Of a stretch of DNA of 64,000 bases, positions 1 to 64,000 are shown one piece after another. The stretch spans positions 1,240,001-1,304,000 of the forward strand of contig NZ_CP018047.1 in the NCBI RefSeq assembly GCF_002009175.1, given 5' to 3'. Both the position numbers and the translations under genes were made by a program. Position 1 is the first letter of the stretch. Every line of letters starts with the position of its first letter. A model generated the notes under the pieces. It was not told the DNA's origin and did no database searches. It saw nothing but the letters and a program-made list of their open reading frames with translations. Source of the DNA: Streptomyces niveus. Lineage in GTDB: Bacteria; Actinomycetota; Actinomycetes; Streptomycetales; Streptomycetaceae.

Positions 1-1
1 G

Positions 2-1633
2 GCACACGGCGTCCGGTTCGGTGACCGTGTCGCGATCATGTGCCGCACCCGGTACGAGTGGACGGTCTTCGACTTCGCGCTGTGGTCGGTCGGCGCCCAC
101 TCCGTGCCGGTCTACCCGACGTCGTCCGCCGAGCAGGTCTTCTGGATGCTGTACGACGCCGAGGTCTCGGCCTGCATGGTCGAGCACGAGGACCACGCGA
201 TGACCGTCGGCTCGGTGATCGACCGGCTCCCCCGCCTCAAGCGGCTGTGGCAGCTCGACGCGGGCGCGGTCGCCGAGCTGAACGCCGCCGGCGCCGACAT
301 CGACGACGACGTGGTGCACCGGCACCGCCGCGCGGTGACACCCGACTCGACGGCCACGGTCATCTACACCTCGGGCACCACCGGCCGCCCCAAGGGCTGT
401 GTGATCACGCACGCGAACTTCATGTTCGAGACGGACACGATGATCGCCCGCTGGGAGCCGGTCTTCCACTCCAAGCGCGGTGACGAGGCGTCGACACTGC
501 TCTTCCTGCCACTCGCGCACGTCTTCGGCCGCATGGTGGAGATCGCCGCGATCCGGGGCCGGGTCAAGCTCGGCCACCAGCCGGTGATGCGGGCGAATGA
601 ACTGCTCCCGGATCTGGCCGCGTTCCGGCCGAGCTTCATCCTGGCCGTGCCGTACATCTTCGAGAAGATCTTCCACGCCGCGCGCCGCAAGGCTGAGCGG
701 GAGGGGAGGACGGGCCCCTTCGACAAGGCCGTGGACGTGGCGGTCAGGCACGCGGAGGCGATGGAGCACAAGGCGTTCGGGATCGGCCCGGGCCCGTCGG
801 CGGGGCTGCGGATCCAGCACCAGTTCTTCGAGAAGGCCGTGTACTCCAAGGTGCGGGCCGCGATGGGCGGCCGGGTACGGCACGCGATGTCGGGCGGCTC
901 CGGCATGGACCGGCAGCTCGGTCTGTTCTTCGAGGGCGCCGGCGTCACGGTCTTCGAGGGGTACGGCCTGACGGAGTCCAGCGCGGCGGCCACGGCCAAC
1001 CCGCCGGAGCGCACCCGGTACGGGACGGTCGGCCGGCCCATTCCGGGGACCACCGTGCACATCGCGAAGGACGGGGAGGTGTGGCTGCACGGCCGGCACG
1101 TCTTCGCGGGCTATCTGAACGACCCGAAGGCCACCGACGCCGTACTGCGGGACGGCTGGCTGGCCACGGGCGACCTCGGCGCGCTCGACGAGGACGGCTA
1201 TCTGACCATCACCGGGCGGAAGAAGGAGATCCTGGTGACGTCGGGCGGCAAGAGCGTGTCGCCGGCCGGTCTGGAGGAGCGCGTACGGGCCCATCCGCTG
1301 GTCGCGCAGTGCATCGTGGTCGGCAACGACCGGCCGTACATCGCCGCGCTGGTCACCGTCGACCAGGAGGCGGTGGACCACTGGCTCGCGATGCAGGGCA
1401 AACCGCCACTGCGCCCGGTGGACCTGGTGCGCGACCCGGATCTGGAGCTGGAGGTCCGGCGCGCGGTGGTGGCGGCCAACACGCTGGTGTCGCAGGCCGA
1501 GTCGATCCGTACGTTCCGGATCCTGGCGCATCCCTTCAGCGAGGAGCACGGTCTGCTGACACCGTCGCTGAAGCTGAAGCGCAAGGCGATCGAGACGGCG
1601 TACACGGTCGAGGTGGACGCGCTCTACCGCTGA
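2..1633 (+). CDS. Long-chain fatty acid-CoA ligase (AMP-binding), 5' partial
   Basis: This is the 3' part of an acyl-CoA synthetase of the ANL adenylating superfamily (FadD15-like), which activates long-chain fatty acids through an acyl-AMP intermediate. The frame is open from base 2 with no start, so the N-terminus lies outside the window; about 543 codons are visible, most of a protein of roughly 600 residues. Visible motifs are the P-loop TSGTTGRPKG, the YGLTESS motif, TGDLG with the ribose-binding Asp, and GRKKEILVTSGGK at the hinge to the C-terminal domain. The family is sure; the preferred chain length cannot be read from the sequence. Confidence 0.93.
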   Translation, partial: AHGVRFGDRVAIMCRTRYEWTVFDFALWSVGAHSVPVYPTSSAEQVFWMLYDAEVSACMVEHEDHAMTVGSVIDRLPRLKRLWQLDAGAVAELNAAGADIDDDVVHRHRRAVTPDSTATVIYTSGTTGRPKGCVITHANFMFETDTMIARWEPVFHSKRGDEASTLLFLPLAHVFGRMVEIAAIRGRVKLGHQPVMRANELLPDLAAFRPSFILAVPYIFEKIFHAARRKAEREGRTGPFDKAVDVAVRHAEAMEHKAFGIGPGPSAGLRIQHQFFEKAVYSKVRAAMGGRVRHAMSGGSGMDRQLGLFFEGAGVTVFEGYGLTESSAAATANPPERTRYGTVGRPIPGTTVHIAKDGEVWLHGRHVFAGYLNDPKATDAVLRDGWLATGDLGALDEDGYLTITGRKKEILVTSGGKSVSPAGLEERVRAHPLVAQCIVVGNDRPYIAALVTVDQEAVDHWLAMQGKPPLRPVDLVRDPDLELEVRRAVVAANTLVSQAESIRTFRILAHPFSEEHGLLTPSLKLKRKAIETAYTVEVDALYR

Positions 1634-1716
1634 CGAGTGGGAATGCGGGAATGCGGGCACGCCCCTGTTCGTTGGGCCCCTGAGAATCAATCCGACGACG
1701 TAAGGATCGACCGCAC

Positions 1717-2556
1717 GTGAGTAAGGTCCCCACCCTCACCCTCAACAACGGCGTCGAGATGCCCCAACTGGGGTTCGGTGTCTGGCAGGTCCCCGACGAC
1801 GAGGCGACGCGGTCGGTGAGCACGGCCCTGGAGGCCGGCTACCGCAGCATCGACACGGCGGCGATCTACGGGAACGAAGAGGGCACGGGCAAGGCGATCA
1901 GCGCCTCCGGGATCGCCCGCGAAGACCTCTTCGTCACCACCAAGCTGTGGAACGGCAAGAAGGAGACCTGGACGCGGGACGGCGTGCTGCGCGCGCTCGA
2001 CACGTCCCTGTCGAAGCTCGGTCTCGACCACATCGACCTGTATCTGATCCACTGGCCGCGCGCGGTGCGCGACGACTACCTGACGATCTGGCGCGCGTTC
2101 GAGGAGATCGCCGAGACCGGCCGGGCGAAGGCGATCGGTGTGTCCAACTTCCAGCCCGCGCATCTGCGGCGGCTGCTGGACGAGACGTCGGTCGTACCGG
2201 CGGTCAACCAGGTGGAGCTGCACCCGCTGTTCCAGCAGACCGAGGTCCGCGCCGCCAACGCCGAACACGGCATCGTGACGGAAGCCTGGTCACCGCTCGG
2301 CTCCGGCAAGGGGCTGCTCGACATCCCGACGGTGCTGGCGATCGCCCACAAGCACGGGCGGACGGCGGCGCAGATCGTGCTGCGCTGGCACCTCCAGCTC
2401 GGCAATGTGGCGATCCCGAAGTCCGTGACGCCGTCCCGGATCAAGGAGAACTTCGAGGTGTCCGGCTTCGAACTGGACGCGGAGGACCTGGCGGCGCTCA
2501 AGGCCCTGGACTCCGACACCCGCCTGGGCTTCGACCCGGACACGTACGACGGCTGA
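1717..2556 (+). CDS. Aldo/keto reductase
   Basis: Cytosolic NADPH-dependent carbonyl reductase of 279 residues with the AKR TIM-barrel, closest in style to the 2,5-diketo-D-gluconate reductase (AKR5) group. The catalytic tetrad is visible: Asp and Tyr in DTAAIYGNE, Lys in TTKLWNG and His in LYLIHWP. The C-terminal cofactor-binding segment IPKSVTPSRIKEN is present. It starts with GTG about ten bases after AAGGAT and lies 83 bp downstream of the acyl-CoA ligase on the same strand, so the two could share a transcript. The substrate is not predictable. Confidence 0.93.
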   Translation: MSKVPTLTLNNGVEMPQLGFGVWQVPDDEATRSVSTALEAGYRSIDTAAIYGNEEGTGKAISASGIAREDLFVTTKLWNGKKETWTRDGVLRALDTSLSKLGLDHIDLYLIHWPRAVRDDYLTIWRAFEEIAETGRAKAIGVSNFQPAHLRRLLDETSVVPAVNQVELHPLFQQTEVRAANAEHGIVTEAWSPLGSGKGLLDIPTVLAIAHKHGRTAAQIVLRWHLQLGNVAIPKSVTPSRIKENFEVSGFELDAEDLAALKALDSDTRLGFDPDTYDG

Positions 2557-2586
2557 GCCACCAACTGGTCCGCGATCGCCGGGCGC

Positions 2587-3573
2587 TCAGCGGGCCGGTA
2601 GGGCGGACGCGCGCAGCGCCTCGGCCAGCCACTCGAACGGGAACCGTTCCGGCGGCGTGTTGTTCATGGTGGTGACCAGTGCCATGTACCGGTCGAGCGG
2701 TCCCTCCGGATCCGGTGGTGTGCGGTCCCACTCCGCGCCCGCCAGCATGTGGTCGGCCGTCTGGATGCGGAACTCGGGGGTGTCCGGGATCGGGGGGCTG
2801 TCCGGTGTCGCGAAGATACCGGTCAGCCAGCCGATCCACCGGTCGGCGTTCTCCCGCCCCCGGGGTGAGTCCGGCGGCACCCCCTCCCGTGCCGCGTCCA
2901 TCACCGCCTCGCCGATCGGTGTGGCCGCCTCCAGGTTGTCCAGCATCGGTGACGAGGTCATCAGCGGCCCGGCCCCGGTGGTGCACGCCTCGTGCAGCTC
3001 ACGGCGTACGGCCTGGCGGACCTCGGTGTCCCGGATGAGTTCGGCCAGTTCGATCCACGCCTCGATCTGGGCCGCGGTGGGGTGTTCGGGCAGCTCCGGC
3101 CGGGCCGCCCGCCACCATTCGACCATCCGCTCGGGTGGCTCCCAGCCGGTGGAGACCTCGGTCCAGAACTCGTCGATCAGCCGGTCGCGCTCCTCGTCCG
3201 GCATACCTGCCAGCTTGTGCATCAGCGTGACCTGCTCGGCCGTGGAGTCCTGCCGCAGGATGGCCGACAGCACCGCGCGGCGGCTGCGCAGCCGTGCCTC
3301 CTGCCGTGCCAGCAGGGCCAGGTGGGTGGCGGCCAGCTCGCGCAGCGTCGCCTCGCCGGCCAGCACCCGCCGGATCTCGTCCAGGCCGGCGTCGAGTTCC
3401 CGTAGGGTCCGGACCAGTTCCAGCCGGGCGATGGCCGACACGTCGTAGAGGCGGTGGCCGGCCGGGGTACTGGCGGCCGGCGTGACGACGCCGGCGTCCG
3501 CGTAGTACCGGACGGCGCTGACGCTCAGGCCGGTCCGCCGGGCGACATCTCCGATGGCGTACAGCTCGTTCAT
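2587..3573 (-). CDS. MerR family transcriptional regulator
   Basis: A DNA-binding regulator of 328 residues. The N-terminal winged helix-turn-helix is classic MerR (YAIGDVARRTGLSVSAVRYYADAGVV), with the RYY turn and a following helix LRELDAGLDEIRRVLAG that would form the dimer coiled coil. The long C-terminal part, about residues 100-328, has no cysteine cluster and is not a TipAS domain; it looks like an uncharacterised ligand domain. I chose ATG at 3573, which puts the helix-turn-helix at the normal distance from the N-terminus; GTG at 3588 is also open. It is convergent with the aldo/keto reductase, with about 30 bp between them. Confidence 0.88.
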   Translation of the reverse strand: MNELYAIGDVARRTGLSVSAVRYYADAGVVTPAASTPAGHRLYDVSAIARLELVRTLRELDAGLDEIRRVLAGEATLRELAATHLALLARQEARLRSRRAVLSAILRQDSTAEQVTLMHKLAGMPDEERDRLIDEFWTEVSTGWEPPERMVEWWRAARPELPEHPTAAQIEAWIELAELIRDTEVRQAVRRELHEACTTGAGPLMTSSPMLDNLEAATPIGEAVMDAAREGVPPDSPRGRENADRWIGWLTGIFATPDSPPIPDTPEFRIQTADHMLAGAEWDRTPPDPEGPLDRYMALVTTMNNTPPERFPFEWLAEALRASALPAR

Positions 3574-3667
3574 GTCCACGACGCCCACTATGCGATCTCA
3601 ACCGGCTTGAGACGCAAGCCCGGTCAGGAACCGGATCGGGTGATCGCGCGCCCGCGGCTGGTCGTCG

Positions 3668-4477
3668 TCAGTGACAGTCGAAGCGCCAGTCCCACGGAAG
3701 GCCGGGGCACTCGCGGCAGTGGAAGAAGTAGACGCCGCCGCAGTCGCCCAGCTGTATGTCGCCGGTGATGGTCAGAAGGTGCTCCATGCGGTGTCCGCTC
3801 TCGCAGTTCGGCCAGTCGGCGGGCTGCGTCCAGGCGGGCCAGCCGCCGACCTTCGTCCCGATGACGTTGGAGTCGGGTGGCCACGCCGAGCCGCCCGTCG
3901 GCAGCCGGAAACGAGGTTCCCAGGTCTCCCACATGTCCTTGGGCAGATCGAGCCACCTCGGGAAGTCCTCGGCGGTGATCGGGGACAACGTGGAGGGTTG
4001 CGGCATGTTGTCCTCGTCGTACTCCCCCTCGCTCACCCCGGGGATCTCGGACAGCGACCCTCCAGCCATGACCTCGGCCTCGTTGCGCCAGTACAGCTGC
4101 GGCATCACCAGCAGCCTGGGATCCTGCTCATGGATCAGCGCGCACCAGGCCAGTTGCAGCAGATCCTTCCCCTCCGGGAACTCCAGCCCCGGAACATCCC
4201 GGGCGAACAGTTGCAGGATCGGCACCATGGGCACCGCACCCGGGACGATCTCGGTGGTGTTGCCCAAGTCGGACCCGTACGTCCAGTGGCCTTCCTGCGC
4301 GCAGTACGGCCACGGCTCGTCCGCAGGCCACAGCAGCCGGCCTCCGAGCGAACTCTCCCGCACGCCGGGGTCGCCGGGCTCCGGGTTGAGGAGGGTGGTT
4401 TCCCGGGCGAGGCCCGCGTACTCCGGTATCAGGGTGCGCAGATCCTTCGCGGGCGACTCGGGTACATCTCCGGGCAT
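3668..4477 (-). CDS. DUF1963 (YwqG-like) protein
   Basis: A 269-residue cytosolic protein of the DUF1963/YwqG group, whose function is unknown. Support comes from GGRLLWPADEPWPYC near residue 48, acidic spacer segments, and the characteristic KVGGWPAWTQ motif near residue 208, followed by a C-terminal region with QLGDCGGVYFF and a CREC pair. There is no signal peptide or membrane segment. The start is set by GAGGAG just upstream of the ATG. The gene stands alone between the MerR gene and the divergent PGPGW gene. Confidence 0.8.
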   Translation of the reverse strand: MPGDVPESPAKDLRTLIPEYAGLARETTLLNPEPGDPGVRESSLGGRLLWPADEPWPYCAQEGHWTYGSDLGNTTEIVPGAVPMVPILQLFARDVPGLEFPEGKDLLQLAWCALIHEQDPRLLVMPQLYWRNEAEVMAGGSLSEIPGVSEGEYDEDNMPQPSTLSPITAEDFPRWLDLPKDMWETWEPRFRLPTGGSAWPPDSNVIGTKVGGWPAWTQPADWPNCESGHRMEHLLTITGDIQLGDCGGVYFFHCRECPGLPWDWRFDCH

Positions 4478-4700
4478 CGTGGCTCCTCAGGCGTACAGAG
4501 ATCGGCGGAACGCTGCGGGCACGTTAGTACGCGCCACTGACACGACGTCGAGGTCGCGGAGGGCCGGTCATCGACGACGTCGGCCTCGGCAGTGCAAAGC
4601 TCCCGGAGTGGGAGAACTCCTTCGATTACGATCGCCCTCGCCGGCCGGACACCCTACGAACGACTCCGGACCATCCCTGCCCGTCCGGGGAGACCAGAAG

Positions 4701-5111
4701 GTGAGTGAGGTGCGCAGACAGACTCCTCTACGTCGAGGGCTCGCGCTTGTGACGGGAGTGGCGCTGCTGCTCCTCGGCATCGCACTGCTCGTCCTGCCCG
4801 GGCCCGGGCTGCTGCTCGTACTCGCCGGGCTGCTGGTCATCTCCGATCAGTTCCCTTCCGCGGCCCGCTACGTCGACCCGGTACGGGAGCGCGCCATGCG
4901 CGCTGCCAGGGAAAGCGTCTCCTCCCCGCTCCGGATCACCGGAGCCGCCCTCACCGCGGCGGCTCTTATGGCGGCCGGGCTGTTCTGGGGACTGATGCCC
5001 GAACTGCCCTTCGGCGGCTGGCCCACCGGGGCTGGGCTGATCCTTTCGAGTCTGCTCCTTGTCGCCCTGCTGGTGTACAGCTACCGCACGACGCGTGGCA
5101 GCCGCAGTTGA
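4701..5111 (+). CDS. PGPGW-family transmembrane protein
   Basis: A 136-residue integral membrane protein of the actinobacterial PGPGW family (TIGR02611-like). The first hydrophobic hairpin contains LVLPGPGLLLVLAGLL at about residues 28-43, a cytoplasmic loop rich in Arg follows, and a second membrane pair sits near residues 80-128 (ALTAAALMAAGLFWGL and GLILSSLLLVALLVYSY). The expected final Trp of the motif is Leu here. Its function is unknown. The GTG start follows GGGGAGA at a normal distance; the longer open frame upstream has no family match. The gene is read from the opposite strand to the C-terminal extension of the AraC gene. Confidence 0.82.
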   Translation: MSEVRRQTPLRRGLALVTGVALLLLGIALLVLPGPGLLLVLAGLLVISDQFPSAARYVDPVRERAMRAARESVSSPLRITGAALTAAALMAAGLFWGLMPELPFGGWPTGAGLILSSLLLVALLVYSYRTTRGSRS

Positions 5112-6059
5112 CGGTCGGCAACTCCCTTCTCCCGTGCGGTGTTCCTGTGGGCTGATGCCCCGCACCCGCTTGAAGGCCGCGCTCAGTGCGAACGAGCCGC
5201 CGTAGCCGACCTGGCGGGCGATCGACTCGACCGTGGCGTCCGTCTCCCGCAGCCGGTCGGCGGCCAACGAGAGCCGCCAGTCGGCGAGATACGCCATCGG
5301 GGACTCACCCACCAGCGCGGTGAAACGGCGGGCGAGCGCCGCGCGGGAGACCCCGCACTCCGCGGCGAGCGACGCGACGGTCCAGGGGTGGGCCGGTTCG
5401 TTCTGGAGGAGCCGGAGCGCCCGGCCCACCACCGGGTCGCCCATCGCCCGGTACCAGCCTGGCGCCGCCGCGTCCGGGCGGGAGAACCACGTCCGCAGCG
5501 CCGCGATCAGCAGCAGATCGAGCACCCGGTCGAGCACGACGCTCTGGCCGGGGTCGTCCCGTGAGATCTCGTCGTCCAGGACCGGCAGCAGCGGGCAGTT
5601 CCAGGCGTCGGCGGGCAGGTGGACCACGTCGGGCAGCGCGTCGAGGAGCCGCCGGCTGACCTCGCCGTCCATCCCGTAGGTCCCGACGAGCGTCGTCGAC
5701 GACCCGTCGGGCGCGTTGCCCCAGGTCCGTACGCCGAGATTCATGGACTGCGCGAGCGGTTCGCCGCGCAACGTGTGGCAGGTGCCGCCGGGGCCGATGA
5801 GCGCGTGCGGCGTACTGCCGGGAGCGTCGGTGACGGTGTACGCCTCCGGGCCGCGCACGATCGCGATGTCGCCGGGGCGCAGTACGACGGGCTCCGTGCC
5901 CGAGTCGTGGACGAGCCATGCCTCGCCGCGCGTGACGCACATCAGACAGAGCGGGGCGTGGTCCTCGATCCGTACCGACCACGGCGGTTCCATCACCATG
6001 CGCAGCAGGAAGGCCCCTCGCGCGCGGGGTCCGTCGAGAAGTCCGGCGAGTGCGTCCAC
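4728..6059 (-). CDS. AraC family transcriptional regulator with extended C-terminus
   Basis: AraC-type regulator. Residues 1-200 form a cupin-like sensor (LRPGDIAIVRGPEAYTV) and residues 205-308 two helix-turn-helices (TVASLAAECGVSRAALARRF and the second around ATVESIARQVGYGG), ending in the standard GISPQEHR at about base 5136. Normally the stop follows within a few codons. Here the frame stays open for another 135 Arg-, Gln- and Gly-rich residues to 4728, antisense to the PGPGW gene. Either the tail is a real but meaningless extension or a base change removed the stop. The start is GTG, 45 bp after the pterin dehydratase gene. Confidence 0.8.
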   Translation of the reverse strand: MDALAGLLDGPRARGAFLLRMVMEPPWSVRIEDHAPLCLMCVTRGEAWLVHDSGTEPVVLRPGDIAIVRGPEAYTVTDAPGSTPHALIGPGGTCHTLRGEPLAQSMNLGVRTWGNAPDGSSTTLVGTYGMDGEVSRRLLDALPDVVHLPADAWNCPLLPVLDDEISRDDPGQSVVLDRVLDLLLIAALRTWFSRPDAAAPGWYRAMGDPVVGRALRLLQNEPAHPWTVASLAAECGVSRAALARRFTALVGESPMAYLADWRLSLAADRLRETDATVESIARQVGYGGSFALSAAFKRVRGISPQEHRTGEGSCRPSTAAATRRAVAVHQQGDKEQTRKDQPSPGGPAAEGQFGHQSPEQPGRHKSRRGEGGSGDPERGGDAFPGSAHGALPYRVDVAGRGRELIGDDQQPGEYEQQPGPGQDEQCDAEEQQRHSRHKREPST

Positions 6060-6104
6060 ACCGGCCAGATTAGACGCGCCGTGTGGACGGCCGGAGACCG
6101 TGTC

Positions 6105-6407
6105 TCAGCTCGCGCCGTGCGTGGGCGCGATCTCCTCGACCCGGGCGGCCAGGTCGAAGTCGCGGTCCGTGATCCCGCCGACGTCGTGCGAGTTCACGGC
6201 CAGGTCGACGGTGTTGTAGCCGAGGGTGAGATCGGAGTGGTGGTTCAGCTCCTCCTGGATCCGCGCGACGTGCACGACCATCGCCGCCGCCGCGAAGTGG
6301 TCGGCGAGCCGGTAGCTGCGGGCGATCTTGCCGTCCTCGACGGACCACTCGGGCAGCGCCGCGAGCCGGTCCGCGATCTCCTGGGACGTCAGGACGTTCT
6401 TCGCCAT
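6105..6407 (-). CDS. phhB: Pterin-4a-carbinolamine dehydratase
   Basis: A 100-residue 4a-hydroxytetrahydrobiopterin dehydratase, which recycles oxidised tetrahydropterin cofactor or acts as a DCoH-like protein. The family signature is visible: PEWSVEDGKIARSYRLADH, then ELNHHSDLTLGYNTVDLAVNS with the active-site His pair, then the DFDLAARVE helix. ATG at 6407 is preferred because AAGGAG precedes it by five bases; the upstream in-frame GTG at 6413 would overlap that ribosome binding site. It is coupled to the NADH dehydrogenase gene just upstream. No aromatic amino acid hydroxylase is in the window. Confidence 0.92.
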   Translation of the reverse strand: MAKNVLTSQEIADRLAALPEWSVEDGKIARSYRLADHFAAAAMVVHVARIQEELNHHSDLTLGYNTVDLAVNSHDVGGITDRDFDLAARVEEIAPTHGAS

Positions 6408-6409
6408 GG

Positions 6410-7738
6410 TCACTCCTTACGAGGTCCGCCGGGGACCCTCGCCAGTTCGGGGGACGCGGTGTCGAGCGGCACGGTGTAGGAGCGTACGAGGCCGAGCTGT
6501 ACGCCCTGCCGTGGCAGCACCGCGTCCAGTATCCAGTCCGCCGCGACGCGGACCCGGTTCCCCGGCATGGCCGCCAGATGGTAGCCGCGGGTGACCGCCC
6601 CGGCGAGCGGGCCGGAGAGCGGCACCCCGAGCGGGTTGGCGGCGGCCTTGACCCCGCCGAGGTCGACGAGGAAGCCGAGATCGTGGTGCGCGTAGGCGCG
6701 CGTCTCCCCGTGGCCGAGCGACGCGGCCACGTTGTGGCCGGCCACCCTGCCCTGGCGGGACGCGTGCTGCGCGGTCATCGGGGTGCACTGCCCCGGCCTG
6801 GTCAGATCGGGTACGGCGGCGGCGTCGCCGCACGCGAAGACCTCGGGGTGGCCGGGAACGTTCAGGCGCGGGTCGACCTTCAGCCTGCCGTGTTCGACGG
6901 GCAGTCCGACCTCGCTGACCAGCGGGTCGGGCCGGACGCCGACGCACCAGACGAGGGTCCGGGTCCCGACGAACTCCCCGTCGTCGAGCTGGACGCCCTT
7001 CGGTGTGGCCTCGGTGACGGACGTGCCGGTGCGGACGTCCACGCCCCGTCCGCGCAGTACGCGGTGGGCGGTGTCGGAGAGCCTGCGGTCCAGTTCGGGC
7101 AGGATCCTGGGCGCGATGTCGACGAGCAGCCAGCGCGGGGCGGGCAGCCTCTTGCCGCCGGGCTGTCTGCGGACCAGGGCGTCGGTGTAGAGCTTGCCCT
7201 GGGCGGCGACCTCGGTGCCGGTGTAGCCCGCGCCGACCACCACGAAGGTGGTGCGCGCCTCGCGCACGGCGCTGTCGTCGGCGGCGGCGAGTTCGATCTG
7301 GCGGGTGACGTGGTCGCGCAGGTACAGGGCCTCGGGCAGGCCCCGGAAGCCGTGGGCGTTCTCGGTGACGCCGGGGATCGGCAGCAGTTTGTTGACGCTG
7401 CCGACGGCGAGGACGAGCCGGTCGTAGGTCAGCTCGCCGGTCTCGCCCTCGGGGCCGGTGTACCGCACGAGCCGCCGCGCCAGGTCGACGTGGTCCGCCT
7501 CGCCGAGTACGACGCGTACCCGCGGCAGCGCCCCGGTCAGTGAGACGGTGACCCGGCGCGGCTCCAGGATCCCGGCGGCCACCTGGGGCAGGAGCGGGAG
7601 GTAGAGGAAGTAGTCGGTCGGGTTGAGGAGGACGACCTCGGCCTGGTCCCGTACGCTCCGGCAGAGCGTACGGGCGGCCTCGAAACCGGCGAATCCGGCT
7701 CCTACGACAACGACGCGCGGACGGTCTGCACGGCTCAC
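6410..7738 (-). CDS. ndh: Type II NADH dehydrogenase (NDH-2 family FAD oxidoreductase)
   Basis: A 442-residue membrane-associated flavoprotein that would pass electrons from NADH to quinone without pumping protons. An N-terminal FAD-binding fold VVVVGAGFAGFEAAR, a second nucleotide-binding motif TFVVVGAGYTGTEVA near residue 165, and the C-terminal FAD motif VFACGDAAAVPDLTRPGQ support the call, followed by QHASRQGRVAGHNV typical of NDH-2. It starts with GTG. Its stop lies within a few bases of the pterin dehydratase start, so the two are probably co-translated. Confidence 0.92.
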   Translation of the reverse strand: MSRADRPRVVVVGAGFAGFEAARTLCRSVRDQAEVVLLNPTDYFLYLPLLPQVAAGILEPRRVTVSLTGALPRVRVVLGEADHVDLARRLVRYTGPEGETGELTYDRLVLAVGSVNKLLPIPGVTENAHGFRGLPEALYLRDHVTRQIELAAADDSAVREARTTFVVVGAGYTGTEVAAQGKLYTDALVRRQPGGKRLPAPRWLLVDIAPRILPELDRRLSDTAHRVLRGRGVDVRTGTSVTEATPKGVQLDDGEFVGTRTLVWCVGVRPDPLVSEVGLPVEHGRLKVDPRLNVPGHPEVFACGDAAAVPDLTRPGQCTPMTAQHASRQGRVAGHNVAASLGHGETRAYAHHDLGFLVDLGGVKAAANPLGVPLSGPLAGAVTRGYHLAAMPGNRVRVAADWILDAVLPRQGVQLGLVRSYTVPLDTASPELARVPGGPRKE

Positions 7739-7778
7739 GTTCGGCTCCGAACTGTGGCTGTCTGCCCCGTCCGCCCCA

Positions 7779-8738
7779 TTATCCTCGCGTGCGCCGGTAC
7801 TGCGACATGATCTCGGCGGGCGTGAGCGCCCGGTCGAAGAACATCAGGTCGTCCATCCGGCAGTCGCAGGGATTGCCCTCCTGGGTGTTCTGCGGATAGC
7901 TGCCGCCGATCTTGATGCCGCGCGGATCGGTGGGCGACGCGACGTCGGGTTCCGGTGCCCCTTCCACCGCCCACGGGTCACCGGCCACGACGTGCCGACC
8001 GGGCAGCGGGCGGCCGTCGCGGTACAGCGCCATCGTGCCCGTGTCGAAGTCGAACGTCGCGGCGAGTGAGACCCAGGTGTCGGGCGGCAGGATCTCCCGC
8101 CAGTCGGCGTCGGCCGCGAACGTCTGTGAACTCCCGTTGTCCACCCGGCGGCCGAGCGCGACGACCTTCATCTCGCCGTTGACCGTGATGAGTTCGAGCA
8201 GGGCGCGTACGTCGTGGCCCTGCGAGGTGCCGGAGAGGATCCCGGCGAGGCCGATCGCGTTGTAACGGTCGTTCGGGTCGGCGGTGTTGGAGTTCGGCGC
8301 GGGATTGTCGGCCGTCATCCTGAACCAGCCCATGACGGTGGTCTCCCGCGCGCCGTTGAAGGCGCCCAGGGTCGGCACCCCCTGCGGTCCGTACACGCCC
8401 GCCTTCCAGTCGTCGCTACCGGCGGTCCCGGGCGAGACCTGTCGGGTACGCAGGACCCGGCCGGGCCGCTCGTCGTCCCTGACCCGTGACTGGGCGCCGC
8501 CGTTGACGAGTTCGAGCGTGGTGCCGGACCGGCCCCGGTCCCGCTCGCGGGCCGGGTCACCGGGGACGGGGTGCTCGAAGTCGTACGCGGCGACCGGGCG
8601 CGGCGCGGCCCCGCCGCCGGCCCGGTCGGCGGCCCGGTCGGCGGGCGCGTCCGCCGGGGCGAACGCCGTGACCAGGAGCGTCGTGGTGAGGGCGAGGGCG
8701 AGGGCCGGCCGGCTCCGCCCCGGTGTGTCAGCGCGCAT
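7779..8738 (-). CDS. Secreted LamG-like (concanavalin-fold) protein
   Basis: A 319-residue exported protein. It has an N-terminal signal sequence (RPALALALTTTLLVTAFAPADA), an Ala/Asp/Arg-rich linker, then a LamG/concanavalin A-like jelly-roll from about residue 50 (VAAYDFEHP, VMGWFRMT, WVSLAATFDFDTGTMALYRDGR) ending in the usual CRMDDLMFFDRALTPAEI. Such domains bind carbohydrate. Its start overlaps the end of the PQQ-type sugar dehydrogenase gene by 11 bp, so it is translated with that enzyme and may help it reach a polymer surface (inference). Confidence 0.85.
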   Translation of the reverse strand: MRADTPGRSRPALALALTTTLLVTAFAPADAPADRAADRAGGGAAPRPVAAYDFEHPVPGDPARERDRGRSGTTLELVNGGAQSRVRDDERPGRVLRTRQVSPGTAGSDDWKAGVYGPQGVPTLGAFNGARETTVMGWFRMTADNPAPNSNTADPNDRYNAIGLAGILSGTSQGHDVRALLELITVNGEMKVVALGRRVDNGSSQTFAADADWREILPPDTWVSLAATFDFDTGTMALYRDGRPLPGRHVVAGDPWAVEGAPEPDVASPTDPRGIKIGGSYPQNTQEGNPCDCRMDDLMFFDRALTPAEIMSQYRRTRG

Positions 8739-10185
8739 CGGTCACCTTCCAGATCTTCCCGTTGGCCTTGGCGAGCACGTACAGCTCACCCGCGCGGTCG
8801 GTGCCGAACCGGAGGTCGACCCGCTCGTCCCCCGCCAGTTCCGCCATCGAGGTCGCCGCCCCCGCCGCGTCGATGACCTTGAACTGGTGCACCTCGGCGA
8901 GCGGCCCGCCCCGGCGCATGTCCGCCACCTCGGAGTAGAAGATCCGGCCGCCGACGCCCTCGCCGTAGACGTACTTGCCTCGCAACTCCGGTATCTCCGC
9001 GCCCCGGTAGACGAAGCCGCCGATCAGCGCGTTGCCGCTGTCGGCGCACGGGGTGGCCGGCGGTGGCACGTGGTCGAAGGCCGCGACGGGATAGGTGTAG
9101 CCGTACTGCTCGTCGTTCTCGGGGAGTTCGTAGACGCCACAGGTCGGGTTCCCCTCCTTGCGGTACTCGAAGGGCCCTTCGCGGTCGCTCCAGCCGAGGT
9201 TGTCACCGGCCCTGACGTCGTAGACCGACTCGACGCGGTGCTCCCCGATGTTCCCGACGAACATCTGTCCGCTGCCCGCGGAGTCCCAGCTGAAGCGGTG
9301 CGGGTCCCGGAAGCCGTACGCGTAGATCTCGCCCAGCACGTACTGCCGGTGTGTGAAGGGGTTGGACGGCGGGATGCCGTACTTGCCGCCGGAGCCGTTG
9401 TGGCCGCTCGGGTCGATGCGCAGGATCTTGCCCTGCGGTACGTACAGATCCTGCGGTACGGAACTGCGCCAGCCCGCTCCCCCGTCGCCGGCCGCGATGT
9501 AGAGCAGCCCGTAATCCTCGTCACCGGGGCGGGCGTTGGGGTTGAAGTTGATCTCCTGGATGTCGTGGATCGTGCTCTGGAAGCCGAGTCGCATCACCTC
9601 GCGGCGCGAGCCGTCGAAGGTCGCGGCGGCCGGGTCGTCGGCCGTCCACTCCGTGATCACGCTGTGGACGACGGTGACTCCGCCGGAGGGCAGGTCGGGA
9701 CGCTTCTTGAGCGCGTCCCTGGCCTCGGTGTGGACGGTGTAGAACTTGCCGTTGTCCGCGAACTCCGGATGGAACGCGACGAATCCGAAGCCGCTGCCGA
9801 GCCCCTGGTGGGACCAGAAGTCGGGGCCGAAGGCGGCGCCGACGTCCAGATACTCGGTGGGCGTGCCCGTCTCGTCCAGCAGATGCAGCTTGCCGTTGAG
9901 GTCGGGGACGTACAACCGGCCGGAGTCGTCAGGGACTTCACCGACGAAGTTGATCCGGGCCCAGCGCTTCAGCCGGTCGTCGGTCGGTGGCGGTGCCGGT
10001 TCGGACTTGGGGAGGGTCGAGAACTCGTCAAGAACCAGGCCAATTTCGGAGAGTGTCGGATCGGGCAGCGGATCGGCGATCGGCCCGTCCTCCCGCGCCA
10101 CGGCCGGTGGCACGAAAAGCGCCATCAGCAACACCCCCGCCGCTATGGCCAGTCGACTTCTGCCTGTTGTTCCGGGCATGGGCAT
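8728..10185 (-). CDS. Secreted PQQ-dependent sugar dehydrogenase (GSDH family)
   Basis: A 485-residue extracellular six-bladed beta-propeller of the soluble glucose/sorbosone dehydrogenase family, which oxidises aldoses with PQQ. A signal peptide (LAIAAGVLLMALFVPPAVA) precedes the propeller. Typical segments are LGFVAFHPEF-like FGFVAFHPEFADNGKFY, YIAAGDGGAG, GKILRIDPSG, GFRDPHRFSWD, and the last blade YVLAKANGKIWKV. I set the start at ATG 10185, after GAGGTGAGCGGG, since upstream codons have no signal-like character; 10179 is an alternative. No PQQ synthesis genes are in the window, so the cofactor source is unknown. Confidence 0.88.
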   Translation of the reverse strand: MPMPGTTGRSRLAIAAGVLLMALFVPPAVAREDGPIADPLPDPTLSEIGLVLDEFSTLPKSEPAPPPTDDRLKRWARINFVGEVPDDSGRLYVPDLNGKLHLLDETGTPTEYLDVGAAFGPDFWSHQGLGSGFGFVAFHPEFADNGKFYTVHTEARDALKKRPDLPSGGVTVVHSVITEWTADDPAAATFDGSRREVMRLGFQSTIHDIQEINFNPNARPGDEDYGLLYIAAGDGGAGWRSSVPQDLYVPQGKILRIDPSGHNGSGGKYGIPPSNPFTHRQYVLGEIYAYGFRDPHRFSWDSAGSGQMFVGNIGEHRVESVYDVRAGDNLGWSDREGPFEYRKEGNPTCGVYELPENDEQYGYTYPVAAFDHVPPPATPCADSGNALIGGFVYRGAEIPELRGKYVYGEGVGGRIFYSEVADMRRGGPLAEVHQFKVIDAAGAATSMAELAGDERVDLRFGTDRAGELYVLAKANGKIWKVTDAR

Positions 10186-10212
10186 CCCGCTCACCTCATC
10201 GGCTCGGACGGT

Positions 10213-10241
10213 GCGGTCCGGACAGTGTCTACCCGGACCGC
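10213..10241. other. Inverted repeat in the leader of the sugar dehydrogenase gene
   Basis: A perfect 9-bp inverted repeat (GCGGTCCGG and CCGGACCGC) with an 11-base loop. It lies between the LacI-like site and the start of the minus-strand dehydrogenase gene, so it would be in the 5' leader. It could stabilise the transcript or be a regulator site. Confidence 0.45.
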
Positions 10242-10244
10242 GCA

Positions 10245-10256
10245 GAAAGCGCTTCC
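10245..10256. promoter_or_regulatory. Possible LacI-family operator
   Basis: GAAAGCGCTTCC, a nearly perfect palindrome around AAGCGCTT, 60 bp upstream of the secreted sugar dehydrogenase start. LacI/GalR regulators of sugar genes in actinomycetes often bind sites with this GCGC core. No LacI gene is in the window. Confidence 0.45.
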
Positions 10257-10462
10257 TACGAAGCATCTGCGCCAAGTTACAAACGAGACAAGGGCACGGC
10301 AAGGGGCCGGGAGCGAGCAAAGTGGCGGGGGCATCGATTTCGGGCACAAGAGCCCCATGGGACGGTCAAGTCGGCGGGGGCGCGTGCGAAGTGGGCCCCG
10401 AATGGCGGTACTGTGCGCGCGCGCCGCCATCCCGGCAGGCGCAGTTCACGCGGAGGATTTCA

Positions 10463-11083
10463 GTGACTGTATTCAACAGATCGTGGCGACGCCCCGGGGC
10501 GCTCGTGACGGTCGCGGCGGCGGGTGCGCTCGGCGTCGGCCTCTTCGCCGGCCCGGCGGTGGCGCACACCCCGGCCTGGGCCGTGACCTGCTCGGAGGTG
10601 AGCGTCGATCTCGTCAACTACACCGCCGGCGCCGAGAACACGGTGACCCTGACCGTCGACGGCAAGGACCTGCTGCCCACCGAGAAGTTCGGTGGCGAGT
10701 TCCACAAGAAGATCGAACTGCCCGAGCACACGAAGGAACTGACCCTCCACCTCGTGGTGAAGGACGGTTCGGGCAACGACGGTTCGCTCGACGACACCAA
10801 GACCGCGCCGGTCTGCGAAGGCACCGAGCCCGAGCCCGAGCCGTCGACGACGCCTCCGGACGAGCCCACGCCGACGCCGCCTGCGGAGGAGCCGAAGCCG
10901 GAGCCGAGCAAGACGACTGCCGCCGCCGTGCCGTCGTCGCAGCCGAGCCCCGCCGGTGACGACCTCGCCGAGACGGGTTCCTCCAGCACCACCCCGCTGA
11001 TCGCGGGCGCCGCGGCCGTCATACTCGTCGCCGGTGCGGGCATCACGTGGGCCGCGCGCAAGCGCCGCACCGTGGGTAACTGA
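10463..11083 (+). CDS. Sortase-anchored surface protein (LAETG)
   Basis: A 206-residue secreted protein of a Streptomyces-type wall-anchored family. A signal peptide ends near AVAHT; residues 35-120 form a beta-rich domain with two Cys (TCSEV and VCEGT) that could form a disulfide; residues 120-165 are a Pro/Glu/Thr spacer. The C-terminus has the class E sortase motif LAETG, a hydrophobic segment (TPLIAGAAAVILVAGAGITWA) and a basic tail. GTG at 10463 is the start, eight bases after GGAGG. The gene is divergent from the secreted dehydrogenase and ends at a strong terminator hairpin. The role of the domain is unknown. Confidence 0.87.
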   Translation: MTVFNRSWRRPGALVTVAAAGALGVGLFAGPAVAHTPAWAVTCSEVSVDLVNYTAGAENTVTLTVDGKDLLPTEKFGGEFHKKIELPEHTKELTLHLVVKDGSGNDGSLDDTKTAPVCEGTEPEPEPSTTPPDEPTPTPPAEEPKPEPSKTTAAAVPSSQPSPAGDDLAETGSSSTTPLIAGAAAVILVAGAGITWAARKRRTVGN

Positions 11084-11154
11084 CCCACCGCGACCACCGC
11101 CGACGCCTGCCGACCGAAGGCCGAACCACCGCCGACGGACGCAGAACCGCCGTC

Positions 11155-11184
11155 GGCCGACGGGCACTTGAGTGCCCGTCGGCC
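11155..11184. terminator. Bidirectional terminator hairpin
   Basis: A perfect 14-bp palindrome (GGCCGACGGGCACT and its complement) around a two-base centre, between the convergent surface protein and ferritin genes. There is no T-run, as is usual in Streptomyces. Confidence 0.75.
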
Positions 11185-11218
11185 GGCGGCGGTGCCATTG
11201 CCGGCGGCGCGCTCATGG

Positions 11219-11764
11219 TCAGGACTTGGCGCTCGCGGGCAGTCGCTCCAGCAGCCCGCGCAGGTCGTCCGCGTGCTCCTCCTCCTGTGCGAGGAGATCC
11301 TCGAAGATCCGGCGTGTGGTGGGGTCGCCGTCCCCGAGCCACTGCGCGATCTCCGTGTACGCGGCGATGGCGACCCGCTCGGCTACCAGGTCCTCCTTGA
11401 TCATCTTGATCAGGTCGAGGCTCGCGTCGTACTCCGCGTGCGAGCGCTCGGTCAGCGTGTCCGGGTTGAAGTCGGGCTCACCACCGAGCTGTACGATCCG
11501 CTCGGCCAGCCTGTCGGCGTGCTGCTGCTCCTCGCCCGCGTGCTCCAGGAATTCCGCGGCGACCGGCTCCGCGTACAGCCCCGTCGCCGTGTAGTAATGC
11601 CTCTTGTAGCGCAGGGTGCAGACGATCTCGGTGGCCAGCGCCTCGTTCAGGACCTGGATGACGCGGCCGAGATCCGCCCCGTAGGCGTCCGTCACCGGGC
11701 CTTTCCCGATCTCCTTGCGCGCGCGTTCGCGAATCGTCCGGATGTCGGTGAGGAATTCGGCCAT
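11219..11764 (-). CDS. Ferritin-like diiron protein (bacterioferritin group)
   Basis: A 181-residue four-helix-bundle iron-binding protein. Helix A carries NEALATEIVCTLRYKRHYY, helix B EEQQHADRLAERI with the ExxH metal motif, helix C DLVAERVAIAAYTEI, and helix D LLAQEEEHADDL, so both diiron half-sites look intact. It would oxidise and store iron or protect against peroxide. It is 47 bp downstream of the DUF5133 gene on the same strand and is probably co-transcribed with it. Whether it binds haem like true Bfr is not clear: I see no obvious haem-ligand Met. Confidence 0.88.
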   Translation of the reverse strand: MAEFLTDIRTIRERARKEIGKGPVTDAYGADLGRVIQVLNEALATEIVCTLRYKRHYYTATGLYAEPVAAEFLEHAGEEQQHADRLAERIVQLGGEPDFNPDTLTERSHAEYDASLDLIKMIKEDLVAERVAIAAYTEIAQWLGDGDPTTRRIFEDLLAQEEEHADDLRGLLERLPASAKS

Positions 11765-11811
11765 GCCCGTTCACGCCCTTTCTTTCCGGCTGCTTCTGTT
11801 GTCGGCCGGCC

Positions 11812-12084
11812 TCAGAATTCGCCGGCCCCGGAGATTTCGGTCGCCCTGCGCGCCTGGGCCGCTCTGCGCGCCCGTACACCCCGATGGCCTCTGCCGAGAT
11901 ACGACTCCGCCGCACGGATCGCCTCGTGCGCGGTGCGGTGTCCCATCAGCACGCACAGGGTGTAGGCGGCGTCGTCCAGCCGTCGCCTGCGCACCGAGTT
12001 GTGCGGCTCCTGGAGGACCAGCTGCTCCCAGATCCGGTAGCGGCGCAGAAGCTGGGCGAGCCGGGCCTTGTCCGGCAGAAGCAT
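11812..12084 (-). CDS. DUF5133 protein
   Basis: A 90-residue actinobacterial protein of unknown function. It starts MLLPDKARLAQLLRRY and contains RRRLDDAAYTLCVLMGHRTA, the two conserved stretches of DUF5133, followed by an Arg-rich tail. The ATG at 12084 was chosen because the family begins at MLLPDK; the open frame extends 36 codons further without similarity. It is the first gene of a probable two-gene unit with the ferritin-like gene. Confidence 0.8.
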   Translation of the reverse strand: MLLPDKARLAQLLRRYRIWEQLVLQEPHNSVRRRRLDDAAYTLCVLMGHRTAHEAIRAAESYLGRGHRGVRARRAAQARRATEISGAGEF

Positions 12085-12220
12085 GCTCGTCTCCCGATTC
12101 CGAGGTCGGCCCGGCTGCCCGGACGGACGCCCGACAGACGTTGTCCGGCTCGTCCACATTGCGCCGATCGCGCGGGGTACGCAAACGGGCACTTAACGTA
12201 ACGAGTCCTGAAATAAACGC

Positions 12221-12754
12221 TCAGGCGTCGAAGACATCGATGAAGACCGAGTCGAACGCCTTCAGATCGTCGGGCCTGCGGCTGGTGACGAGCGTGTTCG
12301 GCCCGTCGGCGCAGATATGGACCTGCTCGTCCACCCAGGTACCGCCCGCGTTACGGATGTCCGTCCGCAGACTCGGCCAGGAGGTCAGGGTCCTGCCGCG
12401 CACCACGTCGGCCTCCACCAGCGTCCAGGGGGCGTGGCAGATCGCCGCCACCGGCTTGCCCGCGTCGAAGAACCCCTTCACGAAGGCGACCGCGCCCTTG
12501 TCCGTCCGCAGCGCGTCCGGGTTGGCCACGCCGCCGGGCAGGACGAGTCCGTCGAAGCCGTCGACCGTGCTGTCGGCCACCGTCGCGTCCACCGGGAAGG
12601 TGTCGGCCTTGTCCAGGTGGTTGAAGGCCTGCACCCGGCCCGGCCGGGTCGAGACGAGGACGGGCTCACCACCGGCGTCCACGACCGTCTGCCAGGGCTC
12701 GGTCAGCTCGACCTGCTCGATGCCCTCGGGGGCCGTCAGGAACGCGACGCGCAT
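12221..12754 (-). CDS. DJ-1/PfpI (type 1 glutamine amidotransferase-like) protein
   Basis: A 177-residue flavodoxin-like protein of the DJ-1/PfpI superfamily. The nucleophile elbow is AICHAPW with Cys followed by His, preceded by DGLVLPGGVANPD. Members act as glyoxalase III or deglycase-type stress enzymes or as proteases; no assignment is possible from sequence. It lies about 65 bp downstream of the transketolase on the same strand and may share its transcript. Confidence 0.9.
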   Translation of the reverse strand: MRVAFLTAPEGIEQVELTEPWQTVVDAGGEPVLVSTRPGRVQAFNHLDKADTFPVDATVADSTVDGFDGLVLPGGVANPDALRTDKGAVAFVKGFFDAGKPVAAICHAPWTLVEADVVRGRTLTSWPSLRTDIRNAGGTWVDEQVHICADGPNTLVTSRRPDDLKAFDSVFIDVFDA

Positions 12755-12818
12755 GGGGACCCACTCCTTCTGTGCTCTCGGATTCGGCGCTCTTCCGCGC
12801 TTCCGGGATCTCCGTCCG

Positions 12819-14663
12819 TCAGCGCACCACGGCGGTGCCGGTCAGCAGCTTCACGGCGGCGGCGATCGATTCGGCGTCGATGCCCGCGCCGCGCAACTGC
12901 TCGGCGGGGGTGGCGGAGCCCGGCATGTTCCGTACACCGAGCCGCACCAGCCGGGGCGAGGGCCTGCCGTCGGAGAAGACCTCCGCGACGGCGTCGCCGA
13001 GACCGCCCTGCGGGTGGTGGTCCTCCACCGTGATCAGACAGCCGGTGTCGGCCGCGGCGGCCTGGAGGGTGACCTCGTCGGCCGGTTTGATCGAGTACAT
13101 GTCGACGACCCGCACCGTGATGCCCTCGGCGGCCAGCAGGTCGGCCGCCTTGAGGCACTCGTGGACGGTGATCCCGGTGCCGACGAGCGTCATCCGGTCG
13201 TCGATGGAGTGGCGGAGCACCTTGCTGCCGCCGACCGGGAACTGCTCGTCGGGGCCGTAGAGGACCGGTGTCTTCCCGCGCAGCGTGCGCAGATAGCAGA
13301 CGCCCTCCAGTTCGGCCATCGCGGCGACGAGCCGGGTCGTCTGGTTGGCGTCGCACGGCTGCAGGACCGTACTGCCGTGCAGGGCACGGAACATGGCGAG
13401 GTCTTCGAGACCCATCTGGGAGGGCCCGTCCTGGCCGATGGAGACCCCGGCGTGCGAGCCGACGACGCTGATCGACGCCCGGCTGACCGTGGCCATCCGC
13501 AGGAAGTCGTGGGCGCGGGTAAGGAAGGCCGCGAAGGTGGAGGCGTACGGGATCTGTCCGCACGCCTGCATGCCTACGGCGGCGGCCACCAGCTGCTGCT
13601 CGGCGATGTAGAGCTCGAAGTAGCGCTCGGGATGCTCCTTCGAGAAGAACTCGGTACGGGTCGAGTCACCGACCTCGCCGTCGAGCGCCACGATGTCGCC
13701 GCGAGCGGAGCCGAGCGCGGTCAGGGCCTGGCCGTACGCGTCACGGGTGGCGATCTCGTCGCCCACGTCGAAGCGCGGCAGGTTCAGATGGCCGACCTCG
13801 GTACGGGGGTCGGTGGCCGCCGGGTCGGGCTTGCGCACCTCGACGCGCAGGTTCCTCCGGCCGCCCAGCTCCTCGATGGCGGCCGCCGCGTCGGGCAGGG
13901 GCTTGCCGTGCTTGCCCTCCTTGTCCTCGACGGAGGCGACCCCCCGGCCTTTCTTGGTGGCGGCGATGATCGCCGTCGGCTCCCCGACGGTCGAGCGGGC
14001 CTCGTTGCAGGCCGCGTCGATCGCGTCGATGTCATGGCCGTCGACCTCGATGGTGTGCCAGCCGAAGGCGTGCAGCCTGCGGGTGTACGCGCCGAGGTCG
14101 TGCTCGTGGCGGGTGGGGCCGCGCTGGCCGAGCCGGTTCACGTCGAGGATCATCGTGAGCGAGTCGAGATGCTGGTATCCGGCGTGCTCGGCGGCCTCCC
14201 AGATCGAGCCCTCGGCCATCTCGCTGTCACCGCAGAGCACCCAGACCCGGTACGGGACCTTGCCCAGCCGCTGCCCGGCGAGCGCCATGCCGACGCCGAT
14301 GGGCAGGCCCTGCCCGAGCGAGCCGGTCGCCACGTCCACCCAGGGGAGCCGGGGCGTGGGGTGGCCTTCGAGGCGGCTGCCCTGGCGGCGGTAGGTGCGG
14401 AACTCCGACTCGTCGACGGCACCGGCCGCGAGATACATGGAATACAGCAGGGGCGACGCGTGACCCTTGGAGAAGATCAGCCGGTCGTTCCCCGGGTGGT
14501 CGGGCCGGTCGAAGTCGTACGTGAGGTGATTGGCCAGCAGTACGGCGGCGAGGTCGGCCGCGGACATCGACGAGGTCGGATGGCCGGAACCCGCCATGTC
14601 GGCGACCCGGACCGAGTCCACCCTGAGCTGCTGCGCCAGTTCTGTCAGTAGTTCGCTACGCAT
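12819..14663 (-). CDS. tkt: Transketolase
   Basis: A 614-residue thiamine diphosphate enzyme that moves two-carbon units between sugar phosphates. The N-terminal domain has AGSGHPTSS, FSKGHASPLLY and the ThDP motif GDSEMAEGSIWEAAEHAGY; the pyrimidine domain has ELYIAEQQLVAAAVGMQA with the catalytic Glu, and SHAGVSIGQDGPSQM; a C-terminal domain follows. It is shorter than the E. coli type (about 660) and resembles the compact vertebrate-like form, so it may be a second, specialised transketolase. The ATG follows GAGGAG at a good distance. Confidence 0.93.
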   Translation of the reverse strand: MRSELLTELAQQLRVDSVRVADMAGSGHPTSSMSAADLAAVLLANHLTYDFDRPDHPGNDRLIFSKGHASPLLYSMYLAAGAVDESEFRTYRRQGSRLEGHPTPRLPWVDVATGSLGQGLPIGVGMALAGQRLGKVPYRVWVLCGDSEMAEGSIWEAAEHAGYQHLDSLTMILDVNRLGQRGPTRHEHDLGAYTRRLHAFGWHTIEVDGHDIDAIDAACNEARSTVGEPTAIIAATKKGRGVASVEDKEGKHGKPLPDAAAAIEELGGRRNLRVEVRKPDPAATDPRTEVGHLNLPRFDVGDEIATRDAYGQALTALGSARGDIVALDGEVGDSTRTEFFSKEHPERYFELYIAEQQLVAAAVGMQACGQIPYASTFAAFLTRAHDFLRMATVSRASISVVGSHAGVSIGQDGPSQMGLEDLAMFRALHGSTVLQPCDANQTTRLVAAMAELEGVCYLRTLRGKTPVLYGPDEQFPVGGSKVLRHSIDDRMTLVGTGITVHECLKAADLLAAEGITVRVVDMYSIKPADEVTLQAAAADTGCLITVEDHHPQGGLGDAVAEVFSDGRPSPRLVRLGVRNMPGSATPAEQLRGAGIDAESIAAAVKLLTGTAVVR

Positions 14664-14867
14664 GTCACTCCTCACCGGATACGACCGGGTGCGGCCGGAC
14701 GGGCGGACGGCGGATTTCCCGGCTGCCCTGGTGCCCGGGGACTGCGGCGGCAAACGGGAGTCACGCCTGGTTTCGCCCCTTGACAACCAGATTGCCCCAC
14801 CTGGGAGGAGCCCGCAGAACACCGGGTCCGGGGCGGGCACCGTCCCGGACCCGGCTACCGTCCACGT

Positions 14868-15695
14868 ATGACATCTCGCGCGTCGGGTACCGAGGTCGGT
14901 CCGCTCCTCAGGGGCTGGCGTGAACAGCGCCGGATCAGCCAGCTGGAGCTGGCCCTGCGCGCCGATTCGTCCGCACGTCACATCAGCTTCGTCGAGACGG
15001 GCAGGTCCCGGCCGAGCGAGGCGATGGTCCTGCGGCTCTCGGAGCATCTGGACGTACCGGTGCGGGAGCGCAACACCCTGCTGCTGGCGGCCGGTTACGC
15101 ACCGCGGTTCACCGAGACCGCGATGGACGACCCGTCGATGGCGGTGGTGCGGGAGGGGCTGGAGCGACTGCTGCGGGGGTACGAGCCGTATCCGGCCCTC
15201 GTCGTGGACGGAACGTACACGCTGGTGGCGGCCAATCGGGGCCTCGCCCTGCTCATGGAGGGCGTGCCCGAGCATCTGCTGGTGCCGCCGGTGAACGCGA
15301 TGCGGGCCATCCTGCATCCGGAGGGTGCCGCGCCGCGTATCCGCAATTTCCGGCAGTGGCGGCTGCATCTGCTGCACCAGATGGAGCGGCAGATCGCGCT
15401 GGCCCGCTCCGGGGAGCTGCGCGCGCTGTACGAGGAGGTCGCCGCGTATCCACCGCCCGAGGGAGTCGACGACGGGCCGGAGGGGGCCGAGGACGACGGG
15501 GACGCGGCGGCGTTCGCGCTGGGGACGTTCGCGCTGCCGCTGCGGATCGAGCACGGGGGGCAGGTGCTGACCTTCCTGTCGTCCATCTCGACGTTCAACA
15601 CACCGATGGACGTGACGGTCGCCGAGCTGGCGATCGAGACGTTCCTGCCGGCCGATCCCGCGACGGCGAAGTACCTGATGTCGGCGCTGGGCTGA
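14868..15695 (+). CDS. XRE-type regulator with MmyB-like ligand domain
   Basis: A 275-residue regulator. An N-terminal XRE helix-turn-helix (GWREQRRISQLELALRADSSARHISFVETGRS) at about residues 14-60 is followed by the PAS-like MmyB domain (ERNTLLLAAGYAPRF, then YPALVVDGTYTLVAANRG), a pairing common in actinomycetes and thought to sense lipids or other small ligands. It is divergent from the transketolase gene, its likely target. A TACCGT hexamer six bases before the ATG suggests a leaderless transcript. Confidence 0.9.
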   Translation: MTSRASGTEVGPLLRGWREQRRISQLELALRADSSARHISFVETGRSRPSEAMVLRLSEHLDVPVRERNTLLLAAGYAPRFTETAMDDPSMAVVREGLERLLRGYEPYPALVVDGTYTLVAANRGLALLMEGVPEHLLVPPVNAMRAILHPEGAAPRIRNFRQWRLHLLHQMERQIALARSGELRALYEEVAAYPPPEGVDDGPEGAEDDGDAAAFALGTFALPLRIEHGGQVLTFLSSISTFNTPMDVTVAELAIETFLPADPATAKYLMSALG

Positions 15696-15709
15696 CCACG
15701 CCGCGCCCG

Positions 15710-15746
15710 GCCCCCGGTACCGGAAGCAGATCCGGCGCCGGGGGGC
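15710..15746 (+). terminator. Imperfect terminator hairpin
   Basis: A 4-bp plus 7-bp GC stem interrupted by TA/CG, with an 8-base loop, starting 15 bases after the XRE gene stop. A likely terminator of that gene. Confidence 0.5.
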
Positions 15747-15805
15747 GGCCGATTCGCCTGCCGCGCTGCCAGGACGCGGGCGCGGGCGCGGGTGCGGGCC
15801 GCGCG

Positions 15806-15979
15806 CTAGGACCTGTCGTGGCCGTCCCGGTGGGGGCGCGGCTCGGTGGGCAGGTCACTGTCCGGAGTGATCGGGGGCGCTGCGGGGGTGGGCGCCGGGG
15901 TCTTGGTCTCGTGCTCGGCCGAGCGCGCCGCCTCGGCGCGCAGCAGGGCGTTGAGTACGGCGAAGGGGTCGATGGGCAT
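15806..15979 (-). CDS. Small hypothetical protein, 57 aa
   Basis: A 57-residue protein beginning MPIDPFAVLNALLRAEAARSA, an amphipathic helix, then a Pro/Thr/Asp-rich tail. I do not recognise a domain. The ATG is preceded by GAGGA at seven bases, which supports real translation. It lies 73 bp downstream of the other small gene on the same strand and may form a unit with it. Confidence 0.55.
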   Translation of the reverse strand: MPIDPFAVLNALLRAEAARSAEHETKTPAPTPAAPPITPDSDLPTEPRPHRDGHDRS

Positions 15980-16052
15980 GGCTGTGTCCTCGCGATGCGA
16001 TGGGGGTTGACCGGCTGGGTGGGTCGAACGGCACGCGGGCGTGCCGGACCTC

Positions 16053-16424
16053 TCAGCAGCGCAGCACCATGCGGCGGACGGGCGGCGCCGCGACCGGCCC
16101 GCTCCTCGGCGGGGCGGCGGCGGATCCTCCGTACGGAGGCCGCGAGGGCCGGCTGTCCCCACCGGCGCGTGGGCCCGCCGCCCGGCGCCCGGTCCTGGCC
16201 GGCGCGGTCTGCGCCGCCATCGCCGTGTCGTGGTGCCCCTCTCCCGCGGGCTCGGGCGGCGTCGAGGCGGCCGGCCGGGGTTCCGCGCCGCGTACGGCCG
16301 AGACGCACGGGTCGAGCGACATCCCAAGGAGGGCGAGCAGCACCAGCAGCAGTACGACGGCGCGGGCGGGGGGACGGCCCGCCGTGGCGGGCCGGGGGCT
16401 GCGCGGTTCCGGGGCGCTGTTCAC
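16053..16424 (-). CDS. Small exported or membrane protein, 123 aa
   Basis: A 123-residue protein with one N-terminal hydrophobic helix (AVVLLLVLLALLGMSL) followed by Cys, then a long Ala/Pro/Arg-rich stretch with GHHD and a C-terminal Arg/Cys end. It vaguely resembles DUF6153-type small membrane proteins of Streptomyces, but I cannot confirm this. The GTG start is supported by a perfect AGGAGG nine bases upstream. Function unknown. Confidence 0.55.
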   Translation of the reverse strand: MNSAPEPRSPRPATAGRPPARAVVLLLVLLALLGMSLDPCVSAVRGAEPRPAASTPPEPAGEGHHDTAMAAQTAPARTGRRAAGPRAGGDSRPSRPPYGGSAAAPPRSGPVAAPPVRRMVLRC

Positions 16425-16579
16425 TCGGCACGACCTCCTGATCGTGCATCCTGTGCCCGCGGACGCCGCCGTGCGCGCCGGAAGGGCGAGAACCGCTCTC
16501 CTGGCGGACGCGGGTTACGCCGACCCGGGCAGAGCCGCCCTCAAGCGCGGCAGCGGGTGCCGAAGCTTCCCAAGGAGGC

Positions 16580-18706
16580 TCAGGCTCCCTCGGGGCTCGG
16601 CTCCGTCTCCTCCTGCGGCACGGCCCCCGTGGCCGGTGTCAGACCGAGGGGGACCTGCGGTCCCAGACCGTCGTACAGCCAGCGCTTCAGCACCGTGTGC
16701 ACCTGTTCCGCGCCCACCAGTTCGCCGCCGCCGGGCACGGGCGGGGGCAGGGTCAGGGGCGACAGCAGGAAAGCGTTCGACTGCTCGCCGCCGAGTCCTC
16801 CGTGGGAGCCGATCTGCTCCTCGAACGCGTGCACCCGGCCGGTCGCCGGGTCGTACATGGAGTTGACCATGATGTCCGCGACATGCGGGAAGGTGTCGGT
16901 ACGCCGGACCGCGTCGGCGGCGCCCGGCCCCATCGTGGCCAGCAGCCCCGTGTCGTCCAGCTTGGCGACCGGGATCTCCGCCCCGGCGGGGCCGAGCACC
17001 ACGGAGCCGCCGGCCTCGCTCCGTACGAGGAGGAAACCGATGCCCGGATGGTTGGCGAGGGTCCGCAGCAGCGCGGGGTGACGTTCGTCGATCTGTTCAC
17101 GGCTCATCCGCTCCGGGACGTCGGGGAAGGAGATCAGCCCCAGGTTCCCGGAGGCGAGCACGATCGGGTCGGAGCCCCGCGCCGACCGCTTCTCGTCGCC
17201 CTCCTCGCTCTCGTCGACGGGCCGGTGGAGCGCTGTCCGTACGGCGTCACGGGCGGCGTCGCGCGCCTCGGCGCCGCTCTTGGTGCGCACCGCGCGGCGC
17301 GGTACGGGCAGTCCGCAGCCGGCCCGTACGAGATCCCGGAGCGTGAGCCCGTACCCGCCCAGGAAGGTCTCGCCGGGGCTCTGGCCGTGGTCGGAGAGGA
17401 GCACGAGCCGGTACGAGCGCGGCGCGTGGTCGGCGACCTTGGCCAGCAGGGCGATCGAGCGGTCCAGCCGCTCCAGGACGCGGGTGGCGTCGCGGCTGTG
17501 CGGTCCCGAGTGGTGGGCGACCTCGTCGTACGCGACGAGGTCGGCGTAGACGGCGGCGCGGCCGGCCAGCATGTCCCCTATCACCGCGGCGACCACGACG
17601 TCCCGTTCGACGACGGTCGCGAAGGCCCGGATGAACGGGTAGAGCCCGCCCCGTCCCACCCTCGGCCGGTCGCCGCGGATCCGCGCGCGGGTCGACTGGC
17701 CTATCTCGCGGCAGACCTCGGCGACGAAGGAGACGGCCGTACGGACGGCGTTGGCCGGGTCGGTGAAGTACGCGAAGTAGCCGGCCCGTGAGCGGGTGGC
17801 CCTGCCGCGCCGCGCTGCCATCGACAGGACGAGCGCGAGCTGGTCGGCGCCGCCGCTGAAGAGGTTGCCGCGGCTGGCGCCGTCGAGGGTCAGGAGCCCG
17901 GCGTCGCGGGTGTGTTCGATGGCCCGGCGCTGGAGTTCGGCGGCGCTCGCGGGCCGGTTGCTGACCATGATCCGCCCGCTCTCCTTCTCGTACCAGCGGA
18001 AGGCGGGGACATCGTGGTTGCTGCCGTGGAGGATGCCGAGCTGGCTGGCGCCGGTCTGGCTGGACCAGTCGGTGCGCCAGGGGGTGAGCCGGTGGGTGGG
18101 GCGCTCGCCGAGCCAGCCCGCGACGGTGGGCATGTGGCCGTCGGCGACGGCGTCGAGCAGCACCTGGTGTCCGACGCCGTCGAGTTGGAGGAAGAGCGTG
18201 CCGGGCGACGCCGTGTAGCCGCGGCGGGCGCTGTCCTCGCCGCTGCGGCGCCGGCGGCGTTCGGCGAGGCGCGAGAGCCTGCGGCGGTAGGCGTTGTCGT
18301 CGCGTACGGCGAGGGCGGTGGAGGTGGCCGACGCGACGGCGGACATGACGGCGGCGACCACGATCGCGTTCTCGGGGTTGGCGGCGCCCCCGCCGTCGGG
18401 GGTGGATTTGAGCGCGACCAGCAGCAGGGAGCCGTTGAGGAAGAAGACCAGCAGGCCGAGCACGAGGGCGGGGACGAGCAGCAGGGCGCGGACCAGGAAG
18501 GGCCAGACGAGCGCGCTGAGGAGACCGAAGGCGCCCGCTCCCCAGGCGGCTGTGAGCGCGGTCCTGGTGAGGCTGTCGTCGGCGCCCTGGAGCTGGAAGT
18601 CGGGCAGGATGCCGGCGAGCACCAGCATGGTCAGGGTGGAGACCGCCCATACGACGATCACCCGCACCAGGGCCCTGCCGGCCGTCCGCCATCGCCCCTT
18701 GAACAC
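16580..18706 (-). CDS. Membrane-anchored alkaline-phosphatase-fold phosphodiesterase
   Basis: A 708-residue fusion. Residues 1-135 are four membrane helices of the actinobacterial four-TM 'phage holin' type (LLVPALVLGLLVFFLNGSLLLVALKS). After an Arg-rich linker comes a type I phosphodiesterase/nucleotide pyrophosphatase domain: TLFLQLDGVGH with the first metal Asp, LTPWRTDWSSQTGASQLGI with a probable nucleophile Thr/Ser, YADLVAYDEVAHHSGPHS, LVLLSDHGQS with the metal Asp-His, and a late SHGGLGGEQ. The catalytic domain would face one side of the membrane. The substrate is unknown; phospholipid-linked or nucleotide esters are possible. GTG start. Confidence 0.85.
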   Translation of the reverse strand: MFKGRWRTAGRALVRVIVVWAVSTLTMLVLAGILPDFQLQGADDSLTRTALTAAWGAGAFGLLSALVWPFLVRALLLVPALVLGLLVFFLNGSLLLVALKSTPDGGGAANPENAIVVAAVMSAVASATSTALAVRDDNAYRRRLSRLAERRRRRSGEDSARRGYTASPGTLFLQLDGVGHQVLLDAVADGHMPTVAGWLGERPTHRLTPWRTDWSSQTGASQLGILHGSNHDVPAFRWYEKESGRIMVSNRPASAAELQRRAIEHTRDAGLLTLDGASRGNLFSGGADQLALVLSMAARRGRATRSRAGYFAYFTDPANAVRTAVSFVAEVCREIGQSTRARIRGDRPRVGRGGLYPFIRAFATVVERDVVVAAVIGDMLAGRAAVYADLVAYDEVAHHSGPHSRDATRVLERLDRSIALLAKVADHAPRSYRLVLLSDHGQSPGETFLGGYGLTLRDLVRAGCGLPVPRRAVRTKSGAEARDAARDAVRTALHRPVDESEEGDEKRSARGSDPIVLASGNLGLISFPDVPERMSREQIDERHPALLRTLANHPGIGFLLVRSEAGGSVVLGPAGAEIPVAKLDDTGLLATMGPGAADAVRRTDTFPHVADIMVNSMYDPATGRVHAFEEQIGSHGGLGGEQSNAFLLSPLTLPPPVPGGGELVGAEQVHTVLKRWLYDGLGPQVPLGLTPATGAVPQEETEPSPEGA

Positions 18707-18845
18707 CGCGTCTTCACCTCACGTCCAGGGCCCGCACACGTCCACGGGCTCGCTCCACAGCCTGACACAGCGCGCGGCGGGGCCGGTCTTCTTCAGGAGG
18801 CGGAGGCCGACGAGGGGCGTGGCACCGAGTGGCGGGCGGGCGCCT

Positions 18846-19250
18846 TCAGCAGCCGTCGTACCCGGCGGTGGGCATGGAGAGTCTGCGGTGGACCCTGGCC
18901 TTGGACGTGGCGTCGTAAAGAGGTTCGTCCGTTCCCACGGTCTCCACGGGGACGCCGCGGCGCTCGCACTCGGCGTAGAAGGCCGGGACGGAGGCCAACG
19001 CCCGGTCGAGCACCCGCTCGTTGGGGACGACGAACGCGTCGACCAGACCGGCCTCGACGTCGACCCAGAGCCCGTAGTGGTCGGGGCGCATCCTGTAGAG
19101 GAGCAACTGCCGTGTGACGACGTACCCCTTGTCGGCGGCCCAGCGGGCGCACATCGCCTGCTGGCCGCGGATGTCCACCAGGAACGGCTCGCGGTCGAGT
19201 TCTTCGAGCGGGGTGAGGCTGGCTATCGCCGCCACTCGTAAATCGCCCAT
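18846..19250 (-). CDS. Resolvase-N-like protein without catalytic serine
   Basis: A 134-residue protein of unknown function. Its middle resembles the N-terminal fold of serine recombinases: DIRGQQAMCARWAADKGYVV, then VEAGLVDAFVVPNERVLDRALASVPAFYAECERRGVPVETV. The conserved Tyr/Arg...Ser of an active recombinase is absent at the N-terminus (IASLTPLEELDREPF), and there is no DNA-binding C-terminal domain, so it is not an active recombinase. It stands alone, 139 bp downstream of the phosphodiesterase gene. Confidence 0.6.
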   Translation of the reverse strand: MGDLRVAAIASLTPLEELDREPFLVDIRGQQAMCARWAADKGYVVTRQLLLYRMRPDHYGLWVDVEAGLVDAFVVPNERVLDRALASVPAFYAECERRGVPVETVGTDEPLYDATSKARVHRRLSMPTAGYDGC

Positions 19251-19549
19251 GTTTCCGGCCCCCCGCTCAGCTGCACCCGACCGCTCCCCCGAAGCCGCCC
19301 CCTGTCCCCCGGTGTTCGACGACCCTACTCGTATCGGGCCTGCTTAAGGAGGCGCGTACCGGGCACGGGTGGGCGCATGGATGTGCCATGGGCGCACGCC
19401 CTCGGGCGCGCGGGGTCAGGCGGGCAGGTCAGGGGCGCGGGGTCGGGGGTCGCGAGCCGTCTCCTGCCGTACGACGCCCGTATGACGCCCGTCCGCCGTG
19501 CGTCCGCCGTACGCTGAAGACCTGATACGGACGGAGCTGAGGTCCCGCT

Positions 19550-20341
19550 TTGGGAAATGTCATCACCTGGTGGGGTCATGCCACGTGCACCGTCGAGGAC
19601 TCAGGCGTCCGGGTGCTGACCGACCCCCTCTTCGCACGCCGACTGGCGCATCTGCGCCGCCGGCGCGGTGACGTGCCACCGCCGGAGGCCGCCGTGGCCG
19701 ACGCCGTGCTGGTCTCGCATCTGCACTCCGACCATCTGCATCTGCCGTCGCTGGCGAAGCTCGCGCCGGGCACCCGGCTGATCGTGCCGCACGGCGCGCT
19801 GCGGGCGGTTCCCGGACTGCGGCGGCTGGACGCCGTCAGACGCACGGACGGTCTGCGGATCACCGAGGTCGGGGCGGGTGACGAGGTGGAGATCGGGCCG
19901 CTGTGGGTACGGGCGGTGCCCGCGTACCACGACGGGCGGCGGCTGCCGGTGGGGCCGCAGCGCTCCCCCGCGCTCGGCTATGTGATCACCGGTGAGCGCC
20001 GCACGTACTTCGCGGGCGACACCGGGCTCTTCGACGAGATGGCGGACGTCGTGGGGGCGGTCGATGTGGCGTTGCTGCCGGTGGGCGGCTGGGGGCCGCA
20101 TCTGGGCCACGGGCATCTGAACGCCGACCGGGCGGCCGAGGCGCTGACCCGCCTCGCCCCCGGCGCGGCGGTGCCGGTGCACTACGGCACGTTCTGGCCG
20201 ATCGGCCTCGACGGGGTCAGACCGCACGAATTCCATTCGCCGGGCGACGAGTTCGTCCGCCTCGCGGCCCGGCGCGCGCCCGGAGTCGCCGTGCACCGGC
20301 TTCAGCACGGCGAGAGTGTGCGGCCGGGAGCCACCCTGTGA
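19550..20341 (+). CDS. MBL-fold metallo-hydrolase (UlaG-like)
   Basis: A 263-residue metallo-beta-lactamase superfamily hydrolase. Metal ligands are visible in WWGHATCTVE, SHLHSDHLHL (HxHxDH), YFAGDTGLFD and PVHYGTFW. The layout is that of the UlaG/NAPE-PLD-like group of phosphodiesterases or lactonases; the substrate is unknown. The start is TTG at 19550; no better codon gives the full N-terminal strand VITWWGHA. It overlaps the DedA gene by four bases (GTGA), so they are co-translated. Confidence 0.9.
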   Translation: MGNVITWWGHATCTVEDSGVRVLTDPLFARRLAHLRRRRGDVPPPEAAVADAVLVSHLHSDHLHLPSLAKLAPGTRLIVPHGALRAVPGLRRLDAVRRTDGLRITEVGAGDEVEIGPLWVRAVPAYHDGRRLPVGPQRSPALGYVITGERRTYFAGDTGLFDEMADVVGAVDVALLPVGGWGPHLGHGHLNADRAAEALTRLAPGAAVPVHYGTFWPIGLDGVRPHEFHSPGDEFVRLAARRAPGVAVHRLQHGESVRPGATL

Positions 20342-21042
20342 TCGACCAGCTCATGAGCCAGTTGCCGTCGGAGTCGGCGCAGCAGGCGGTCACCTATCCG
20401 TCGCTGTTCCTGCTGGTGGCGCTGGGCGCCCTGGTGCCGGTGGTACCGACGGGTGCCGTGGTGAGTTCGGCGGCCGTGGTCGCCTTCCACCAGACGGCGC
20501 CGCTCGCGCTGCTCTACATATTCGTCGTCGCCTCGTTCGCGGCGTTCCTCGGGGACATCGCGCTCTACTGGCTGGGCCGGCGCGGGGTCAACTCGAAGAA
20601 CGGCTCGCGGTGGCTGGCGGCGCTCGAACAGCGGGTCGCGGACGACACGCTCGAAGAGGCGCAGCGCAAGCTGCGGGAGCACGGCGTGACGGTGCTGGTG
20701 CTGTCGCGGCTGGTGCCTGCGGGTCGGATACCGGTGATGCTGGCGTGTCTGCTCAGCCGTTGGCCGACGACGCGCTTCATCAAGGGCGCGCTGCCGGCGT
20801 GCCTGGCGTGGGCGGCGACGTACCAACTGATCGGAATCCTCGGCGGATCGCTCTTCACGGAGCCGTGGGAGGGCGTGCTCGCGGCGGTGGCCCTGACGGT
20901 GCTGATCAGCGGCGGACCCGCGCTGTGGCGAAGGCTGCGGGGTCGCGGCAAGGGCAAGCCGGACGGGAAGGGCGGCCCGACACCGACGGCCGGCCACACG
21001 GCGGCCGACGGTCCGACGGAACCGGACGGCCATCAGGCGTGA
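20338..21042 (+). CDS. DedA family membrane protein
   Basis: A 234-residue inner-membrane protein of the DedA/SNARE-associated family; some members carry undecaprenyl phosphate or other lipids across the membrane. Signatures are the GALVPVVPTGAVVSSAAVVA re-entrant segment, FLGDIALYWLGRRG and the LSRLVPAGRIPVMLACLLSRWP loop with its conserved Arg. The C-terminal 40 residues are a hydrophilic Lys/Gly/Pro tail. It is coupled to the MBL hydrolase gene, suggesting a shared envelope or lipid task (inference). Confidence 0.88.
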   Translation: MIDQLMSQLPSESAQQAVTYPSLFLLVALGALVPVVPTGAVVSSAAVVAFHQTAPLALLYIFVVASFAAFLGDIALYWLGRRGVNSKNGSRWLAALEQRVADDTLEEAQRKLREHGVTVLVLSRLVPAGRIPVMLACLLSRWPTTRFIKGALPACLAWAATYQLIGILGGSLFTEPWEGVLAAVALTVLISGGPALWRRLRGRGKGKPDGKGGPTPTAGHTAADGPTEPDGHQA

Positions 21043-21095
21043 GGGTTGCGGGCTGCGCCGGGTTCCTGCATCGAGGCTCGTGGGCTTGGCGCCGA

Positions 21096-22343
21096 CTACC
21101 GTCGCGGGAACTCGCGGGCCTCCGTCAGAACCGTCGTCAGGGTGTTGAGCGCTTCGGCGACATGGGGCAGCTCCAGGGGGTTCGCCGCGGTGAGGGACTC
21201 CGTCCGGTCCTCCGCGGTCGGGCCGAGCAGGGGGCCGGTGGCGAGGCGGACCCGCAGGGCGCCCAGTTCGTCGCCGAAGCGGTGGCCGCCGGGGATCTGG
21301 ATGCCCAGCCGTTCGCTCAGGAACTCTTCGAGTTCCATGGAGTCGCCCACCCCGCGTGCGGCGAGAGAACGGCGCGCGGGTCCGAGGTCCGCGTAGAGGT
21401 GGCGGCCCGCCGCCGGGGGTCTGGTCAGCGCCCCGGCGGTGAGTACGGCGTGGTGTACGGCGCCGGCCACGCGCGCGTGCAGCGCCGTCGCGGCGGCGAC
21501 CCGCTCGGTCACGGCCGGCGGCTCGTCCAGCGCGTGGGCGGCAGCGGCGGCGACCGGCCCCGCGACGAGCGCGCCCAGCGCGGTGAGGCGGTCCAGCGTC
21601 CTGGCCCGGCGCAGTGCGCCGCCGGACGTGGCGGGGAAGCGCGCGACGGCGGCGGGCCACGACGCCGGGGTGAACGCGCCCGCCAGGTCGAAGAAGACCG
21701 TGACGTCGTCGGGCCACATCTCGGCCGGGCTGAGCGGCACCGTCTCGCGCGGCCGGTGCAGGGTGTCGCGCCACGTCTCGTCGCTGATGATGTGCAGGCC
21801 CTCGCCCACCGCGGCCTCGCACGCCTCCCTGAGGAGTTCGGGCGGGGCGACGGTGCCGGTCGGGTCGTCGGCGATCGAGAGCAGCAGCAGCCGTGGTGTG
21901 CCGCCCTCGGCCCGTACGCGGCGCACCGTCTCCAGGAGGGCGTACGGATCGGGTACGCCGCCGCACTCGGCGGGCGTCGGCACCTGGAAGACGGGCCTGC
22001 CCAGGAGTCTGGCCTGCGGCGCCCAGGAGGCGGGGTGCGGGCGGGGCATCAGGACGTCGCCGCCATGCGCGGCGAGCAGCGCGAGGAGCAGCGGCTGCGG
22101 GCCGGCCGCGACCGCGGCCTCCTGGGGATGCGTGGGCAGGCCGCGTCTGGACCAGTAGCCGCAGGCCGCCTCGCGCAGCACGGGGCCGCCGCCGGGCGGC
22201 TCGGGAGACGTCCGGCCCGCCGCGTCCGCGAGTACGGCGACGAGTTCGGGCAGCGCGGGCAGGCCGACGTCCGGGGCCAGGGGCCCGTACCGTACGGGCC
22301 CGCGCCCCTCGTGAACCGGCCCAGGAGTTCCCGCCGTCCCCAT
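21096..22343 (-). CDS. Aminotransferase class I/II-fold protein lacking the PLP lysine
   Basis: A 415-residue protein with the type I PLP-fold order: VAAGPQPLLLALLAAHGGDVLMPRP, DDPTGTVAPPELL in place of the usual NPTG, and HIISDETWRDTLH in place of the usual SDEVY. Where the Schiff-base lysine normally stands (SxSK) the sequence reads VFFDLAGAFTPASWPAAVARFP, with no lysine. The conserved C-terminal Arg region VRLATGP remains. It is probably not an active transaminase. The ATG is preceded by GGAGGAG. Convergent with the DedA gene; no GntR domain is attached. Confidence 0.78.
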   Translation of the reverse strand: MGTAGTPGPVHEGRGPVRYGPLAPDVGLPALPELVAVLADAAGRTSPEPPGGGPVLREAACGYWSRRGLPTHPQEAAVAAGPQPLLLALLAAHGGDVLMPRPHPASWAPQARLLGRPVFQVPTPAECGGVPDPYALLETVRRVRAEGGTPRLLLLSIADDPTGTVAPPELLREACEAAVGEGLHIISDETWRDTLHRPRETVPLSPAEMWPDDVTVFFDLAGAFTPASWPAAVARFPATSGGALRRARTLDRLTALGALVAGPVAAAAAHALDEPPAVTERVAAATALHARVAGAVHHAVLTAGALTRPPAAGRHLYADLGPARRSLAARGVGDSMELEEFLSERLGIQIPGGHRFGDELGALRVRLATGPLLGPTAEDRTESLTAANPLELPHVAEALNTLTTVLTEAREFPRR

Positions 22344-22408
22344 GCCCGTCTCCTCCCGCGCTCACCGGCCGTGAACACGCCGTGTACCGGCCGTCCGCCC
22401 CGCTGCCC

Positions 22409-22996
22409 TCAGCCGGCGGACGGGCCGGATTCACGGCCCAGCATCGCCAGCAGACGGGTCTGCGCGTCGGCGCCCGGCGGTGGCTCCAGCGGGGCGTCGA
22501 ACAGACCGCTGCCCGAGAGGCTGCCCGCGTACGGCTCGACCTCCTTCAGCGCGAAGTCCACCAGCGGTTTCGGCAGCCGCTCGTTCACACCGATCCCGCG
22601 CGACAGGTCCCAGGTGTGGACCACGGCGTCGAGCACCATCTGCGAGCAGTAGGCGGCGACCGGGGTCACGCCGTACGAGAGCCGAACCGTGCGGTCCAGC
22701 GCGCCCCGCTCGGCGAACGCGGCGCGCGCCGCCGCCGCGGCGCGGTCCCAGGTGGCGACCGGGTCGTCGCCCAGTACGTCGCCGTCGAAGGCGTCGCCCA
22801 CCTCGGCCATGGTCCGGCCCTCGCTCACCAGCGGGGGCACCCAGAGCTGCTCGGACGTCAGATGGTTGACCAGGTCGCGTACGGACCATTCGGCGCAGGG
22901 CGTTCCCGCCCTCCACTGGTCCGCGCCGACGGCGTGCACCCGGTCCGTGAAGAGGTCGAGCGCCTCGCCGTGCCGGTCCAGCAGTGGATCGTCCAT
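22409..22996 (-). CDS. TIGR03086-type DinB-like metal-binding protein
   Basis: A 195-residue helical protein of the mycothiol-dependent maleylpyruvate isomerase/DinB superfamily (TIGR03086 type). Key segments are AGTPCAEWSVRDLVNHL with the first metal His, and VLDAVVHTWDLSRGIGV with the second. Such proteins are thought to act with mycothiol, but this branch is uncharacterised. I chose ATG 22996; the longer frame to 23161 runs into a low-complexity region that overlaps the divergent lipid kinase gene. Confidence 0.82.
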   Translation of the reverse strand: MDDPLLDRHGEALDLFTDRVHAVGADQWRAGTPCAEWSVRDLVNHLTSEQLWVPPLVSEGRTMAEVGDAFDGDVLGDDPVATWDRAAAAARAAFAERGALDRTVRLSYGVTPVAAYCSQMVLDAVVHTWDLSRGIGVNERLPKPLVDFALKEVEPYAGSLSGSGLFDAPLEPPPGADAQTRLLAMLGRESGPSAG

Positions 22997-23150
22997 GTCT
23001 CCCACTCTCCCCGGCCGCCCGGCCGGACGCGAGTCCGGCCGAACACACGCCCGGACAGACAGCCGGACAAACACGCGGACAGACACGCGACCGGACGCGG
23101 CCGGCCCAGGTCGCTGCGTGGCGCCACCTCGTACGGGGTACTCGCGTTCC

Positions 23151-24653
23151 ATGTCTGACATCTACGCGGGACGCACCCCGGCCGATCCCGGCACCCGGAG
23201 CCGGATCGCCGCCCTGCTCACCGGCTGGGACCAGCGGGTCTTCAGCTCGGCGGCGGACCGGCACTGGCCGGGCGCCGGCCCTGTGCTGCCCCGGCTCAGC
23301 CGCTCGGCGAACCACGGTCTCCTCTGGTTCGGCGCCGCCGCCGGGATCGCTCTCGTCGGACGCGGTCAGCGCTCCCGCCGCGCCGCTCTGCGCGGCGTGG
23401 CCTCGCTGGCCGTCGCGTCGGCCGCCATCAACACCGTCGGCAAGCGGTCGGTACGCCGCCGCCGGCCCGTCCTGGACGCCGTACCGGTGATAAGGCAGCT
23501 GAAGCGGCAGCCGATCACCACCTCCTTCCCGTCCGGGCACGCGGCTTCGGCCGCCGCCTTCGCCACGGGGGTCGCCCTGGAGTCGAAGGGCTGGGGCGCG
23601 GTGGTGGCGCCGATCGCGTTCTCCGTCGCGGCGTCCCGCGTCTACACCGGCGTGCACTACCCGAGCGACGTACTGGTGGGCGCCGCGCTCGGGGTGGGGG
23701 CGGCGTACGCGGTACGGGGCATCGTGCCGACCCGCTCGCAGCTGCCCTCGCCGGGGCGGCCGCACGCGCAGGCGCCGGTCCTGCCCGCCGGCGAGGACAT
23801 GGTGATCGTCGTCAACCGCGCGTCGGGCTCGTCGGACGCGGCCGGCGTGCTGCACGACGCGCTGCCGCTCGCGGAGTTCGTGGAGTGCGATCCCGAGCAG
23901 GTGAACACGGAGCTGGAGAAGGCGGCGGAGCGGTGCCGCGCGCTGGGCATCGTCGGCGGTGACGGCACCGTCAACCGGGCCGCGGTGGTCGCCGCCCGGC
24001 ACGGCCTGCCGCTGGCGGTGTTCCCCGGCGGCACGCTGAACCACTTCGCGTACGACCTCGGGATCGAGGACTTCCACGACACGTGCCGCGCGATCGCGGA
24101 GGGTGACGCGGTCCGCGTGGACCTCGGGCGGTTCACGGGTCCCGACGGGGTCAGCGGGCACTTCCTCAACACCTTCAGCCTGGGTGTGTATCCGGAGCTG
24201 GTGCGTGTACGGGAGCACTGGGGGCCGCGGATCGGCGGCTGGCCCGCCGGGGTGCTCGCGGCGGCGAAGGTGCTGCGCGGCCAGCATCAGCTGGAGGCGG
24301 AGTTCGAGGGCCGGCAGCGGTCCCTGTGGATGCTGTTCGCCGGGAACGGCATCTACCAGCGCTTCGGGTTCACACCCGGCCACCGGCTCGACCTGGCGGA
24401 CGGGCTGCTGGACGTCCGGGTCGTGCACGGCGGCAGCTTCCCGAGTCTGCGGCTGCTGGCCGCTGCGGCGGCAGGTCCGCTGAGCCGGTCGCCGGTGCAC
24501 GCGGCGGAGCGGATGCGGCGGGTGCGGATCAAGGGCATCGCGCCCGGTACGCCGCTGGCCTTCGACGGCGAAGTCGCCGAGTCACCGGCCGAGTTGACGA
24601 TCGACAAGGCGAACGAGGGGCTGACGGTCTACCGCCCGCGCGCCTTCCAGTGA
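23151..24653 (+). CDS. PAP2 phosphatase - diacylglycerol kinase fusion
   Basis: A 500-residue bifunctional lipid enzyme. Residues 1-190 are a membrane PAP2 phosphatase with all three motifs: KRSVRRRRP, FPSGHAASA and SRVYTGVHYPSD. Residues 215-500 are a DagK/sphingosine-kinase catalytic domain with VVNRASG, IVGGDGTVNRA and FPGGTLNHFA, and the late LAFDGEVAE. It would dephosphorylate one lipid phosphate and phosphorylate another, perhaps interconverting phosphatidate and diacylglycerol or undecaprenyl species. The fusion is known in actinomycetes. It is divergent from the TIGR03086 gene. Confidence 0.9.
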   Translation: MSDIYAGRTPADPGTRSRIAALLTGWDQRVFSSAADRHWPGAGPVLPRLSRSANHGLLWFGAAAGIALVGRGQRSRRAALRGVASLAVASAAINTVGKRSVRRRRPVLDAVPVIRQLKRQPITTSFPSGHAASAAAFATGVALESKGWGAVVAPIAFSVAASRVYTGVHYPSDVLVGAALGVGAAYAVRGIVPTRSQLPSPGRPHAQAPVLPAGEDMVIVVNRASGSSDAAGVLHDALPLAEFVECDPEQVNTELEKAAERCRALGIVGGDGTVNRAAVVAARHGLPLAVFPGGTLNHFAYDLGIEDFHDTCRAIAEGDAVRVDLGRFTGPDGVSGHFLNTFSLGVYPELVRVREHWGPRIGGWPAGVLAAAKVLRGQHQLEAEFEGRQRSLWMLFAGNGIYQRFGFTPGHRLDLADGLLDVRVVHGGSFPSLRLLAAAAAGPLSRSPVHAAERMRRVRIKGIAPGTPLAFDGEVAESPAELTIDKANEGLTVYRPRAFQ

Positions 24654-24725
24654 GCCTCGATGGTGTCCTGACGGCGAACAGAAATCAGTGGCGTGGCCCG
24701 GGGCCCTCGGCCGAGGATCCCGGAC

Positions 24726-25283
24726 ATGGACCCCGAGACCCCGCCCTTTCTCCGGACCCCCCGGCTGCGGCTGCGCGACTGCGTCGAGGCCGACCTCGAC
24801 CGTCTCCTCGCGCTGGACAACGACCCCGGCGTGAAGCGCTTCATCGACGGCGGCGTGCCCGCCGCGCCCGAGACGTTCCGGGCCGAGGCCCTGCCCCGGC
24901 TCCTCGGGCGCGGCTTCTGGGCGGCAGAGGAGCGGTCGTCCGGCGAGTGGCTCGGCTGGTTCGAGCTGCGCCCGCTGAACGACGCCGGCTGGGAGGTGGT
25001 GGAGCTGGGCTACCGGCTGCACCGCGCGGTGTGGGGCCGGGGGTACGCGACGGAGGGGGCTCGCGCGCTCGTACACAAGGCGTTCACCGAACTGGGCACG
25101 GAGCGGGTCACGGCGAACACGATGACGGTCAACACCGGTTCCCGGCGGGTGCTGGACAAGGCCGGGCTGACGTATCTCCGTACGTACTTCGAGGAGTGGC
25201 CGGAGGTCATCGAGGGCTCGGAGCAGGGGGACGTGGAGTACGCGCTCACGCGTGAGGAGTGGCGGCGCACGGTCGGCGAGTGA
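24726..25283 (+). CDS. GNAT acetyltransferase (RimJ/RimL-like)
   Basis: A 185-residue N-acetyltransferase. The start of the fold is TPRLRLRDCVEADLDRLLALDND; the acetyl-CoA loop is GYRLHRAVWGRGYATEGARAL, and NTGSRRVLDKAGL is the typical RimJ/RimL C-terminal motif. ATG at 24726 was chosen so that the protein starts MDPETPPFLRTPRL; a GTG eleven codons upstream is open. The substrate is unknown. It follows the lipid kinase by 72 bp on the same strand. Confidence 0.88.
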   Translation: MDPETPPFLRTPRLRLRDCVEADLDRLLALDNDPGVKRFIDGGVPAAPETFRAEALPRLLGRGFWAAEERSSGEWLGWFELRPLNDAGWEVVELGYRLHRAVWGRGYATEGARALVHKAFTELGTERVTANTMTVNTGSRRVLDKAGLTYLRTYFEEWPEVIEGSEQGDVEYALTREEWRRTVGE

Positions 25284-25394
25284 GCCCGCCCCGTCGCCCC
25301 CGTCGACCGTGCGACCACATCGCGAGACATGGGTCTCATATTCCGACATCGCGGCGTACCGTGACGGGACCACTTCACGACAGGGAGCCCGGTC

Positions 25395-26204
25395 ATGGCA
25401 CGAGAGAGCGCCGTCTACACCCACGGCCACCACGAGTCGGTCCTGCGCTCGCACCGCTGGCGGACGGCGGAGAACTCGGCGGCGTATCTGCTCCCCGAAC
25501 TCCGTTCCGGGCTCGACGTGCTGGACGTGGGCTGCGGTCCCGGCACCATCACGGCCGACCTGGCGGAGCTGGTGGCGCCCGGCACGGTGACCGCGGCGGA
25601 CGCGGCGGCCGACGTGCTGGAGCGGGCCGCTGAGACGGTCGCGGCGCGTGGCCTGTCCAACGTCCGCTTCGCCGTCGCCGACGTCCACGCGCTGGACTTC
25701 CCGGACGACTCCTTCGACGTCGTCCACGCCCACCAGGTGCTCCAGCACGTCGGGGACCCCGTCCAGGCGCTGCGCGAGATGCGCCGGGTGTGCAGGCCGG
25801 GAGGCGTGGTCGCGGCGCGCGACAGCGACTACGGCGCGTTCACCTGGTTCCCGTCGTCGCCGGAGCTGGACGGCTGGCAGGAGCTGTACCGCCGGGTCGC
25901 CCGCGCCAACGGCGGCGAACCGGACGCGGGCCGCAGGCTCCGCTCCTGGGCCCGCCGGGCGGGCTTCACGGACATCACGTCCACGGCGACGGCCTGGTGC
26001 TTCGCCACCCCGGAGGAGCGCGCGTGGTGGAGCGGCCTGTGGGCGGAGCGGACGACGGCGTCGGTCTACGCGGAACTCGCGGTACGCGGCGGCCACGCGA
26101 CCGGCGAGCGGCTCGCCGGTGTCGCGGCGGCGTGGCGTGCCTGGGGCGCCGACCCCGACGCCTGGTTCATGGTCCCGCACGGCGAAGTCCTCTGCCGGGT
26201 CTGA
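25395..26204 (+). CDS. Class I SAM-dependent methyltransferase (UbiE-like)
   Basis: A 269-residue methyltransferase. Motif I is LDVGCGPGTITADLA, motif II region VVHAHQVLQHVGDP, and LREMRRVCRPGGVVAARDSD is motif III of the UbiE/COQ5 group. It probably methylates a small molecule; the target is unknown. GGGAG lies ten bases before the ATG. It is followed closely by the VOC gene. Confidence 0.9.
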   Translation: MARESAVYTHGHHESVLRSHRWRTAENSAAYLLPELRSGLDVLDVGCGPGTITADLAELVAPGTVTAADAAADVLERAAETVAARGLSNVRFAVADVHALDFPDDSFDVVHAHQVLQHVGDPVQALREMRRVCRPGGVVAARDSDYGAFTWFPSSPELDGWQELYRRVARANGGEPDAGRRLRSWARRAGFTDITSTATAWCFATPEERAWWSGLWAERTTASVYAELAVRGGHATGERLAGVAAAWRAWGADPDAWFMVPHGEVLCRV

Positions 26205-26232
26205 GGGTTGGGTCCTTCGAGATCATGGTCGC

Positions 26233-26260
26233 GGGTGAGGGTGCTTCGCTACCCTCACCC
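26233..26260. promoter_or_regulatory. 10-bp inverted repeat abutting the VOC start
   Basis: GGGTGAGGGT and ACCCTCACCC form a perfect inverted repeat with an 8-base loop, ending two bases before the ATG of the VOC gene. It contains TACCCT, a good -10 for a leaderless promoter. It could be an operator, or a terminator of the methyltransferase gene. Confidence 0.5.
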
Positions 26261-26262
26261 GT

Positions 26263-26622
26263 ATGGAAATCCTGGGAACCACGCTGCGCATCTGCGTCGA
26301 CGACCTGGAGACCTCGGTCGCGTTCTACGAACGGCTGACCGGTAGCCCCGCGCTCCGTTTCGAGCGCGGCGGGGTCTCCGTCGCCGCCGTCAGTTGCTTC
26401 CTGTTGATGAGCGGTCCTGCCGAGGAGATCGAGGTGCTGCGCAAGGTCACCGCCACGATCGCCGTCAAGGACGTCGACGAGGCGTTCGCCGCGCTCACGG
26501 CCGTCGGCGCCCAGGTCGTCGCGGGCCCGGTCCCCACACCGGCCGGCCGCAACCTGATCGCCGTCCACCCGGACGGCTCGGTCTTCGAGTACGTGGACCG
26601 CAACCCGGTCCAGAGCGGCTGA
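26263..26622 (+). CDS. VOC family (glyoxalase/bleomycin-resistance fold) protein
   Basis: A 119-residue protein with a single vicinal oxygen chelate fold: GTTLRICVDDLETSVAFYERLTG at the N-terminus, then KDVDEAFAALTAVGAQVVAGP, and HPDGSVFEYVDRNP at the end. Such proteins act as lyases, dioxygenases or drug-binding proteins, mostly as dimers. There is no ordinary ribosome binding site before the ATG, which fits a leaderless message. Confidence 0.85.
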   Translation: MEILGTTLRICVDDLETSVAFYERLTGSPALRFERGGVSVAAVSCFLLMSGPAEEIEVLRKVTATIAVKDVDEAFAALTAVGAQVVAGPVPTPAGRNLIAVHPDGSVFEYVDRNPVQSG

Positions 26623-26629
26623 CGAAGCG

Positions 26630-26662
26630 CCGGACGGGCCGCCACACGTGCGGCCCGTCCGG
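26630..26662. terminator. Bidirectional terminator hairpin
   Basis: A perfect 13-bp stem (CCGGACGGGCCGC and its complement) with a 7-base loop, between the convergent VOC and DUF5107 genes. Confidence 0.75.
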
Positions 26663-26673
26663 GGACTTGGGCG

Positions 26674-28665
26674 TCAGCCCGCCGCGGGCCGCATCCGGTA
26701 GTCGTACGCCTCCGGCAGCGGGTCGTCCGTCAGGGACGACCACACCTCGTTCAGCGTCTCGGCGCCCTCCCGGAGGTCCGCCACCTCGAAGCCCGCGTCG
26801 AACAGTGCGCGCGCTGCGGCCTTCTCGCCCTCGGCGACCAGGAGTTGGGCCTCGATCAGCCGGAACCTGCCGCGCTCCCGGATGCCGTCCGACAGGCGCT
26901 CGAAGATCCGGCGCGCGTCCAGTGGCCGGTCGACGGTGAGCAGCGCGGCGATCGCCTCGCGTGCCAGGGACGCCGTGGCCGCCGTCCAGGACTCGTCGTC
27001 CCCGCGCTCGCGGCAGAGGTCGTCGAAGGCTTCGGCGAACTGGTCGGCGGCCCGTTCCGGGTTGCCGCCCTCGCGGTCGGCGACAGCCAGGCAGCGGAGC
27101 AACGGCCAGCGGGACTGGGCGAGTTTGAGACCGCGTTCCCAACTCCGAACCGCCTGGGCCAGATCGCCCGCGTGCCACTGGGTGACGCCGAGGTGGTACT
27201 CGGTCAGCGGCTCGGCGGGCGCCGTCTCCAGCATGTCGCGCCAGTGCGGCGCGACGAGGGTCGGTCCCGGCGGGACGATCCCGTCCGGCTTGGGGAGCGT
27301 GCCCTGGGTGAACAGCTCGACCCACGGCGCCTGTTGCTCCCCGAGCATGGACTCGTCGAACGGTGTGCCGTGCAGTTGGTATCCGCCGCGCATCTCGCCG
27401 CGCAGGACTTCGAGCGCGCCCCAGCCCGAGCCGGTGGCGAGCCGTTCGCCGGGCTCGTTGTCCGCGTACGGCAGCCACGCCTCGTACGCGGCGTCCACAT
27501 CCGCGCGGGGCAGGGCGAGTTCGAGACGGTCGGCGACCTCCGCGCGGGCCGCGTCCCAGTCGGCGCCGTGGACCACGGCGGGGTCGGCTTCGAGCGGGCC
27601 GTACGACTCCAGCCAGCTGAAGTCGTCGTGGCCTTCGAGCTTGACGTGTTCGAGCTGGGTACGGGCGAGTCCGGCCTGGATCTCGGCGTAGCCGGGCGTG
27701 CCCGGTTCGGTGAGCCAGCGCTGCCAGCGCCGCCCGCCTCGCCCGGCGCCCCAGAGGAAGAGCTTGCGGCCGCGCAGGGTGTCCGTGGAGGTCTGGACGA
27801 GTCCGTGGCCGTCCGCGTCGAGCGAGGTGATCCACTTCCGGGAGTCGAGGGGGACCTCGTAGAAGTAGTCCGCGGGGAATTCGCCGCGCAGCGGGTACGT
27901 GCGGTCGGCGCCGTCGTGCTCGGGCACCGGGATGCGGCGCAGGCTCCGTTCGTACCCGAAGTGCCAGGCCTCTTCGGCGGGTGCGAGGACGCGGGTGTGC
28001 TCGTCCTCGGGGACGGCGATGTTGGACCACCAGTAGACGGGCGCCGGTCCCTGGTGCGGGTTCCGTATGCGGACGCCGACGTGCAGGAAGTCGGAGTCGT
28101 CGGGCAGCCACAGATCGACCTGGAACGGCAGGCCGCGCAGGGGCTCCCACTCCCAGAGCCGGACCATCTCGCCGCCGTCGGGCGCGGGGACGAGCGCGGC
28201 GTGCACGGGCGCGCAGGAGAGCGTGGTGTGGCCGGTGGCGCCGATGTTCCACTCGATGCCACCGGAGAACCAGGCCCCGTTGAGGGCGAAGTCGGCGGGC
28301 TGGAACACCGGGTTGCGGTAGAGCAGTTCGCGTCCGGTGGGCTTGTGGTGCAGGGAGTGGATCCGGCCGCCGAGGCCCGGCAGGACGGTGGCCCGCAGCC
28401 GGTCGTTCTCGATGACGATCGTGTCGAAGCCGGTGGGCTCGCGGTCGCGTCCGTAACCGTCGAGGACGCGGACCGGCAGCAGTGTGCGCAGCGGCTCGTA
28501 ACCGATCTGCCGTGCCATGTCGCGGGGCAGGTCCCGCTTGGCGCGTTCGTCGTACTGGTCGAGGGAGTGCGTCTCGTCGAGCGGCCGGAGCGCGGGCAGA
28601 GGGTTCTCCGGCCCCAAAGGGGCGGCAGGCAGGGTCAGTACGGCACGTCGCACGCTCGTGGCCAC
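26674..28665 (-). CDS. DUF5107 / TPR protein (sugar-mutarotase-like fold)
   Basis: A 663-residue cytosolic protein. Residues 60-330 carry the DUF5107 domain, which resembles the galactose mutarotase fold (NDRLRATVLPGLGGRIHSLHHKPTG split over several strands, and FSGGIEWNIGATGHTT). The C-terminal half holds TPR-like helices (EYHLGVTQWHAGDLAQAVRSWERGL, then paired helices to residue 640). Family members are found in carbohydrate loci and their activity is not established. The GTG at 28665 follows GAGG at seven bases. It is convergent with the VOC gene and lies 107 bp downstream of no same-strand promoter-like feature that I can see. Confidence 0.82.
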   Translation of the reverse strand: MATSVRRAVLTLPAAPLGPENPLPALRPLDETHSLDQYDERAKRDLPRDMARQIGYEPLRTLLPVRVLDGYGRDREPTGFDTIVIENDRLRATVLPGLGGRIHSLHHKPTGRELLYRNPVFQPADFALNGAWFSGGIEWNIGATGHTTLSCAPVHAALVPAPDGGEMVRLWEWEPLRGLPFQVDLWLPDDSDFLHVGVRIRNPHQGPAPVYWWSNIAVPEDEHTRVLAPAEEAWHFGYERSLRRIPVPEHDGADRTYPLRGEFPADYFYEVPLDSRKWITSLDADGHGLVQTSTDTLRGRKLFLWGAGRGGRRWQRWLTEPGTPGYAEIQAGLARTQLEHVKLEGHDDFSWLESYGPLEADPAVVHGADWDAARAEVADRLELALPRADVDAAYEAWLPYADNEPGERLATGSGWGALEVLRGEMRGGYQLHGTPFDESMLGEQQAPWVELFTQGTLPKPDGIVPPGPTLVAPHWRDMLETAPAEPLTEYHLGVTQWHAGDLAQAVRSWERGLKLAQSRWPLLRCLAVADREGGNPERAADQFAEAFDDLCRERGDDESWTAATASLAREAIAALLTVDRPLDARRIFERLSDGIRERGRFRLIEAQLLVAEGEKAAARALFDAGFEVADLREGAETLNEVWSSLTDDPLPEAYDYRMRPAAG

Positions 28666-28772
28666 AGGCAAACCTCGCTTCGCTCGCTGGGGCCGCCGGG
28701 GCTCGGTTGGCCGGCGCGCACCCGATGACCATGGAACACGGTCGAGTGCGCGCCGAACAGAGGACCTGGAGA

Positions 28773-29669
28773 TCAGTCTTGGGTGAGGGCCGCCACAACG
28801 ATGTCCGCGAGCAGCGCGCCGGCGGTGCCGTCGGGGTCGAGGTCGGGGTCGTAGATGGTCAGGTTGAGCCCGACGCAGCGGTCCGAACGCACCAGGATCG
28901 TCAGCAGTGTCCGCAGCTCGTCGGGGAGCAGCCCGCCGGGGTCGGGGGCGTCGACGGCCGGCATCACCTCGGGGTCGAGTACGTCCGCGTCGAGGTGCAC
29001 CCAGAAGCCTTCGGTGACGGGGAGTTCCAGCGTCTGGAGTACGGCGCCCGCGAGTTCGTCGGTGCCCCATCGGCGGAACTCGCCGACGGAGACGGTGGGG
29101 ATCCTCAGCCGGGCCAGTTCCTCGCGGTCCTCGTCGTCGTCGCGGATACCGAAGAGGCGCACGTCCTCGTCGCGGATGTAGGGGCGCAGCCCTTCGATGT
29201 CGCTGAGGTCGCTCTGCCCGCGCCCGGTGGCGATGGCCAGTTCCTCGCCGCCCGCCGCGCCGACGGACGGGGAGTTGCCGGTGTGCCGGAAGTCGGCGGA
29301 GCCGTCGATCGCGGCGATGCCGTACCGCCCGATCCGGCGCAGCGCGAGGGAGGCGCCGAGCTGGATGGAGCAGTCGCCGCCGAGTACGAGGGGGAAGTCG
29401 CCGGCCCGTACGTGGTGCTCGATGCGGTCCGCGAGCCTGGGTGTGTACGCGGCGATCGCGGCGGCGTTGAAGACCCCGTCGCCTTCCTTCCAGTCGCCCC
29501 GGTCGTAGCGCGGCGGGACGACGACCCCGCCCTCGAAGGCGCCGAGCCGCTGCACGATGCGCTGCTCGCGCATGGCGCCGGCGAGCTTGTAGCAGCCGGG
29601 TACGGTGCCGGGAGCGGGTGGCCGGAGGCCGAGGTTGGAGGGCGCGTCGATCACCACGATATTCCGCAT
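28773..29669 (-). CDS. Arginase-family (ureohydrolase fold) protein with altered metal ligands
   Basis: A 298-residue protein with the arginase/agmatinase/deacetylase fold. The three metal motifs are recognisable but two differ from active enzymes: VLGGDCSIQLG has Cys where arginase has His (GGDHS), and AAIDGSADFRH has Ser where DAHxD has His. HLDADVLDPEVMPAVDAPDPGG keeps both Asp ligands. Four of six Mn ligands thus remain, so activity on arginine or agmatine is doubtful. ATG 29669 is preceded by GAGG at nine bases; ATG 29678 abuts it and is unlikely. Confidence 0.8.
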   Translation of the reverse strand: MRNIVVIDAPSNLGLRPPAPGTVPGCYKLAGAMREQRIVQRLGAFEGGVVVPPRYDRGDWKEGDGVFNAAAIAAYTPRLADRIEHHVRAGDFPLVLGGDCSIQLGASLALRRIGRYGIAAIDGSADFRHTGNSPSVGAAGGEELAIATGRGQSDLSDIEGLRPYIRDEDVRLFGIRDDDEDREELARLRIPTVSVGEFRRWGTDELAGAVLQTLELPVTEGFWVHLDADVLDPEVMPAVDAPDPGGLLPDELRTLLTILVRSDRCVGLNLTIYDPDLDPDGTAGALLADIVVAALTQD

Positions 29670-29736
29670 GCGATCCATCCTCGGCGTCGTACGCTCGTTC
29701 TTCAATCTGGTTACTCGGTGAGAAGGCGGCACGTCC

Positions 29737-30084
29737 ATGACCACGCAGCACACGTATCGGGTGATCGTGCGCGGGACTTTCCAGGAGCTGACGGACGGGG
29801 CGCGGACGCGGTTGCTCGACGAGGTCGAGGAGCACGGGCTGAGTCGGATGCGGTTCACGCCCGAGGGGTCGCTGACCTACGACCGGGTGCTCAAGCACTT
29901 CTCGTTCCGCTACGTGGTGGTGTCCGACGCGGCCGACGGCGAGGAGATGGCGGCCGCGCTCGCCGAGGACCGGGCGGAGTCGGCGCTGAAGGCCCTCGGC
30001 GGCGGTGCGGGAGTGGGCTTCGGTGAGCTGCGGTCGTCGGTGACGGACATGGACACGATGAAGATCAACCGCAAGAGCCGCTGA
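29737..30084 (+). CDS. DUF6204 protein
   Basis: A 115-residue cytosolic protein of an actinobacterial family of unknown function (DUF6204 type). It begins TYRVIVRGTFQELTDGARTRLLDE and continues with FTPEGSLTYDRVLKHFSFRY and a final helix. It is divergent from the arginase-like gene, with 67 bp between the starts. The 228 bp downstream, up to the convergent S66 peptidase, hold no gene that I can support. Confidence 0.75.
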   Translation: MTTQHTYRVIVRGTFQELTDGARTRLLDEVEEHGLSRMRFTPEGSLTYDRVLKHFSFRYVVVSDAADGEEMAAALAEDRAESALKALGGGAGVGFGELRSSVTDMDTMKINRKSR

Positions 30085-30312
30085 GGCCCTCCCGGCGGGG
30101 TGTCGCGGTTGGGTGTCGCCGTGACTCGCGGATCGTGCCCGCGCTGATCGCCCCGGCGTTCGCGGGCGCACCGGGCCCCGCCGATGGCGAGGAAGTCCGA
30201 CGAGTGGCCCTCGTGGCAGAAGCCCACGCGACGAGCGTGCGCGGGCGACGCGGTGTTGGCGGCTGGACGTCGGCCTCCGGCCGGCGCGGGCCGAGTGGGT
30301 CGGAGGGCGCGC

Positions 30313-31278
30313 CTACGTCAGCGCCGGGGCGTCCAGGGTGAGGGTGGCGCCGGTGGGTGTCGCCTCCAGGACGGCGGGGACGCCCAGTGGCACCGTCAGG
30401 TTCGTCGGGCCGTGGCCGAAGCCCAGTTCCTCGACCACCGGGACGCCGAGGCCGCCGAGCCGGTCGAGCATCAGGGTCCGTACGTCGTCGTACGGGCCGC
30501 AGCCCGCCCAGGAGCCGAGCGCGACGCCGGCGACCCCGTCCAGCCAGCCGGAGCGCAGGAGTTGGGTGAGGATCCGGTCCAGCCGGTACGGCTCCTCCTC
30601 GATGTCCTCGATCAGCAGCAGCCCGCCGGCGGCGGAGGGCCGGGCGTGCGGGGTGCCGAGGTCGGCGGCGAGGAGGCTGACGCAGCCGCCGAGGGTGATT
30701 CCGCGGGCCCGGCCGGGGACGAGGGCGCGTGCCGTGTCCGGGCCGATGACCCGGACCGTCTCGGGTTCGAGGAGCGTCGCGCGCAGCGACTCCTGGGTGG
30801 CGGGGTCCTTGAGGAAGGTCAGCGCGGCGACCATGGGGCCGTGCAGCGTGGAGACGCCGGCCCGTACGGCGAACGCCTCGTGCAGCGCGGTGATGTCGCT
30901 GTAGCCGACGAAGGCCTTGGGGGTCGCGGCACGCATGGTGTCCCAGTCGAGCAGGTCGACCATGCGCTGGACGCCGTAGCCGCCCCGCGCGCACAGGACG
31001 GCTCCGATCGTCGGGTCGCACCAGGCGTCCTGGAGGTCGCGGGCGCGTGCCTCGTCCGTCCCCGCGAGGTAGTCGAACTCCCGGTGGGTGTCCAGGACAT
31101 GGGGTGCCACGACGGGATCGAGGCCCCAGCCGCGCAGGATGTCCAGGCCCGCTTCGAGGCGTTCGGCGGGCAGCGGGCCGCTGGGCGCGACGACGGCGAC
31201 CTTCGCGCCGGGCCGCAGCCGGGGCGCGCGTACGAGGGGAGCCGGGGGCGCGGCGGCAGGGTCGGGCGCGGGGGTCAC
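30313..31278 (-). CDS. S66 family LD-carboxypeptidase (LdcA/MccF-like)
   Basis: A 321-residue serine peptidase that cleaves the L,D bond of murein tetrapeptides in wall recycling, or detoxifies peptidyl compounds like MccF. The nucleophile region is AFVGYSDITALH, with CARGGYGVQRMVDLLDW before it; the catalytic Glu is in LLLIEDIEEEPYRLDR and the His in EELGFGHGP. It starts with GTG overlapping the S9 peptidase stop by four bases (GTGA), making it the last of four coupled peptidase genes. Confidence 0.9.
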   Translation of the reverse strand: MTPAPDPAAAPPAPLVRAPRLRPGAKVAVVAPSGPLPAERLEAGLDILRGWGLDPVVAPHVLDTHREFDYLAGTDEARARDLQDAWCDPTIGAVLCARGGYGVQRMVDLLDWDTMRAATPKAFVGYSDITALHEAFAVRAGVSTLHGPMVAALTFLKDPATQESLRATLLEPETVRVIGPDTARALVPGRARGITLGGCVSLLAADLGTPHARPSAAGGLLLIEDIEEEPYRLDRILTQLLRSGWLDGVAGVALGSWAGCGPYDDVRTLMLDRLGGLGVPVVEELGFGHGPTNLTVPLGVPAVLEATPTGATLTLDAPALT

Positions 31279-33290
31279 TTCTTCAGCTCCAGTACGGGGA
31301 CGTCGGGGCGGTCGATGCCGAAGGTCTGGGCGTACAGGGACAGTTCGGCCTCCAGCGCGCGGACCATGGTGTCCGTCCTGCGGAACCCGTGGCCCTCGCC
31401 CTCGAAGGTGATGTAGGCGTGCGGGACACCGCGCCCGGCCAGCCGTTCGAGGAAGCGTTCGCACTGGACGGGCGGGCAGATCACGTCGTCCAGGCCCTGG
31501 AGCAGCAGGAACGGGGCGGTGATCCGGTCGACGTGGTTGATCGGGGAGCGTTCGCGGTAGCGGGCCGGGACTTCGGCGACGGGGCCGACGAGTGATTCGA
31601 GATACCGCGACTCGAAGTCGTGGGTCCCGTCCTCGGCCCAGGTGGACAGGTCGAGGATCGGATAGATGACGGTGCCGCAGGCGTAGACGTCGGTGCCGGT
31701 GAGGGACGCGGCGCTGGTCCAGCCGCCCGCGCTGCCGCCCCGTACGGCGAGCCGCGCCGGGTCGGCGGTGCCTTCGTCGGCGAGGGCGCGGGCGACGGCC
31801 GCGCAGTCCTCGACGTCCACGACGCCCCACTGCTCGCGCAGCCGTTCGCGGTACTCGCGTCCGTAGCCGGTGGAGCCGCCGTAGTTGACCTCGGCGACGC
31901 CGAAGCCGCGCGAGGTGAAGTAGGCGATCTCCAGGTCGAGTACGAGCGGGGAGCGGCTGGTCGGCCCGCCGTGCGCCCACACGACGTACGGCGGGAGTTC
32001 GTCTCCGGGCATGGTGTGGTCGGGATTGTGCGGCGGGTAGATGTGGGCGTGGATCTCGCGGTCGTCCGGCCCGGTGAAGGTGCGGATCTGCGGCTCGGGG
32101 TAGTACACGGGGTCGACCGGGTCGTCGTGCGCCGAGCCGATGACCCGGGCGCGTCCGGTGGTCGTGTCCAGCTCCACGATCTCGGAGGCGCTGCGCGGGC
32201 TGGCGCCGACGCCGATCACCCGGGTGCCCCTGACCGCGAGCGTGGCGGCCCATTCGGTCCAGGGTCCCGCGGCGTCCGCGAGCTGGCCGGTCTCGGGGTC
32301 GAGTATCCCGAGCGTGGTGGAGCCCTTGCCGTGGACGACGGCGATCATGCCGTCGTCCATCGGCCGGAACCACTGGAGGCCGATCTTCCACAGCGGTCCG
32401 CCGAACTCCTCCTCGACGGCGGGGCTCAGCCGGGTCGGCGCGCTCACACCCAGGGGCGCCGACGCGTCGAGCCGCAGCCGGTTCAGCTGCCACCAGTCGC
32501 CGGGGTCGGAAGCGTAGATGAGGGAGCCGTCGGCGGCCCAGTCGGTCTGCGCGACGGATTCCTCGGGGCCTCCGGCTACGGTGCGCACCCTCTCGAAGGC
32601 ACCCGCCCCCGTGACGTCGGCGAGCAGCAACTCGGTGCCGTCCCAGGGCATTCGGGGGTGGTCCCAGGCGATCCACGCGACGTGCCGGCCGTCCGGTGAC
32701 ACGCGGGGGCCGGTGACGAAGCGGTGCCGGTCGTCGGAGAGTTCGGTCACGGCGCCCCGGTCGTCGGCGGCCGAGCCGTCCAGCGGTACGGCGGCGACGA
32801 CGCGGCGGACGTCGGTGGGTGCCTCGCCGGTGAACTCCTCAAGTACGCACCAGACCTGGCCCGAGTCGAGGCGTACCTGCGGATCGGCCCAGCGCAGGGT
32901 GCCGGTCAGCCGGCCGTCCGGCGCGGGGGCCGGGGTGAGCGGGCGCGGGGGCGCGTCGCCGTCCGGCTCGTAGGCGTAGAGCCGCTGGTCGGGGAAGTGG
33001 GCGAAGACGACGAGGGTGGAGCCGTCGGCCCGTACCGCCCCGTCCCAGGGTTTGCCGCCGTACTCGATGACCCGGCTGCGGACGTTCCAGGGGGCGGGCA
33101 GGACCGATTCCTCACGGCCGTCGTTCCGGCCGCGCACGAGTGCGCGCCGGCCCTCCTCCGCGGGTCGCGGCTCCGTCCACCACACCTCGTCGCCGACCGT
33201 TCCGACGAACTCGGGCCGCCCGTCGTGCGAGGCGGCGAGCGCGGCGTCGATCGGGGACGGCCACGAGCCGTAAGGCTTCGGCTGCTCCAT
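31275..33290 (-). CDS. S9 family prolyl oligopeptidase-type peptidase
   Basis: A 671-residue cytosolic peptidase of the dipeptidyl/acylaminoacyl-peptidase type. An N-terminal seven-bladed propeller (WIAWDHPRMPWDGTELL and similar blades) covers residues 1-390, and an alpha/beta hydrolase domain follows. The triad is visible: Ser in RGGSAGGWTSA, Asp in QGLDDVICPP and His in EGEGHGFRR. ATG 33290 follows GGGAG at a good distance; a TTG two codons upstream is less likely. It starts 13 bp after the M20 gene. Confidence 0.92.
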   Translation of the reverse strand: MEQPKPYGSWPSPIDAALAASHDGRPEFVGTVGDEVWWTEPRPAEEGRRALVRGRNDGREESVLPAPWNVRSRVIEYGGKPWDGAVRADGSTLVVFAHFPDQRLYAYEPDGDAPPRPLTPAPAPDGRLTGTLRWADPQVRLDSGQVWCVLEEFTGEAPTDVRRVVAAVPLDGSAADDRGAVTELSDDRHRFVTGPRVSPDGRHVAWIAWDHPRMPWDGTELLLADVTGAGAFERVRTVAGGPEESVAQTDWAADGSLIYASDPGDWWQLNRLRLDASAPLGVSAPTRLSPAVEEEFGGPLWKIGLQWFRPMDDGMIAVVHGKGSTTLGILDPETGQLADAAGPWTEWAATLAVRGTRVIGVGASPRSASEIVELDTTTGRARVIGSAHDDPVDPVYYPEPQIRTFTGPDDREIHAHIYPPHNPDHTMPGDELPPYVVWAHGGPTSRSPLVLDLEIAYFTSRGFGVAEVNYGGSTGYGREYRERLREQWGVVDVEDCAAVARALADEGTADPARLAVRGGSAGGWTSAASLTGTDVYACGTVIYPILDLSTWAEDGTHDFESRYLESLVGPVAEVPARYRERSPINHVDRITAPFLLLQGLDDVICPPVQCERFLERLAGRGVPHAYITFEGEGHGFRRTDTMVRALEAELSLYAQTFGIDRPDVPVLELKK

Positions 33291-33302
33291 GCCCAACTCC
33301 CT

Positions 33303-34700
33303 CTACGCGGTCTGGAGATAGTGGTCGAGGACGCGTACCCCGAAGTGGAGGGCGTCCACGGGGACGCGCTCGTCGACGCCGTGGAAGAGGGCCTGGTAGT
33401 CGAAGCCGACGGGCAGCTTGAGCGGCGAGAAGCCGTACCCGGTGATGCCGAGGCGGGAGAACTGTTTGGCGTCGGTGCCGCCCGACATGCAGTACGGCAC
33501 GACGTGCCCGGCCGGGTCGAACGCCTCGACGGCCGCCCGGAGTTTGCCGAAGGTCGGGGAGTCGACCGGTGCCTGGAGGGCGACTTCGCGGTGGTGGAAC
33601 TCCCAGTCGACGTCGGGGCCGGTCAACTGGTCCAGGGTGGCGCGGAATTCGTCCTCGGTGCCCGGCAGCATCCGTCCGTCGACGTAGGCGACGGCCTGAC
33701 CGGGGATCACATTGACCTTGTAACCGGCTTCCAGGACCGTCGGGTTGGAGCTGTTGCGCACGGTCGCCTCGACCAGCGCCGCGGCGGGGCCGAGCTTGGC
33801 GAGCAGGGCGTCCGCGTCGAAGTGTTCGGAGTGGACGTCGGCGTCGATGCCGTGCAGCGCGGCGATCTCCTTGAGCGCGGCGCGGACGGTCGGGGTGAGC
33901 CTCAGCGGCCATTCGTGCTGGCCGATGCGGGCGACGGCGGCGGCGAGCCTGCTGACCGCGTTGGCCCGGTTGACCTTCGACCCGTGGCCCGCCCTGCCGC
34001 GCGCGGTGAGTCTGAGCCAGCCGGTGCCGCGCTCGCCCGCCCCGACGGGGTAGAGCGCCATGCCGGGTCCGGCGTGGAAGGTGTAGGCGCCGGACTCGCT
34101 GATGCCCTCCGTACAGCCCTCGAACAGCTCCGGGTGCTGGTCGGCGAGGAAGCCGGAGCCGTCGATCGCGCTGGCCTCCTCGTCGGCCGTGTACGCGAGC
34201 ACGATGTCGCGGCGCGGCCTGACCCCGGACCGGGCCCAGGCGCGGACGACCGAGAGGATCATCGCGTCCATGTTCTTCATGTCGACGGCCCCGCGGCCCC
34301 AGACGACGCCGTCCCTGACCTCGCCGGAGAAGGGGTGCACGGACCAGTCGGCGGGCTCGGCCGGTACCACGTCCAGATGACCGTGGACCAGCAGCGCGTC
34401 GGCGTCCGGGTCGGTGCCGGGGATGCGCGCGACCACATTGGTGCGGCCGGGGGTGCGTTCGAGGAGCGTGGGCTCCAGTCCGGCCGCCGCCAGCCGCTCG
34501 GCGACGTACTCGGCGGCGGGGCGCTCGAAGCAGTCGCCGTCGCCGCGGTTGGTCGTGTCGATGCGGATCAGCTCGGAGGTGAAGGTCACCACCTCGTCCA
34601 GGGCCACCGTGTCGATGGCGTCGGCCCGGTCGGCACGCGTGTCCGCGGGCTCCGTGCCGGGCGAACCGGCGGGCGTGTTGTCGGGCGTCATGTCAGCCAT
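33303..34700 (-). CDS. M20 family metallopeptidase
   Basis: A 465-residue di-zinc exopeptidase or deacylase of the ArgE/DapE/CPG2 group. Metal ligands sit in LLVHGHLDVVPA, GRGAVDMKN, YTADEEAS and the final SGGTDAKQF; a dimerisation lid domain lies in the middle. M20 enzymes of this shape act on dipeptides or N-acyl amino acids. ATG 34700 has GGAG seven bases upstream and overlaps the M55 gene end by 8 bp; ATG 34691 is an alternative. The first 30 residues are an acidic, Asp/Ala-rich lead. Confidence 0.92.
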   Translation of the reverse strand: MADMTPDNTPAGSPGTEPADTRADRADAIDTVALDEVVTFTSELIRIDTTNRGDGDCFERPAAEYVAERLAAAGLEPTLLERTPGRTNVVARIPGTDPDADALLVHGHLDVVPAEPADWSVHPFSGEVRDGVVWGRGAVDMKNMDAMILSVVRAWARSGVRPRRDIVLAYTADEEASAIDGSGFLADQHPELFEGCTEGISESGAYTFHAGPGMALYPVGAGERGTGWLRLTARGRAGHGSKVNRANAVSRLAAAVARIGQHEWPLRLTPTVRAALKEIAALHGIDADVHSEHFDADALLAKLGPAAALVEATVRNSSNPTVLEAGYKVNVIPGQAVAYVDGRMLPGTEDEFRATLDQLTGPDVDWEFHHREVALQAPVDSPTFGKLRAAVEAFDPAGHVVPYCMSGGTDAKQFSRLGITGYGFSPLKLPVGFDYQALFHGVDERVPVDALHFGVRVLDHYLQTA

Positions 34701-35526
34701 ACTGCTCCTCCACGGCGGCCGAGACGATCGTGGTGACCGCCTTGAAGGTGCGAATGCCGTCGTACATCGTCCCGGTCGTGTAGGCGACACGCCGTTCACC
34801 GCTGCCCACCACTCCGGGAACGACCGTCGCGGCCCCGGCGAGATGCTCGGCGTCGAACTCCAGCTCGATGGTGAACGGGCCGCCGTCGACCGGTTCGTAC
34901 CGTACGGCCAGCGCGGTCGCCTCCCGGGCCGCCGAGCGGATGTCGGCCGCCGTACGCGTAGGGGTGCGGCAGACCGCCGCGTACCGGGAGACGTAGTCCT
35001 TCACCGCGACCTTGCGGGCGTCGGGCGCGTACCCGTCGGCGTCCCGGCAGGTCAGGTCGTCGCCGGTGACGAGGACCACGGGGACGCCGTACTCGGCGAC
35101 GACATGGGCGTTGAGCAGCCCCTCGCTCGCCCGCGCGCCGTTCAGCCAGACACCGGTGACGGAGTTGGCGAGATACGTGTGCGCGAGGACGCCTTCCGTG
35201 CCGGCGCCCGTGTGGTAGCCGATGAAGGCGATGGCGTCGACGTCACCGTGCTGGACGCCTTCGACCATGCTCAGCGTCTTGTGCCGCCCGGTGAGCAGTT
35301 GGGCCCGGTCGTCGAGCTGTTCGAGCAGCAGGTTGCGCATGGACCAGTGCGCCTCGTTGATCAGCACGTCGTCGGCGCCGCCGTCCAGGAAGCCGAGGAC
35401 GGCGGCGTTCACATCCGAGGTGAAGAGGGTGCGGCAGCGCTCCCACTGCGGCGTCCCCGGCAGGACGTCCCCCGGCCAGGTCACACCGGTGGCGCCTTCC
35501 ATGTCGGCGCTGATCAGGATCTTCAT
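34693..35526 (-). CDS. M55 family D-aminopeptidase (DppA-like)
   Basis: A 277-residue zinc peptidase related to Bacillus DppA, which releases D-amino acids from peptides. Metal-binding segments are SADMEGATGV near the N-terminus, LINEAHWSMRN (Glu in place of the usual Asp before AH) and AFIGYHTGAG. It is the first gene of a four-peptidase series, so it points to D-amino-acid-containing, murein-derived peptides as one substrate of the unit. ATG 35526 gives the usual MKILIS start; GTG 35535 is also possible. Confidence 0.9.
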   Translation of the reverse strand: MKILISADMEGATGVTWPGDVLPGTPQWERCRTLFTSDVNAAVLGFLDGGADDVLINEAHWSMRNLLLEQLDDRAQLLTGRHKTLSMVEGVQHGDVDAIAFIGYHTGAGTEGVLAHTYLANSVTGVWLNGARASEGLLNAHVVAEYGVPVVLVTGDDLTCRDADGYAPDARKVAVKDYVSRYAAVCRTPTRTAADIRSAAREATALAVRYEPVDGGPFTIELEFDAEHLAGAATVVPGVVGSGERRVAYTTGTMYDGIRTFKAVTTIVSAAVEEQYG

Positions 35527-35741
35527 TTCGCCCACGGTACCCGCCGCCGAATTGCCGGGCCAAGGACCTTTTCACACAGGTCGCGGACCGGTCCGGGCGG
35601 TCCCGGAGGCGCTCCGCGCCGATGTGACGAGTACGGCCGGTGTCACCAGGGGCGCGCCCGCCGCCGCGGCGAACTCCAGGTCCCCGTACGCGTGGTACGA
35701 GCGGCGGGGCCGCCGACGTCACCCCGGCCCCGCGTGGCGCG

Positions 35742-36461
35742 TCAGGCAGGGCTCAGGACGAACCATCTGGCGGGCAGGTCCATCCGGGTGCCGTCGGCCA
35801 GATACTCGGTCTGGGGCAGCGTGGTGTCCCCGCTGTCGATGATCCGCAGGCCCGCCTCGCCCAGCAGCCGCGGTACTTCGTCGTCGGCGGCCCCGGCCGG
35901 TTTCAGTCCGTGGTCGAAGACCCGCCGCAGCTTCGCGGGCGGTCCGCCGGGATCCGCGGCGGCCCGCTGGAGCAGGGCCTTCGACCCCGAGGTCAGCTCC
36001 ACGACGAACGCCCTGCCGCGCTCACCGAGCAGCGTGGCGACCGACCCGGCGACGGCGGGCCGGTCCTGCGGTTCGCTCTGGTGGATGACGGCGCGCATAT
36101 AGACATGGGTGTCGCCGACCCGCTCCGACAGCGCGCGGACCGCTTCGTGGTCGACCAGGCTGAGCTGCTCGAACTCGGCCACCTTCTCGGTGTCGGCACG
36201 CCGGGCGTGCTCGATCGCCGCGTGCGAGAGGTCGACGCCGACGGCTCGGGGGAATCGGGTGGCGAGGTAGCGGGTCTGGGTGCCGTTGCCGCAGCCGAGA
36301 TCGGCCACGGGCAGCGACAGGTCGGCGTGCGGCAGAAGTATGTCGCAGTGCGGTTCGGCGGTCAGGGACGGGTCGGAGTCCCAGATCGCCTCGCCGGGCG
36401 CGTCGGAGGTCTCCCGCCAGTAGCCTTCCCATGAATCCCGGTAGCGCTCCGTAACGCCCAT
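35742..36461 (-). CDS. Class I SAM-dependent methyltransferase
   Basis: A 239-residue methyltransferase with motif I VADLGCGNGTQTRYLA, acidic loop VGVDLSHAAIEHAR and a WDSDP N-terminal segment like thiopurine-methyltransferase-type enzymes. There is no sign of a membrane or DNA-binding part. The target is unknown. It lies alone, with 215 bp between its stop and the upstream end of the peptidase series, a stretch with no gene. Confidence 0.87.
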   Translation of the reverse strand: MGVTERYRDSWEGYWRETSDAPGEAIWDSDPSLTAEPHCDILLPHADLSLPVADLGCGNGTQTRYLATRFPRAVGVDLSHAAIEHARRADTEKVAEFEQLSLVDHEAVRALSERVGDTHVYMRAVIHQSEPQDRPAVAGSVATLLGERGRAFVVELTSGSKALLQRAAADPGGPPAKLRRVFDHGLKPAGAADDEVPRLLGEAGLRIIDSGDTTLPQTEYLADGTRMDLPARWFVLSPA

Positions 36462-36515
36462 CTGTGACGACCTCCCGAACTCGGCCCCGGCAGAGGGGAA
36501 TTAATGGCGCGTCAC

Positions 36516-38969
36516 TTACGCACCACGTGCCCCCTTTCCCGCAAGAGACTGTTCGAACCACACCGTCTTGCCCTGCGCCGAACTGCTGCTCCCCCAGCCG
36601 CGGGCGAGCCGGCTCACGATCCGCAGACCCCGCCCGAACTCGTCGTCCGCCGTCGCGCCCAGCAGGCTCGCCGGGGCCGGTTCGTCGTCGGTGACCTCGC
36701 AGAGGAGGGCGTCCGTACGGACGAGCCGCAGCCCGACGTGGCGGATGCGCGCGTGCCGCACGGCGTTGGTGACCAGCTCGCCGACCATCAGCTCCGCGTT
36801 CTCCACGGCACCGGGCAGATCCCAGTCGTAGAGCTTGCCGCGCACCAGGCGCCGGGCGCGCGCCACCTCGCGCGGGTCGAGCGCGAGCTGCCACTCGGCG
36901 ACGTCACCGTCCGGTATGCCGTTCAGCCTGGCCATCAGGAGGGCCACGTCGTCCTTGCGTCCGCCCTGGGTGTTGAGCGCGCGGATGATCGTGTCGCAGG
37001 CGCGGTCCATGGAGGCGGCCGGATGCGCGGCCGACTCGCAGAGCGCCGCGAGACCGGCGCCGATGTCCTGGCCCCGCACCTCGACCAGACCGTCGGTGCA
37101 CAGCACCAGCCGGTCACCGGGACTGACCCGTACCGTCGCGGTCTCGAAGGGCACGCCGCCGACGCCGATGGGGGCGCCGGTCGGCAGGTCGAGCAGTTCG
37201 CTGCGGCCGTCGGCGGCGCGCACCAGGACGGGCGGGATGTGTCCGGCGTTGGCGATCTGCAACTCGGAGCGGATGGGGTCGTACACCGCGTACAGACAGG
37301 TCGCCAGATAGTTCTCACCCAGGCGCTGCGCCAAGTCGTCCAGATTACGGAGCAGTTGGGCGGGCGGCATCTCCATCGTCGCCATCGTCTGCACGGCCGT
37401 GCGCAACTGGCCCATCATGGCCGCCGAGTTGAGACCGTGGCCCATCACGTCACCCACCACGAGCGCGGTGCGTGAACCGGGCAGTTTGACGGAGTCGAAC
37501 CAGTCGCCGCCGATCCGGCCGAGCCGGGCGCCTGGCAGATAGCGGGTGGCGATGTCGCAGCCCGCCATGCGGGCCGCGACCTGCGGCAGCATGCTGTCCT
37601 GGAGGGTGTCGGCGACGTTCTCCTGATATGTGTACATCCGGGCGTTGTCGAGGACGAGACCGGCCCTGGCTGCCAGTTCGGCGCCGGTGGTGCGGTCCAT
37701 GTCGTCGAAGGGCTGCCTTCCCTGACGCCGCATCAGCACCATGAAACCGAGCACCACGTCGCGCGCCTTGAGCGGCACCAGCAGCATGGAGCGGTTGTTG
37801 ATGAGCGGGCGCAGGTCGCGCTTCTCGAACTGCGCGGAGATCCGGTCGCCGTCCTCCTCGCTGAGCCGGGGGATGAGGACCGGTTCGCCGGTGACCATGC
37901 ACTGGAAGAACGGGGTGTGTTCGGGGAAGGCGATGGCCTCGCCGACCGGCACGGTGTCGTCCCAGCGGCCAGGTTCGTCGTTGTGCTCGACCCAGACCCG
38001 GTGCCAGATGGTCGTGACGTCGGGGCGCCCCGTGGGGAAACCCTCACCGGCGAGGACGGCGGCGCGCAGATGGGTGCCCGCGAAGTCGGTGAAGCGGGGG
38101 ACGGCGGCGCTGGTGACCTCGCGGATGGTGCGCGCGAGATCGAGGGAGGAGCCGATCAGTCCGCTGACCTCGTTGAGGAATTCCAGCCGTTCGCGGACCG
38201 CCGCGTACTCCAGGTCGAGTGCGGGGTCGGGCGCGGGCACCGACAGGTCGGCGTGGTCTCCGTACGCGGGACGGGTGCCCGCCGCGCCGTGTGTGCGAGC
38301 CGGTCGTCCGGCCACGCGGCGCGGCACACCCCAGTCGGGGGTGACGGGGACCCGGTCGTGGTGGCTGAACTCCAGTACGGGATAACCGAGTTCGAGGACC
38401 TGGGCGACGATGCGCTCCGACTCGGCGACGCTCATGTTCGGCAGGATGTGCGGGAGTTGGCCGGCGAGTGACTGGGAGTCGGCGAATTCGGTGTGGAGCG
38501 AGAAGCTCGGCGCTATCCGGCCGCTCTCGGCGTCGCCGACGTCGCCGCGGAACTCGTCGACGTCCGCGGCGAGTACGAGATGGCGGCCGGCTCCCGGCCC
38601 GGCCAGCGGGTAGGCCCACCACAGCACGTCGAGCCGGGGACGGCCCGGTTCGGAGAGCTTCGCCCGGCCGGCGGTCGGGTAGGAGCTGCGCCCGTGCAGC
38701 TCCGGACCCAGTTCGTCATCGGCGCCGTACGTGTCGTAGGCGCCGTTGACCCGTCCTGTGCGGTCCTCGGTGAGCGCCCCCGAGACCGGCATCAGATCAC
38801 CGGCCGGCTGGCCGACCGCGGCCTCTTTGGAATGGCCGAAAAGCCGCCGTGCGCCGCTGGACCAGTGCGACACGAGGCCGTCTGCGTCCACGACGACCAC
38901 GGCAAGCGGAATCCGGCCGGCCGCGGCGCGACCGCGCCGTAACCGGAGCGGCGGAGTGCCACTGTCCAT
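36516..38969 (-). CDS. PAS-GAF-SpoIIE phosphatase with anti-sigma-type ATPase domain
   Basis: An 817-residue signalling protein. Order: PAS (residues 15-130, VVVVDADGLVSHWSSGARRLFG), a second sensor-like region, GAF (about 270-430, LLVPLKARDVVLGFMVL), PP2C/SpoIIE phosphatase (about 455-670, RIGGDWFDSVKL, VVGDVMGHGLNSA, LCTDGLVEVRG) and a C-terminal HATPase_c domain (ENAELMVGELVTNAVRHA, EFGRGLRIVSRLARGWG). It would dephosphorylate an anti-anti-sigma factor and perhaps act itself as an anti-sigma kinase. ATG 38969 follows AAGGAGCC; the frame is open far upstream but has no domain there. The 170 bp upstream hold a striking palindrome. Confidence 0.9.
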   Translation of the reverse strand: MDSGTPPLRLRRGRAAAGRIPLAVVVVDADGLVSHWSSGARRLFGHSKEAAVGQPAGDLMPVSGALTEDRTGRVNGAYDTYGADDELGPELHGRSSYPTAGRAKLSEPGRPRLDVLWWAYPLAGPGAGRHLVLAADVDEFRGDVGDAESGRIAPSFSLHTEFADSQSLAGQLPHILPNMSVAESERIVAQVLELGYPVLEFSHHDRVPVTPDWGVPRRVAGRPARTHGAAGTRPAYGDHADLSVPAPDPALDLEYAAVRERLEFLNEVSGLIGSSLDLARTIREVTSAAVPRFTDFAGTHLRAAVLAGEGFPTGRPDVTTIWHRVWVEHNDEPGRWDDTVPVGEAIAFPEHTPFFQCMVTGEPVLIPRLSEEDGDRISAQFEKRDLRPLINNRSMLLVPLKARDVVLGFMVLMRRQGRQPFDDMDRTTGAELAARAGLVLDNARMYTYQENVADTLQDSMLPQVAARMAGCDIATRYLPGARLGRIGGDWFDSVKLPGSRTALVVGDVMGHGLNSAAMMGQLRTAVQTMATMEMPPAQLLRNLDDLAQRLGENYLATCLYAVYDPIRSELQIANAGHIPPVLVRAADGRSELLDLPTGAPIGVGGVPFETATVRVSPGDRLVLCTDGLVEVRGQDIGAGLAALCESAAHPAASMDRACDTIIRALNTQGGRKDDVALLMARLNGIPDGDVAEWQLALDPREVARARRLVRGKLYDWDLPGAVENAELMVGELVTNAVRHARIRHVGLRLVRTDALLCEVTDDEPAPASLLGATADDEFGRGLRIVSRLARGWGSSSSAQGKTVWFEQSLAGKGARGA

Positions 38970-39089
38970 GGGTGGAAGGCTCCTTCCCCGCCGCCGGGAT
39001 CTGCGGCTGTGCACCCACGGTACGGCTCCGAACACGCAATGCGCCGGGCAATGAACTATTAGGTTGTGCGCCCGCGCACGCCGGAAAGT

Positions 39090-39106
39090 TGACTGAAATT
39101 CAGTCA
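39090..39106. promoter_or_regulatory. Perfect 17-bp palindrome, candidate operator
   Basis: TGACTGAAATTCAGTCA: two 8-bp arms around one base, AT-rich against its surroundings. It lies 121 bp upstream of the phosphatase gene start and 34 bp past the MFS gene stop. Its shape fits a TetR- or MarR-type operator. Confidence 0.6.
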
Positions 39107-39139
39107 GTAGCACGCCCGTTGATCCACTCGCCGGTCCGG

Positions 39140-41614
39140 TCAGTCCGCGTGGCCCAGCTGCAGGTCTCTCTCGGTGCGTCCGCCGCCCGCCATCCGCAGC
39201 ACGGTGGCGACCGGCGGGTAACCCGCGGCGATGACCGTGTACTCGCCGGACGACAGATCCACGAAGCGGAATGTCCCGTCCGCACCCGTCGTGAGGGTGT
39301 CGACCACGTTGCCCGCGGCGTCGAGCAGGGTGACGCGCGCGTCCTCGACCGGGCGGCCGCCCCCGGCCCGTACGGTGCCGCGCAGCACCGCCCCGCCGGC
39401 CAGTTCGATGTCCTGCCGGGTCTCGCGCGAGGCCTGGACACTGACGAGGAGCGCGGCGGGCCGGAAGGCGGGCGCGCTGGCCGCGAGGGTGTACTCCCCC
39501 GCCACCAACTCCGAGATCACATAGCCGCCTTCGCGCCCGCTGCGGGTGGAGGCGACCACGTCCCCGCGTACGTCGGTGAGGGTGACGGCCGCGTCGCGCA
39601 CGGGTGTGCCGTCGGCGGTCAGTACGGCTCCGGCGAGCCGGCCGGCGCCGCCGAGGACCACGTCGAGCTCGATCGGGCGCTCCCCGACGGTGACGGTGAC
39701 GGCCTGCGGCTGGTGTCCGCCCGCCGCGGCGATCATCACGTACGAACCGGCCCCCGGCACGCTCAGCGCGTACCGCCCGTCCTCGCCGCTGGCCCCGCGC
39801 CCGATCTGCGTGCCCTGCACGTCGATGAGGGTGAGCGCGGCGCGCGGGACGGTGCTGCCGTCGTGGTGCTGGACGGTGCCGCAGACGGGGACACCGGGCG
39901 TGTACGCGTGCGGGGCCGCGCCGTTCACGGAGGCGGTCGAGGCGACGGAGGCGGCCGCACCGGCGGGGGCGGTCGCTCCGGCGGAGCCGGGGGCGCGGGC
40001 GGCCGGGACGGCGGTGGACTCGGCGGCGGAGGCGTTGTGGGACACCAGCGGTTTCTCCTTGAGGAAGCAGGCGATGAGCAGGCCGAGCAGAAGCACCGGC
40101 ACGAGATAGAGGAAGATCCGCGGCATCGCGTCCGCGTACGCCTGGATGTAGCCGTCCCGCAGCTCGGGCGGCATCGCGTGCACCATCTGCGGTGTGATGG
40201 ATTCCGCGCTGGGCAGCCCGGCGCCGGACGGGATGCGCTCGACGAGCGCGTCGGTGAGCCGGTCGGCGAAGAGGGTGCCGAAGATGGCGGCGCCGACGCT
40301 GCCGCCGATCTGCCGGAAGTAGTTGTTGGCGCTGGTGGCGGTGCCGAGGTCGGAGGGCTGCACCGAGTTCTGGACAGCCAGGATCAGGACCGGCATGACC
40401 AGGCCGATGCCGATGCCGAGGACGGCCTGCCAGACGCTGTATTCGAGCCGGGAGGTGTCGGTCTCCAGCCGGGACAGCAGCCACATGCCGACGGCGGAGA
40501 CGGCGCTGCCGAGGATCGGGTAGATCCGGTAGTGGCCGGTGCGGCTGATGAGTTGGCCGGAGACGACGGAGGCGGCGACGATGCCGCCCATCATCGGCAG
40601 CATCAGCAGGCCGGACTCGGTGGCCGAGGCGCCGTCGACCATCTGGAGGAAGGTCGGCAGATAGCTGGCGGCGCCGAAGAGCGCGATGCCGACGACCGCG
40701 CCGACGAGTCCGGTGATGTTGAAGACCGAGTCGCGGAACAGCCGCAGCGGGATGATCGGTTCGGGCGCGAAGTGCTCGACGACCACGAACAGGACGGCCG
40801 TCACGACGGCGCCGGCGGCGAGGCCGAGGATCTCGCGTGAGCTCCACCCGTACTCCGTACCGCCCCAACTGGTCAGCAGGACCAGGCATGTCGAGGCGGC
40901 GGCGAGCAGCACGGCGCCCATGACATCGAGCCGTGCCTTGCCGCTGGGCTTGGGGAGTCTGAGTACGACGGTGACGACGGCGAGCGTGACGAGGCCGAAC
41001 GGCACGTTGAAGTAGAAGCACCAGCGCCAGGAGACGTGGTCGGTGAAGAAGCCGCCGAGCAGGGGTCCGGCCACCGAGGCGAGGCCGAACGCGCCGCCGA
41101 TGAGGCCCATGTAGCGGCCGCGTTCACGGGGCGGCACGATGTCGGCGATGATCGCCTGGACGCCGATCATGAGTCCGCCCGCGCCGACGCCCTGGAGGGC
41201 GCGGAAGGCGATGAGCTCGTTCATGGTGCGGGACCAGCCGGCCAGGGCCGATCCGACGACGAACACGACGATGGCGAACTGGAAGACGCCCTTGCGGCCG
41301 AAGAGGTCGCCGAGCTTGCCGTAGATCGGCAGGCCGATCGTGGAGGTCAGCAGATAGGCGGTGATCGCCCAGGGCATCCGGTCTAGGCCCTGGAGCTCCC
41401 CGACGATCTTCGGCAGGGCGGTGGCGACGATCATCTGCTCCAGCGCCGCGAGCAGCAGCGCGAGCATCAGGCCGGTGAAGACCAACCGCACGCGGCGCGG
41501 GGAGAGTTCACCGCCCGGGGTGGCGGCGCCGGTGGGAGGTGGGGGCGGTTCGGTCGCGGCCGGAGCGGGCACGGTGGCCCGCTCGTCGTCCTTCACCAGC
41601 GTGATCCCACCCAC
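39140..41614 (-). CDS. DHA2-type MFS efflux transporter fused to three carboxypeptidase-regulatory-like domains
   Basis: An 824-residue fusion. Residues 30-520 form a 14-helix drug:H+ antiporter ([27 protein letters not shown] in pieces: motif [12 protein letters not shown]; motif C region [14 protein letters not shown]). An Ala/Ser/Thr-rich linker of about 60 residues follows, then three beta-sandwich repeats from about residue 583 ([60 protein letters not shown]), each ending in a GEYT- or GSYV-like strand. By topology the repeats would be cytoplasmic unless an extra helix exists. GTG 41614 follows GGGGAG. The exported substrate is unknown. Confidence 0.9.
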
Positions 41615-41883
41615 GAATTGCTCCCCTTCGTCGCGACTGCGCGGCGTAATTCTTCACATTGCGCGCAGAGCGGGAGCAAGCCGGGCGCTTCGCCGGGAAG
41701 GGGTACGGCGCACCGCGGCACGGGGTTGTGAGGAGCGGGCGGGGGCGCTCATCAGCGGCTTTCCCGCAACGCGTGGTGCGCGGGCGCACGTCACGCGTCG
41801 CGGGGGAAACCACTCGAATCAGTGATGCCGGGGGCGTGGTCCGTCGACGTTCAGGACGCCCCGGCTCAGGGGGACTTGACGGT

Positions 41884-42342
41884 TCAGGACGCCTCGGTGG
41901 CCTTCTCCGTCTCGGCCGCGAGCTTCGCGAGCAGCTCGTCGTGGATACGGGCGAGGCCCTTGGGCGCGAACGTCCGCTCGAAGAAGCCGCCGATACCGCC
42001 GGCGCCGTCCCAGACGGTGGTGACGACGGTCTTCGAACGGCCTTCGCCCGCCGGGGTGACGACCCAGGTGGTGACCATGGAGGAGTTGCGGTCCTTCTCC
42101 ACGAGCTGGCCGTCCGTGGGTTCGGTGACCTCGACGAGGCAGTCACGGACGCGCTTCTTGGTCGCCTGGAGCTTCCAGTGGACGAGGGTGCCCTCGCCGT
42201 CGCCGCCCTCGCGGACCTCGTACTCGCTGAAGTGCGCGGGCAGCACCTTCGGGCGGACGTCCTGGTAGTCCGCCAGCGCGTCGAACACCGTCTCCGCGTC
42301 CGCCGCGATGATCCGCTCCGTCGTGGCTTCGACCTGCGCCAT
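41884..42342 (-). CDS. SRPBCC family protein (polyketide cyclase/START-like)
   Basis: A 152-residue START-like helix-grip protein. It begins QVEATTERIIAADAETVFDALADY, typical of the SRPBCC superfamily, continues with VHWKLQATKKRVRDCLVEV, and ends in a long helix LARIHDELLAKLAAETEKA. It would bind a hydrophobic ligand; no catalytic role is visible. ATG 42342 is preceded by GGAGGA. It is divergent from the radical SAM gene, with 130 bp between starts. Confidence 0.87.
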   Translation of the reverse strand: MAQVEATTERIIAADAETVFDALADYQDVRPKVLPAHFSEYEVREGGDGEGTLVHWKLQATKKRVRDCLVEVTEPTDGQLVEKDRNSSMVTTWVVTPAGEGRSKTVVTTVWDGAGGIGGFFERTFAPKGLARIHDELLAKLAAETEKATEAS

Positions 42343-42427
42343 GGCTTCCTCCAGCATTCGGTTCTCCGGGCGGCCAGCCAACCATCTCCACGGGGCGCGC
42401 CCAAATCCGGGGTTGCATCGATCATGG

Positions 42428-42439
42428 GAACATGTGTTC
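42428..42439. promoter_or_regulatory. LexA (SOS) box
   Basis: GAACATGTGTTC fits the Gram-positive/actinobacterial SOS consensus GAAC-RNRY-GTTC. It directly precedes TATTCT (42440-42445), a good -10 hexamer, 33 bp upstream of the radical SAM gene start. LexA bound here would block RNA polymerase. Confidence 0.75.
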
Positions 42440-42472
42440 TATTCTGTGGTCGGTACAACTGAGGAGGCGCAA

Positions 42473-43510
42473 ATGCGCTGGGACAATCTGGCCGAGAACC
42501 CCACGTCGGCCCGCGACGCCGCGCTCTTCGGTACGGACGCGGTGACCACCAGGACCTTCGACACCCCCGAATTCCGCGGCATCACGTTCCACGAGATCCG
42601 CGCCCGTTCGATCGTGAACCGGGTGCCGGGCGCGTCGCGCATGCCGTTCGAGTGGACGGTCAATCCGTACCGGGGGTGCTCACACGCCTGCGTGTACTGC
42701 TTCGCCCGCAAGACCCACAGCTATCTGGACCTCGACACCGGCCTCGGCTTCGACTCGCAGATCGTCGTCAAGATCAACGCGCCGGCGCTGCTGCGCAGGC
42801 AGCTCGCCTCGCGCCAGTGGCAGGGCGCGCACATCGCGATGGGGACGAACGTCGACTGCTACCAGCGGGCGGAGGGCCGGTACCGGCTGATGCCGGGCAT
42901 CATCTCGGCGCTGCGCGACCGCGCGAACCCCTTCTCCATCCTGACCAAGGGCACGCTGATCCTGCGCGATCTGGAGCTGCTGCGAGAGGCGGCGCAGGTC
43001 ACGGACGTCGGCGTGTCCGTCTCCGTCGGCTTCACCGACCAGGAGCTGTGGCGCACGGTCGAGCCGGGCACGCCCTCGCCGCAGCGCCGTCTCGACGCCG
43101 TCCGCGCGCTGACGGACAGCGGCATAGGCTGCGGGGTCCTGATGGCCCCCGTCATCCCCTTCCTCGGCGACGGCGCGGACCAACTGCGGGCCACCGTGCG
43201 GGCGATAGCCGCGTCCGGGGCGACGTCGGTGACCCCGCTGGTGCTGCATCTGCGGCCGGGCGCGCGCGAGTGGTTCATGCGGTGGCTGCGGGAACACCAC
43301 GCGCACCTGGTACCGCGCTACGAGCGGCTGTACGCGGAGGGGGCGTACGCGCCGAAGTGGTACCAGCGCCGAATCACGCGCCAGGTCCACGAACTGGCGG
43401 ACGAGTTCGGGATCGGCCCGTCGGGGCTTGCGGCGCGGCGGCGCGTACCGGTCCCGGAGACGCTGGTCCCGGAGGCGGAGGCGGGGCCGACACAGCTGAC
43501 GCTGTTGTAG
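42473..43510 (+). CDS. Rv2578c-family radical SAM protein
   Basis: A 345-residue radical SAM enzyme. The cluster motif CSHACVYC (Cx3Cx2C) lies in [17 protein letters not shown] near residue 72, followed by [17 protein letters not shown] and [16 protein letters not shown], the layout of the Rv2578c group, which resembles spore photoproduct lyase. The reaction is not known. ATG 42473 follows GAGGAG at six bases. A LexA box overlaps its promoter, so it should be induced by DNA damage. The macro-domain gene follows after 22 bp. Confidence 0.9.
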
Positions 43511-43532
43511 TGCCGGGTGCGATCATCCGGGG

Positions 43533-44039
43533 ATGACAGTGATCGAGGTCGTACAGGGCGACATCACCCGCCAGGACACGGACGCCATCGTCAACGCGGC
43601 GAACGAGTCGCTGCGCGGCGGGGGTGGTGTGGACGGGGCGATCCACTGGGCCGCGGGCCCGCGGCTCGCCGAGGCGGGCGCGGCGATCGCGCCGTGCGCG
43701 CGGGGTGACGCGAAGGCGACACCGGGCTTCGACCTCCCGCCACCGATCCGGCACGTGATCCACACGGTGGGCCCGGTATGGAAGGGCGGCGACCGCGGAG
43801 AGCCGGAAATCCTGGCCTCCTGCTACCGGCGCTGCCTGGAGGTGGCGGACGAACTGGGCGCGAGGAGCGTGGCGTTCCCGGCGATCTCGACGGGCATCTT
43901 CGGCTTCCCGCCGGAACGGGCGGCACGTATCGCGGTGAAGACGCTGAGGTCGACGCGGACGGATGTCGAACGAATCAGCCTGATGGCCTTCGACAGCCCG
44001 ACCCACCGCGTGCTGACGGCGGCACTGGCTGCGGGCTAG
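43533..44039 (+). CDS. Macro-domain protein (O-acetyl-ADP-ribose deacetylase-like)
   Basis: A 168-residue macro domain of the MacroD/YmdB group, which removes ADP-ribose from proteins or nucleic acids or hydrolyses O-acetyl-ADP-ribose. The key loops are intact: [19 protein letters not shown] with the catalytic Asn/Asp region, and [13 protein letters not shown]. It has only a weak ribosome binding site (CCGGGG next to the ATG) and lies 22 bp after the radical SAM gene, so it probably shares its SOS-controlled transcript. Confidence 0.92.
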
Positions 44040-44060
44040 CGGCCGCTCGGGGCCGGGGAG

Positions 44061-44157
44061 ATTGCCGGCTTGCACGCCCTGCGGGGTAGCTGCCCGCAGG
44101 GGCCGGGGAACATTGCCGGGTTGCGCGCCCTACGGGGTAGCTGCCCGCAGGGGCCGG
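44061..44157 (+). repeat. Two tandem hairpin units, 51-bp period
   Basis: Two copies about 46 bp long, beginning ATTGCCGG at 44061 and 44112. Each holds a hairpin: CCCTGCGGG / CCCGCAGGG (44077-44101, perfect 9 bp, 7-base loop) and CCCTACGGG / CCCGCAGGG (44128-44152, one mismatch). They follow the macro-domain gene and may end its transcript. Confidence 0.75.
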
Positions 44158-44204
44158 ACGGGCTCCAATTCCGCCCGCCCGCCGAGCATTTCCAGCACGC
44201 CCGG

Positions 44205-44428
44205 CGGGCACTTCAAGCCCGTCCGGCGATTGAGGACACCCCCCGTTGCGGCGAATCCCTTCCAGCCGCCCGCCCGGCTCTTCAAGCCGTCCGGCGATTG
44301 AGGACACACCAGCGACCAGGCGCGCCGCACGGGCGCCACGTCCGGCCGGCCTTTCAAGCCCGTCCGGCGATTGAGGACACCGCCCGTTGCGGGGGAACCT
44401 ATTCAGCCCGTCCGGCGATTGAGGACGA
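44205..44428 (+). repeat. Cluster of four GTCCGGCGATTGAGGAC repeats
   Basis: Direct copies of the 17-base core begin at 44221, 44289, 44362 and 44410, mostly preceded by TTCAAGCC or TTCAGCCC. Spacers differ in length (51, 56 and 31 bases) and sequence. The same core recurs near 63.8 kb. With the tandem hairpins this fills the 469-bp gap after the macro-domain gene; no gene is seen there before the RidA fragment. Confidence 0.9.
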
Positions 44429-44517
44429 ACCGGCAGCCGGGCGAGCCCGGGCGCACCCCTCGCCCCGCCGGGAAAAGCCCTCGTCCCCACACGGCCGCCT
44501 CCGCGAGGATGGCCCGC

Positions 44518-44622
44518 ATGAGTCGACCCACCCACTCCCCCGCCGCCCAGGTGGCCGCGCTGTTCCGGCCCGAACTGCTCGTCGAGATCGAGGCGTTCGC
44601 GATCGTCGCCAAGGACGCCTGA
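44518..44622 (+). pseudogene. RidA-family C-terminal fragment
   Basis: A 34-residue frame, MSRPTHSPAAQVAALFRPEL and on to LVEIEAFAIVAKDA, matching the last part of RidA/YjgF-type imine deaminases, which end in a strand like VAALxRPELLVEIEA. The first three quarters of the protein are missing; the preceding DNA is the repeat cluster. GAGG lies nine bases before the ATG, so a short peptide could still be made. The gap to the GNAT start is three bases. Confidence 0.55.
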
Positions 44623-44625
44623 CCC

Positions 44626-45156
44626 ATGGCCGCCCCCCTCGTCCGCGCCATGACCGCCGACGACTGCGACGCCGTCGCCACCGTGCGAATCGGCGGCTGG
44701 CGATGGGCGTACGCCGGTTTGATACCGCGGGCCCATCTCGACGCGATGAGCGTCGAGGAGGACGCGGCCCGCCGGCGCACCCTCCTCGCCGAGGGCGACG
44801 GCCGCGTGGTCAACGTCGTGGCGGAGCGCGACGGCCAGGTGGTCGGCTGGGGCTGCCTCGGCCCGTGCCGCGACACGGACGCACCCGACGGCGCGGGTGA
44901 GCTGTACGCGCTGTACGTACGCCCCGACCACGTTTCGACCGGCGTCGGCCGGAGCCTGCTGGACACCCTGCTGGAGCGCGGTACGGCGAACGGCCACTCC
45001 CCCCTCCTCCTCTGGGTCCTGAAGGAGAACCACCGCGCCCGCCGGTTCTACGAAAAGGCCGGATTCAGACCCGACGGTGCCGAGGAGCCCTTCGAGGTCG
45101 GAGGGGTCGTCGTGCCCGAGGTGCGTTACGTGCGCGCCCTCACCCGAGGCGTCTGA
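44626..45156 (+). CDS. GNAT family N-acetyltransferase
   Basis: A 176-residue acetyltransferase. RAMTADDCDAVATVRIGGWRWAYAGLIP is the common N-terminal helix pair; the acetyl-CoA loop is VRPDHVSTGVGRSLLDTLLE (Ser-Thr-Gly-Val-Gly) and NHRARRFYEKAGFRPDG is the end of the fold. The substrate is unknown. It directly follows the RidA fragment and its 3' end overlaps the convergent HEAT-repeat gene by 17 bp. Confidence 0.9.
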   Translation: MAAPLVRAMTADDCDAVATVRIGGWRWAYAGLIPRAHLDAMSVEEDAARRRTLLAEGDGRVVNVVAERDGQVVGWGCLGPCRDTDAPDGAGELYALYVRPDHVSTGVGRSLLDTLLERGTANGHSPLLLWVLKENHRARRFYEKAGFRPDGAEEPFEVGGVVVPEVRYVRALTRGV

Positions 45157-45799
45157 GCGCCTCCGACGCGGCGGCGGACAGGCGGGGGTGCGCGCGGGCG
45201 TTGCGGAGCAGGGGCAGGGCGCGGCGGTCGCCGAGGCGCCCGAGGCCCTCCACGCACGCGAGCGCCACCCGCCAGTGGGTCTCGTTCGGCGCGAGCAGCC
45301 GCTCCAGGGTGGCGATCAGGGCCGGTACGGACTCCGGCGCCCGCAGATCGGCCAGCAGCCGTACCGGGTGGAGCGCGTACGCGGTGCGCAGCACGTTGGT
45401 GGCGAGCGCGGCGGCGGCGCGCGGTGTACGGGGGTCGCCGAGTACGGCCAGCGCGTGGGAGGCCGACAGACAGCGCTGGGCGTCGCGGTGGTTGAGGAGC
45501 AGCACCAGCGTCTCGAACGCCCGCCGGTCGCCCGCGCAGCCCAGCCGGAAGGCGGCGATCTCCCGTGCCCACAGGGGGTGTTGGGGGGCGACGAGGACGT
45601 CCGCCAGTTCCTCGTGGTCCTCGGTGGCGATAAGCCGCCGGTACGTGGCCGAGTCGCCGGACTCGTCCCGTACCCGGTCGGCGAGCACGCGTGATTCCTC
45701 CTCGGTCACGGCCCGTTCCGCACGGGGCCCGATCACTCCCGCCGCCTCGGCCACCCCCGCCACATCCGCAGGCCCTGCCTGACGTTCCAGCTCGTTCAT
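45140..45799 (-). CDS. HEAT-repeat protein
   Basis: A 219-residue all-helical protein with several HEAT-like units from about residue 55: HEELADVLVAPQHPLWAREI, DRRAFETLVLLLNHRDAQRC, LSASHALAVLGDPRTPRAAA, and HWRVALACVEGLGRLGDRRA. These form a protein- or lyase-type solenoid scaffold. No active site is visible. I set the start at ATG 45799 although the ribosome binding site is weak; the frame is open 32 codons further. Confidence 0.78.
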   Translation of the reverse strand: MNELERQAGPADVAGVAEAAGVIGPRAERAVTEEESRVLADRVRDESGDSATYRRLIATEDHEELADVLVAPQHPLWAREIAAFRLGCAGDRRAFETLVLLLNHRDAQRCLSASHALAVLGDPRTPRAAAALATNVLRTAYALHPVRLLADLRAPESVPALIATLERLLAPNETHWRVALACVEGLGRLGDRRALPLLRNARAHPRLSAAASEALRRLG

Positions 45800-46182
45800 G
45801 CCGGGCAGGGTATCCGCGCTCCGTGTCCGGCAGGACGCTCTGCGTGACCGTCCGGCGCCGGAACGGCCGGTTTCCGCCGGTGACGCACCGCACATCTCCC
45901 CAGGGCTGGCGCGCTCGTTACTCGCCGGTTAATCTCAAGTGAGCGGGAAACCCCCGCGGCTCCCGGTGGCCTGGTGACGCAGCCACCGTGAGTGCCCGTC
46001 GGTTCGGCACACGCACGGCGCGACTCGGGACAGGGTCCGCCGACTCCTCACTCCGACATCCACGACGCCCGCGCGGCGCGCCCCACTCACGTGGTGCGGC
46101 GGCCCCGGCGCACGGCACATGGCAACGGCATCGCGCCGCCTGTCCCCCTCTTCAGTCGTCACTCATCCCCTGGAGTCCCGTG
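45800..46182. promoter_or_regulatory. Intergenic region between HEAT-repeat gene and 3HCDH gene
   Basis: About 380 bp with no supported gene. It must hold divergent promoters for the HEAT-repeat and dehydrogenase genes. TTACTCGCCGGTTAA at 45918-45932 is an imperfect palindrome in a relatively AT-rich patch and may be an operator. Confidence 0.5.
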
Positions 46183-47973
46183 ATGGACATCCCTCTCTCC
46201 ACCATCGCCGTCGTCGGCCTCGGCACGATGGGGACCGGTATCTCCGAGGTCCTCGCCCGCGCCGGCCGCGAGGTCATCGGCATCGACATAGACGAGATCG
46301 CCACCGCCCACGCGGTCGCCGCGCTCGAAGCCTCCACGGCCCGTGCCGTGGAGCGCGGGCGGGTCACCGAGGAGGAGCGGCGCGGGATGCTCGCCCGGTT
46401 CCGTACATTCACCGACCTCCAGGCCGCCGCGGACGCCGATCTCGTCATCGAGGTCGTCCCCGAGTCGTACGAGATCAAGCAGCAGGTCTTCCGCGCGCTG
46501 GACGGGATCGTCTCTCCCGGCACGATCCTGGCGACCGGCACGAACGCGCTGTCGGTGACCCGGCTCGCCGCCGACTCCGCGCATCCGGAGCGCGTGCTCG
46601 GCATGCACTTCTTCAACCCGGCCCCGGCGATGAAGCTGGTCGAGGTCGTGTCGTCGGTGCTGACCGCGCCGACGGCCGTCACCGCCGTCACCGCGCTGGC
46701 GCGTGAGCTGGGCAAGGAGCCCGTCGCCGTGGGCGACCGGCCCGGTTTCGTCGCCGACGGGCTGCTCTTCGGCTATCTGAACCAGGCCGCCGCGATGTAC
46801 GAGGCGAAGTACGCGTCGCGCGAGGACATCGACGCCGCGATGCGGCTCGGCTGCGGTCTGCCGATGGGCCCGCTGGCGCTGCTCGACCTGATCGGCGTCG
46901 ACACCGCCCGTACGGTCCTGGAGGCGATGTACGCGGCGTCCCGCGACCGGCTGCACGCTCCGGCGCCGATCCTGCGGCAGCTCAGCGAGGCCGGGCTCAC
47001 CGGCCGTAAGTCGGGTCGCGGCTTCTACACGTACGAGGAGCCGGGCAGCGGCACCGTGGTGCGCGACGCGCTGACCCCGCTGGACGACGGGCGCGGCGGC
47101 GGGAGCGGGCGGCCGGCGGTCCGGTCGGTCGGTGTCGCGGGCTCGGGAACGATGGCGAGCGGGATCGCCGAGGTCTTCGCCAAGGCGGGTTACGTCGTGG
47201 TGCTCGCCGCCCGCAGCCAGGAGAAGGCGGACGCGGCCAAGGCGCGGATCGCCAAGTCCCTGGGCCGCTCCGTCGACAAGGGGCGGCTGACCGGGGAGGC
47301 GCGCGACGACGCCCTGGCGCTGATCACACCGGCCGGTTCGCTCGACGCGTTCGACGACGTCGATCTCGCGGTCGAGGCGGTGGCCGAGGACCTGGAGGTC
47401 AAGCGCCAGCTGTTCGCGGCGCTCGACAAGGTCTGCAAGCCGGGCGCCGTGCTGGCCACCACGACGTCGTCGCTGCCGGTCGTCGCGTGCGCCCGCGCCA
47501 CGACGCGTCCGCGCGATGTGATCGGCATGCACTTCTTCAACCCGGCGCCCGCGATGAAGCTGGTGGAGGTGGTCCGTACCGTCCTGACGTCGGACGAGGC
47601 GCACGCCACGGTCCGCGAGGTGTGCGCGACGATCCGCAAGCACCCGGTGGACTGCGGCGACCGGGCCGGGTTCATCGTGAACGCGCTGCTGTTCCCGTAT
47701 CTGAACAACGCGGTGAAGATGGTCCAGGAGCACTACGCGACGCTGGACGACATCGACGCCGCGATGAAGCTGGGCGGCGGCTATCCGATGGGCCCGTTCG
47801 AACTCCTGGACGTGGTCGGTCTCGATGTCTCGCTGGCCATCGAGAAGGTCCTGCACCGCGAGTTCCGCGACCCGGGGCTGGCACCGGCGCCCCTGCTGGA
47901 ACACCTGGTGGCGGCGGGCTGCCTGGGCCGTAAGACGGGACGCGGCTTCCGCGAGTACGCGGCGCGGCGCTGA
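46183..47973 (+). CDS. Duplicated 3-hydroxyacyl-CoA dehydrogenase
   Basis: A 596-residue NAD-dependent 3-hydroxyacyl-CoA (3-hydroxybutyryl-CoA type) dehydrogenase made of two full copies, residues 1-287 and about 305-596. Both have an NAD-binding start (AVVGLGTMGTGI; GVAGSGTMASGI) and the block MHFFNPAPAMKLVEVV with the catalytic His. Copy two keeps the Ser and Asn of the active site (TTTSSL, GFIVNALL); copy one has TGTNAL and GFVADGLL. GGAG seven bases before ATG 46183 sets the start. It precedes the ethylmalonyl-CoA genes and could supply crotonyl-CoA with an enoyl hydratase. Confidence 0.92.
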   Translation: MDIPLSTIAVVGLGTMGTGISEVLARAGREVIGIDIDEIATAHAVAALEASTARAVERGRVTEEERRGMLARFRTFTDLQAAADADLVIEVVPESYEIKQQVFRALDGIVSPGTILATGTNALSVTRLAADSAHPERVLGMHFFNPAPAMKLVEVVSSVLTAPTAVTAVTALARELGKEPVAVGDRPGFVADGLLFGYLNQAAAMYEAKYASREDIDAAMRLGCGLPMGPLALLDLIGVDTARTVLEAMYAASRDRLHAPAPILRQLSEAGLTGRKSGRGFYTYEEPGSGTVVRDALTPLDDGRGGGSGRPAVRSVGVAGSGTMASGIAEVFAKAGYVVVLAARSQEKADAAKARIAKSLGRSVDKGRLTGEARDDALALITPAGSLDAFDDVDLAVEAVAEDLEVKRQLFAALDKVCKPGAVLATTTSSLPVVACARATTRPRDVIGMHFFNPAPAMKLVEVVRTVLTSDEAHATVREVCATIRKHPVDCGDRAGFIVNALLFPYLNNAVKMVQEHYATLDDIDAAMKLGGGYPMGPFELLDVVGLDVSLAIEKVLHREFRDPGLAPAPLLEHLVAAGCLGRKTGRGFREYAARR

Positions 47974-48089
47974 GAGACCCGTCGTGACCGTGTCCTGTAC
48001 CCGGTCGCCGGGCGGGCCGCCTTTCGCGGCCCGTCCCGGCACGGCCCCCACGGGCGCGCCCTCCTGCGCGGATGCAGTACGTTCGGGTC

Positions 48090-48911
48090 ATGGCTCAGCC
48101 CGCTGACTCCGCCCGACGGCCCGCCCGTACGAACACCACTGCCGACGCGCCGGAGAGCGCGGCGGGCGGCCGCGCGGCGGCACAGCGGCTGAAGATGCGC
48201 CGGGAGCTGTCGGCGGCTGCGATGGAGCTGTTCTCCACCAAGGGGTACGAGGCGACGACCGTCGACGAGATCGCCGCGGCGGCCGGGGTCGCGCGCCGGA
48301 CGTTCTTCCGGCACTTCCGTTCCAAGGAAGAGGCGATCTTCCCGGACCACGACGACACCCTGGTCCGCGCGGAAGCGGTCCTGAACGCGGCGCCGGCGCA
48401 CGAGCACCCCCTCGACACCGTGTGCCGGGGCATCAAGGAAGTCATGCGGATGTACGCGGCTTCCCCGACCCTCTCCGTGGCGCGCTACCAGCTCACCCGC
48501 GAGGTGCCCACGCTGCGCGAGGCCGAGATCGCCTCGGTGGCCCGCTACGAGCGGCTGTTCACCCGTTATCTGCTGGGCCACTTCGACGAGCACGACCACC
48601 CCGACGGCAACGACGACCCGCTGCTGGCCGAGGTGGCCGCCTCCGCCGTCGTCACCGCGCACAACCATGTGCTGCGCCGCTGGCTGCGGGCGGACGGCCA
48701 GGGCGACGTGGAGACCCAGCTCGACCACGCCTTCGCGATCGTCCGCGACACCTTCGGCTCGGGCATCGGCGCGGGCCGGACCATGGGCGGCGGCGCGACT
48801 CCCGCCGCCACGGTGAGCACGAGCGGCGAGGTGCTGGTCGCGGTGGCCCGTACCGACGCGCCGCTTGACGAGGTCATGCGCACGATCAAGCAGGCACTGG
48901 GCAACCGCTGA
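48090..48911 (+). CDS. TetR family transcriptional regulator
   Basis: A 273-residue repressor. After a 30-residue Ala/Arg lead comes the helix-turn-helix (MELFSTKGYEATTVDEIAAAAGVARRTFFRHFRSK in pieces: TVDEIAAAAGVARRTFFRHF), then a long helical ligand domain. It lies between the hydroxyacyl-CoA dehydrogenase and ccrA on the same strand and is the obvious candidate to control the acyl-CoA pathway. TACGTT six bases before ATG 48090 suggests a leaderless transcript from its own promoter. Confidence 0.9.
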   Translation: MAQPADSARRPARTNTTADAPESAAGGRAAAQRLKMRRELSAAAMELFSTKGYEATTVDEIAAAAGVARRTFFRHFRSKEEAIFPDHDDTLVRAEAVLNAAPAHEHPLDTVCRGIKEVMRMYAASPTLSVARYQLTREVPTLREAEIASVARYERLFTRYLLGHFDEHDHPDGNDDPLLAEVAASAVVTAHNHVLRRWLRADGQGDVETQLDHAFAIVRDTFGSGIGAGRTMGGGATPAATVSTSGEVLVAVARTDAPLDEVMRTIKQALGNR

Positions 48912-49417
48912 CCGCACCGCCCGCCCCTGCTTCCGTGACAGGCGGGCCGGGGTGGCACGGCCCGCGCCACCCGACGTACCGCCGCCCCGCTCCCGCCCTC
49001 TCGTGAAGTTCCCGTACAAACGGGTACGGTCCGGGCCCCTCTCCGCACGCTGAGTCGCCACCCACTCACCCCTCGTGATCCCATGGCGCTCATGCGTGTC
49101 CGCCGGATGACAACTGAGAGAAATTGTTGGCACGCAGTGCCTTGTCCAACGACACGGCGTGCCATACGTTGTGTATGTCCGGGCAGCCGGCGTACCGGGA
49201 CCTCTCGTGCGCCGACTGTCCCCGCGAGCCACCCGGCCCGTGTGCCCGGACGCCTGCGTCACAGGCATCCCACGCGCCCACCCGGCGCCGCCGAGCACCG
49301 CCACGCGCCGAACCGACGGCACACCTCCACCGCACCACGCGCACAGCGCGACCCGTTGTCCCATCCCTCAGGGACCTGTTCAGCGTTCCCGCAACACGCT
49401 TCGCCGGAGGCCACATC
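48912..49417 (+). promoter_or_regulatory. Regulatory region upstream of ccrA
   Basis: About 500 bp without a supported gene. A GC stem-loop at 48942-48965 (GCGGGCC/GGCCCGC) may end the tetR transcript. CCCGT-ACAA-ACGGG lies at 49011-49024. GGCAC-GCA-GTGCC at 49129-49141 directly precedes a promoter-like pair: TTGTCC (49142-49147), 17 bases, TACGTT (49165-49170). This would leave a leader of about 240 bases before ccrA. Confidence 0.6.
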
Positions 49418-50755
49418 GTGAAGGACATCCTGGACGCCATCCAGTCGCCGGAGAGCACGTCCGCCGACTTCGCCGCACTGCCCCTGCCCGAGACGTACCG
49501 GGCGGTGACCGTGCACAAGGACGAGACCGAGATGTTCGCCGGTCTCGAATCGAGCGAGAAGGACCCGCGCAAGTCGCTCCACGTCGACGACGTGCCGGTG
49601 CCCGAACTCGGGCCCGGCGAGGCCCTGGTGGCCGTCATGGCCAGCTCGGTCAACTACAACTCCGTCTGGACCTCGATCTTCGAGCCGATGTCGACCTTCG
49701 GCTTCCTGGAGCGCTACGGCAAGCTCAGCGAGCTGTCCAGGCGCCATGACCTGCCGTACCACGTCATCGGCTCCGACCTGGCCGGGGTCGTGCTGCGCAC
49801 CGGTCCCGGAGTGAACACCTGGCAGCCCGGCGACGAGGTCGTCGCGCACTGTCTCTCCGTCGAGTTGGAGAGTTCGGACGGGCACAACGACACGATGCTC
49901 GACCCCGAACAGCGCATCTGGGGCTTCGAGACCAACTTCGGCGGCCTGGCGGAGATCGCGCTCGTCAAGTCCAACCAGCTGATGCCCAAGGCGAAGCATC
50001 TGACCTGGGAGGAGGCGGCGGCCCCCGGTCTGGTCAACTCCACCGCGTACCGCCAGTTGGTGTCGCGCAACGGCGCCGGGATGAAGCAGGGCGACAACGT
50101 GCTGATCTGGGGGGCGAGCGGCGGACTCGGCTCGTACGCGACGCAGTTCGCGCTCGCCGGCGGCGCCAACCCGGTCTGTGTGGTCTCCAGCGACCACAAG
50201 GCCGAGATCTGCCGGCGCATGGGCGCCGAGGCGATCATCGACCGTACCGCCGAGGACTACCGGTTCTGGGAGGACCCGCACCACCAGAACCCGCGCGAGT
50301 GGAAGCGGTTCGGCAAGCGCATCCGTGAACTCACCGGCGGCGAGGACGTCGACATCGTCTTCGAGCACCCGGGCCGTGAGACCTTCGGCGCCAGCGTCTA
50401 CGTCACGCGCAAGGGCGGCACGATCGTCACCTGCGCGTCGACGTCCGGCTACACGCACGAGTACGACAACCGCTATCTGTGGATGTCGCTGAAGCGGATC
50501 GTGGGCTCGCACTTCGCCAACTACCGCGAGGCGTGGGAGGCCAACCGGCTCGTCGGCAAGGGCAAGATCCACCCGACGCTGTCGAAGGTGTACGCCCTGG
50601 AGGAGACCGGCCAGGCCGCGTACGACGTCCACAGCAACCGGCACCAGGGCAAGGTCGGCGTCCTCGCGCTGGCACCCCGCGAGGGGCTGGGGGTAAGTGA
50701 CCCGGCGACCCGTGAACGGCACATCGACGCCATCAACCGCTTCCGGGACGTGTGA
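49418..50755 (+). CDS. ccrA: Crotonyl-CoA carboxylase/reductase
   Basis: A 445-residue NADPH-dependent enoyl-CoA carboxylase/reductase (medium-chain reductase fold) that turns crotonyl-CoA and CO2 into ethylmalonyl-CoA, the key step of the ethylmalonyl-CoA pathway and a source of polyketide extender units. The NADPH motif is GASGGLGSYA. The CO2-site residues that I recall for the Kitasatospora enzyme all fall at the same numbers: Asn81 (VNYNS), Phe170-Glu171 (WGFETN) and His365 (GSHFAN). The GTG start follows GGAGG at seven bases. It is the first gene of a five-gene pathway series. Confidence 0.96.
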   Translation: MKDILDAIQSPESTSADFAALPLPETYRAVTVHKDETEMFAGLESSEKDPRKSLHVDDVPVPELGPGEALVAVMASSVNYNSVWTSIFEPMSTFGFLERYGKLSELSRRHDLPYHVIGSDLAGVVLRTGPGVNTWQPGDEVVAHCLSVELESSDGHNDTMLDPEQRIWGFETNFGGLAEIALVKSNQLMPKAKHLTWEEAAAPGLVNSTAYRQLVSRNGAGMKQGDNVLIWGASGGLGSYATQFALAGGANPVCVVSSDHKAEICRRMGAEAIIDRTAEDYRFWEDPHHQNPREWKRFGKRIRELTGGEDVDIVFEHPGRETFGASVYVTRKGGTIVTCASTSGYTHEYDNRYLWMSLKRIVGSHFANYREAWEANRLVGKGKIHPTLSKVYALEETGQAAYDVHSNRHQGKVGVLALAPREGLGVSDPATRERHIDAINRFRDV

Positions 50756-50756
50756 C

Positions 50757-52808
50757 ATGCCGGAAGCGGAACGGGCAGCCGAACGGGAAGCGGACGGCGG
50801 CAGGCGCCCGAAGGACCGGCCGTGGCTCATGCGGACGTACGCCGGCCACTCGACCGCCGAGGCGTCCAACGAGCTGTACCGGAACAACCTGGCCAAGGGC
50901 CAGACCGGGCTCTCCGTCGCCTTCGACCTGCCGACACAGACGGGTTACGACCCCGACCACGTCCTGGCGCGTGGCGAAGTCGGCCGGGTCGGTGTCCCCG
51001 TCTCCCATCTCGGCGACATGCGGCGGCTGTTCCAGGACATCCCGCTCGCCCGGACGAACACGTCGATGACCATCAACGCGACCGCGATGTGGCTGCTGGC
51101 GCTCTACCAGGTGGTCGCCGAGGAGCAGGGCGCGGACAGCGACCTGCTCCAGGGGACGACGCAGAACGACATCGTGAAGGAGTACCTGTCACGGGGGACG
51201 CACGTCTTCCCGCCGGTGCCCTCGCTGCGGCTGACCACCGACATGATCACGTACACCGTGGCGCACATCCCCCGGTGGAACCCGATCAACATCTGCAGCT
51301 ACCACCTCCAGGAGGCGGGGGCGACCCCGGTCCAGGAGATCGCGTACGCGATGTCGACGGCGGTCGCCGTGCTGGACGCGGTGCGCGACAGCGGGCAGGT
51401 GCCGGCCGAGCGGTTCGGTGACGTGGTCGCCCGGATCTCGTTCTTCGTGAACGCCGGGGTGCGCTTCGTCGAGGAGATGTGCAAGATGCGCGCCTTCGGC
51501 CGCATCTGGGACCAGGTCACCCGCGAGCGGTACGGGGTGAGCGACGAGAAGCAGCGGCGCTTCCGTTACGGCGTCCAGGTCAACTCCCTGGGGCTGACCG
51601 AGGCGCAGCCGGAGAACAACGTCCAGCGCATCGTGCTGGAGATGCTGGGCGTCACGCTCTCCAAGGACGCCCGCGCCCGCGCCGTACAACTCCCGGCCTG
51701 GAACGAGGCGTTGGGGCTCCCCCGGCCCTGGGACCAGCAGTGGTCGCTGCGCATACAGCAGGTACTCGCCCTGGAGAGCGATCTGTTGGAGTACGAGGAC
51801 ATCTTCGCCGGGTCGCACGTCGTGGAGGCGAAGGTGACCTCCCTCGTCGAGGACTCGCTGGCGGAGATGGCGCGCATCGAGGAGATGGGCGGTGTGATGG
51901 CGGCCGTCGAGTCCGGCTATCTGAAGTCGCGGCTGGTCTCGTCGCACGCCGAGCGCCGGGCCCGTATCGAGTCGGGCGAGGAGAGGATCGTCGGCGTCAA
52001 CTGCTTCGAGGCGACCGAGCCCAATCCGCTGACCGCCGATCTGGACACCGCGATCATGACGGTCGACCCGGCCAACGAGGCCCGGGTGGTGGCGGCCCTG
52101 CACGAGTGGCGGGCGGGCCGGGACGAGGTGCGGGTGAGTGAGTCGCTGGCCGCCCTGAAGCGGACCGCGGCCGGCACCGGCAATCTGATGGCGGCGACCG
52201 TGGAGTGCGCGAGGGCCGGTGTCACGACCGGTGAGTGGTCCTGGGCGCTGCGGGACGTGTTCGGCGAGTTCCGGGCGCCGACCGGGGTGGGCGGCGCGCC
52301 GGTCGCGGTCGCCGCGGAGGCGGGGACGCCGCTCCACGCCGTACGGGAGAAGGTGTCCCGTACGGCCGCCGAACTGGGCGCGGGGCGGCTGCGGCTGCTG
52401 GTGGGCAAGCCGGGGCTGGACGGGCACTCCAACGGGGCCGAGCAGATCGCCGTACGGGCGCGGGACGCCGGGTTCGAGGTGGTCTACCAGGGCATCAGGC
52501 TGACGCCCGAACAGATCGTGAGCGCCGCCGTCGCCGAGGACGTGCACTGTGTGGGCCTGTCGATCCTCTCCGGTTCGCACGCCGCGCTGGTCCCTGACGT
52601 GCTCGGCAGGCTGCGGGAGGAGGGGGCCGGGGAGATCCCGGTCGTCGTCGGCGGGATCATCCCGGGCGCCGACGCCGAGGCGCTGCGGGCCGCCGGAGTG
52701 GCCGCCGTCTTCACCCCGAAGGACTTCGGGATCACCGAGATCATCGGCCGTATCGTCGACGAGATCCGTCACGCGAACAAGCTCGAACCCCTGGAGGTCT
52801 CCGCATGA
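50757..52808 (+). CDS. meaA: Ethylmalonyl-CoA mutase (MeaA)
   Basis: A 683-residue adenosylcobalamin mutase converting ethylmalonyl-CoA to methylsuccinyl-CoA. The N-terminal TIM barrel has RTYAGHSTAEASNELYR and AFDLPTQTGYDPDH; the C-terminal B12 domain has KPGLDGHSNGAEQIA with the base-off Asp-x-His-x-x-Gly and VGGIIPGADAEAL. It starts one base after the ccrA stop and ends overlapping the lyase gene by four bases. Methylmalonyl-CoA mutase itself is similar, but the tight ccrA linkage and MeaA-like length point to ethylmalonyl-CoA. Confidence 0.94.
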   Translation: MPEAERAAEREADGGRRPKDRPWLMRTYAGHSTAEASNELYRNNLAKGQTGLSVAFDLPTQTGYDPDHVLARGEVGRVGVPVSHLGDMRRLFQDIPLARTNTSMTINATAMWLLALYQVVAEEQGADSDLLQGTTQNDIVKEYLSRGTHVFPPVPSLRLTTDMITYTVAHIPRWNPINICSYHLQEAGATPVQEIAYAMSTAVAVLDAVRDSGQVPAERFGDVVARISFFVNAGVRFVEEMCKMRAFGRIWDQVTRERYGVSDEKQRRFRYGVQVNSLGLTEAQPENNVQRIVLEMLGVTLSKDARARAVQLPAWNEALGLPRPWDQQWSLRIQQVLALESDLLEYEDIFAGSHVVEAKVTSLVEDSLAEMARIEEMGGVMAAVESGYLKSRLVSSHAERRARIESGEERIVGVNCFEATEPNPLTADLDTAIMTVDPANEARVVAALHEWRAGRDEVRVSESLAALKRTAAGTGNLMAATVECARAGVTTGEWSWALRDVFGEFRAPTGVGGAPVAVAAEAGTPLHAVREKVSRTAAELGAGRLRLLVGKPGLDGHSNGAEQIAVRARDAGFEVVYQGIRLTPEQIVSAAVAEDVHCVGLSILSGSHAALVPDVLGRLREEGAGEIPVVVGGIIPGADAEALRAAGVAAVFTPKDFGITEIIGRIVDEIRHANKLEPLEVSA

Positions 52809-53797
52809 CCACGTCGCCCAAGTCAGCCGCGTCGGACACGCCCGCGAACCGGCTCCGTCCCCGGCGCTCCTGCCTGGCCGTGCCCGGCTCGAACCCGCGC
52901 TTCCTGGAGAAGGCACAGGGACTGGCGGCCGACCAGGTCTTCCTCGACCTCGAGGACGCGTGCGCGCCGCTCGCCAAGGAGGGCGCCCGGCACACCGTCG
53001 TGGACGCGCTCAACAAGGGTGACTGGACGGGCAAGACGCGGGTCGTACGGGTCAACGACTGGACGACGCACTGGACGTACCGCGACGTGATCACGGTCGT
53101 GGAGGGCGCGGGCCGCAATCTGGACTGCCTCATGCTGCCCAAGGTCCAGGACGCGCAGCAGGTCGTGACGCTCGATCTGCTGCTGACCCAGATCGAGAAG
53201 ACGATGGGCTTCGAGGTCGGCCGGATCGGCATCGAGGCGCAGATCGAGAACGCCAAGGGTCTGGTGAACGTGGACGAGATCGCGGCGTCGTCGCCGCGGC
53301 TGGAGACCATCGTGTTCGGCCCCGCCGACTTCATGGCGTCGATCAACATGAAGACGCTGGTGGTCGGGCAGCAGCCGCCCGGTTACGGCGCGGACGCCTA
53401 CCACTACATCCTGATGCGGATCCTGATGGCGGCCCGTACGCACGATCTCCAGGCGATCGACGGGCCGTTCCTCCAGATCCGGGACGTGGACGCGTTCCGC
53501 GAGGTCGCGGGCCGCGCCGCCGCGCTGGGTTTCGACGGCAAGTGGGTCCTGCACCCGGGTCAGATCGACGCGGCGAACGAGATCTTCTCGCCGTCGCAGG
53601 AGGACTACGACCACGCGGAGCTGATCCTCGACGCGTACGACTACGCGACGTCCGAGGCCGGCGGCAAGAAGGGGTCGGCGATGCTCGGCGACGAGATGAT
53701 CGACGAGGCGAGCCGCAAGATGGCGCTGGTCGTCTCGGGCAAGGGCCGGGCGGCGGGTCTGCGGCGGACCTCGAAGTTCGAAGCCCCGGAGGCGTGA
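52805..53797 (+). CDS. CoA-ester lyase (malyl-CoA/methylmalyl-CoA lyase)
   Basis: A 330-residue HpcH/HpaI-CitE superfamily aldolase. RRSCLAVPGSNPRFLEKA is the conserved start; VFLDLEDACAP carries metal ligands, MLPKVQDAQQV and IGIEAQIENAKGLVNVDEI the catalytic region with the metal Glu. In the ethylmalonyl-CoA pathway this enzyme splits beta-methylmalyl-CoA to glyoxylate and propionyl-CoA and can join acetyl-CoA and glyoxylate to malyl-CoA. ATG overlaps the meaA stop (ATGA), so it is co-translated. Confidence 0.93.
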   Translation: MTTSPKSAASDTPANRLRPRRSCLAVPGSNPRFLEKAQGLAADQVFLDLEDACAPLAKEGARHTVVDALNKGDWTGKTRVVRVNDWTTHWTYRDVITVVEGAGRNLDCLMLPKVQDAQQVVTLDLLLTQIEKTMGFEVGRIGIEAQIENAKGLVNVDEIAASSPRLETIVFGPADFMASINMKTLVVGQQPPGYGADAYHYILMRILMAARTHDLQAIDGPFLQIRDVDAFREVAGRAAALGFDGKWVLHPGQIDAANEIFSPSQEDYDHAELILDAYDYATSEAGGKKGSAMLGDEMIDEASRKMALVVSGKGRAAGLRRTSKFEAPEA

Positions 53798-53800
53798 GAG

Positions 53801-54313
53801 ATGCGATTCGGGCGCACCTTCGAGGAGTTCGAGGTCGGGGCCGTCTACAAGCACTGGCCGGGAAAGACCGTCACGGAGTACGACGACCACCTGTTCTGTC
53901 TGCTCACGATGAACCATCATCCGCTCCATCTCGACAGCAACTACGCGGAGAAGACCACCGATTTCGGCAGGAACGTGGTGGTGGGCAATTACATCTACTC
54001 ACTGCTGCTCGGTATGTCGGTGCCCGACGTCTCCGGAAAGGCGATCGCAAATCTGGAGGTCGAGTCGCTGCGGCACATCGCGCCGACCTTTCACGGCGAC
54101 ACGCTTTACGGCGAGACGACCGTCCTGGACAAGACGCCGTCACGGTCCAAGGACGACCGGGGAGTCGTCCATGTCGAGACCAGGGGCTACAAGCAGGACG
54201 GCACGGTCGTGTGTGTGTTCCGCCGCAAGGTGATGGTGCCGACCGCGACCTACATCGACAAGCGCGGCGGCGAACAGCCCGGCCGCCCCGAGCCGACGAC
54301 GCAGGAGAGCTGA
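53801..54313 (+). CDS. mch: MaoC-type dehydratase, probable mesaconyl-CoA hydratase
   Basis: A 170-residue single hot-dog MaoC-like hydratase. The R-hydratase signature is recognisable in NHHPLHLDSNYAEKTTDFG with the catalytic Asp/His pair, then RHIAPTFHGDTLYGE. By position it should hydrate mesaconyl-CoA to beta-methylmalyl-CoA. The well-studied Rhodobacter Mch is about twice as long, with two hot-dog domains, so this is a compact form that would need to dimerise. It starts three bases after the lyase stop. Confidence 0.88.
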   Translation: MRFGRTFEEFEVGAVYKHWPGKTVTEYDDHLFCLLTMNHHPLHLDSNYAEKTTDFGRNVVVGNYIYSLLLGMSVPDVSGKAIANLEVESLRHIAPTFHGDTLYGETTVLDKTPSRSKDDRGVVHVETRGYKQDGTVVCVFRRKVMVPTATYIDKRGGEQPGRPEPTTQES

Positions 54314-54316
54314 CCC

Positions 54317-55522
54317 ATGAGCCGTCTCGCCCAGACCGCGGACCTCACCGACATTCAGCGGGAGATCCTCTCCACGGTGAGGGACTTCGTCGACAAAGAG
54401 ATCCTTCCGGTGGCCACCGAACTGGAGCACAGGGACGAATACCCGACCCGGATCGTCGAAGGGCTGACGGAACTCGGCCTTTTCGGGCTGATGATCCCCG
54501 AGGAGTACGGCGGTCTGGGTGAGTCCCTGCTCACGTACGCGCTCTGCGTGGAGGAGATCGCCCGCGGCTGGATGTCCGTCTCGGGCATCGTCAACACGCA
54601 TTTCATCGTGGCGTACATGATCAAGCAGCACGGCACCCAGGAGCAGAAGGACACCTTCCTGCCGCGGATGGCGGCCGGCGAGGTGCGCGGCGCGTTCTCG
54701 ATGTCGGAGCCGGGGCTCGGCTCCGATGTGTCCGCGATCACGTCGAAGGGCGTGCGGGACGGCGACGAGTACGTGCTGGACGGCCAGAAGATGTGGCTGA
54801 CCAACGGCGGCACGTCCTCCCTCGTCGCCGTTCTGTGCCGCAGTGACGAAGGCCACCCGGAGGGCACGGCTCCCCACAGGTCGATGACCACGTTCCTCGT
54901 CGAGAAGGAGCCGGGCTTCGGTGACGTACGGCCCGGTCTCACCATCCCCGGCAAGATCGACAAGATGGGCTACAAGGGCGTCGACACCACCGAGTTGATC
55001 ATGGACGGACTGCGCATTCCGGCCAATCGGGTTCTCGGCGGCGCCACCGGAAGAGGCTTTTACCAAATGATGGACGGTGTCGAAGTGGGCCGCGTGAACG
55101 TCGCCGCACGTGGCTGCGGCGTCGCACAGCGTGCTTTCGAACTCGGCGTCTCGTACGCCCAGCAGCGCCACACTTTCGGCAAACCGATCGCCCAGCACCA
55201 GGCGATCCAGTTCAAGCTGGCGGAAATGGCCACCAAGGTCGAAGCGGCCCATGCCATGATGGTGAATGCGGCACGCAAAAAGGACTCCGGGGAACGAAAC
55301 GACCTGGAGGCAGGGATGGCGAAGTACCTCGCCTCCGAATACTGCAAGGAAGTCGTCGAGGACGCCTTCCGCATCCACGGCGGCTACGGCTTCTCCAAGG
55401 AGTACGAGATCGAGCGTCTCTACCGCGAGGCGCCGATGCTGCTGATCGGCGAGGGTACCGCCGAGATTCAGAAAATGATCATTGGCCGACGATTGCTGGA
55501 GGAGTACCGATTCCAAGGCTGA
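54317..55522 (+). CDS. mcd: Acyl-CoA dehydrogenase, probable methylsuccinyl-CoA dehydrogenase
   Basis: A 401-residue FAD acyl-CoA dehydrogenase. SEPGLGSDVSAITSKGV is the FAD/substrate signature, QMWLTNGG-like KMWLTNGGTSS follows, and the catalytic Glu is kept in LLIGEGTAEIQ. In this operon it would oxidise methylsuccinyl-CoA to mesaconyl-CoA. The Rhodobacter Mcd has an extra N-terminal domain of about 150 residues that is missing here. It starts three bases after the hydratase stop and ends the pathway series. Confidence 0.9.
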   Translation: MSRLAQTADLTDIQREILSTVRDFVDKEILPVATELEHRDEYPTRIVEGLTELGLFGLMIPEEYGGLGESLLTYALCVEEIARGWMSVSGIVNTHFIVAYMIKQHGTQEQKDTFLPRMAAGEVRGAFSMSEPGLGSDVSAITSKGVRDGDEYVLDGQKMWLTNGGTSSLVAVLCRSDEGHPEGTAPHRSMTTFLVEKEPGFGDVRPGLTIPGKIDKMGYKGVDTTELIMDGLRIPANRVLGGATGRGFYQMMDGVEVGRVNVAARGCGVAQRAFELGVSYAQQRHTFGKPIAQHQAIQFKLAEMATKVEAAHAMMVNAARKKDSGERNDLEAGMAKYLASEYCKEVVEDAFRIHGGYGFSKEYEIERLYREAPMLLIGEGTAEIQKMIIGRRLLEEYRFQG

Positions 55523-55691
55523 TCACGGCCTTTGATCCCATTTGACCGCCCACAACATCACACCGCGTCATCGTCTTCCGGCCGCCGACTCGGCTTCTGC
55601 ATTGCCCAGTTGCACCCGGCAACCGATACCATCGACGGAAAGCCGCCGTCCCCCGTTGCCCGTGCGGCTCCATCCGCTACGAAGGTCATCC

Positions 55692-56339
55692 ATGCCCCAC
55701 AGCCAAACCTCCGCACCACGCGGCAGTGTCCGCCTCGCGCGCGGAGCATCGCCGTGGCTTCTGCCGACCGTCGCCACCGCGGCACTCAGCCTGGTCCGTG
55801 CGCGCCGATCGAAGCGCGCCGCCGTCGTCGCTGTGCCCGCCACCGCTCTCGCGGCGGGCATGCTGTGGTTCTTCCGCGACCCCGAGCGAGAGATCACACA
55901 GGGCCGGGTCATCTCACCGGCCGACGGAGTGGTGCAGAGCATCATGCCGTGGAAGGACGGGCGCACCCGCGTCGCGATCTTCATGAGCCCGCTGAACGTG
56001 CATGTGAACCGTGCCCCCCTCGCGGGCACGGTGACGTCCGTGGAGCACATCCCCGGCGGCTTCGTTCCCGCCTTCAACAAGGAGAGCGAGAACAACGAGC
56101 GCGTCGTCTGGCACTTCGACACCGAGCTCGGCGACATCGAGATGGTGCAGATCGCCGGGGCAGTCGCCCGGCGGATCGTGCCGTACGTACCGCAGGGGAC
56201 CAAACTGGAGCAAGGCGAGCGCATCGGCCTGATCCGTTTCGGCTCACGCGTCGACATCTACCTTCCGGAAGGTGTCGAGGTAGCCGTCGAGGTCGGCCAG
56301 ACGACGACCGCAGGGGTGACTCGAATTGACCGTGATTGA
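55692..56339 (+). CDS. psd: Phosphatidylserine decarboxylase (short, archaeal-type)
   Basis: A 215-residue pro-enzyme that forms phosphatidylethanolamine. An N-terminal hydrophobic region (residues 20-60) anchors it in the membrane; FFRDPEREI and the self-cleavage site RFGS ([13 protein letters not shown]) show the short PSD-A type, with Ser becoming the pyruvoyl group. ATG 55692 follows GAAGG at six bases. It overlaps pssA by 14 bp, so precursor and product enzymes are co-translated. It lies 169 bp after the acyl-CoA dehydrogenase, probably with its own promoter. Confidence 0.94.
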
Positions 56340-57180
56340 TCCCGACACACCGGCCGGCTGGGTCGCCGAGGCCGAGAAGGAGGACGAAGCCGAAGACATG
56401 CCGCTCTCCATGCGGCTGTCGATAGCGGACACCCTCACTCTCGGCAACGCGACCTGCGGCTTCATGGCCGTCTACTTCACCACCACCGGCATCCTGATCC
56501 CGCACCTCACGGGCAGCGAAGAGACCGGCATGGCGCGGCACTCCGCGGCCACCGCCGTGATCCTCATGCTCTGTGCGGCGGTCTTCGACCTCTTCGACGG
56601 GCTCGTGGCGCGCAAGCTCCGCAGCTCGCCGATGGGCGCGGAGCTGGACAACCTCTCCGACCTGATCAGCTTCGGCCTGGCGCCCGCGTACTTCGTGCTC
56701 GTGTACGGCATGGTCGCCGACGACGCGCATCAGCGGGTCTCGGCGCTGGCGGCGATCGTGGTGCTGCTGGCGGTGGTCCTGCGGCTCGCGAGATTCTCCT
56801 GTGTGACGCTGAAGGACGGCATGTTCCAGGGCATGCCGAGCCCCTTCGGCGCGCTGACGGTCGTCTCGATCGTGCTTCTGGAGCTTCCCTTCGTACCGAC
56901 GCTGCTCGCCATCGTCGGCGTCGCGTGGCTGATGGTGAGCCGGGTCGAGTATCCGAAGCCGCGGGGTGTCCTCGCGGTGGCGATGCTCAGCTGGATCGTG
57001 GCCGCGATGGGGCTCCTGGCGGCCTGGGCGTTCGACGCGCCGGGTGGGCAGCTCCTGCTCCAGACGGGCTGTGCGCTCCAGGTGGTGACGGGCGCGGTGA
57101 TCCCGCTCTTCGCCACGGCGCGACGGGTGAACACGTTCCGGGACAACCGCCGCGAGGCGCGGGCCGCGCAGCATCCGTAG
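56326..57180 (+). CDS. pssA: CDP-diacylglycerol-serine O-phosphatidyltransferase
   Basis: A 284-residue membrane enzyme that makes phosphatidylserine from CDP-diacylglycerol and serine, the substrate of Psd. The CDP-alcohol phosphatidyltransferase motif is complete: [11 protein letters not shown], then GAELDNLSD. Hydrophobic helices cover residues 45-265. The start may be TTG 56326 or GTG 56332; both overlap psd. It ends at a very strong terminator. Confidence 0.94.
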
Positions 57181-57190
57181 CGGCAGGCAG

Positions 57191-57245
57191 CGGTACAAGG
57201 GAAGGGCCCCGACGCTTGAGGCGTCGGGGCCCTTCCCTTGTACCG
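57191..57245. terminator. 25-bp perfect-stem bidirectional terminator
   Basis: Arms 57191-57215 and 57221-57245 are exactly complementary over 25 bp, with the 5-base loop TTGAG. It begins 10 bp after pssA and ends 9 bp before the stop of the convergent livK gene, so it can end both transcripts. Confidence 0.9.
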
Positions 57246-57254
57246 GGTGGCTCG

Positions 57255-58532
57255 TTACCCGCCGAAGGTGAACGACTCCGCGGGCTTCGCGACCTGCGCC
57301 TCCTGGACGACCTTCAGACCGCCGGGCACCTTCGAGTCCGGCTTCATGATCACGGACTGCCGGGTGGAGGGCGCCGCCGGGTCCGAGAAGTCGTGCGTGA
57401 TCCCGAAACCGGTGGAGAACGCGTCGAGCCCGAGGAGCGCCTTGTCGATGCCCTCCCTGGTGAGGTCCTTGTTCTCGCACGCCGTCTTCAGCAGCTCGCC
57501 GTAGAGCGTCGCGGCCGTGTAGCCGGACACCACGCCGTTGTCGAGGCCGTCGTCCGGGTAGGCCGCCGCGTACTCGGTGGCGAGCTTCTTCGGCGCCGCC
57601 TCGTCCGAGCCGATGGGCAGGGTGGAGGAGGCGATGTAGTAGTCCTTCATCAGCGCCGGGCCGGCCGCCGTGGCGAGCAGCTGGGGCGCGAAGGCCGAGT
57701 TGTTGCCGACGACCGGCACATTGAACCCGCCCGCCGCCGCCACACCCACCAGCGAGGCCGCCTGGCGCGGTCCGGCGCTGATCACGATCGCCTTGACCCC
57801 GGCCTTCTTGAGCGCGGCGACCTGCGCGGACATGTCGTTGTCGGTCGGCTTGATCTTCTGCTCGACGACCGTGAGACCCGCCTGCTCGGCCGCGTACTCG
57901 GAGCCGACGAGCGCGTTCTCGCCGTAGTCGCCCTCGAAGTAGACATGACCGATCTTGTCGCCCTTGGTGATGCGCTTCTGGGTCAGGAGGTAGTCGATGG
58001 CGTTGATGGTCTCGATGTCGTACGTGGCGCCGACGACCCGTACGTAGGGGCTGCCGAGCAGATTGGCCGACCACGCCTGCGGCAGGACGAGGCCCTTGTC
58101 CTGCCCGTCGATCCGCTTCTCGACGGCGGCGACGAACGGCGAGCCGATGAACTGGGCGAAGCCGAGCACGTCCGGCTCCAGCTCCGTGTAGGCGGCGACG
58201 GCCTTCTGCGGGTCGTAGCCGTGGTCGCGTACGGTCAGCTCGATCGTACGGCCGCAGATACCGCCCGCCTTGTTCGTCTGGTCCGCCCACAGTTGCTGGG
58301 CCTGGGTGACGCTCTTGCCGAGCGAGGCGTAGACCCCGGTCATGTCGGTGAGCACCCCGAGCGAGATCGTCTTGTCGCTCACGCCCTCCCCGGTCTTCAC
58401 TCCCCCGGCGGCGTCGTCCTTGCCGTCCCCCTCGGTGGCCTTGTTGCTGCACCCGGCGAGCGCGAGGGCGAGCACGACCAGCAGCGCCGCGCCGGCCCTC
58501 GGTGCGTTCGTATGACGTGCGCGTCGCTTCAT
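57255..58532 (-). CDS. livK: Branched-chain amino acid ABC transporter substrate-binding lipoprotein
   Basis: A 425-residue periplasmic-binding-fold lipoprotein. The signal ends at the lipobox LALAGC (Cys28), followed by a Lys/Asp/Gly-rich linker and a type I leucine-binding-protein domain (ISLGVLTDMTGVYASLGKSV, AVVGNNSAFAPQLL-like segments). It captures a branched-chain amino acid or related amide for the Liv transporter. It is the last gene of the livFGHMK operon and overlaps livM by four bases. Confidence 0.92.
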   Translation of the reverse strand: MKRRARHTNAPRAGAALLVVLALALAGCSNKATEGDGKDDAAGGVKTGEGVSDKTISLGVLTDMTGVYASLGKSVTQAQQLWADQTNKAGGICGRTIELTVRDHGYDPQKAVAAYTELEPDVLGFAQFIGSPFVAAVEKRIDGQDKGLVLPQAWSANLLGSPYVRVVGATYDIETINAIDYLLTQKRITKGDKIGHVYFEGDYGENALVGSEYAAEQAGLTVVEQKIKPTDNDMSAQVAALKKAGVKAIVISAGPRQAASLVGVAAAGGFNVPVVGNNSAFAPQLLATAAGPALMKDYYIASSTLPIGSDEAAPKKLATEYAAAYPDDGLDNGVVSGYTAATLYGELLKTACENKDLTREGIDKALLGLDAFSTGFGITHDFSDPAAPSTRQSVIMKPDSKVPGGLKVVQEAQVAKPAESFTFGG

Positions 58533-59632
58533 GTCTTCTCCCGTGAGAGCCGTCGAACCATCGGAACTGACAGGCGGGTGAGTCCGCCGGGCAGGAACAG
58601 GACCACCGCGACGATCGCGGCGCCGTACAGATAGCGGGACGCCTCGCCCGGTGTGACGCCGCCCGAGCCAGGGTCGGCGACCAGCGGGAGCGAGTCGCTG
58701 TAGTGGGTGAGGAGTTGCGGCAGCAGCGCGACGAATGCCGCGCCGACGACGGCACCGGAGACCGTGCCCAGACCGCCGATGACGATCATGGCGAGATATT
58801 CGAGGGCGAGGATCATGCCGAAGTAGTCGGGCACGGTCCGCTGGAAGATCAGCGCGATCAGTACGCCGGCCAGCCCCGCGTACATGGAGGACAGGACGAA
58901 CACGGCGGCCCGGTAGCGGGCGACCGGCACCCCCATCACTCCGGCGGCGATGCGGTGGTCGCGGATCGCGTTCATGGCCCGGCCGGGCCTGCCGCGCAGC
59001 ACCCCGCGTGCGAAGAGGCCGCCGACAAGGAGGGCGAACAGGCCCGCGTACCAGAGCTTCTCCGACGCGCCGAAGGGGACGGCGGCGATCACGACCTCGG
59101 TGTCGTCGAAGGCGAAGCCGAAGAGGGAGAGCACGGGGACGTCGCGGCCGTTGAACCCGCCGGTCAGACCTCCCGCGTTGAACAGGACGTGCTGCCCGAT
59201 GAAGATCAGCGCGAGGGTCGCGATGCCGAGGTAGGCGCCGCGCAGCCGGCCGGCGATGGGGCTGAACAGGCCGCCGGCCGCGCCCGCGAGGAGTACGGCG
59301 AGTACGGCGGCGAGCCAGGTCGGCAGGCCGAGTCCGGTGAGCTGCCGGCCGTTCTCCTCGCCGCTCTCGCCAGCGAAGACGCAGTAGCCGTAGGCGCCGA
59401 CGGCGAGGAAGAAGGAGTGGCCCATGGAGAGCTGTCCGGTCGCGCCGGTCAGGAGATTGAGACCGATGGCGCCGATGGCGGCGGCCATCGCGAAGAGTCC
59501 GGCCTGGAGCCAGAAGCGGTCGACGTAGAAGGGCAGGGCGAGGAGCAGGAGGGAGCCCGCGAGCCAGACGTAGGCGCGGGGGTGACGGAGAAGGGCGCGT
59601 GCCGTGGCGGGGACCTGCCTTGTGTCAGACAC
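58529..59632 (-). CDS. livM: Branched-chain amino acid ABC permease LivM
   Basis: A 367-residue inner-membrane permease with about ten helices. GLNLLTGATGQLSMGHSFFLAVGAYGY and the coupling loop GRAMNAIRDHRIAAGVMGVPVARYR are typical of LivM. It overlaps livH upstream by 8 bp and livK downstream by 4 bp. Confidence 0.92.
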   Translation of the reverse strand: MSDTRQVPATARALLRHPRAYVWLAGSLLLLALPFYVDRFWLQAGLFAMAAAIGAIGLNLLTGATGQLSMGHSFFLAVGAYGYCVFAGESGEENGRQLTGLGLPTWLAAVLAVLLAGAAGGLFSPIAGRLRGAYLGIATLALIFIGQHVLFNAGGLTGGFNGRDVPVLSLFGFAFDDTEVVIAAVPFGASEKLWYAGLFALLVGGLFARGVLRGRPGRAMNAIRDHRIAAGVMGVPVARYRAAVFVLSSMYAGLAGVLIALIFQRTVPDYFGMILALEYLAMIVIGGLGTVSGAVVGAAFVALLPQLLTHYSDSLPLVADPGSGGVTPGEASRYLYGAAIVAVVLFLPGGLTRLSVPMVRRLSREKT

Positions 59633-60515
59633 GGGCGAGCTCCTTCGTACCGAAGAGCCCGGCGGGCCGGACGAGCAGCACCGCGACCATCACGAGATAC
59701 GGCGCGAGGTCGCCGAAGCCGCGTCCCAGGAAGGTCAGTTCGCTCTGGTAGCCGGTGGCGAAGGACTCCGTGACCCCGACGATGAGTCCCCCGGCGAGCG
59801 CCCCGGTCGTGGAGTCGAGGCCGCCGAGTATCGCGGCGGGGAACGCTTTCAGCGCGGCGAGTGAGGTCGCGCGTTCGAGTCCGGGGGTTGGGAAGACCGT
59901 GAGGAAGAGCGCGGCGACGGCGGCGAGCGAGCCCGCGACCGCCCAGGCGGAGAGCGAGACCCGGCCGAGGCGTACGCCCATGAGCGCGGCGGTCTGCGGG
60001 TTCTCCGCCGCCGCGCGCATCGCGACGCCCCAGGTCGTGTAGCGGAAGGCGAGCAGGAACGCGGTGATCAGCAGCGCCGCCGCGACGAAGGCCGCGACGC
60101 GGGTCTGGGCGATGGTGATGTCGCCGATGGTGAGGAGTTCGTCGCCCCACGGGTCGCCGAGCGCCAGGACGTCGGTGCCGATGCGGCGGGTGAGTTCGGT
60201 GGTGAGGAGGATGTCCACGCCGATGGTGACGATGGCGAGGACGCTGTGGTCGGCGCCCCGGTAGCGGCGCATGACGGTGTACTCGACGGCGGACCCGACG
60301 ACGGCGGCGCCCGCGATGCCGACGGCGAGCGCGGGCCAGAAGCCGATGTCGTCGTGGAGTACGGCGGTGACGTAGCCGCCCGCGAGGAGGAGCGAGGCGT
60401 GGGCGAAGTTGACGACCTCGGTGGCCTTGAAGATGACGACGAAGCCGAGGGCGATGAGGGCGTAGACGGAGCCCATGGAGAGTCCGCCGAGGAGGAGTTC
60501 GACGAAGGTGGTCAT
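59625..60515 (-). CDS. livH: Branched-chain amino acid ABC permease LivH
   Basis: A 296-residue permease with about eight helices. GLSMGSVYALIALGFVVIFKATEVVNFAH is the family start; the coupling loop is TTWGVAMRAAAENPQTAALMGV. ATG 60515 follows GGAGG at seven bases and overlaps the livG stop, so the frame open further upstream is not used. Confidence 0.93.
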   Translation of the reverse strand: MTTFVELLLGGLSMGSVYALIALGFVVIFKATEVVNFAHASLLLAGGYVTAVLHDDIGFWPALAVGIAGAAVVGSAVEYTVMRRYRGADHSVLAIVTIGVDILLTTELTRRIGTDVLALGDPWGDELLTIGDITIAQTRVAAFVAAALLITAFLLAFRYTTWGVAMRAAAENPQTAALMGVRLGRVSLSAWAVAGSLAAVAALFLTVFPTPGLERATSLAALKAFPAAILGGLDSTTGALAGGLIVGVTESFATGYQSELTFLGRGFGDLAPYLVMVAVLLVRPAGLFGTKELARV

Positions 60516-61501
60516 GATGTGGCCTCCTCGTTGGCGTGGCTGTTCCCGGCGCTCTCGGTGCTCTCGGTGCTCTCGGTGCTCTCGCCGAGGTAGGCGCGGA
60601 CGACGGCCGGATCGCTCTGCACCTGGGCGGGCGTACCGCCGGCGATCCGCCGTCCGAAGTCGAGTACGGTCACGGCGTCGGCGAGCCGCATCACCACCCC
60701 CATGTCGTGTTCGACCAGCACGATCGAGATGCCGAGGCTGTCGCGTACACCGGCCACGACGGCGGCCGTACGGCGCCGTTCGTCGGCCGTCATCCCGGCG
60801 ACGGGCTCGTCCAGGAGCAGCACCGTGGGCTCCATGCACAGGGCGCGGCCCAGCTCGACGAGCTTCTGTTTGCCGTACGGGAGGGCTCCCGCGGGCCGGT
60901 CCAGATCGTCGGCCAGCCCCACGAACTCCGCGATCTCGCCGACCCTGGCCCGGTGTTCGCGGGCCTCGCGGGCGGCGGACGGCAGACGGAGCCCGGTGGC
61001 GAGGAAGCCGGCGCGGGTGAGGCGGTGGCGGCCGAGCAGCATGCTGTCGGCGACGGTCGCGTGCGGCGGGAGCGCGAGGTTCTGGAAGGTGCGGGCGACG
61101 CCGAGCCCGGCGATACGGTGCGGGGCGAGCCCGGTGAGTTCGGTGGCGCCGAGGCGGACACTGCCGGAGGTCGCGCGGTAGACGCCGGACAGGACGTTGA
61201 AGCAGGTGGACTTGCCCGCGCCGTTCGGGCCGATGACGGCGTGGACGCTGCCGGGTTCGACGGTGAAGGAGACGGAGTCGAGCGCGGTGAGTCCGGCGAA
61301 CCGGACGGTGACGTCGGTGACGGTGAGGGGCTGTGGGGTGTGGGGCTGTGGGGTGTGGGGGGCGGGGCTCTCGGCGGAACCGTCCCCGTGCGTGGCCGTG
61401 TCGGCGTCCGTGCGGCCGGCTGCGCGCCCGACCGTCCGTTCGGGATGTCCGGCCGCCGCGCCCCCGGCCGGGGCGGCGGGCCTCTTCTCGGAGTCCGTCA
61501 C
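60512..61501 (-). CDS. livG: Branched-chain amino acid ABC ATPase LivG
   Basis: A 329-residue ATPase with unusual ends. The core (about residues 62-305) has Walker A GPNGAGKST, an LPYGKQKLVELGRAL signature replacing the LSGGQ type as in LivG, and Walker B VLLLDEP. The first 60 residues are a Pro/His/Ala-rich linker with a repeated PHTPQ, and the tail holds STESTESTES-like repeats. GTG 61501 overlaps the livF stop by four bases (GTGA). Confidence 0.9.
   Translation of the reverse strand: MTDSEKRPAAPAGGAAAGHPERTVGRAAGRTDADTATHGDGSAESPAPHTPQPHTPQPLTVTDVTVRFAGLTALDSVSFTVEPGSVHAVIGPNGAGKSTCFNVLSGVYRATSGSVRLGATELTGLAPHRIAGLGVARTFQNLALPPHATVADSMLLGRHRLTRAGFLATGLRLPSAAREAREHRARVGEIAEFVGLADDLDRPAGALPYGKQKLVELGRALCMEPTVLLLDEPVAGMTADERRRTAAVVAGVRDSLGISIVLVEHDMGVVMRLADAVTVLDFGRRIAGGTPAQVQSDPAVVRAYLGESTESTESTESAGNSHANEEATS
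60551..60586. repeat. 9-bp tandem repeat in livG 3' end
   Basis: Three perfect copies of GCTCTCGGT and a fourth imperfect one, encoding a Thr-Glu-Ser repeat in the tail of LivG. It is close to the livH ribosome binding site. Confidence 0.85.
61327..61356. repeat. 15-bp direct repeat in livG linker
   Basis: Two perfect tandem copies of GGGGCTGTGGGGTGT, encoding the repeated Pro-His-Thr-Pro-Gln of the LivG N-terminal linker. Confidence 0.85.
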
Positions 61502-62298
61502 GCGCTCCACCTCCGCAACACCGGCGCGGAGTGCTCGGCCCGGCCCGCGTCCTCGGCGGCCGTCTCGTCGACGACCCCGAGGTAGCGGCGGCGCACCTCG
61601 TCGGAGGAGGCCAGTTCGGCCGCGTCCCCTTCGAGCGTGACCTCGCCGACCTCCAGGACGTACGCGCGGGACGCGAGCCGCAGTGCCATGGCCGCGTTCT
61701 GCTCGACCAGCAGGACGGCCGTGCCCCTGGCGTTGATCTGCTGGATCGTCTCGCCGATCCGGGCGGCCATGAGCGGGGCCAGCCCGAGGGACGGTTCGTC
61801 CAGGAGGAGCAGACGGGGGCGGGCCATCAGACCCCGGCCGAGTGCGAGCATCTGCTGTTCGCCGCCGGAGAGCAGTCCGGCGCGCTGGCCCGCGCGGTCG
61901 GCGAGTACGGGGAACAGTTCGTGCACCTCGGCGAGGGACGCCGCGTACCGCTTGCGGCCGCCGGACGCGCCGAGTGCGCCGGCCCGGAGGTTGTCGGCGA
62001 CCGTCATACGGGCGAACACCTGGCGTCCTTCCGGGACTTGGACGACACCGGTCGCGACGACACCGGCAGCGCTCAGTCCGTCGAGGGGCCGGCCGTCGAA
62101 GTGGACGGTGCCGCCGCCCGCCGTGCCCCGATGGAAGCCGAGGGTGCGCGAAATGGCTCTCAGCAGTGTGGACTTGCCCGCGCCGTTGCCACCGAGCACC
62201 GCGGTGATCCCGCCGGACGGTACGTCGAGGGACACCTCGTGCAGGGCGCGTACCGGGCCGTAACCGACGGACAGGGCACGCACTTCGAGCGCGGCCAT
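61498..62298 (-). CDS. livF: Branched-chain amino acid ABC ATPase LivF
   Basis: A 266-residue ATPase: Walker A GGNGAGKST, signature LSGGEQQMLALGRGL, Walker B RLLLLDEPSLGLAP. It is the first gene of the liv operon. ATG 62298 is preceded by GGAG; the frame open to 62709 has no similarity and overlaps the divergent regulator. The C-terminal 25 residues after the fold are extra. Confidence 0.93.
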   Translation of the reverse strand: MAALEVRALSVGYGPVRALHEVSLDVPSGGITAVLGGNGAGKSTLLRAISRTLGFHRGTAGGGTVHFDGRPLDGLSAAGVVATGVVQVPEGRQVFARMTVADNLRAGALGASGGRKRYAASLAEVHELFPVLADRAGQRAGLLSGGEQQMLALGRGLMARPRLLLLDEPSLGLAPLMAARIGETIQQINARGTAVLLVEQNAAMALRLASRAYVLEVGEVTLEGDAAELASSDEVRRRYLGVVDETAAEDAGRAEHSAPVLRRWSA

Positions 62299-62536
62299 GC
62301 ATTCTCCTCTGCGTTTCGCCGGGCGTTCTTCGGATGCCGTGGGACTCGGCCGTCCTGGTTCGGAGGTCCTGATCCGGATGTCCTGACATGCCGTGGAGGG
62401 ACACCTCAGCACCGGGGCGGGGCACCGTCCACGGCGCGGGACCGAATCGCTGCCGATGACCAGCGGTGCGGCGGCCGGATTGTGCACGCGCACAAGGGCT
62501 GTCGCACCACGCCTCCCGGTGGCATCCTCACCAGCC

Positions 62537-63736
62537 ATGGGTGGCCGCAGAGCGCGCACTGATCGTGAGTGGTCGGTCCTGGTGACCGCGTCCCGGGTAC
62601 TGCTGGAGCGCGTACCGGCGCTGACCGACCAGTTGATGGACGAACTCACGCTCCACTCCGAGCAGTTCGACGCGGCGGTGCCGCGCGACGAGCACTGGCG
62701 GCAGATCAACGAGGCGATGCGGTACGGGATCGAGGCGATCGCGGCCCCGCGTACGGCGCCGCGCCGCGATCTGGCGTACGCGGAACAGCTGGGCCGGCAG
62801 CGGGCGGAGCAGGGTCTGGCGCTCGATCTGCTGCTGCACGCCTACCGGCACGCGGGCTATCTGGTGTGGGACGAACTGCTGCGGATCGTCAGCGAGGAGG
62901 ACCCCGACGACTTACCGATGCTCGTGCACACCGCGTCGCAGATGTGGGCGGGCGTCGACCGGCAGGCGACGACGGTCGCGGAGGCGTACCGGAGCACGGA
63001 GCAGTCGATGCGACGGCGCAGCGACGAGCGGGTGCAGGCCCTGCTCGACGCGCTGCTGGAGGGCCGCTCGACGCCGGGCCTGGCGGCACGGGCCGCGGCC
63101 GGTCTCGACCTGCCGGAGCAGGGGCGGTACGCGGTGGTGGTCGTCCGGGTGGAACGGCGGGACGGGCGGGAGCCGTTCCGGCGGGTGGCCGTGGCGCAGG
63201 GGATGCGCTTCTTCTGGCGGATGCGTACGGACTGCGAGATCGCGGTCGTCGCGTTCGAGGGCGAGACGGGTCTCGCGGAGCTGACGGCGGAGCTGGTGCG
63301 GCCCTGCCAGGGGCCGGGCGGTGTCAGCCCGGTCGTGGAGAGCCTGTCGGGCCTGGGCCAGGCGCGCCGGCTGGCCGAGACGGCGCTGCGTACGCTCCCG
63401 CCGGACGCGCAGCGCATCGTCCGCCTGGACGAACGCCTCCCGACGGCGCTGGTGGTCAGCCAGCCGGAGCTGGCGGCCCGTCTGATCACCGAGGTGTTCG
63501 GCCCGCTGCTGGACCTGGACCCGGCGGACCGCGCGGTCCTGCTGGAGACGCTGGACGCGTGGCTGGAGTACGGGGGTTCGGCGGGCCGGGCGGCGACGCG
63601 TCTGTACTGCCACCGCAACACGGTCTTCAACCGCCTGCGGCGCCTGGAACAACTGACGTCACGCTCCCTGTCCCGCCCCCGGGACCTGATCGAAATGACC
63701 CTGGCGCTTGACGCGTTCCGCTTGACGCCGGGGTGA
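62537..63736 (+). CDS. PucR/CdaR-type helix-turn-helix regulator
   Basis: A 399-residue regulator. The N-terminal two thirds are an RsbRD-like/helical sensor (LLLHAYRHAGYLVWDELL) and a GGDEF-like middle region; the C-terminus has the PucR helix-turn-helix: LLETLDAWLEYGGSAGRAATRLYCHRNTVFNRLRRLE in pieces (AATRLYCHRNTVFNRLRRLE). It is divergent from livF and is a likely regulator of the transporter. The start is uncertain: ATG 62537 begins MGGRRARTDREWS; ATG 62456 and GTG 62393 are also open, and none has a clear ribosome binding site. Confidence 0.85.
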   Translation: MGGRRARTDREWSVLVTASRVLLERVPALTDQLMDELTLHSEQFDAAVPRDEHWRQINEAMRYGIEAIAAPRTAPRRDLAYAEQLGRQRAEQGLALDLLLHAYRHAGYLVWDELLRIVSEEDPDDLPMLVHTASQMWAGVDRQATTVAEAYRSTEQSMRRRSDERVQALLDALLEGRSTPGLAARAAAGLDLPEQGRYAVVVVRVERRDGREPFRRVAVAQGMRFFWRMRTDCEIAVVAFEGETGLAELTAELVRPCQGPGGVSPVVESLSGLGQARRLAETALRTLPPDAQRIVRLDERLPTALVVSQPELAARLITEVFGPLLDLDPADRAVLLETLDAWLEYGGSAGRAATRLYCHRNTVFNRLRRLEQLTSRSLSRPRDLIEMTLALDAFRLTPG

Positions 63737-63761
63737 GGGGTGCTGCCCGGTGGGTGGCCGG

Positions 63762-63994
63762 GTCCTCAATCGCCGGACGGGCTCGATATGCCCCTGCCCG
63801 TCGATCTCACCAAGCCCGCCCGCCGGTTTTCAAGCCCGTCCGGCGATTGAGGACCCCGCCAGGCCGGGCACTCTCAAGCCGTCCGGCGATTGAGGACAAC
63901 CCTGCTGCGGACGGGCGCATTTCAGCCCGTCCGGCGATTGAGGACAACCCGACCGGGGCGGGCCGGATTTCGAGCTCGTCCGGCGATTGAGGAC
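63762..63994. repeat. Second cluster of GTCCGGCGATTGAGGAC repeats
   Basis: One inverted copy of the 17-base core at 63762-63778, then direct copies starting at 63838, 63881, 63929 and 63978. Most are preceded by TTCAAGCCC or a variant. The inverted and first direct copies can form a hairpin after the PucR gene. The rest of the window after that gene contains nothing else. Confidence 0.9.
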
Positions 63995-64000
63995 ACACAG

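Follow-up and report, generated by a model that had tools for sequence, protein, structure and literature searches.

A radical SAM gene in the 64-kb stretch of Streptomyces niveus DNA analysed here (the window; Table 1) likely encodes an SOS-induced enzyme with a fold like that of spore photoproduct lyase (SPL), which would be recruited to the sliding clamp and act on damaged DNA, with the macro-domain gene that follows it as a passenger. Comparison among sequences brings out the conservation of the operator, a predicted fold, and a tail motif that is under selection as protein. That a SplB-like gene is under SOS control is the ordinary, known part of the finding; the clamp-type C-terminus is new here and, together with the phylum-wide operator, is the part that deserves follow-up.

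Table 1. Positions, within the window, of features in and around the radical SAM gene
Feature	Position	Strand	Basis
Divergent SRPBCC (polyketide cyclase-like) gene; box in its common intergenic region	41884..42342	-	Pfam PF10604
Very probable LexA operator (SOS box) GAACATGTGTTC	42428..42439	.	Exact in 97/105 Streptomyces orthologues; seven control palindromes 0/105
-10 hexamer TATTCT abutting the operator	42440..42445	+	Directly 3' of box in 72/97 Streptomyces loci
Shine-Dalgarno-like GAGGAGG	42461..42467	+	Read from sequence
Rv2578c-family radical SAM gene, 345 aa	42473..43510	+	NF038135 529.7 bits (cut-off 430); Pfam Radical_SAM
CxxxCxxC cluster motif, codons 69-76 (C69, C73, C76)	42677..42700	+	Invariant 50/50
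Variable, probably disordered linker to the C-terminal peptide	43412..43492	+	Entropy about 2-3.3 bits/column; pLDDT <50 for residues 329-345
C-terminal QLTLL, candidate sliding-clamp-binding motif (Q-L-x-L-F type)	43493..43507	+	104/105 Streptomyces; PMC4549789 consensus
MacroD-type macro-domain gene, 168 aa, lineage-specific neighbour	43533..44039	+	Pfam Macro, NF001664; adjacent 2/110

A very probable LexA operator precedes the radical SAM gene

The sequence GAACATGTGTTC is the sole match to the palindrome GAACNNNNGTTC in the window, against a chance expectation of 0.54. TATTCT follows it directly, as the initial annotation had noted, and then come GAGGAGG and the ATG of the radical SAM gene; no -35 element was identified at this promoter. 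The box had been described as a full match to the LexA consensus, which holds for the 12-bp core but not for the outer TC/GA of the 16-bp motif given in PMC9380542 (tCGAAC-N4-GNNCGa), the window box being flanked by GG on its 5' side and TA on its 3' side. A single match in one window is at chance level, and we judge the box to be real because it is conserved between species. The whole 7.99-Mb window genome (G000) contains 90 GAACNNNNGTTC palindromes compared with 29 for a reversed control.

A search of 121 Streptomyces genomes gave a match to the radical SAM protein in 112, from which 110 loci were taken, and the region from -150 to +90 around the start was scanned in 105 of them, leaving out split or fragment genes (L107-L110) and a locus at a contig end (L097). 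The exact box is present in 97 of these 105 orthologues, while seven control palindromes of the same form are each found in none. Seven of the eight remaining loci have a one-mismatch box 44-62 nt before the start, and in the eighth (L053) the best match, again with one mismatch, is at -156. The 5' GG flank is kept in 86 of the 97 loci with the exact box; TATTCT abuts the box in 72 and TATT/TAAT-type hexamers do so in the other 25. A homologue of the divergent SRPBCC gene was found at 94 of 106 Streptomyces loci.

The box extends well beyond this genus. A search of the phylum found a radical SAM match in 141 of 296 genomes, nine of the 141 being Streptomyces, and from 76 of the other 132 we sampled 77 loci, mostly higher-scoring ones and with duplicate loci dropped. 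Leaving aside L173 and L176, which have too little upstream sequence, the exact box lies near the start in 57 of 75, as compared with none for six control palindromes and one for the seventh. Eleven of the 18 misses (L211-L221) are distant homologues at no more than 171 bits; of the remaining seven, four carry a box with a single mismatch. In a separate collection, the best 80 named loci among the matches listed, 47 have the exact box and 72 match it at seven or more of the eight core bases no further than 40 nt from the start; the exact box is found in 17 of the 18 loci of this set named Mycobacterium, Mycolicibacterium or Mycobacteroides. Distant actinobacterial genes of the PA0069 type (L335-L342) have no GAACNNNNGTTC box. 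These comparisons, together with the ChIP data described below, make it very probable that the box is a LexA operator, in agreement with the SOS box of the initial annotation. The comparison across Streptomyces that had been proposed along with that annotation bears out the box but not the gene pair, which occurs at only 2 of 110 loci.

Published evidence for SOS control of SplB-like genes

The Streptomyces venezuelae gene vnz_31145 ('Radical SAM protein') is listed in PMC9380542 with LexA ChIP-seq enrichment and an RNA-seq fold change of 19.97 in mitomycin C. It is the probable orthologue of the window gene, and SOS control of the radical SAM gene is therefore already in print. What vnz_31145 has in common with the window is the radical SAM gene, for which the LexA ChIP peak and the 20-fold mitomycin C induction are vnz_31145 data; it differs in that PMC9380542 lists it as a UV-repair-like enzyme and gives its operator as an imperfect 14-mer. 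Neither the clamp tail nor the phylum-wide conservation was found in the accessible account of vnz_31145 in that paper. The published box (TCGACCGTTCGCTC at -61) does not coincide in sequence or position with the palindrome. We find the listed 14-mer in one of 170 loci, L028 (G015), less than 40 nt upstream of the orthologous gene, and beside it (2554-2585) the perfect palindrome GAACAGGTGTTC abuts TATTCT; the published position fits neither of the two in L028. GAACAGGTGTTC looks like the better operator at this locus, which suggests that the published box assignment be revisited.

splB-like genes have been reported as SOS-controlled in Alpha- and Betaproteobacteria (PMC3323433) and in Bacteroidetes (PMC8565304), and operons that join SplB-like genes to the SOS-linked domain ImuB-C are also described (PMC3765255). 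The splB/COG1533 genes of the first two reports resemble the window gene as SplB-like radical SAM genes under LexA, but the LexA motifs there are other than the window's. Several papers list SOS-regulated 'SplB' genes as photolyase-like, and in the accessible text of this literature we found no tested role of SplB outside spores. Searches for the Rv2578c family with DNA damage, and for PA0069 with LexA, gave no match in literature lying mostly outside the subscription journals; the accessible part of PMC12924846, which concerns the family, does not deal with the regulation of Rv2578c.

The enzyme is predicted to have an SPL-like scaffold

The NCBIfam equivalog model NF038135 (rSAM_Rv2578c) places the protein in the family to which it had initially been assigned, and its nearest named relatives are from Streptomyces sp. 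IB2014 016-6 (97%) and S. niveus (93%). In an AlphaFold2 model with a mean pLDDT of 76.6, confidence is low in the tail (below 50 for residues 329-345) and in the cluster loop (residues 70-93). SPL fills the first six places when this model is searched with Foldseek and VIA-align, within the families on the VIA list, beyond which others may also match, and a profile search against solved folds likewise gives SPL as the best (E 0.00095). The barrel is thus of the SPL type. SPL (4fhc, 4k9r) shares with the window protein its overall fold and the CxxxCxxC cluster, but identity is 12-15% and rmsd about 4-5 Å, and the C-terminal clamp-type peptide is, beside these structures, a feature of the window family.

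In SPL a conserved cysteine outside the cluster, Cys140, is the hydrogen-atom donor. Among 50 sequences of the window family the only invariant cysteines are the three of the cluster, the best other columns being C220 (39 of 50) and C129 (11 of 50), as judged by column conservation rather than by residue-by-residue alignment to Cys140. SPL chemistry using Cys140 is therefore unsupported, since no cysteine outside the cluster is invariant, and the model points to an SPL-like scaffold for which these columns show no conserved donor cysteine of the SPL kind. The description 'spore-photoproduct-lyase-like' in the initial annotation accordingly stands for the fold but finds no support for the chemistry. 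Streptomyces are not known to make SASP-packed endospores, a further point against a true SPL, that is, an enzyme cleaving 5-thyminyl-5,6-dihydrothymine with a cysteine hydrogen donor. Such an enzyme is in our view unlikely, even though SPL is the closest solved fold both by profile and by structure and relatives are named SplB in PMC3323433 and PMC8565304: besides the low identity, the large rmsd and the variability of every cysteine outside the cluster, there is the induction by mitomycin C in growing cells (vnz_31145, PMC9380542), and PMC12924846 warns against the SplB name. Because the family is strictly conserved in bacteria without endospores, an unrecognised lesion or crosslink is the kind of substrate to which the evidence points.

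A conserved C-terminal peptide resembles sliding-clamp motifs

The last five residues fit QL[TSA][LI][LIM] in 104 of 105 Streptomyces orthologues, the exception being L103; in composition-preserving shuffles of the last 25 residues, such ends numbered 0.077 on average and never more than 2. Within the 104 proteins chosen by the motif, a set to which L103 does not belong, none of the final five columns exceeds 1.1 bits of entropy, and the columns of the linker, counted from position -8 towards the N-terminus, have about 2-3.3 bits. The codons of the tail vary synonymously among orthologues, which argues for selection at the level of the protein. In 2916 background ORFs, real and spurious together, six end in a loose form of the motif and one in the strict form, and this last has the tail of the orthologue at L308.

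The form of the tail fits the C-terminal sliding-clamp motif Q-L-x-L-F described in PMC4549789, and we class it with clamp motifs as a conserved motif in a probably disordered C-terminal segment. As a positive control, the replicative-type DnaE of the host carries QFDLF; no clamp motif was found at the DinB-like loci of the host, also taken as a control. Tails of relatives include QPTLF, QLSLF and QLRLF. Twelve of 16 non-Streptomyces proteins have Q-x-x-[LM]-[FLI] at the very end or one residue short of it, and the remaining four have the tails APTLF, PDVLF, ALTLF and QLSIP. Q-x-x-L lies within the last 30 residues in all 20 of one set of C-termini, and a second set, with one gene in common, has the motif in 18 of 20, once internally. 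In four deep actinobacterial relatives (L231, L233, L236 and L239) the protein continues for some 17-20 residues beyond the motif, and the tail is absent from the two most distant homologues (L343 and L346). The best 80 named loci have a terminal hydrophobic pair in 77 and Q at -5 in 44; the glutamine is often missing in Mycobacteriales and Micrococcales, in which clamp binding would be weakened. The motif is present in 118 of the best 120 database matches of the Rv2578c type, mostly Streptomyces, and in 112 of the best 120 of the PA0069 type, for which the query was a Rubrobacter protein. We found no relevant report, in literature mostly outside the subscription journals, that ties a radical SAM protein to a clamp-binding motif or to the sliding clamp. 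To us QLTLL looks like a docking tag for the replication clamp, and such a tail offers a concrete and quickly testable hypothesis for the site at which a SplB-like enzyme acts.

PA0069-type relatives in Proteobacteria

A query of the PA0069 type matched 44 plasmid records, of which seven were examined, one per genus. Their tails are QLSLF (Paracoccus), QLRLF (Aeromonas), QLTMF (Azospirillum), QLSLL (Sinorhizobium and Shinella), QLRLL (Methylobacterium) and QGELF (Sphingomonas), six of the seven being of the same type as in the window, though these genes may differ from the splB of the papers cited above. With GTTCN7GTTC and CTGTN8ACAG as what we take to be the class-specific LexA-type boxes, one precedes six of the seven genes within 250 nt of the start of the match, at about -190 in two cases; none was found in that interval in Methylobacterium. 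Mononucleotide shuffles put a chance box at 0.45-1.25% per locus. A single Bacteroides 'mobile pair protein B' used as a control lacks the tail.

Proposed mechanism

Taken together, these features suggest that LexA, bound at GAACATGTGTTC and touching the -10 hexamer, would repress the radical SAM gene, and that DNA damage, through RecA-triggered loss of LexA, would turn it on. The product would be an iron-sulfur/SAM barrel of the spore photoproduct lyase type, and since a clamp-binding-type peptide stands at the end of its disordered tail, we propose that QLTLL brings it to the sliding clamp; at sites that are stalled or post-replicative it might then reverse or remodel a damaged base by radical chemistry. 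The macro gene would have entered the transcript as a passenger in the window lineage, its product probably acting independently. What we infer in this scheme is that LexA acts in the window strain, that the enzyme binds the clamp, that its target is DNA, and which lesion it acts on there.

It is quite improbable, more so than a true SPL, that the enzyme is SOS-induced but acts on RNA, protein or a small molecule, with a tail that is no clamp motif. The radical SAM fold is indeed common to lipoyl synthase, MiaB, viperin and others, but in several groups the tail fits the consensus for clamp binding despite a linker that varies, and the gene is preceded by LexA boxes of three types. Returning to recruitment to the clamp, we regard as evenly poised the broader proposition that Rv2578c-type and PA0069-type enzymes form a class of SOS-induced repair enzymes that bacteria recruit to the replisome, placed under unrelated LexA operators in different groups and docked on the sliding clamp by QLxLF-type peptides, which would reverse a replication-blocking lesion in place by radical chemistry, as if a translesion polymerase were to repair the lesion and not bypass it.

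The macro-domain gene is a lineage-specific neighbour

NAAN and a second, ten-residue motif are the loops of MacroD-type ADP-ribose hydrolases. By its sequence the macro protein is such a hydrolase, with the macro fold and these loops: it scores 144.1 bits against Pfam Macro (PF01661; cut-off 22) and 205.4 against NF001664 (cut-off 200), aligns to DR_2288 (9w48) at E 3e-44 and has its nearest named relatives in S. niveus (96-98%). Two close relatives, P0215 and P0230, have an extra acylphosphatase domain (PF00708 with PF01661).

The gene does begin, as first described, 22 bp after the end of the radical SAM gene and on the same strand, and this small gap makes SOS read-through into it likely in the window lineage. 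The initial annotation went further and saw in the pair a single SOS-controlled repair route, the radical SAM enzyme repairing a base lesion and the macro protein removing ADP-ribose from the same DNA or protein, and named lack of the pair in related genomes as evidence against it. Such a lack is what we find. The two genes adjoin in only 2 of 110 Streptomyces loci, the window genome and its nearest relative G044 (gap 41 bp), most loci having about 1.5 kb of downstream sequence and a few ending earlier, and in none of the best 80 named loci from other actinobacteria. Homologues of the window macro protein at E <= 1e-60 occur in 3 of 392 Streptomyces genomes. A macro match of any strength is found in 104 of 121 Streptomyces genomes, mostly about 50-60% identical and sited elsewhere; in G117, G083, G009, G074 and G040, for instance, 26-45 kb separate it from the radical SAM gene. 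No exact SOS box lies upstream of 27 other Streptomyces macro genes, the best being seven of eight bases at one gene.

The macrodomain protein SCO6735 of S. coelicolor offers a parallel, also being under DNA-damage control: it is UV-inducible (PMC5087735), and cleavage of ADP-ribose linked to thymidine in DNA has been reported for it (PMC9411070), but it differs in having its own RecA-NDp promoter (PMC5087735). A joint function for the window genes would find encouragement in this protein, in the single upstream SOS promoter, the short gap and shared strand, the MacroD-type family match, the adjacency in G044 and the presence of both proteins in Streptomyces sp. NPDC058653, encoded on contigs of equal length, where the pair may also exist. 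Set against the counts of adjacency, the rarity of close homologues and the lack of the box before macro genes sited elsewhere, such a function is nonetheless very unlikely, the least probable of the readings considered here; a joint lesion and ADP-ribose pathway is unsupported because the pair is not conserved, and a conserved two-gene module is ruled out by its occurrence at 2 of 110 Streptomyces and none of 80 named loci, with homologues in 3 of 392 genomes. With adjacency confined to G000 and G044 and so few homologues, the macro gene is by comparison a lineage-specific neighbour, a local addition and not a fixed partner.

At 30 macro loci, including L111-L113, the closest to the window macro gene, we found neither an exact SOS box nor a promoter of the RecA-NDp (PafBC) type, the pattern used for the latter having no positive control. 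A cluster of GTCCGGCGATTGAGGAC-type units, visible by eye, recurs just 3' of the window macro gene, at 44040-44440, alongside another direct repeat, and these repeats could mark how the gene arrived.

Insertions and mobile elements at the radical SAM locus

Near codon 70-78 the radical SAM gene is split in two Streptomyces loci, L107 (G108, 829-13820) and L108 (G068, 2401-10598), with about 13 kb of additional DNA in the first and about 8 kb in the second. Of ten inserted ORFs scanned, three have Pfam matches: G108 carries a D5/DUF5906 primase-like protein as well as a large serine recombinase, and G068 a B12-binding radical SAM protein. Six actinobacterial relatives (L166, L167, L169, L172, L178 and L193) have long insertions at about residue 76-81, which we read, from an NCBIfam model and their open frames, as inteins. 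The intein site falls at CxxxCxxC (window 42677-42710, codons 69-79), near the mobile-element split in Streptomyces, so that splits of the gene lie overall near residues 70-81.

PMC12924846 describes SAM40697_5543 as the attB gene of the Samy phage and calls a link to repair speculative. We take this gene to be the orthologue of the window gene: it belongs to the Rv2578c family and has a divergent SRPBCC gene and an MFS neighbour as in the window, but differs in being described there as an integration site. Phage-based vectors that integrate into the radical SAM gene (PMC12924846) therefore probably disrupt an SOS gene.

In Mycobacterium sp. 1274761.0 (L254, match 3001-4014) the Rv2578c-family gene has an in-frame stop. 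A Tsukamurella plasmid carries a copy of the Rv2578c type (L362, 745-2340) with the tail QESLF; ArsR and SRPBCC genes come after it, and the stretch that was scanned contains no exact box.
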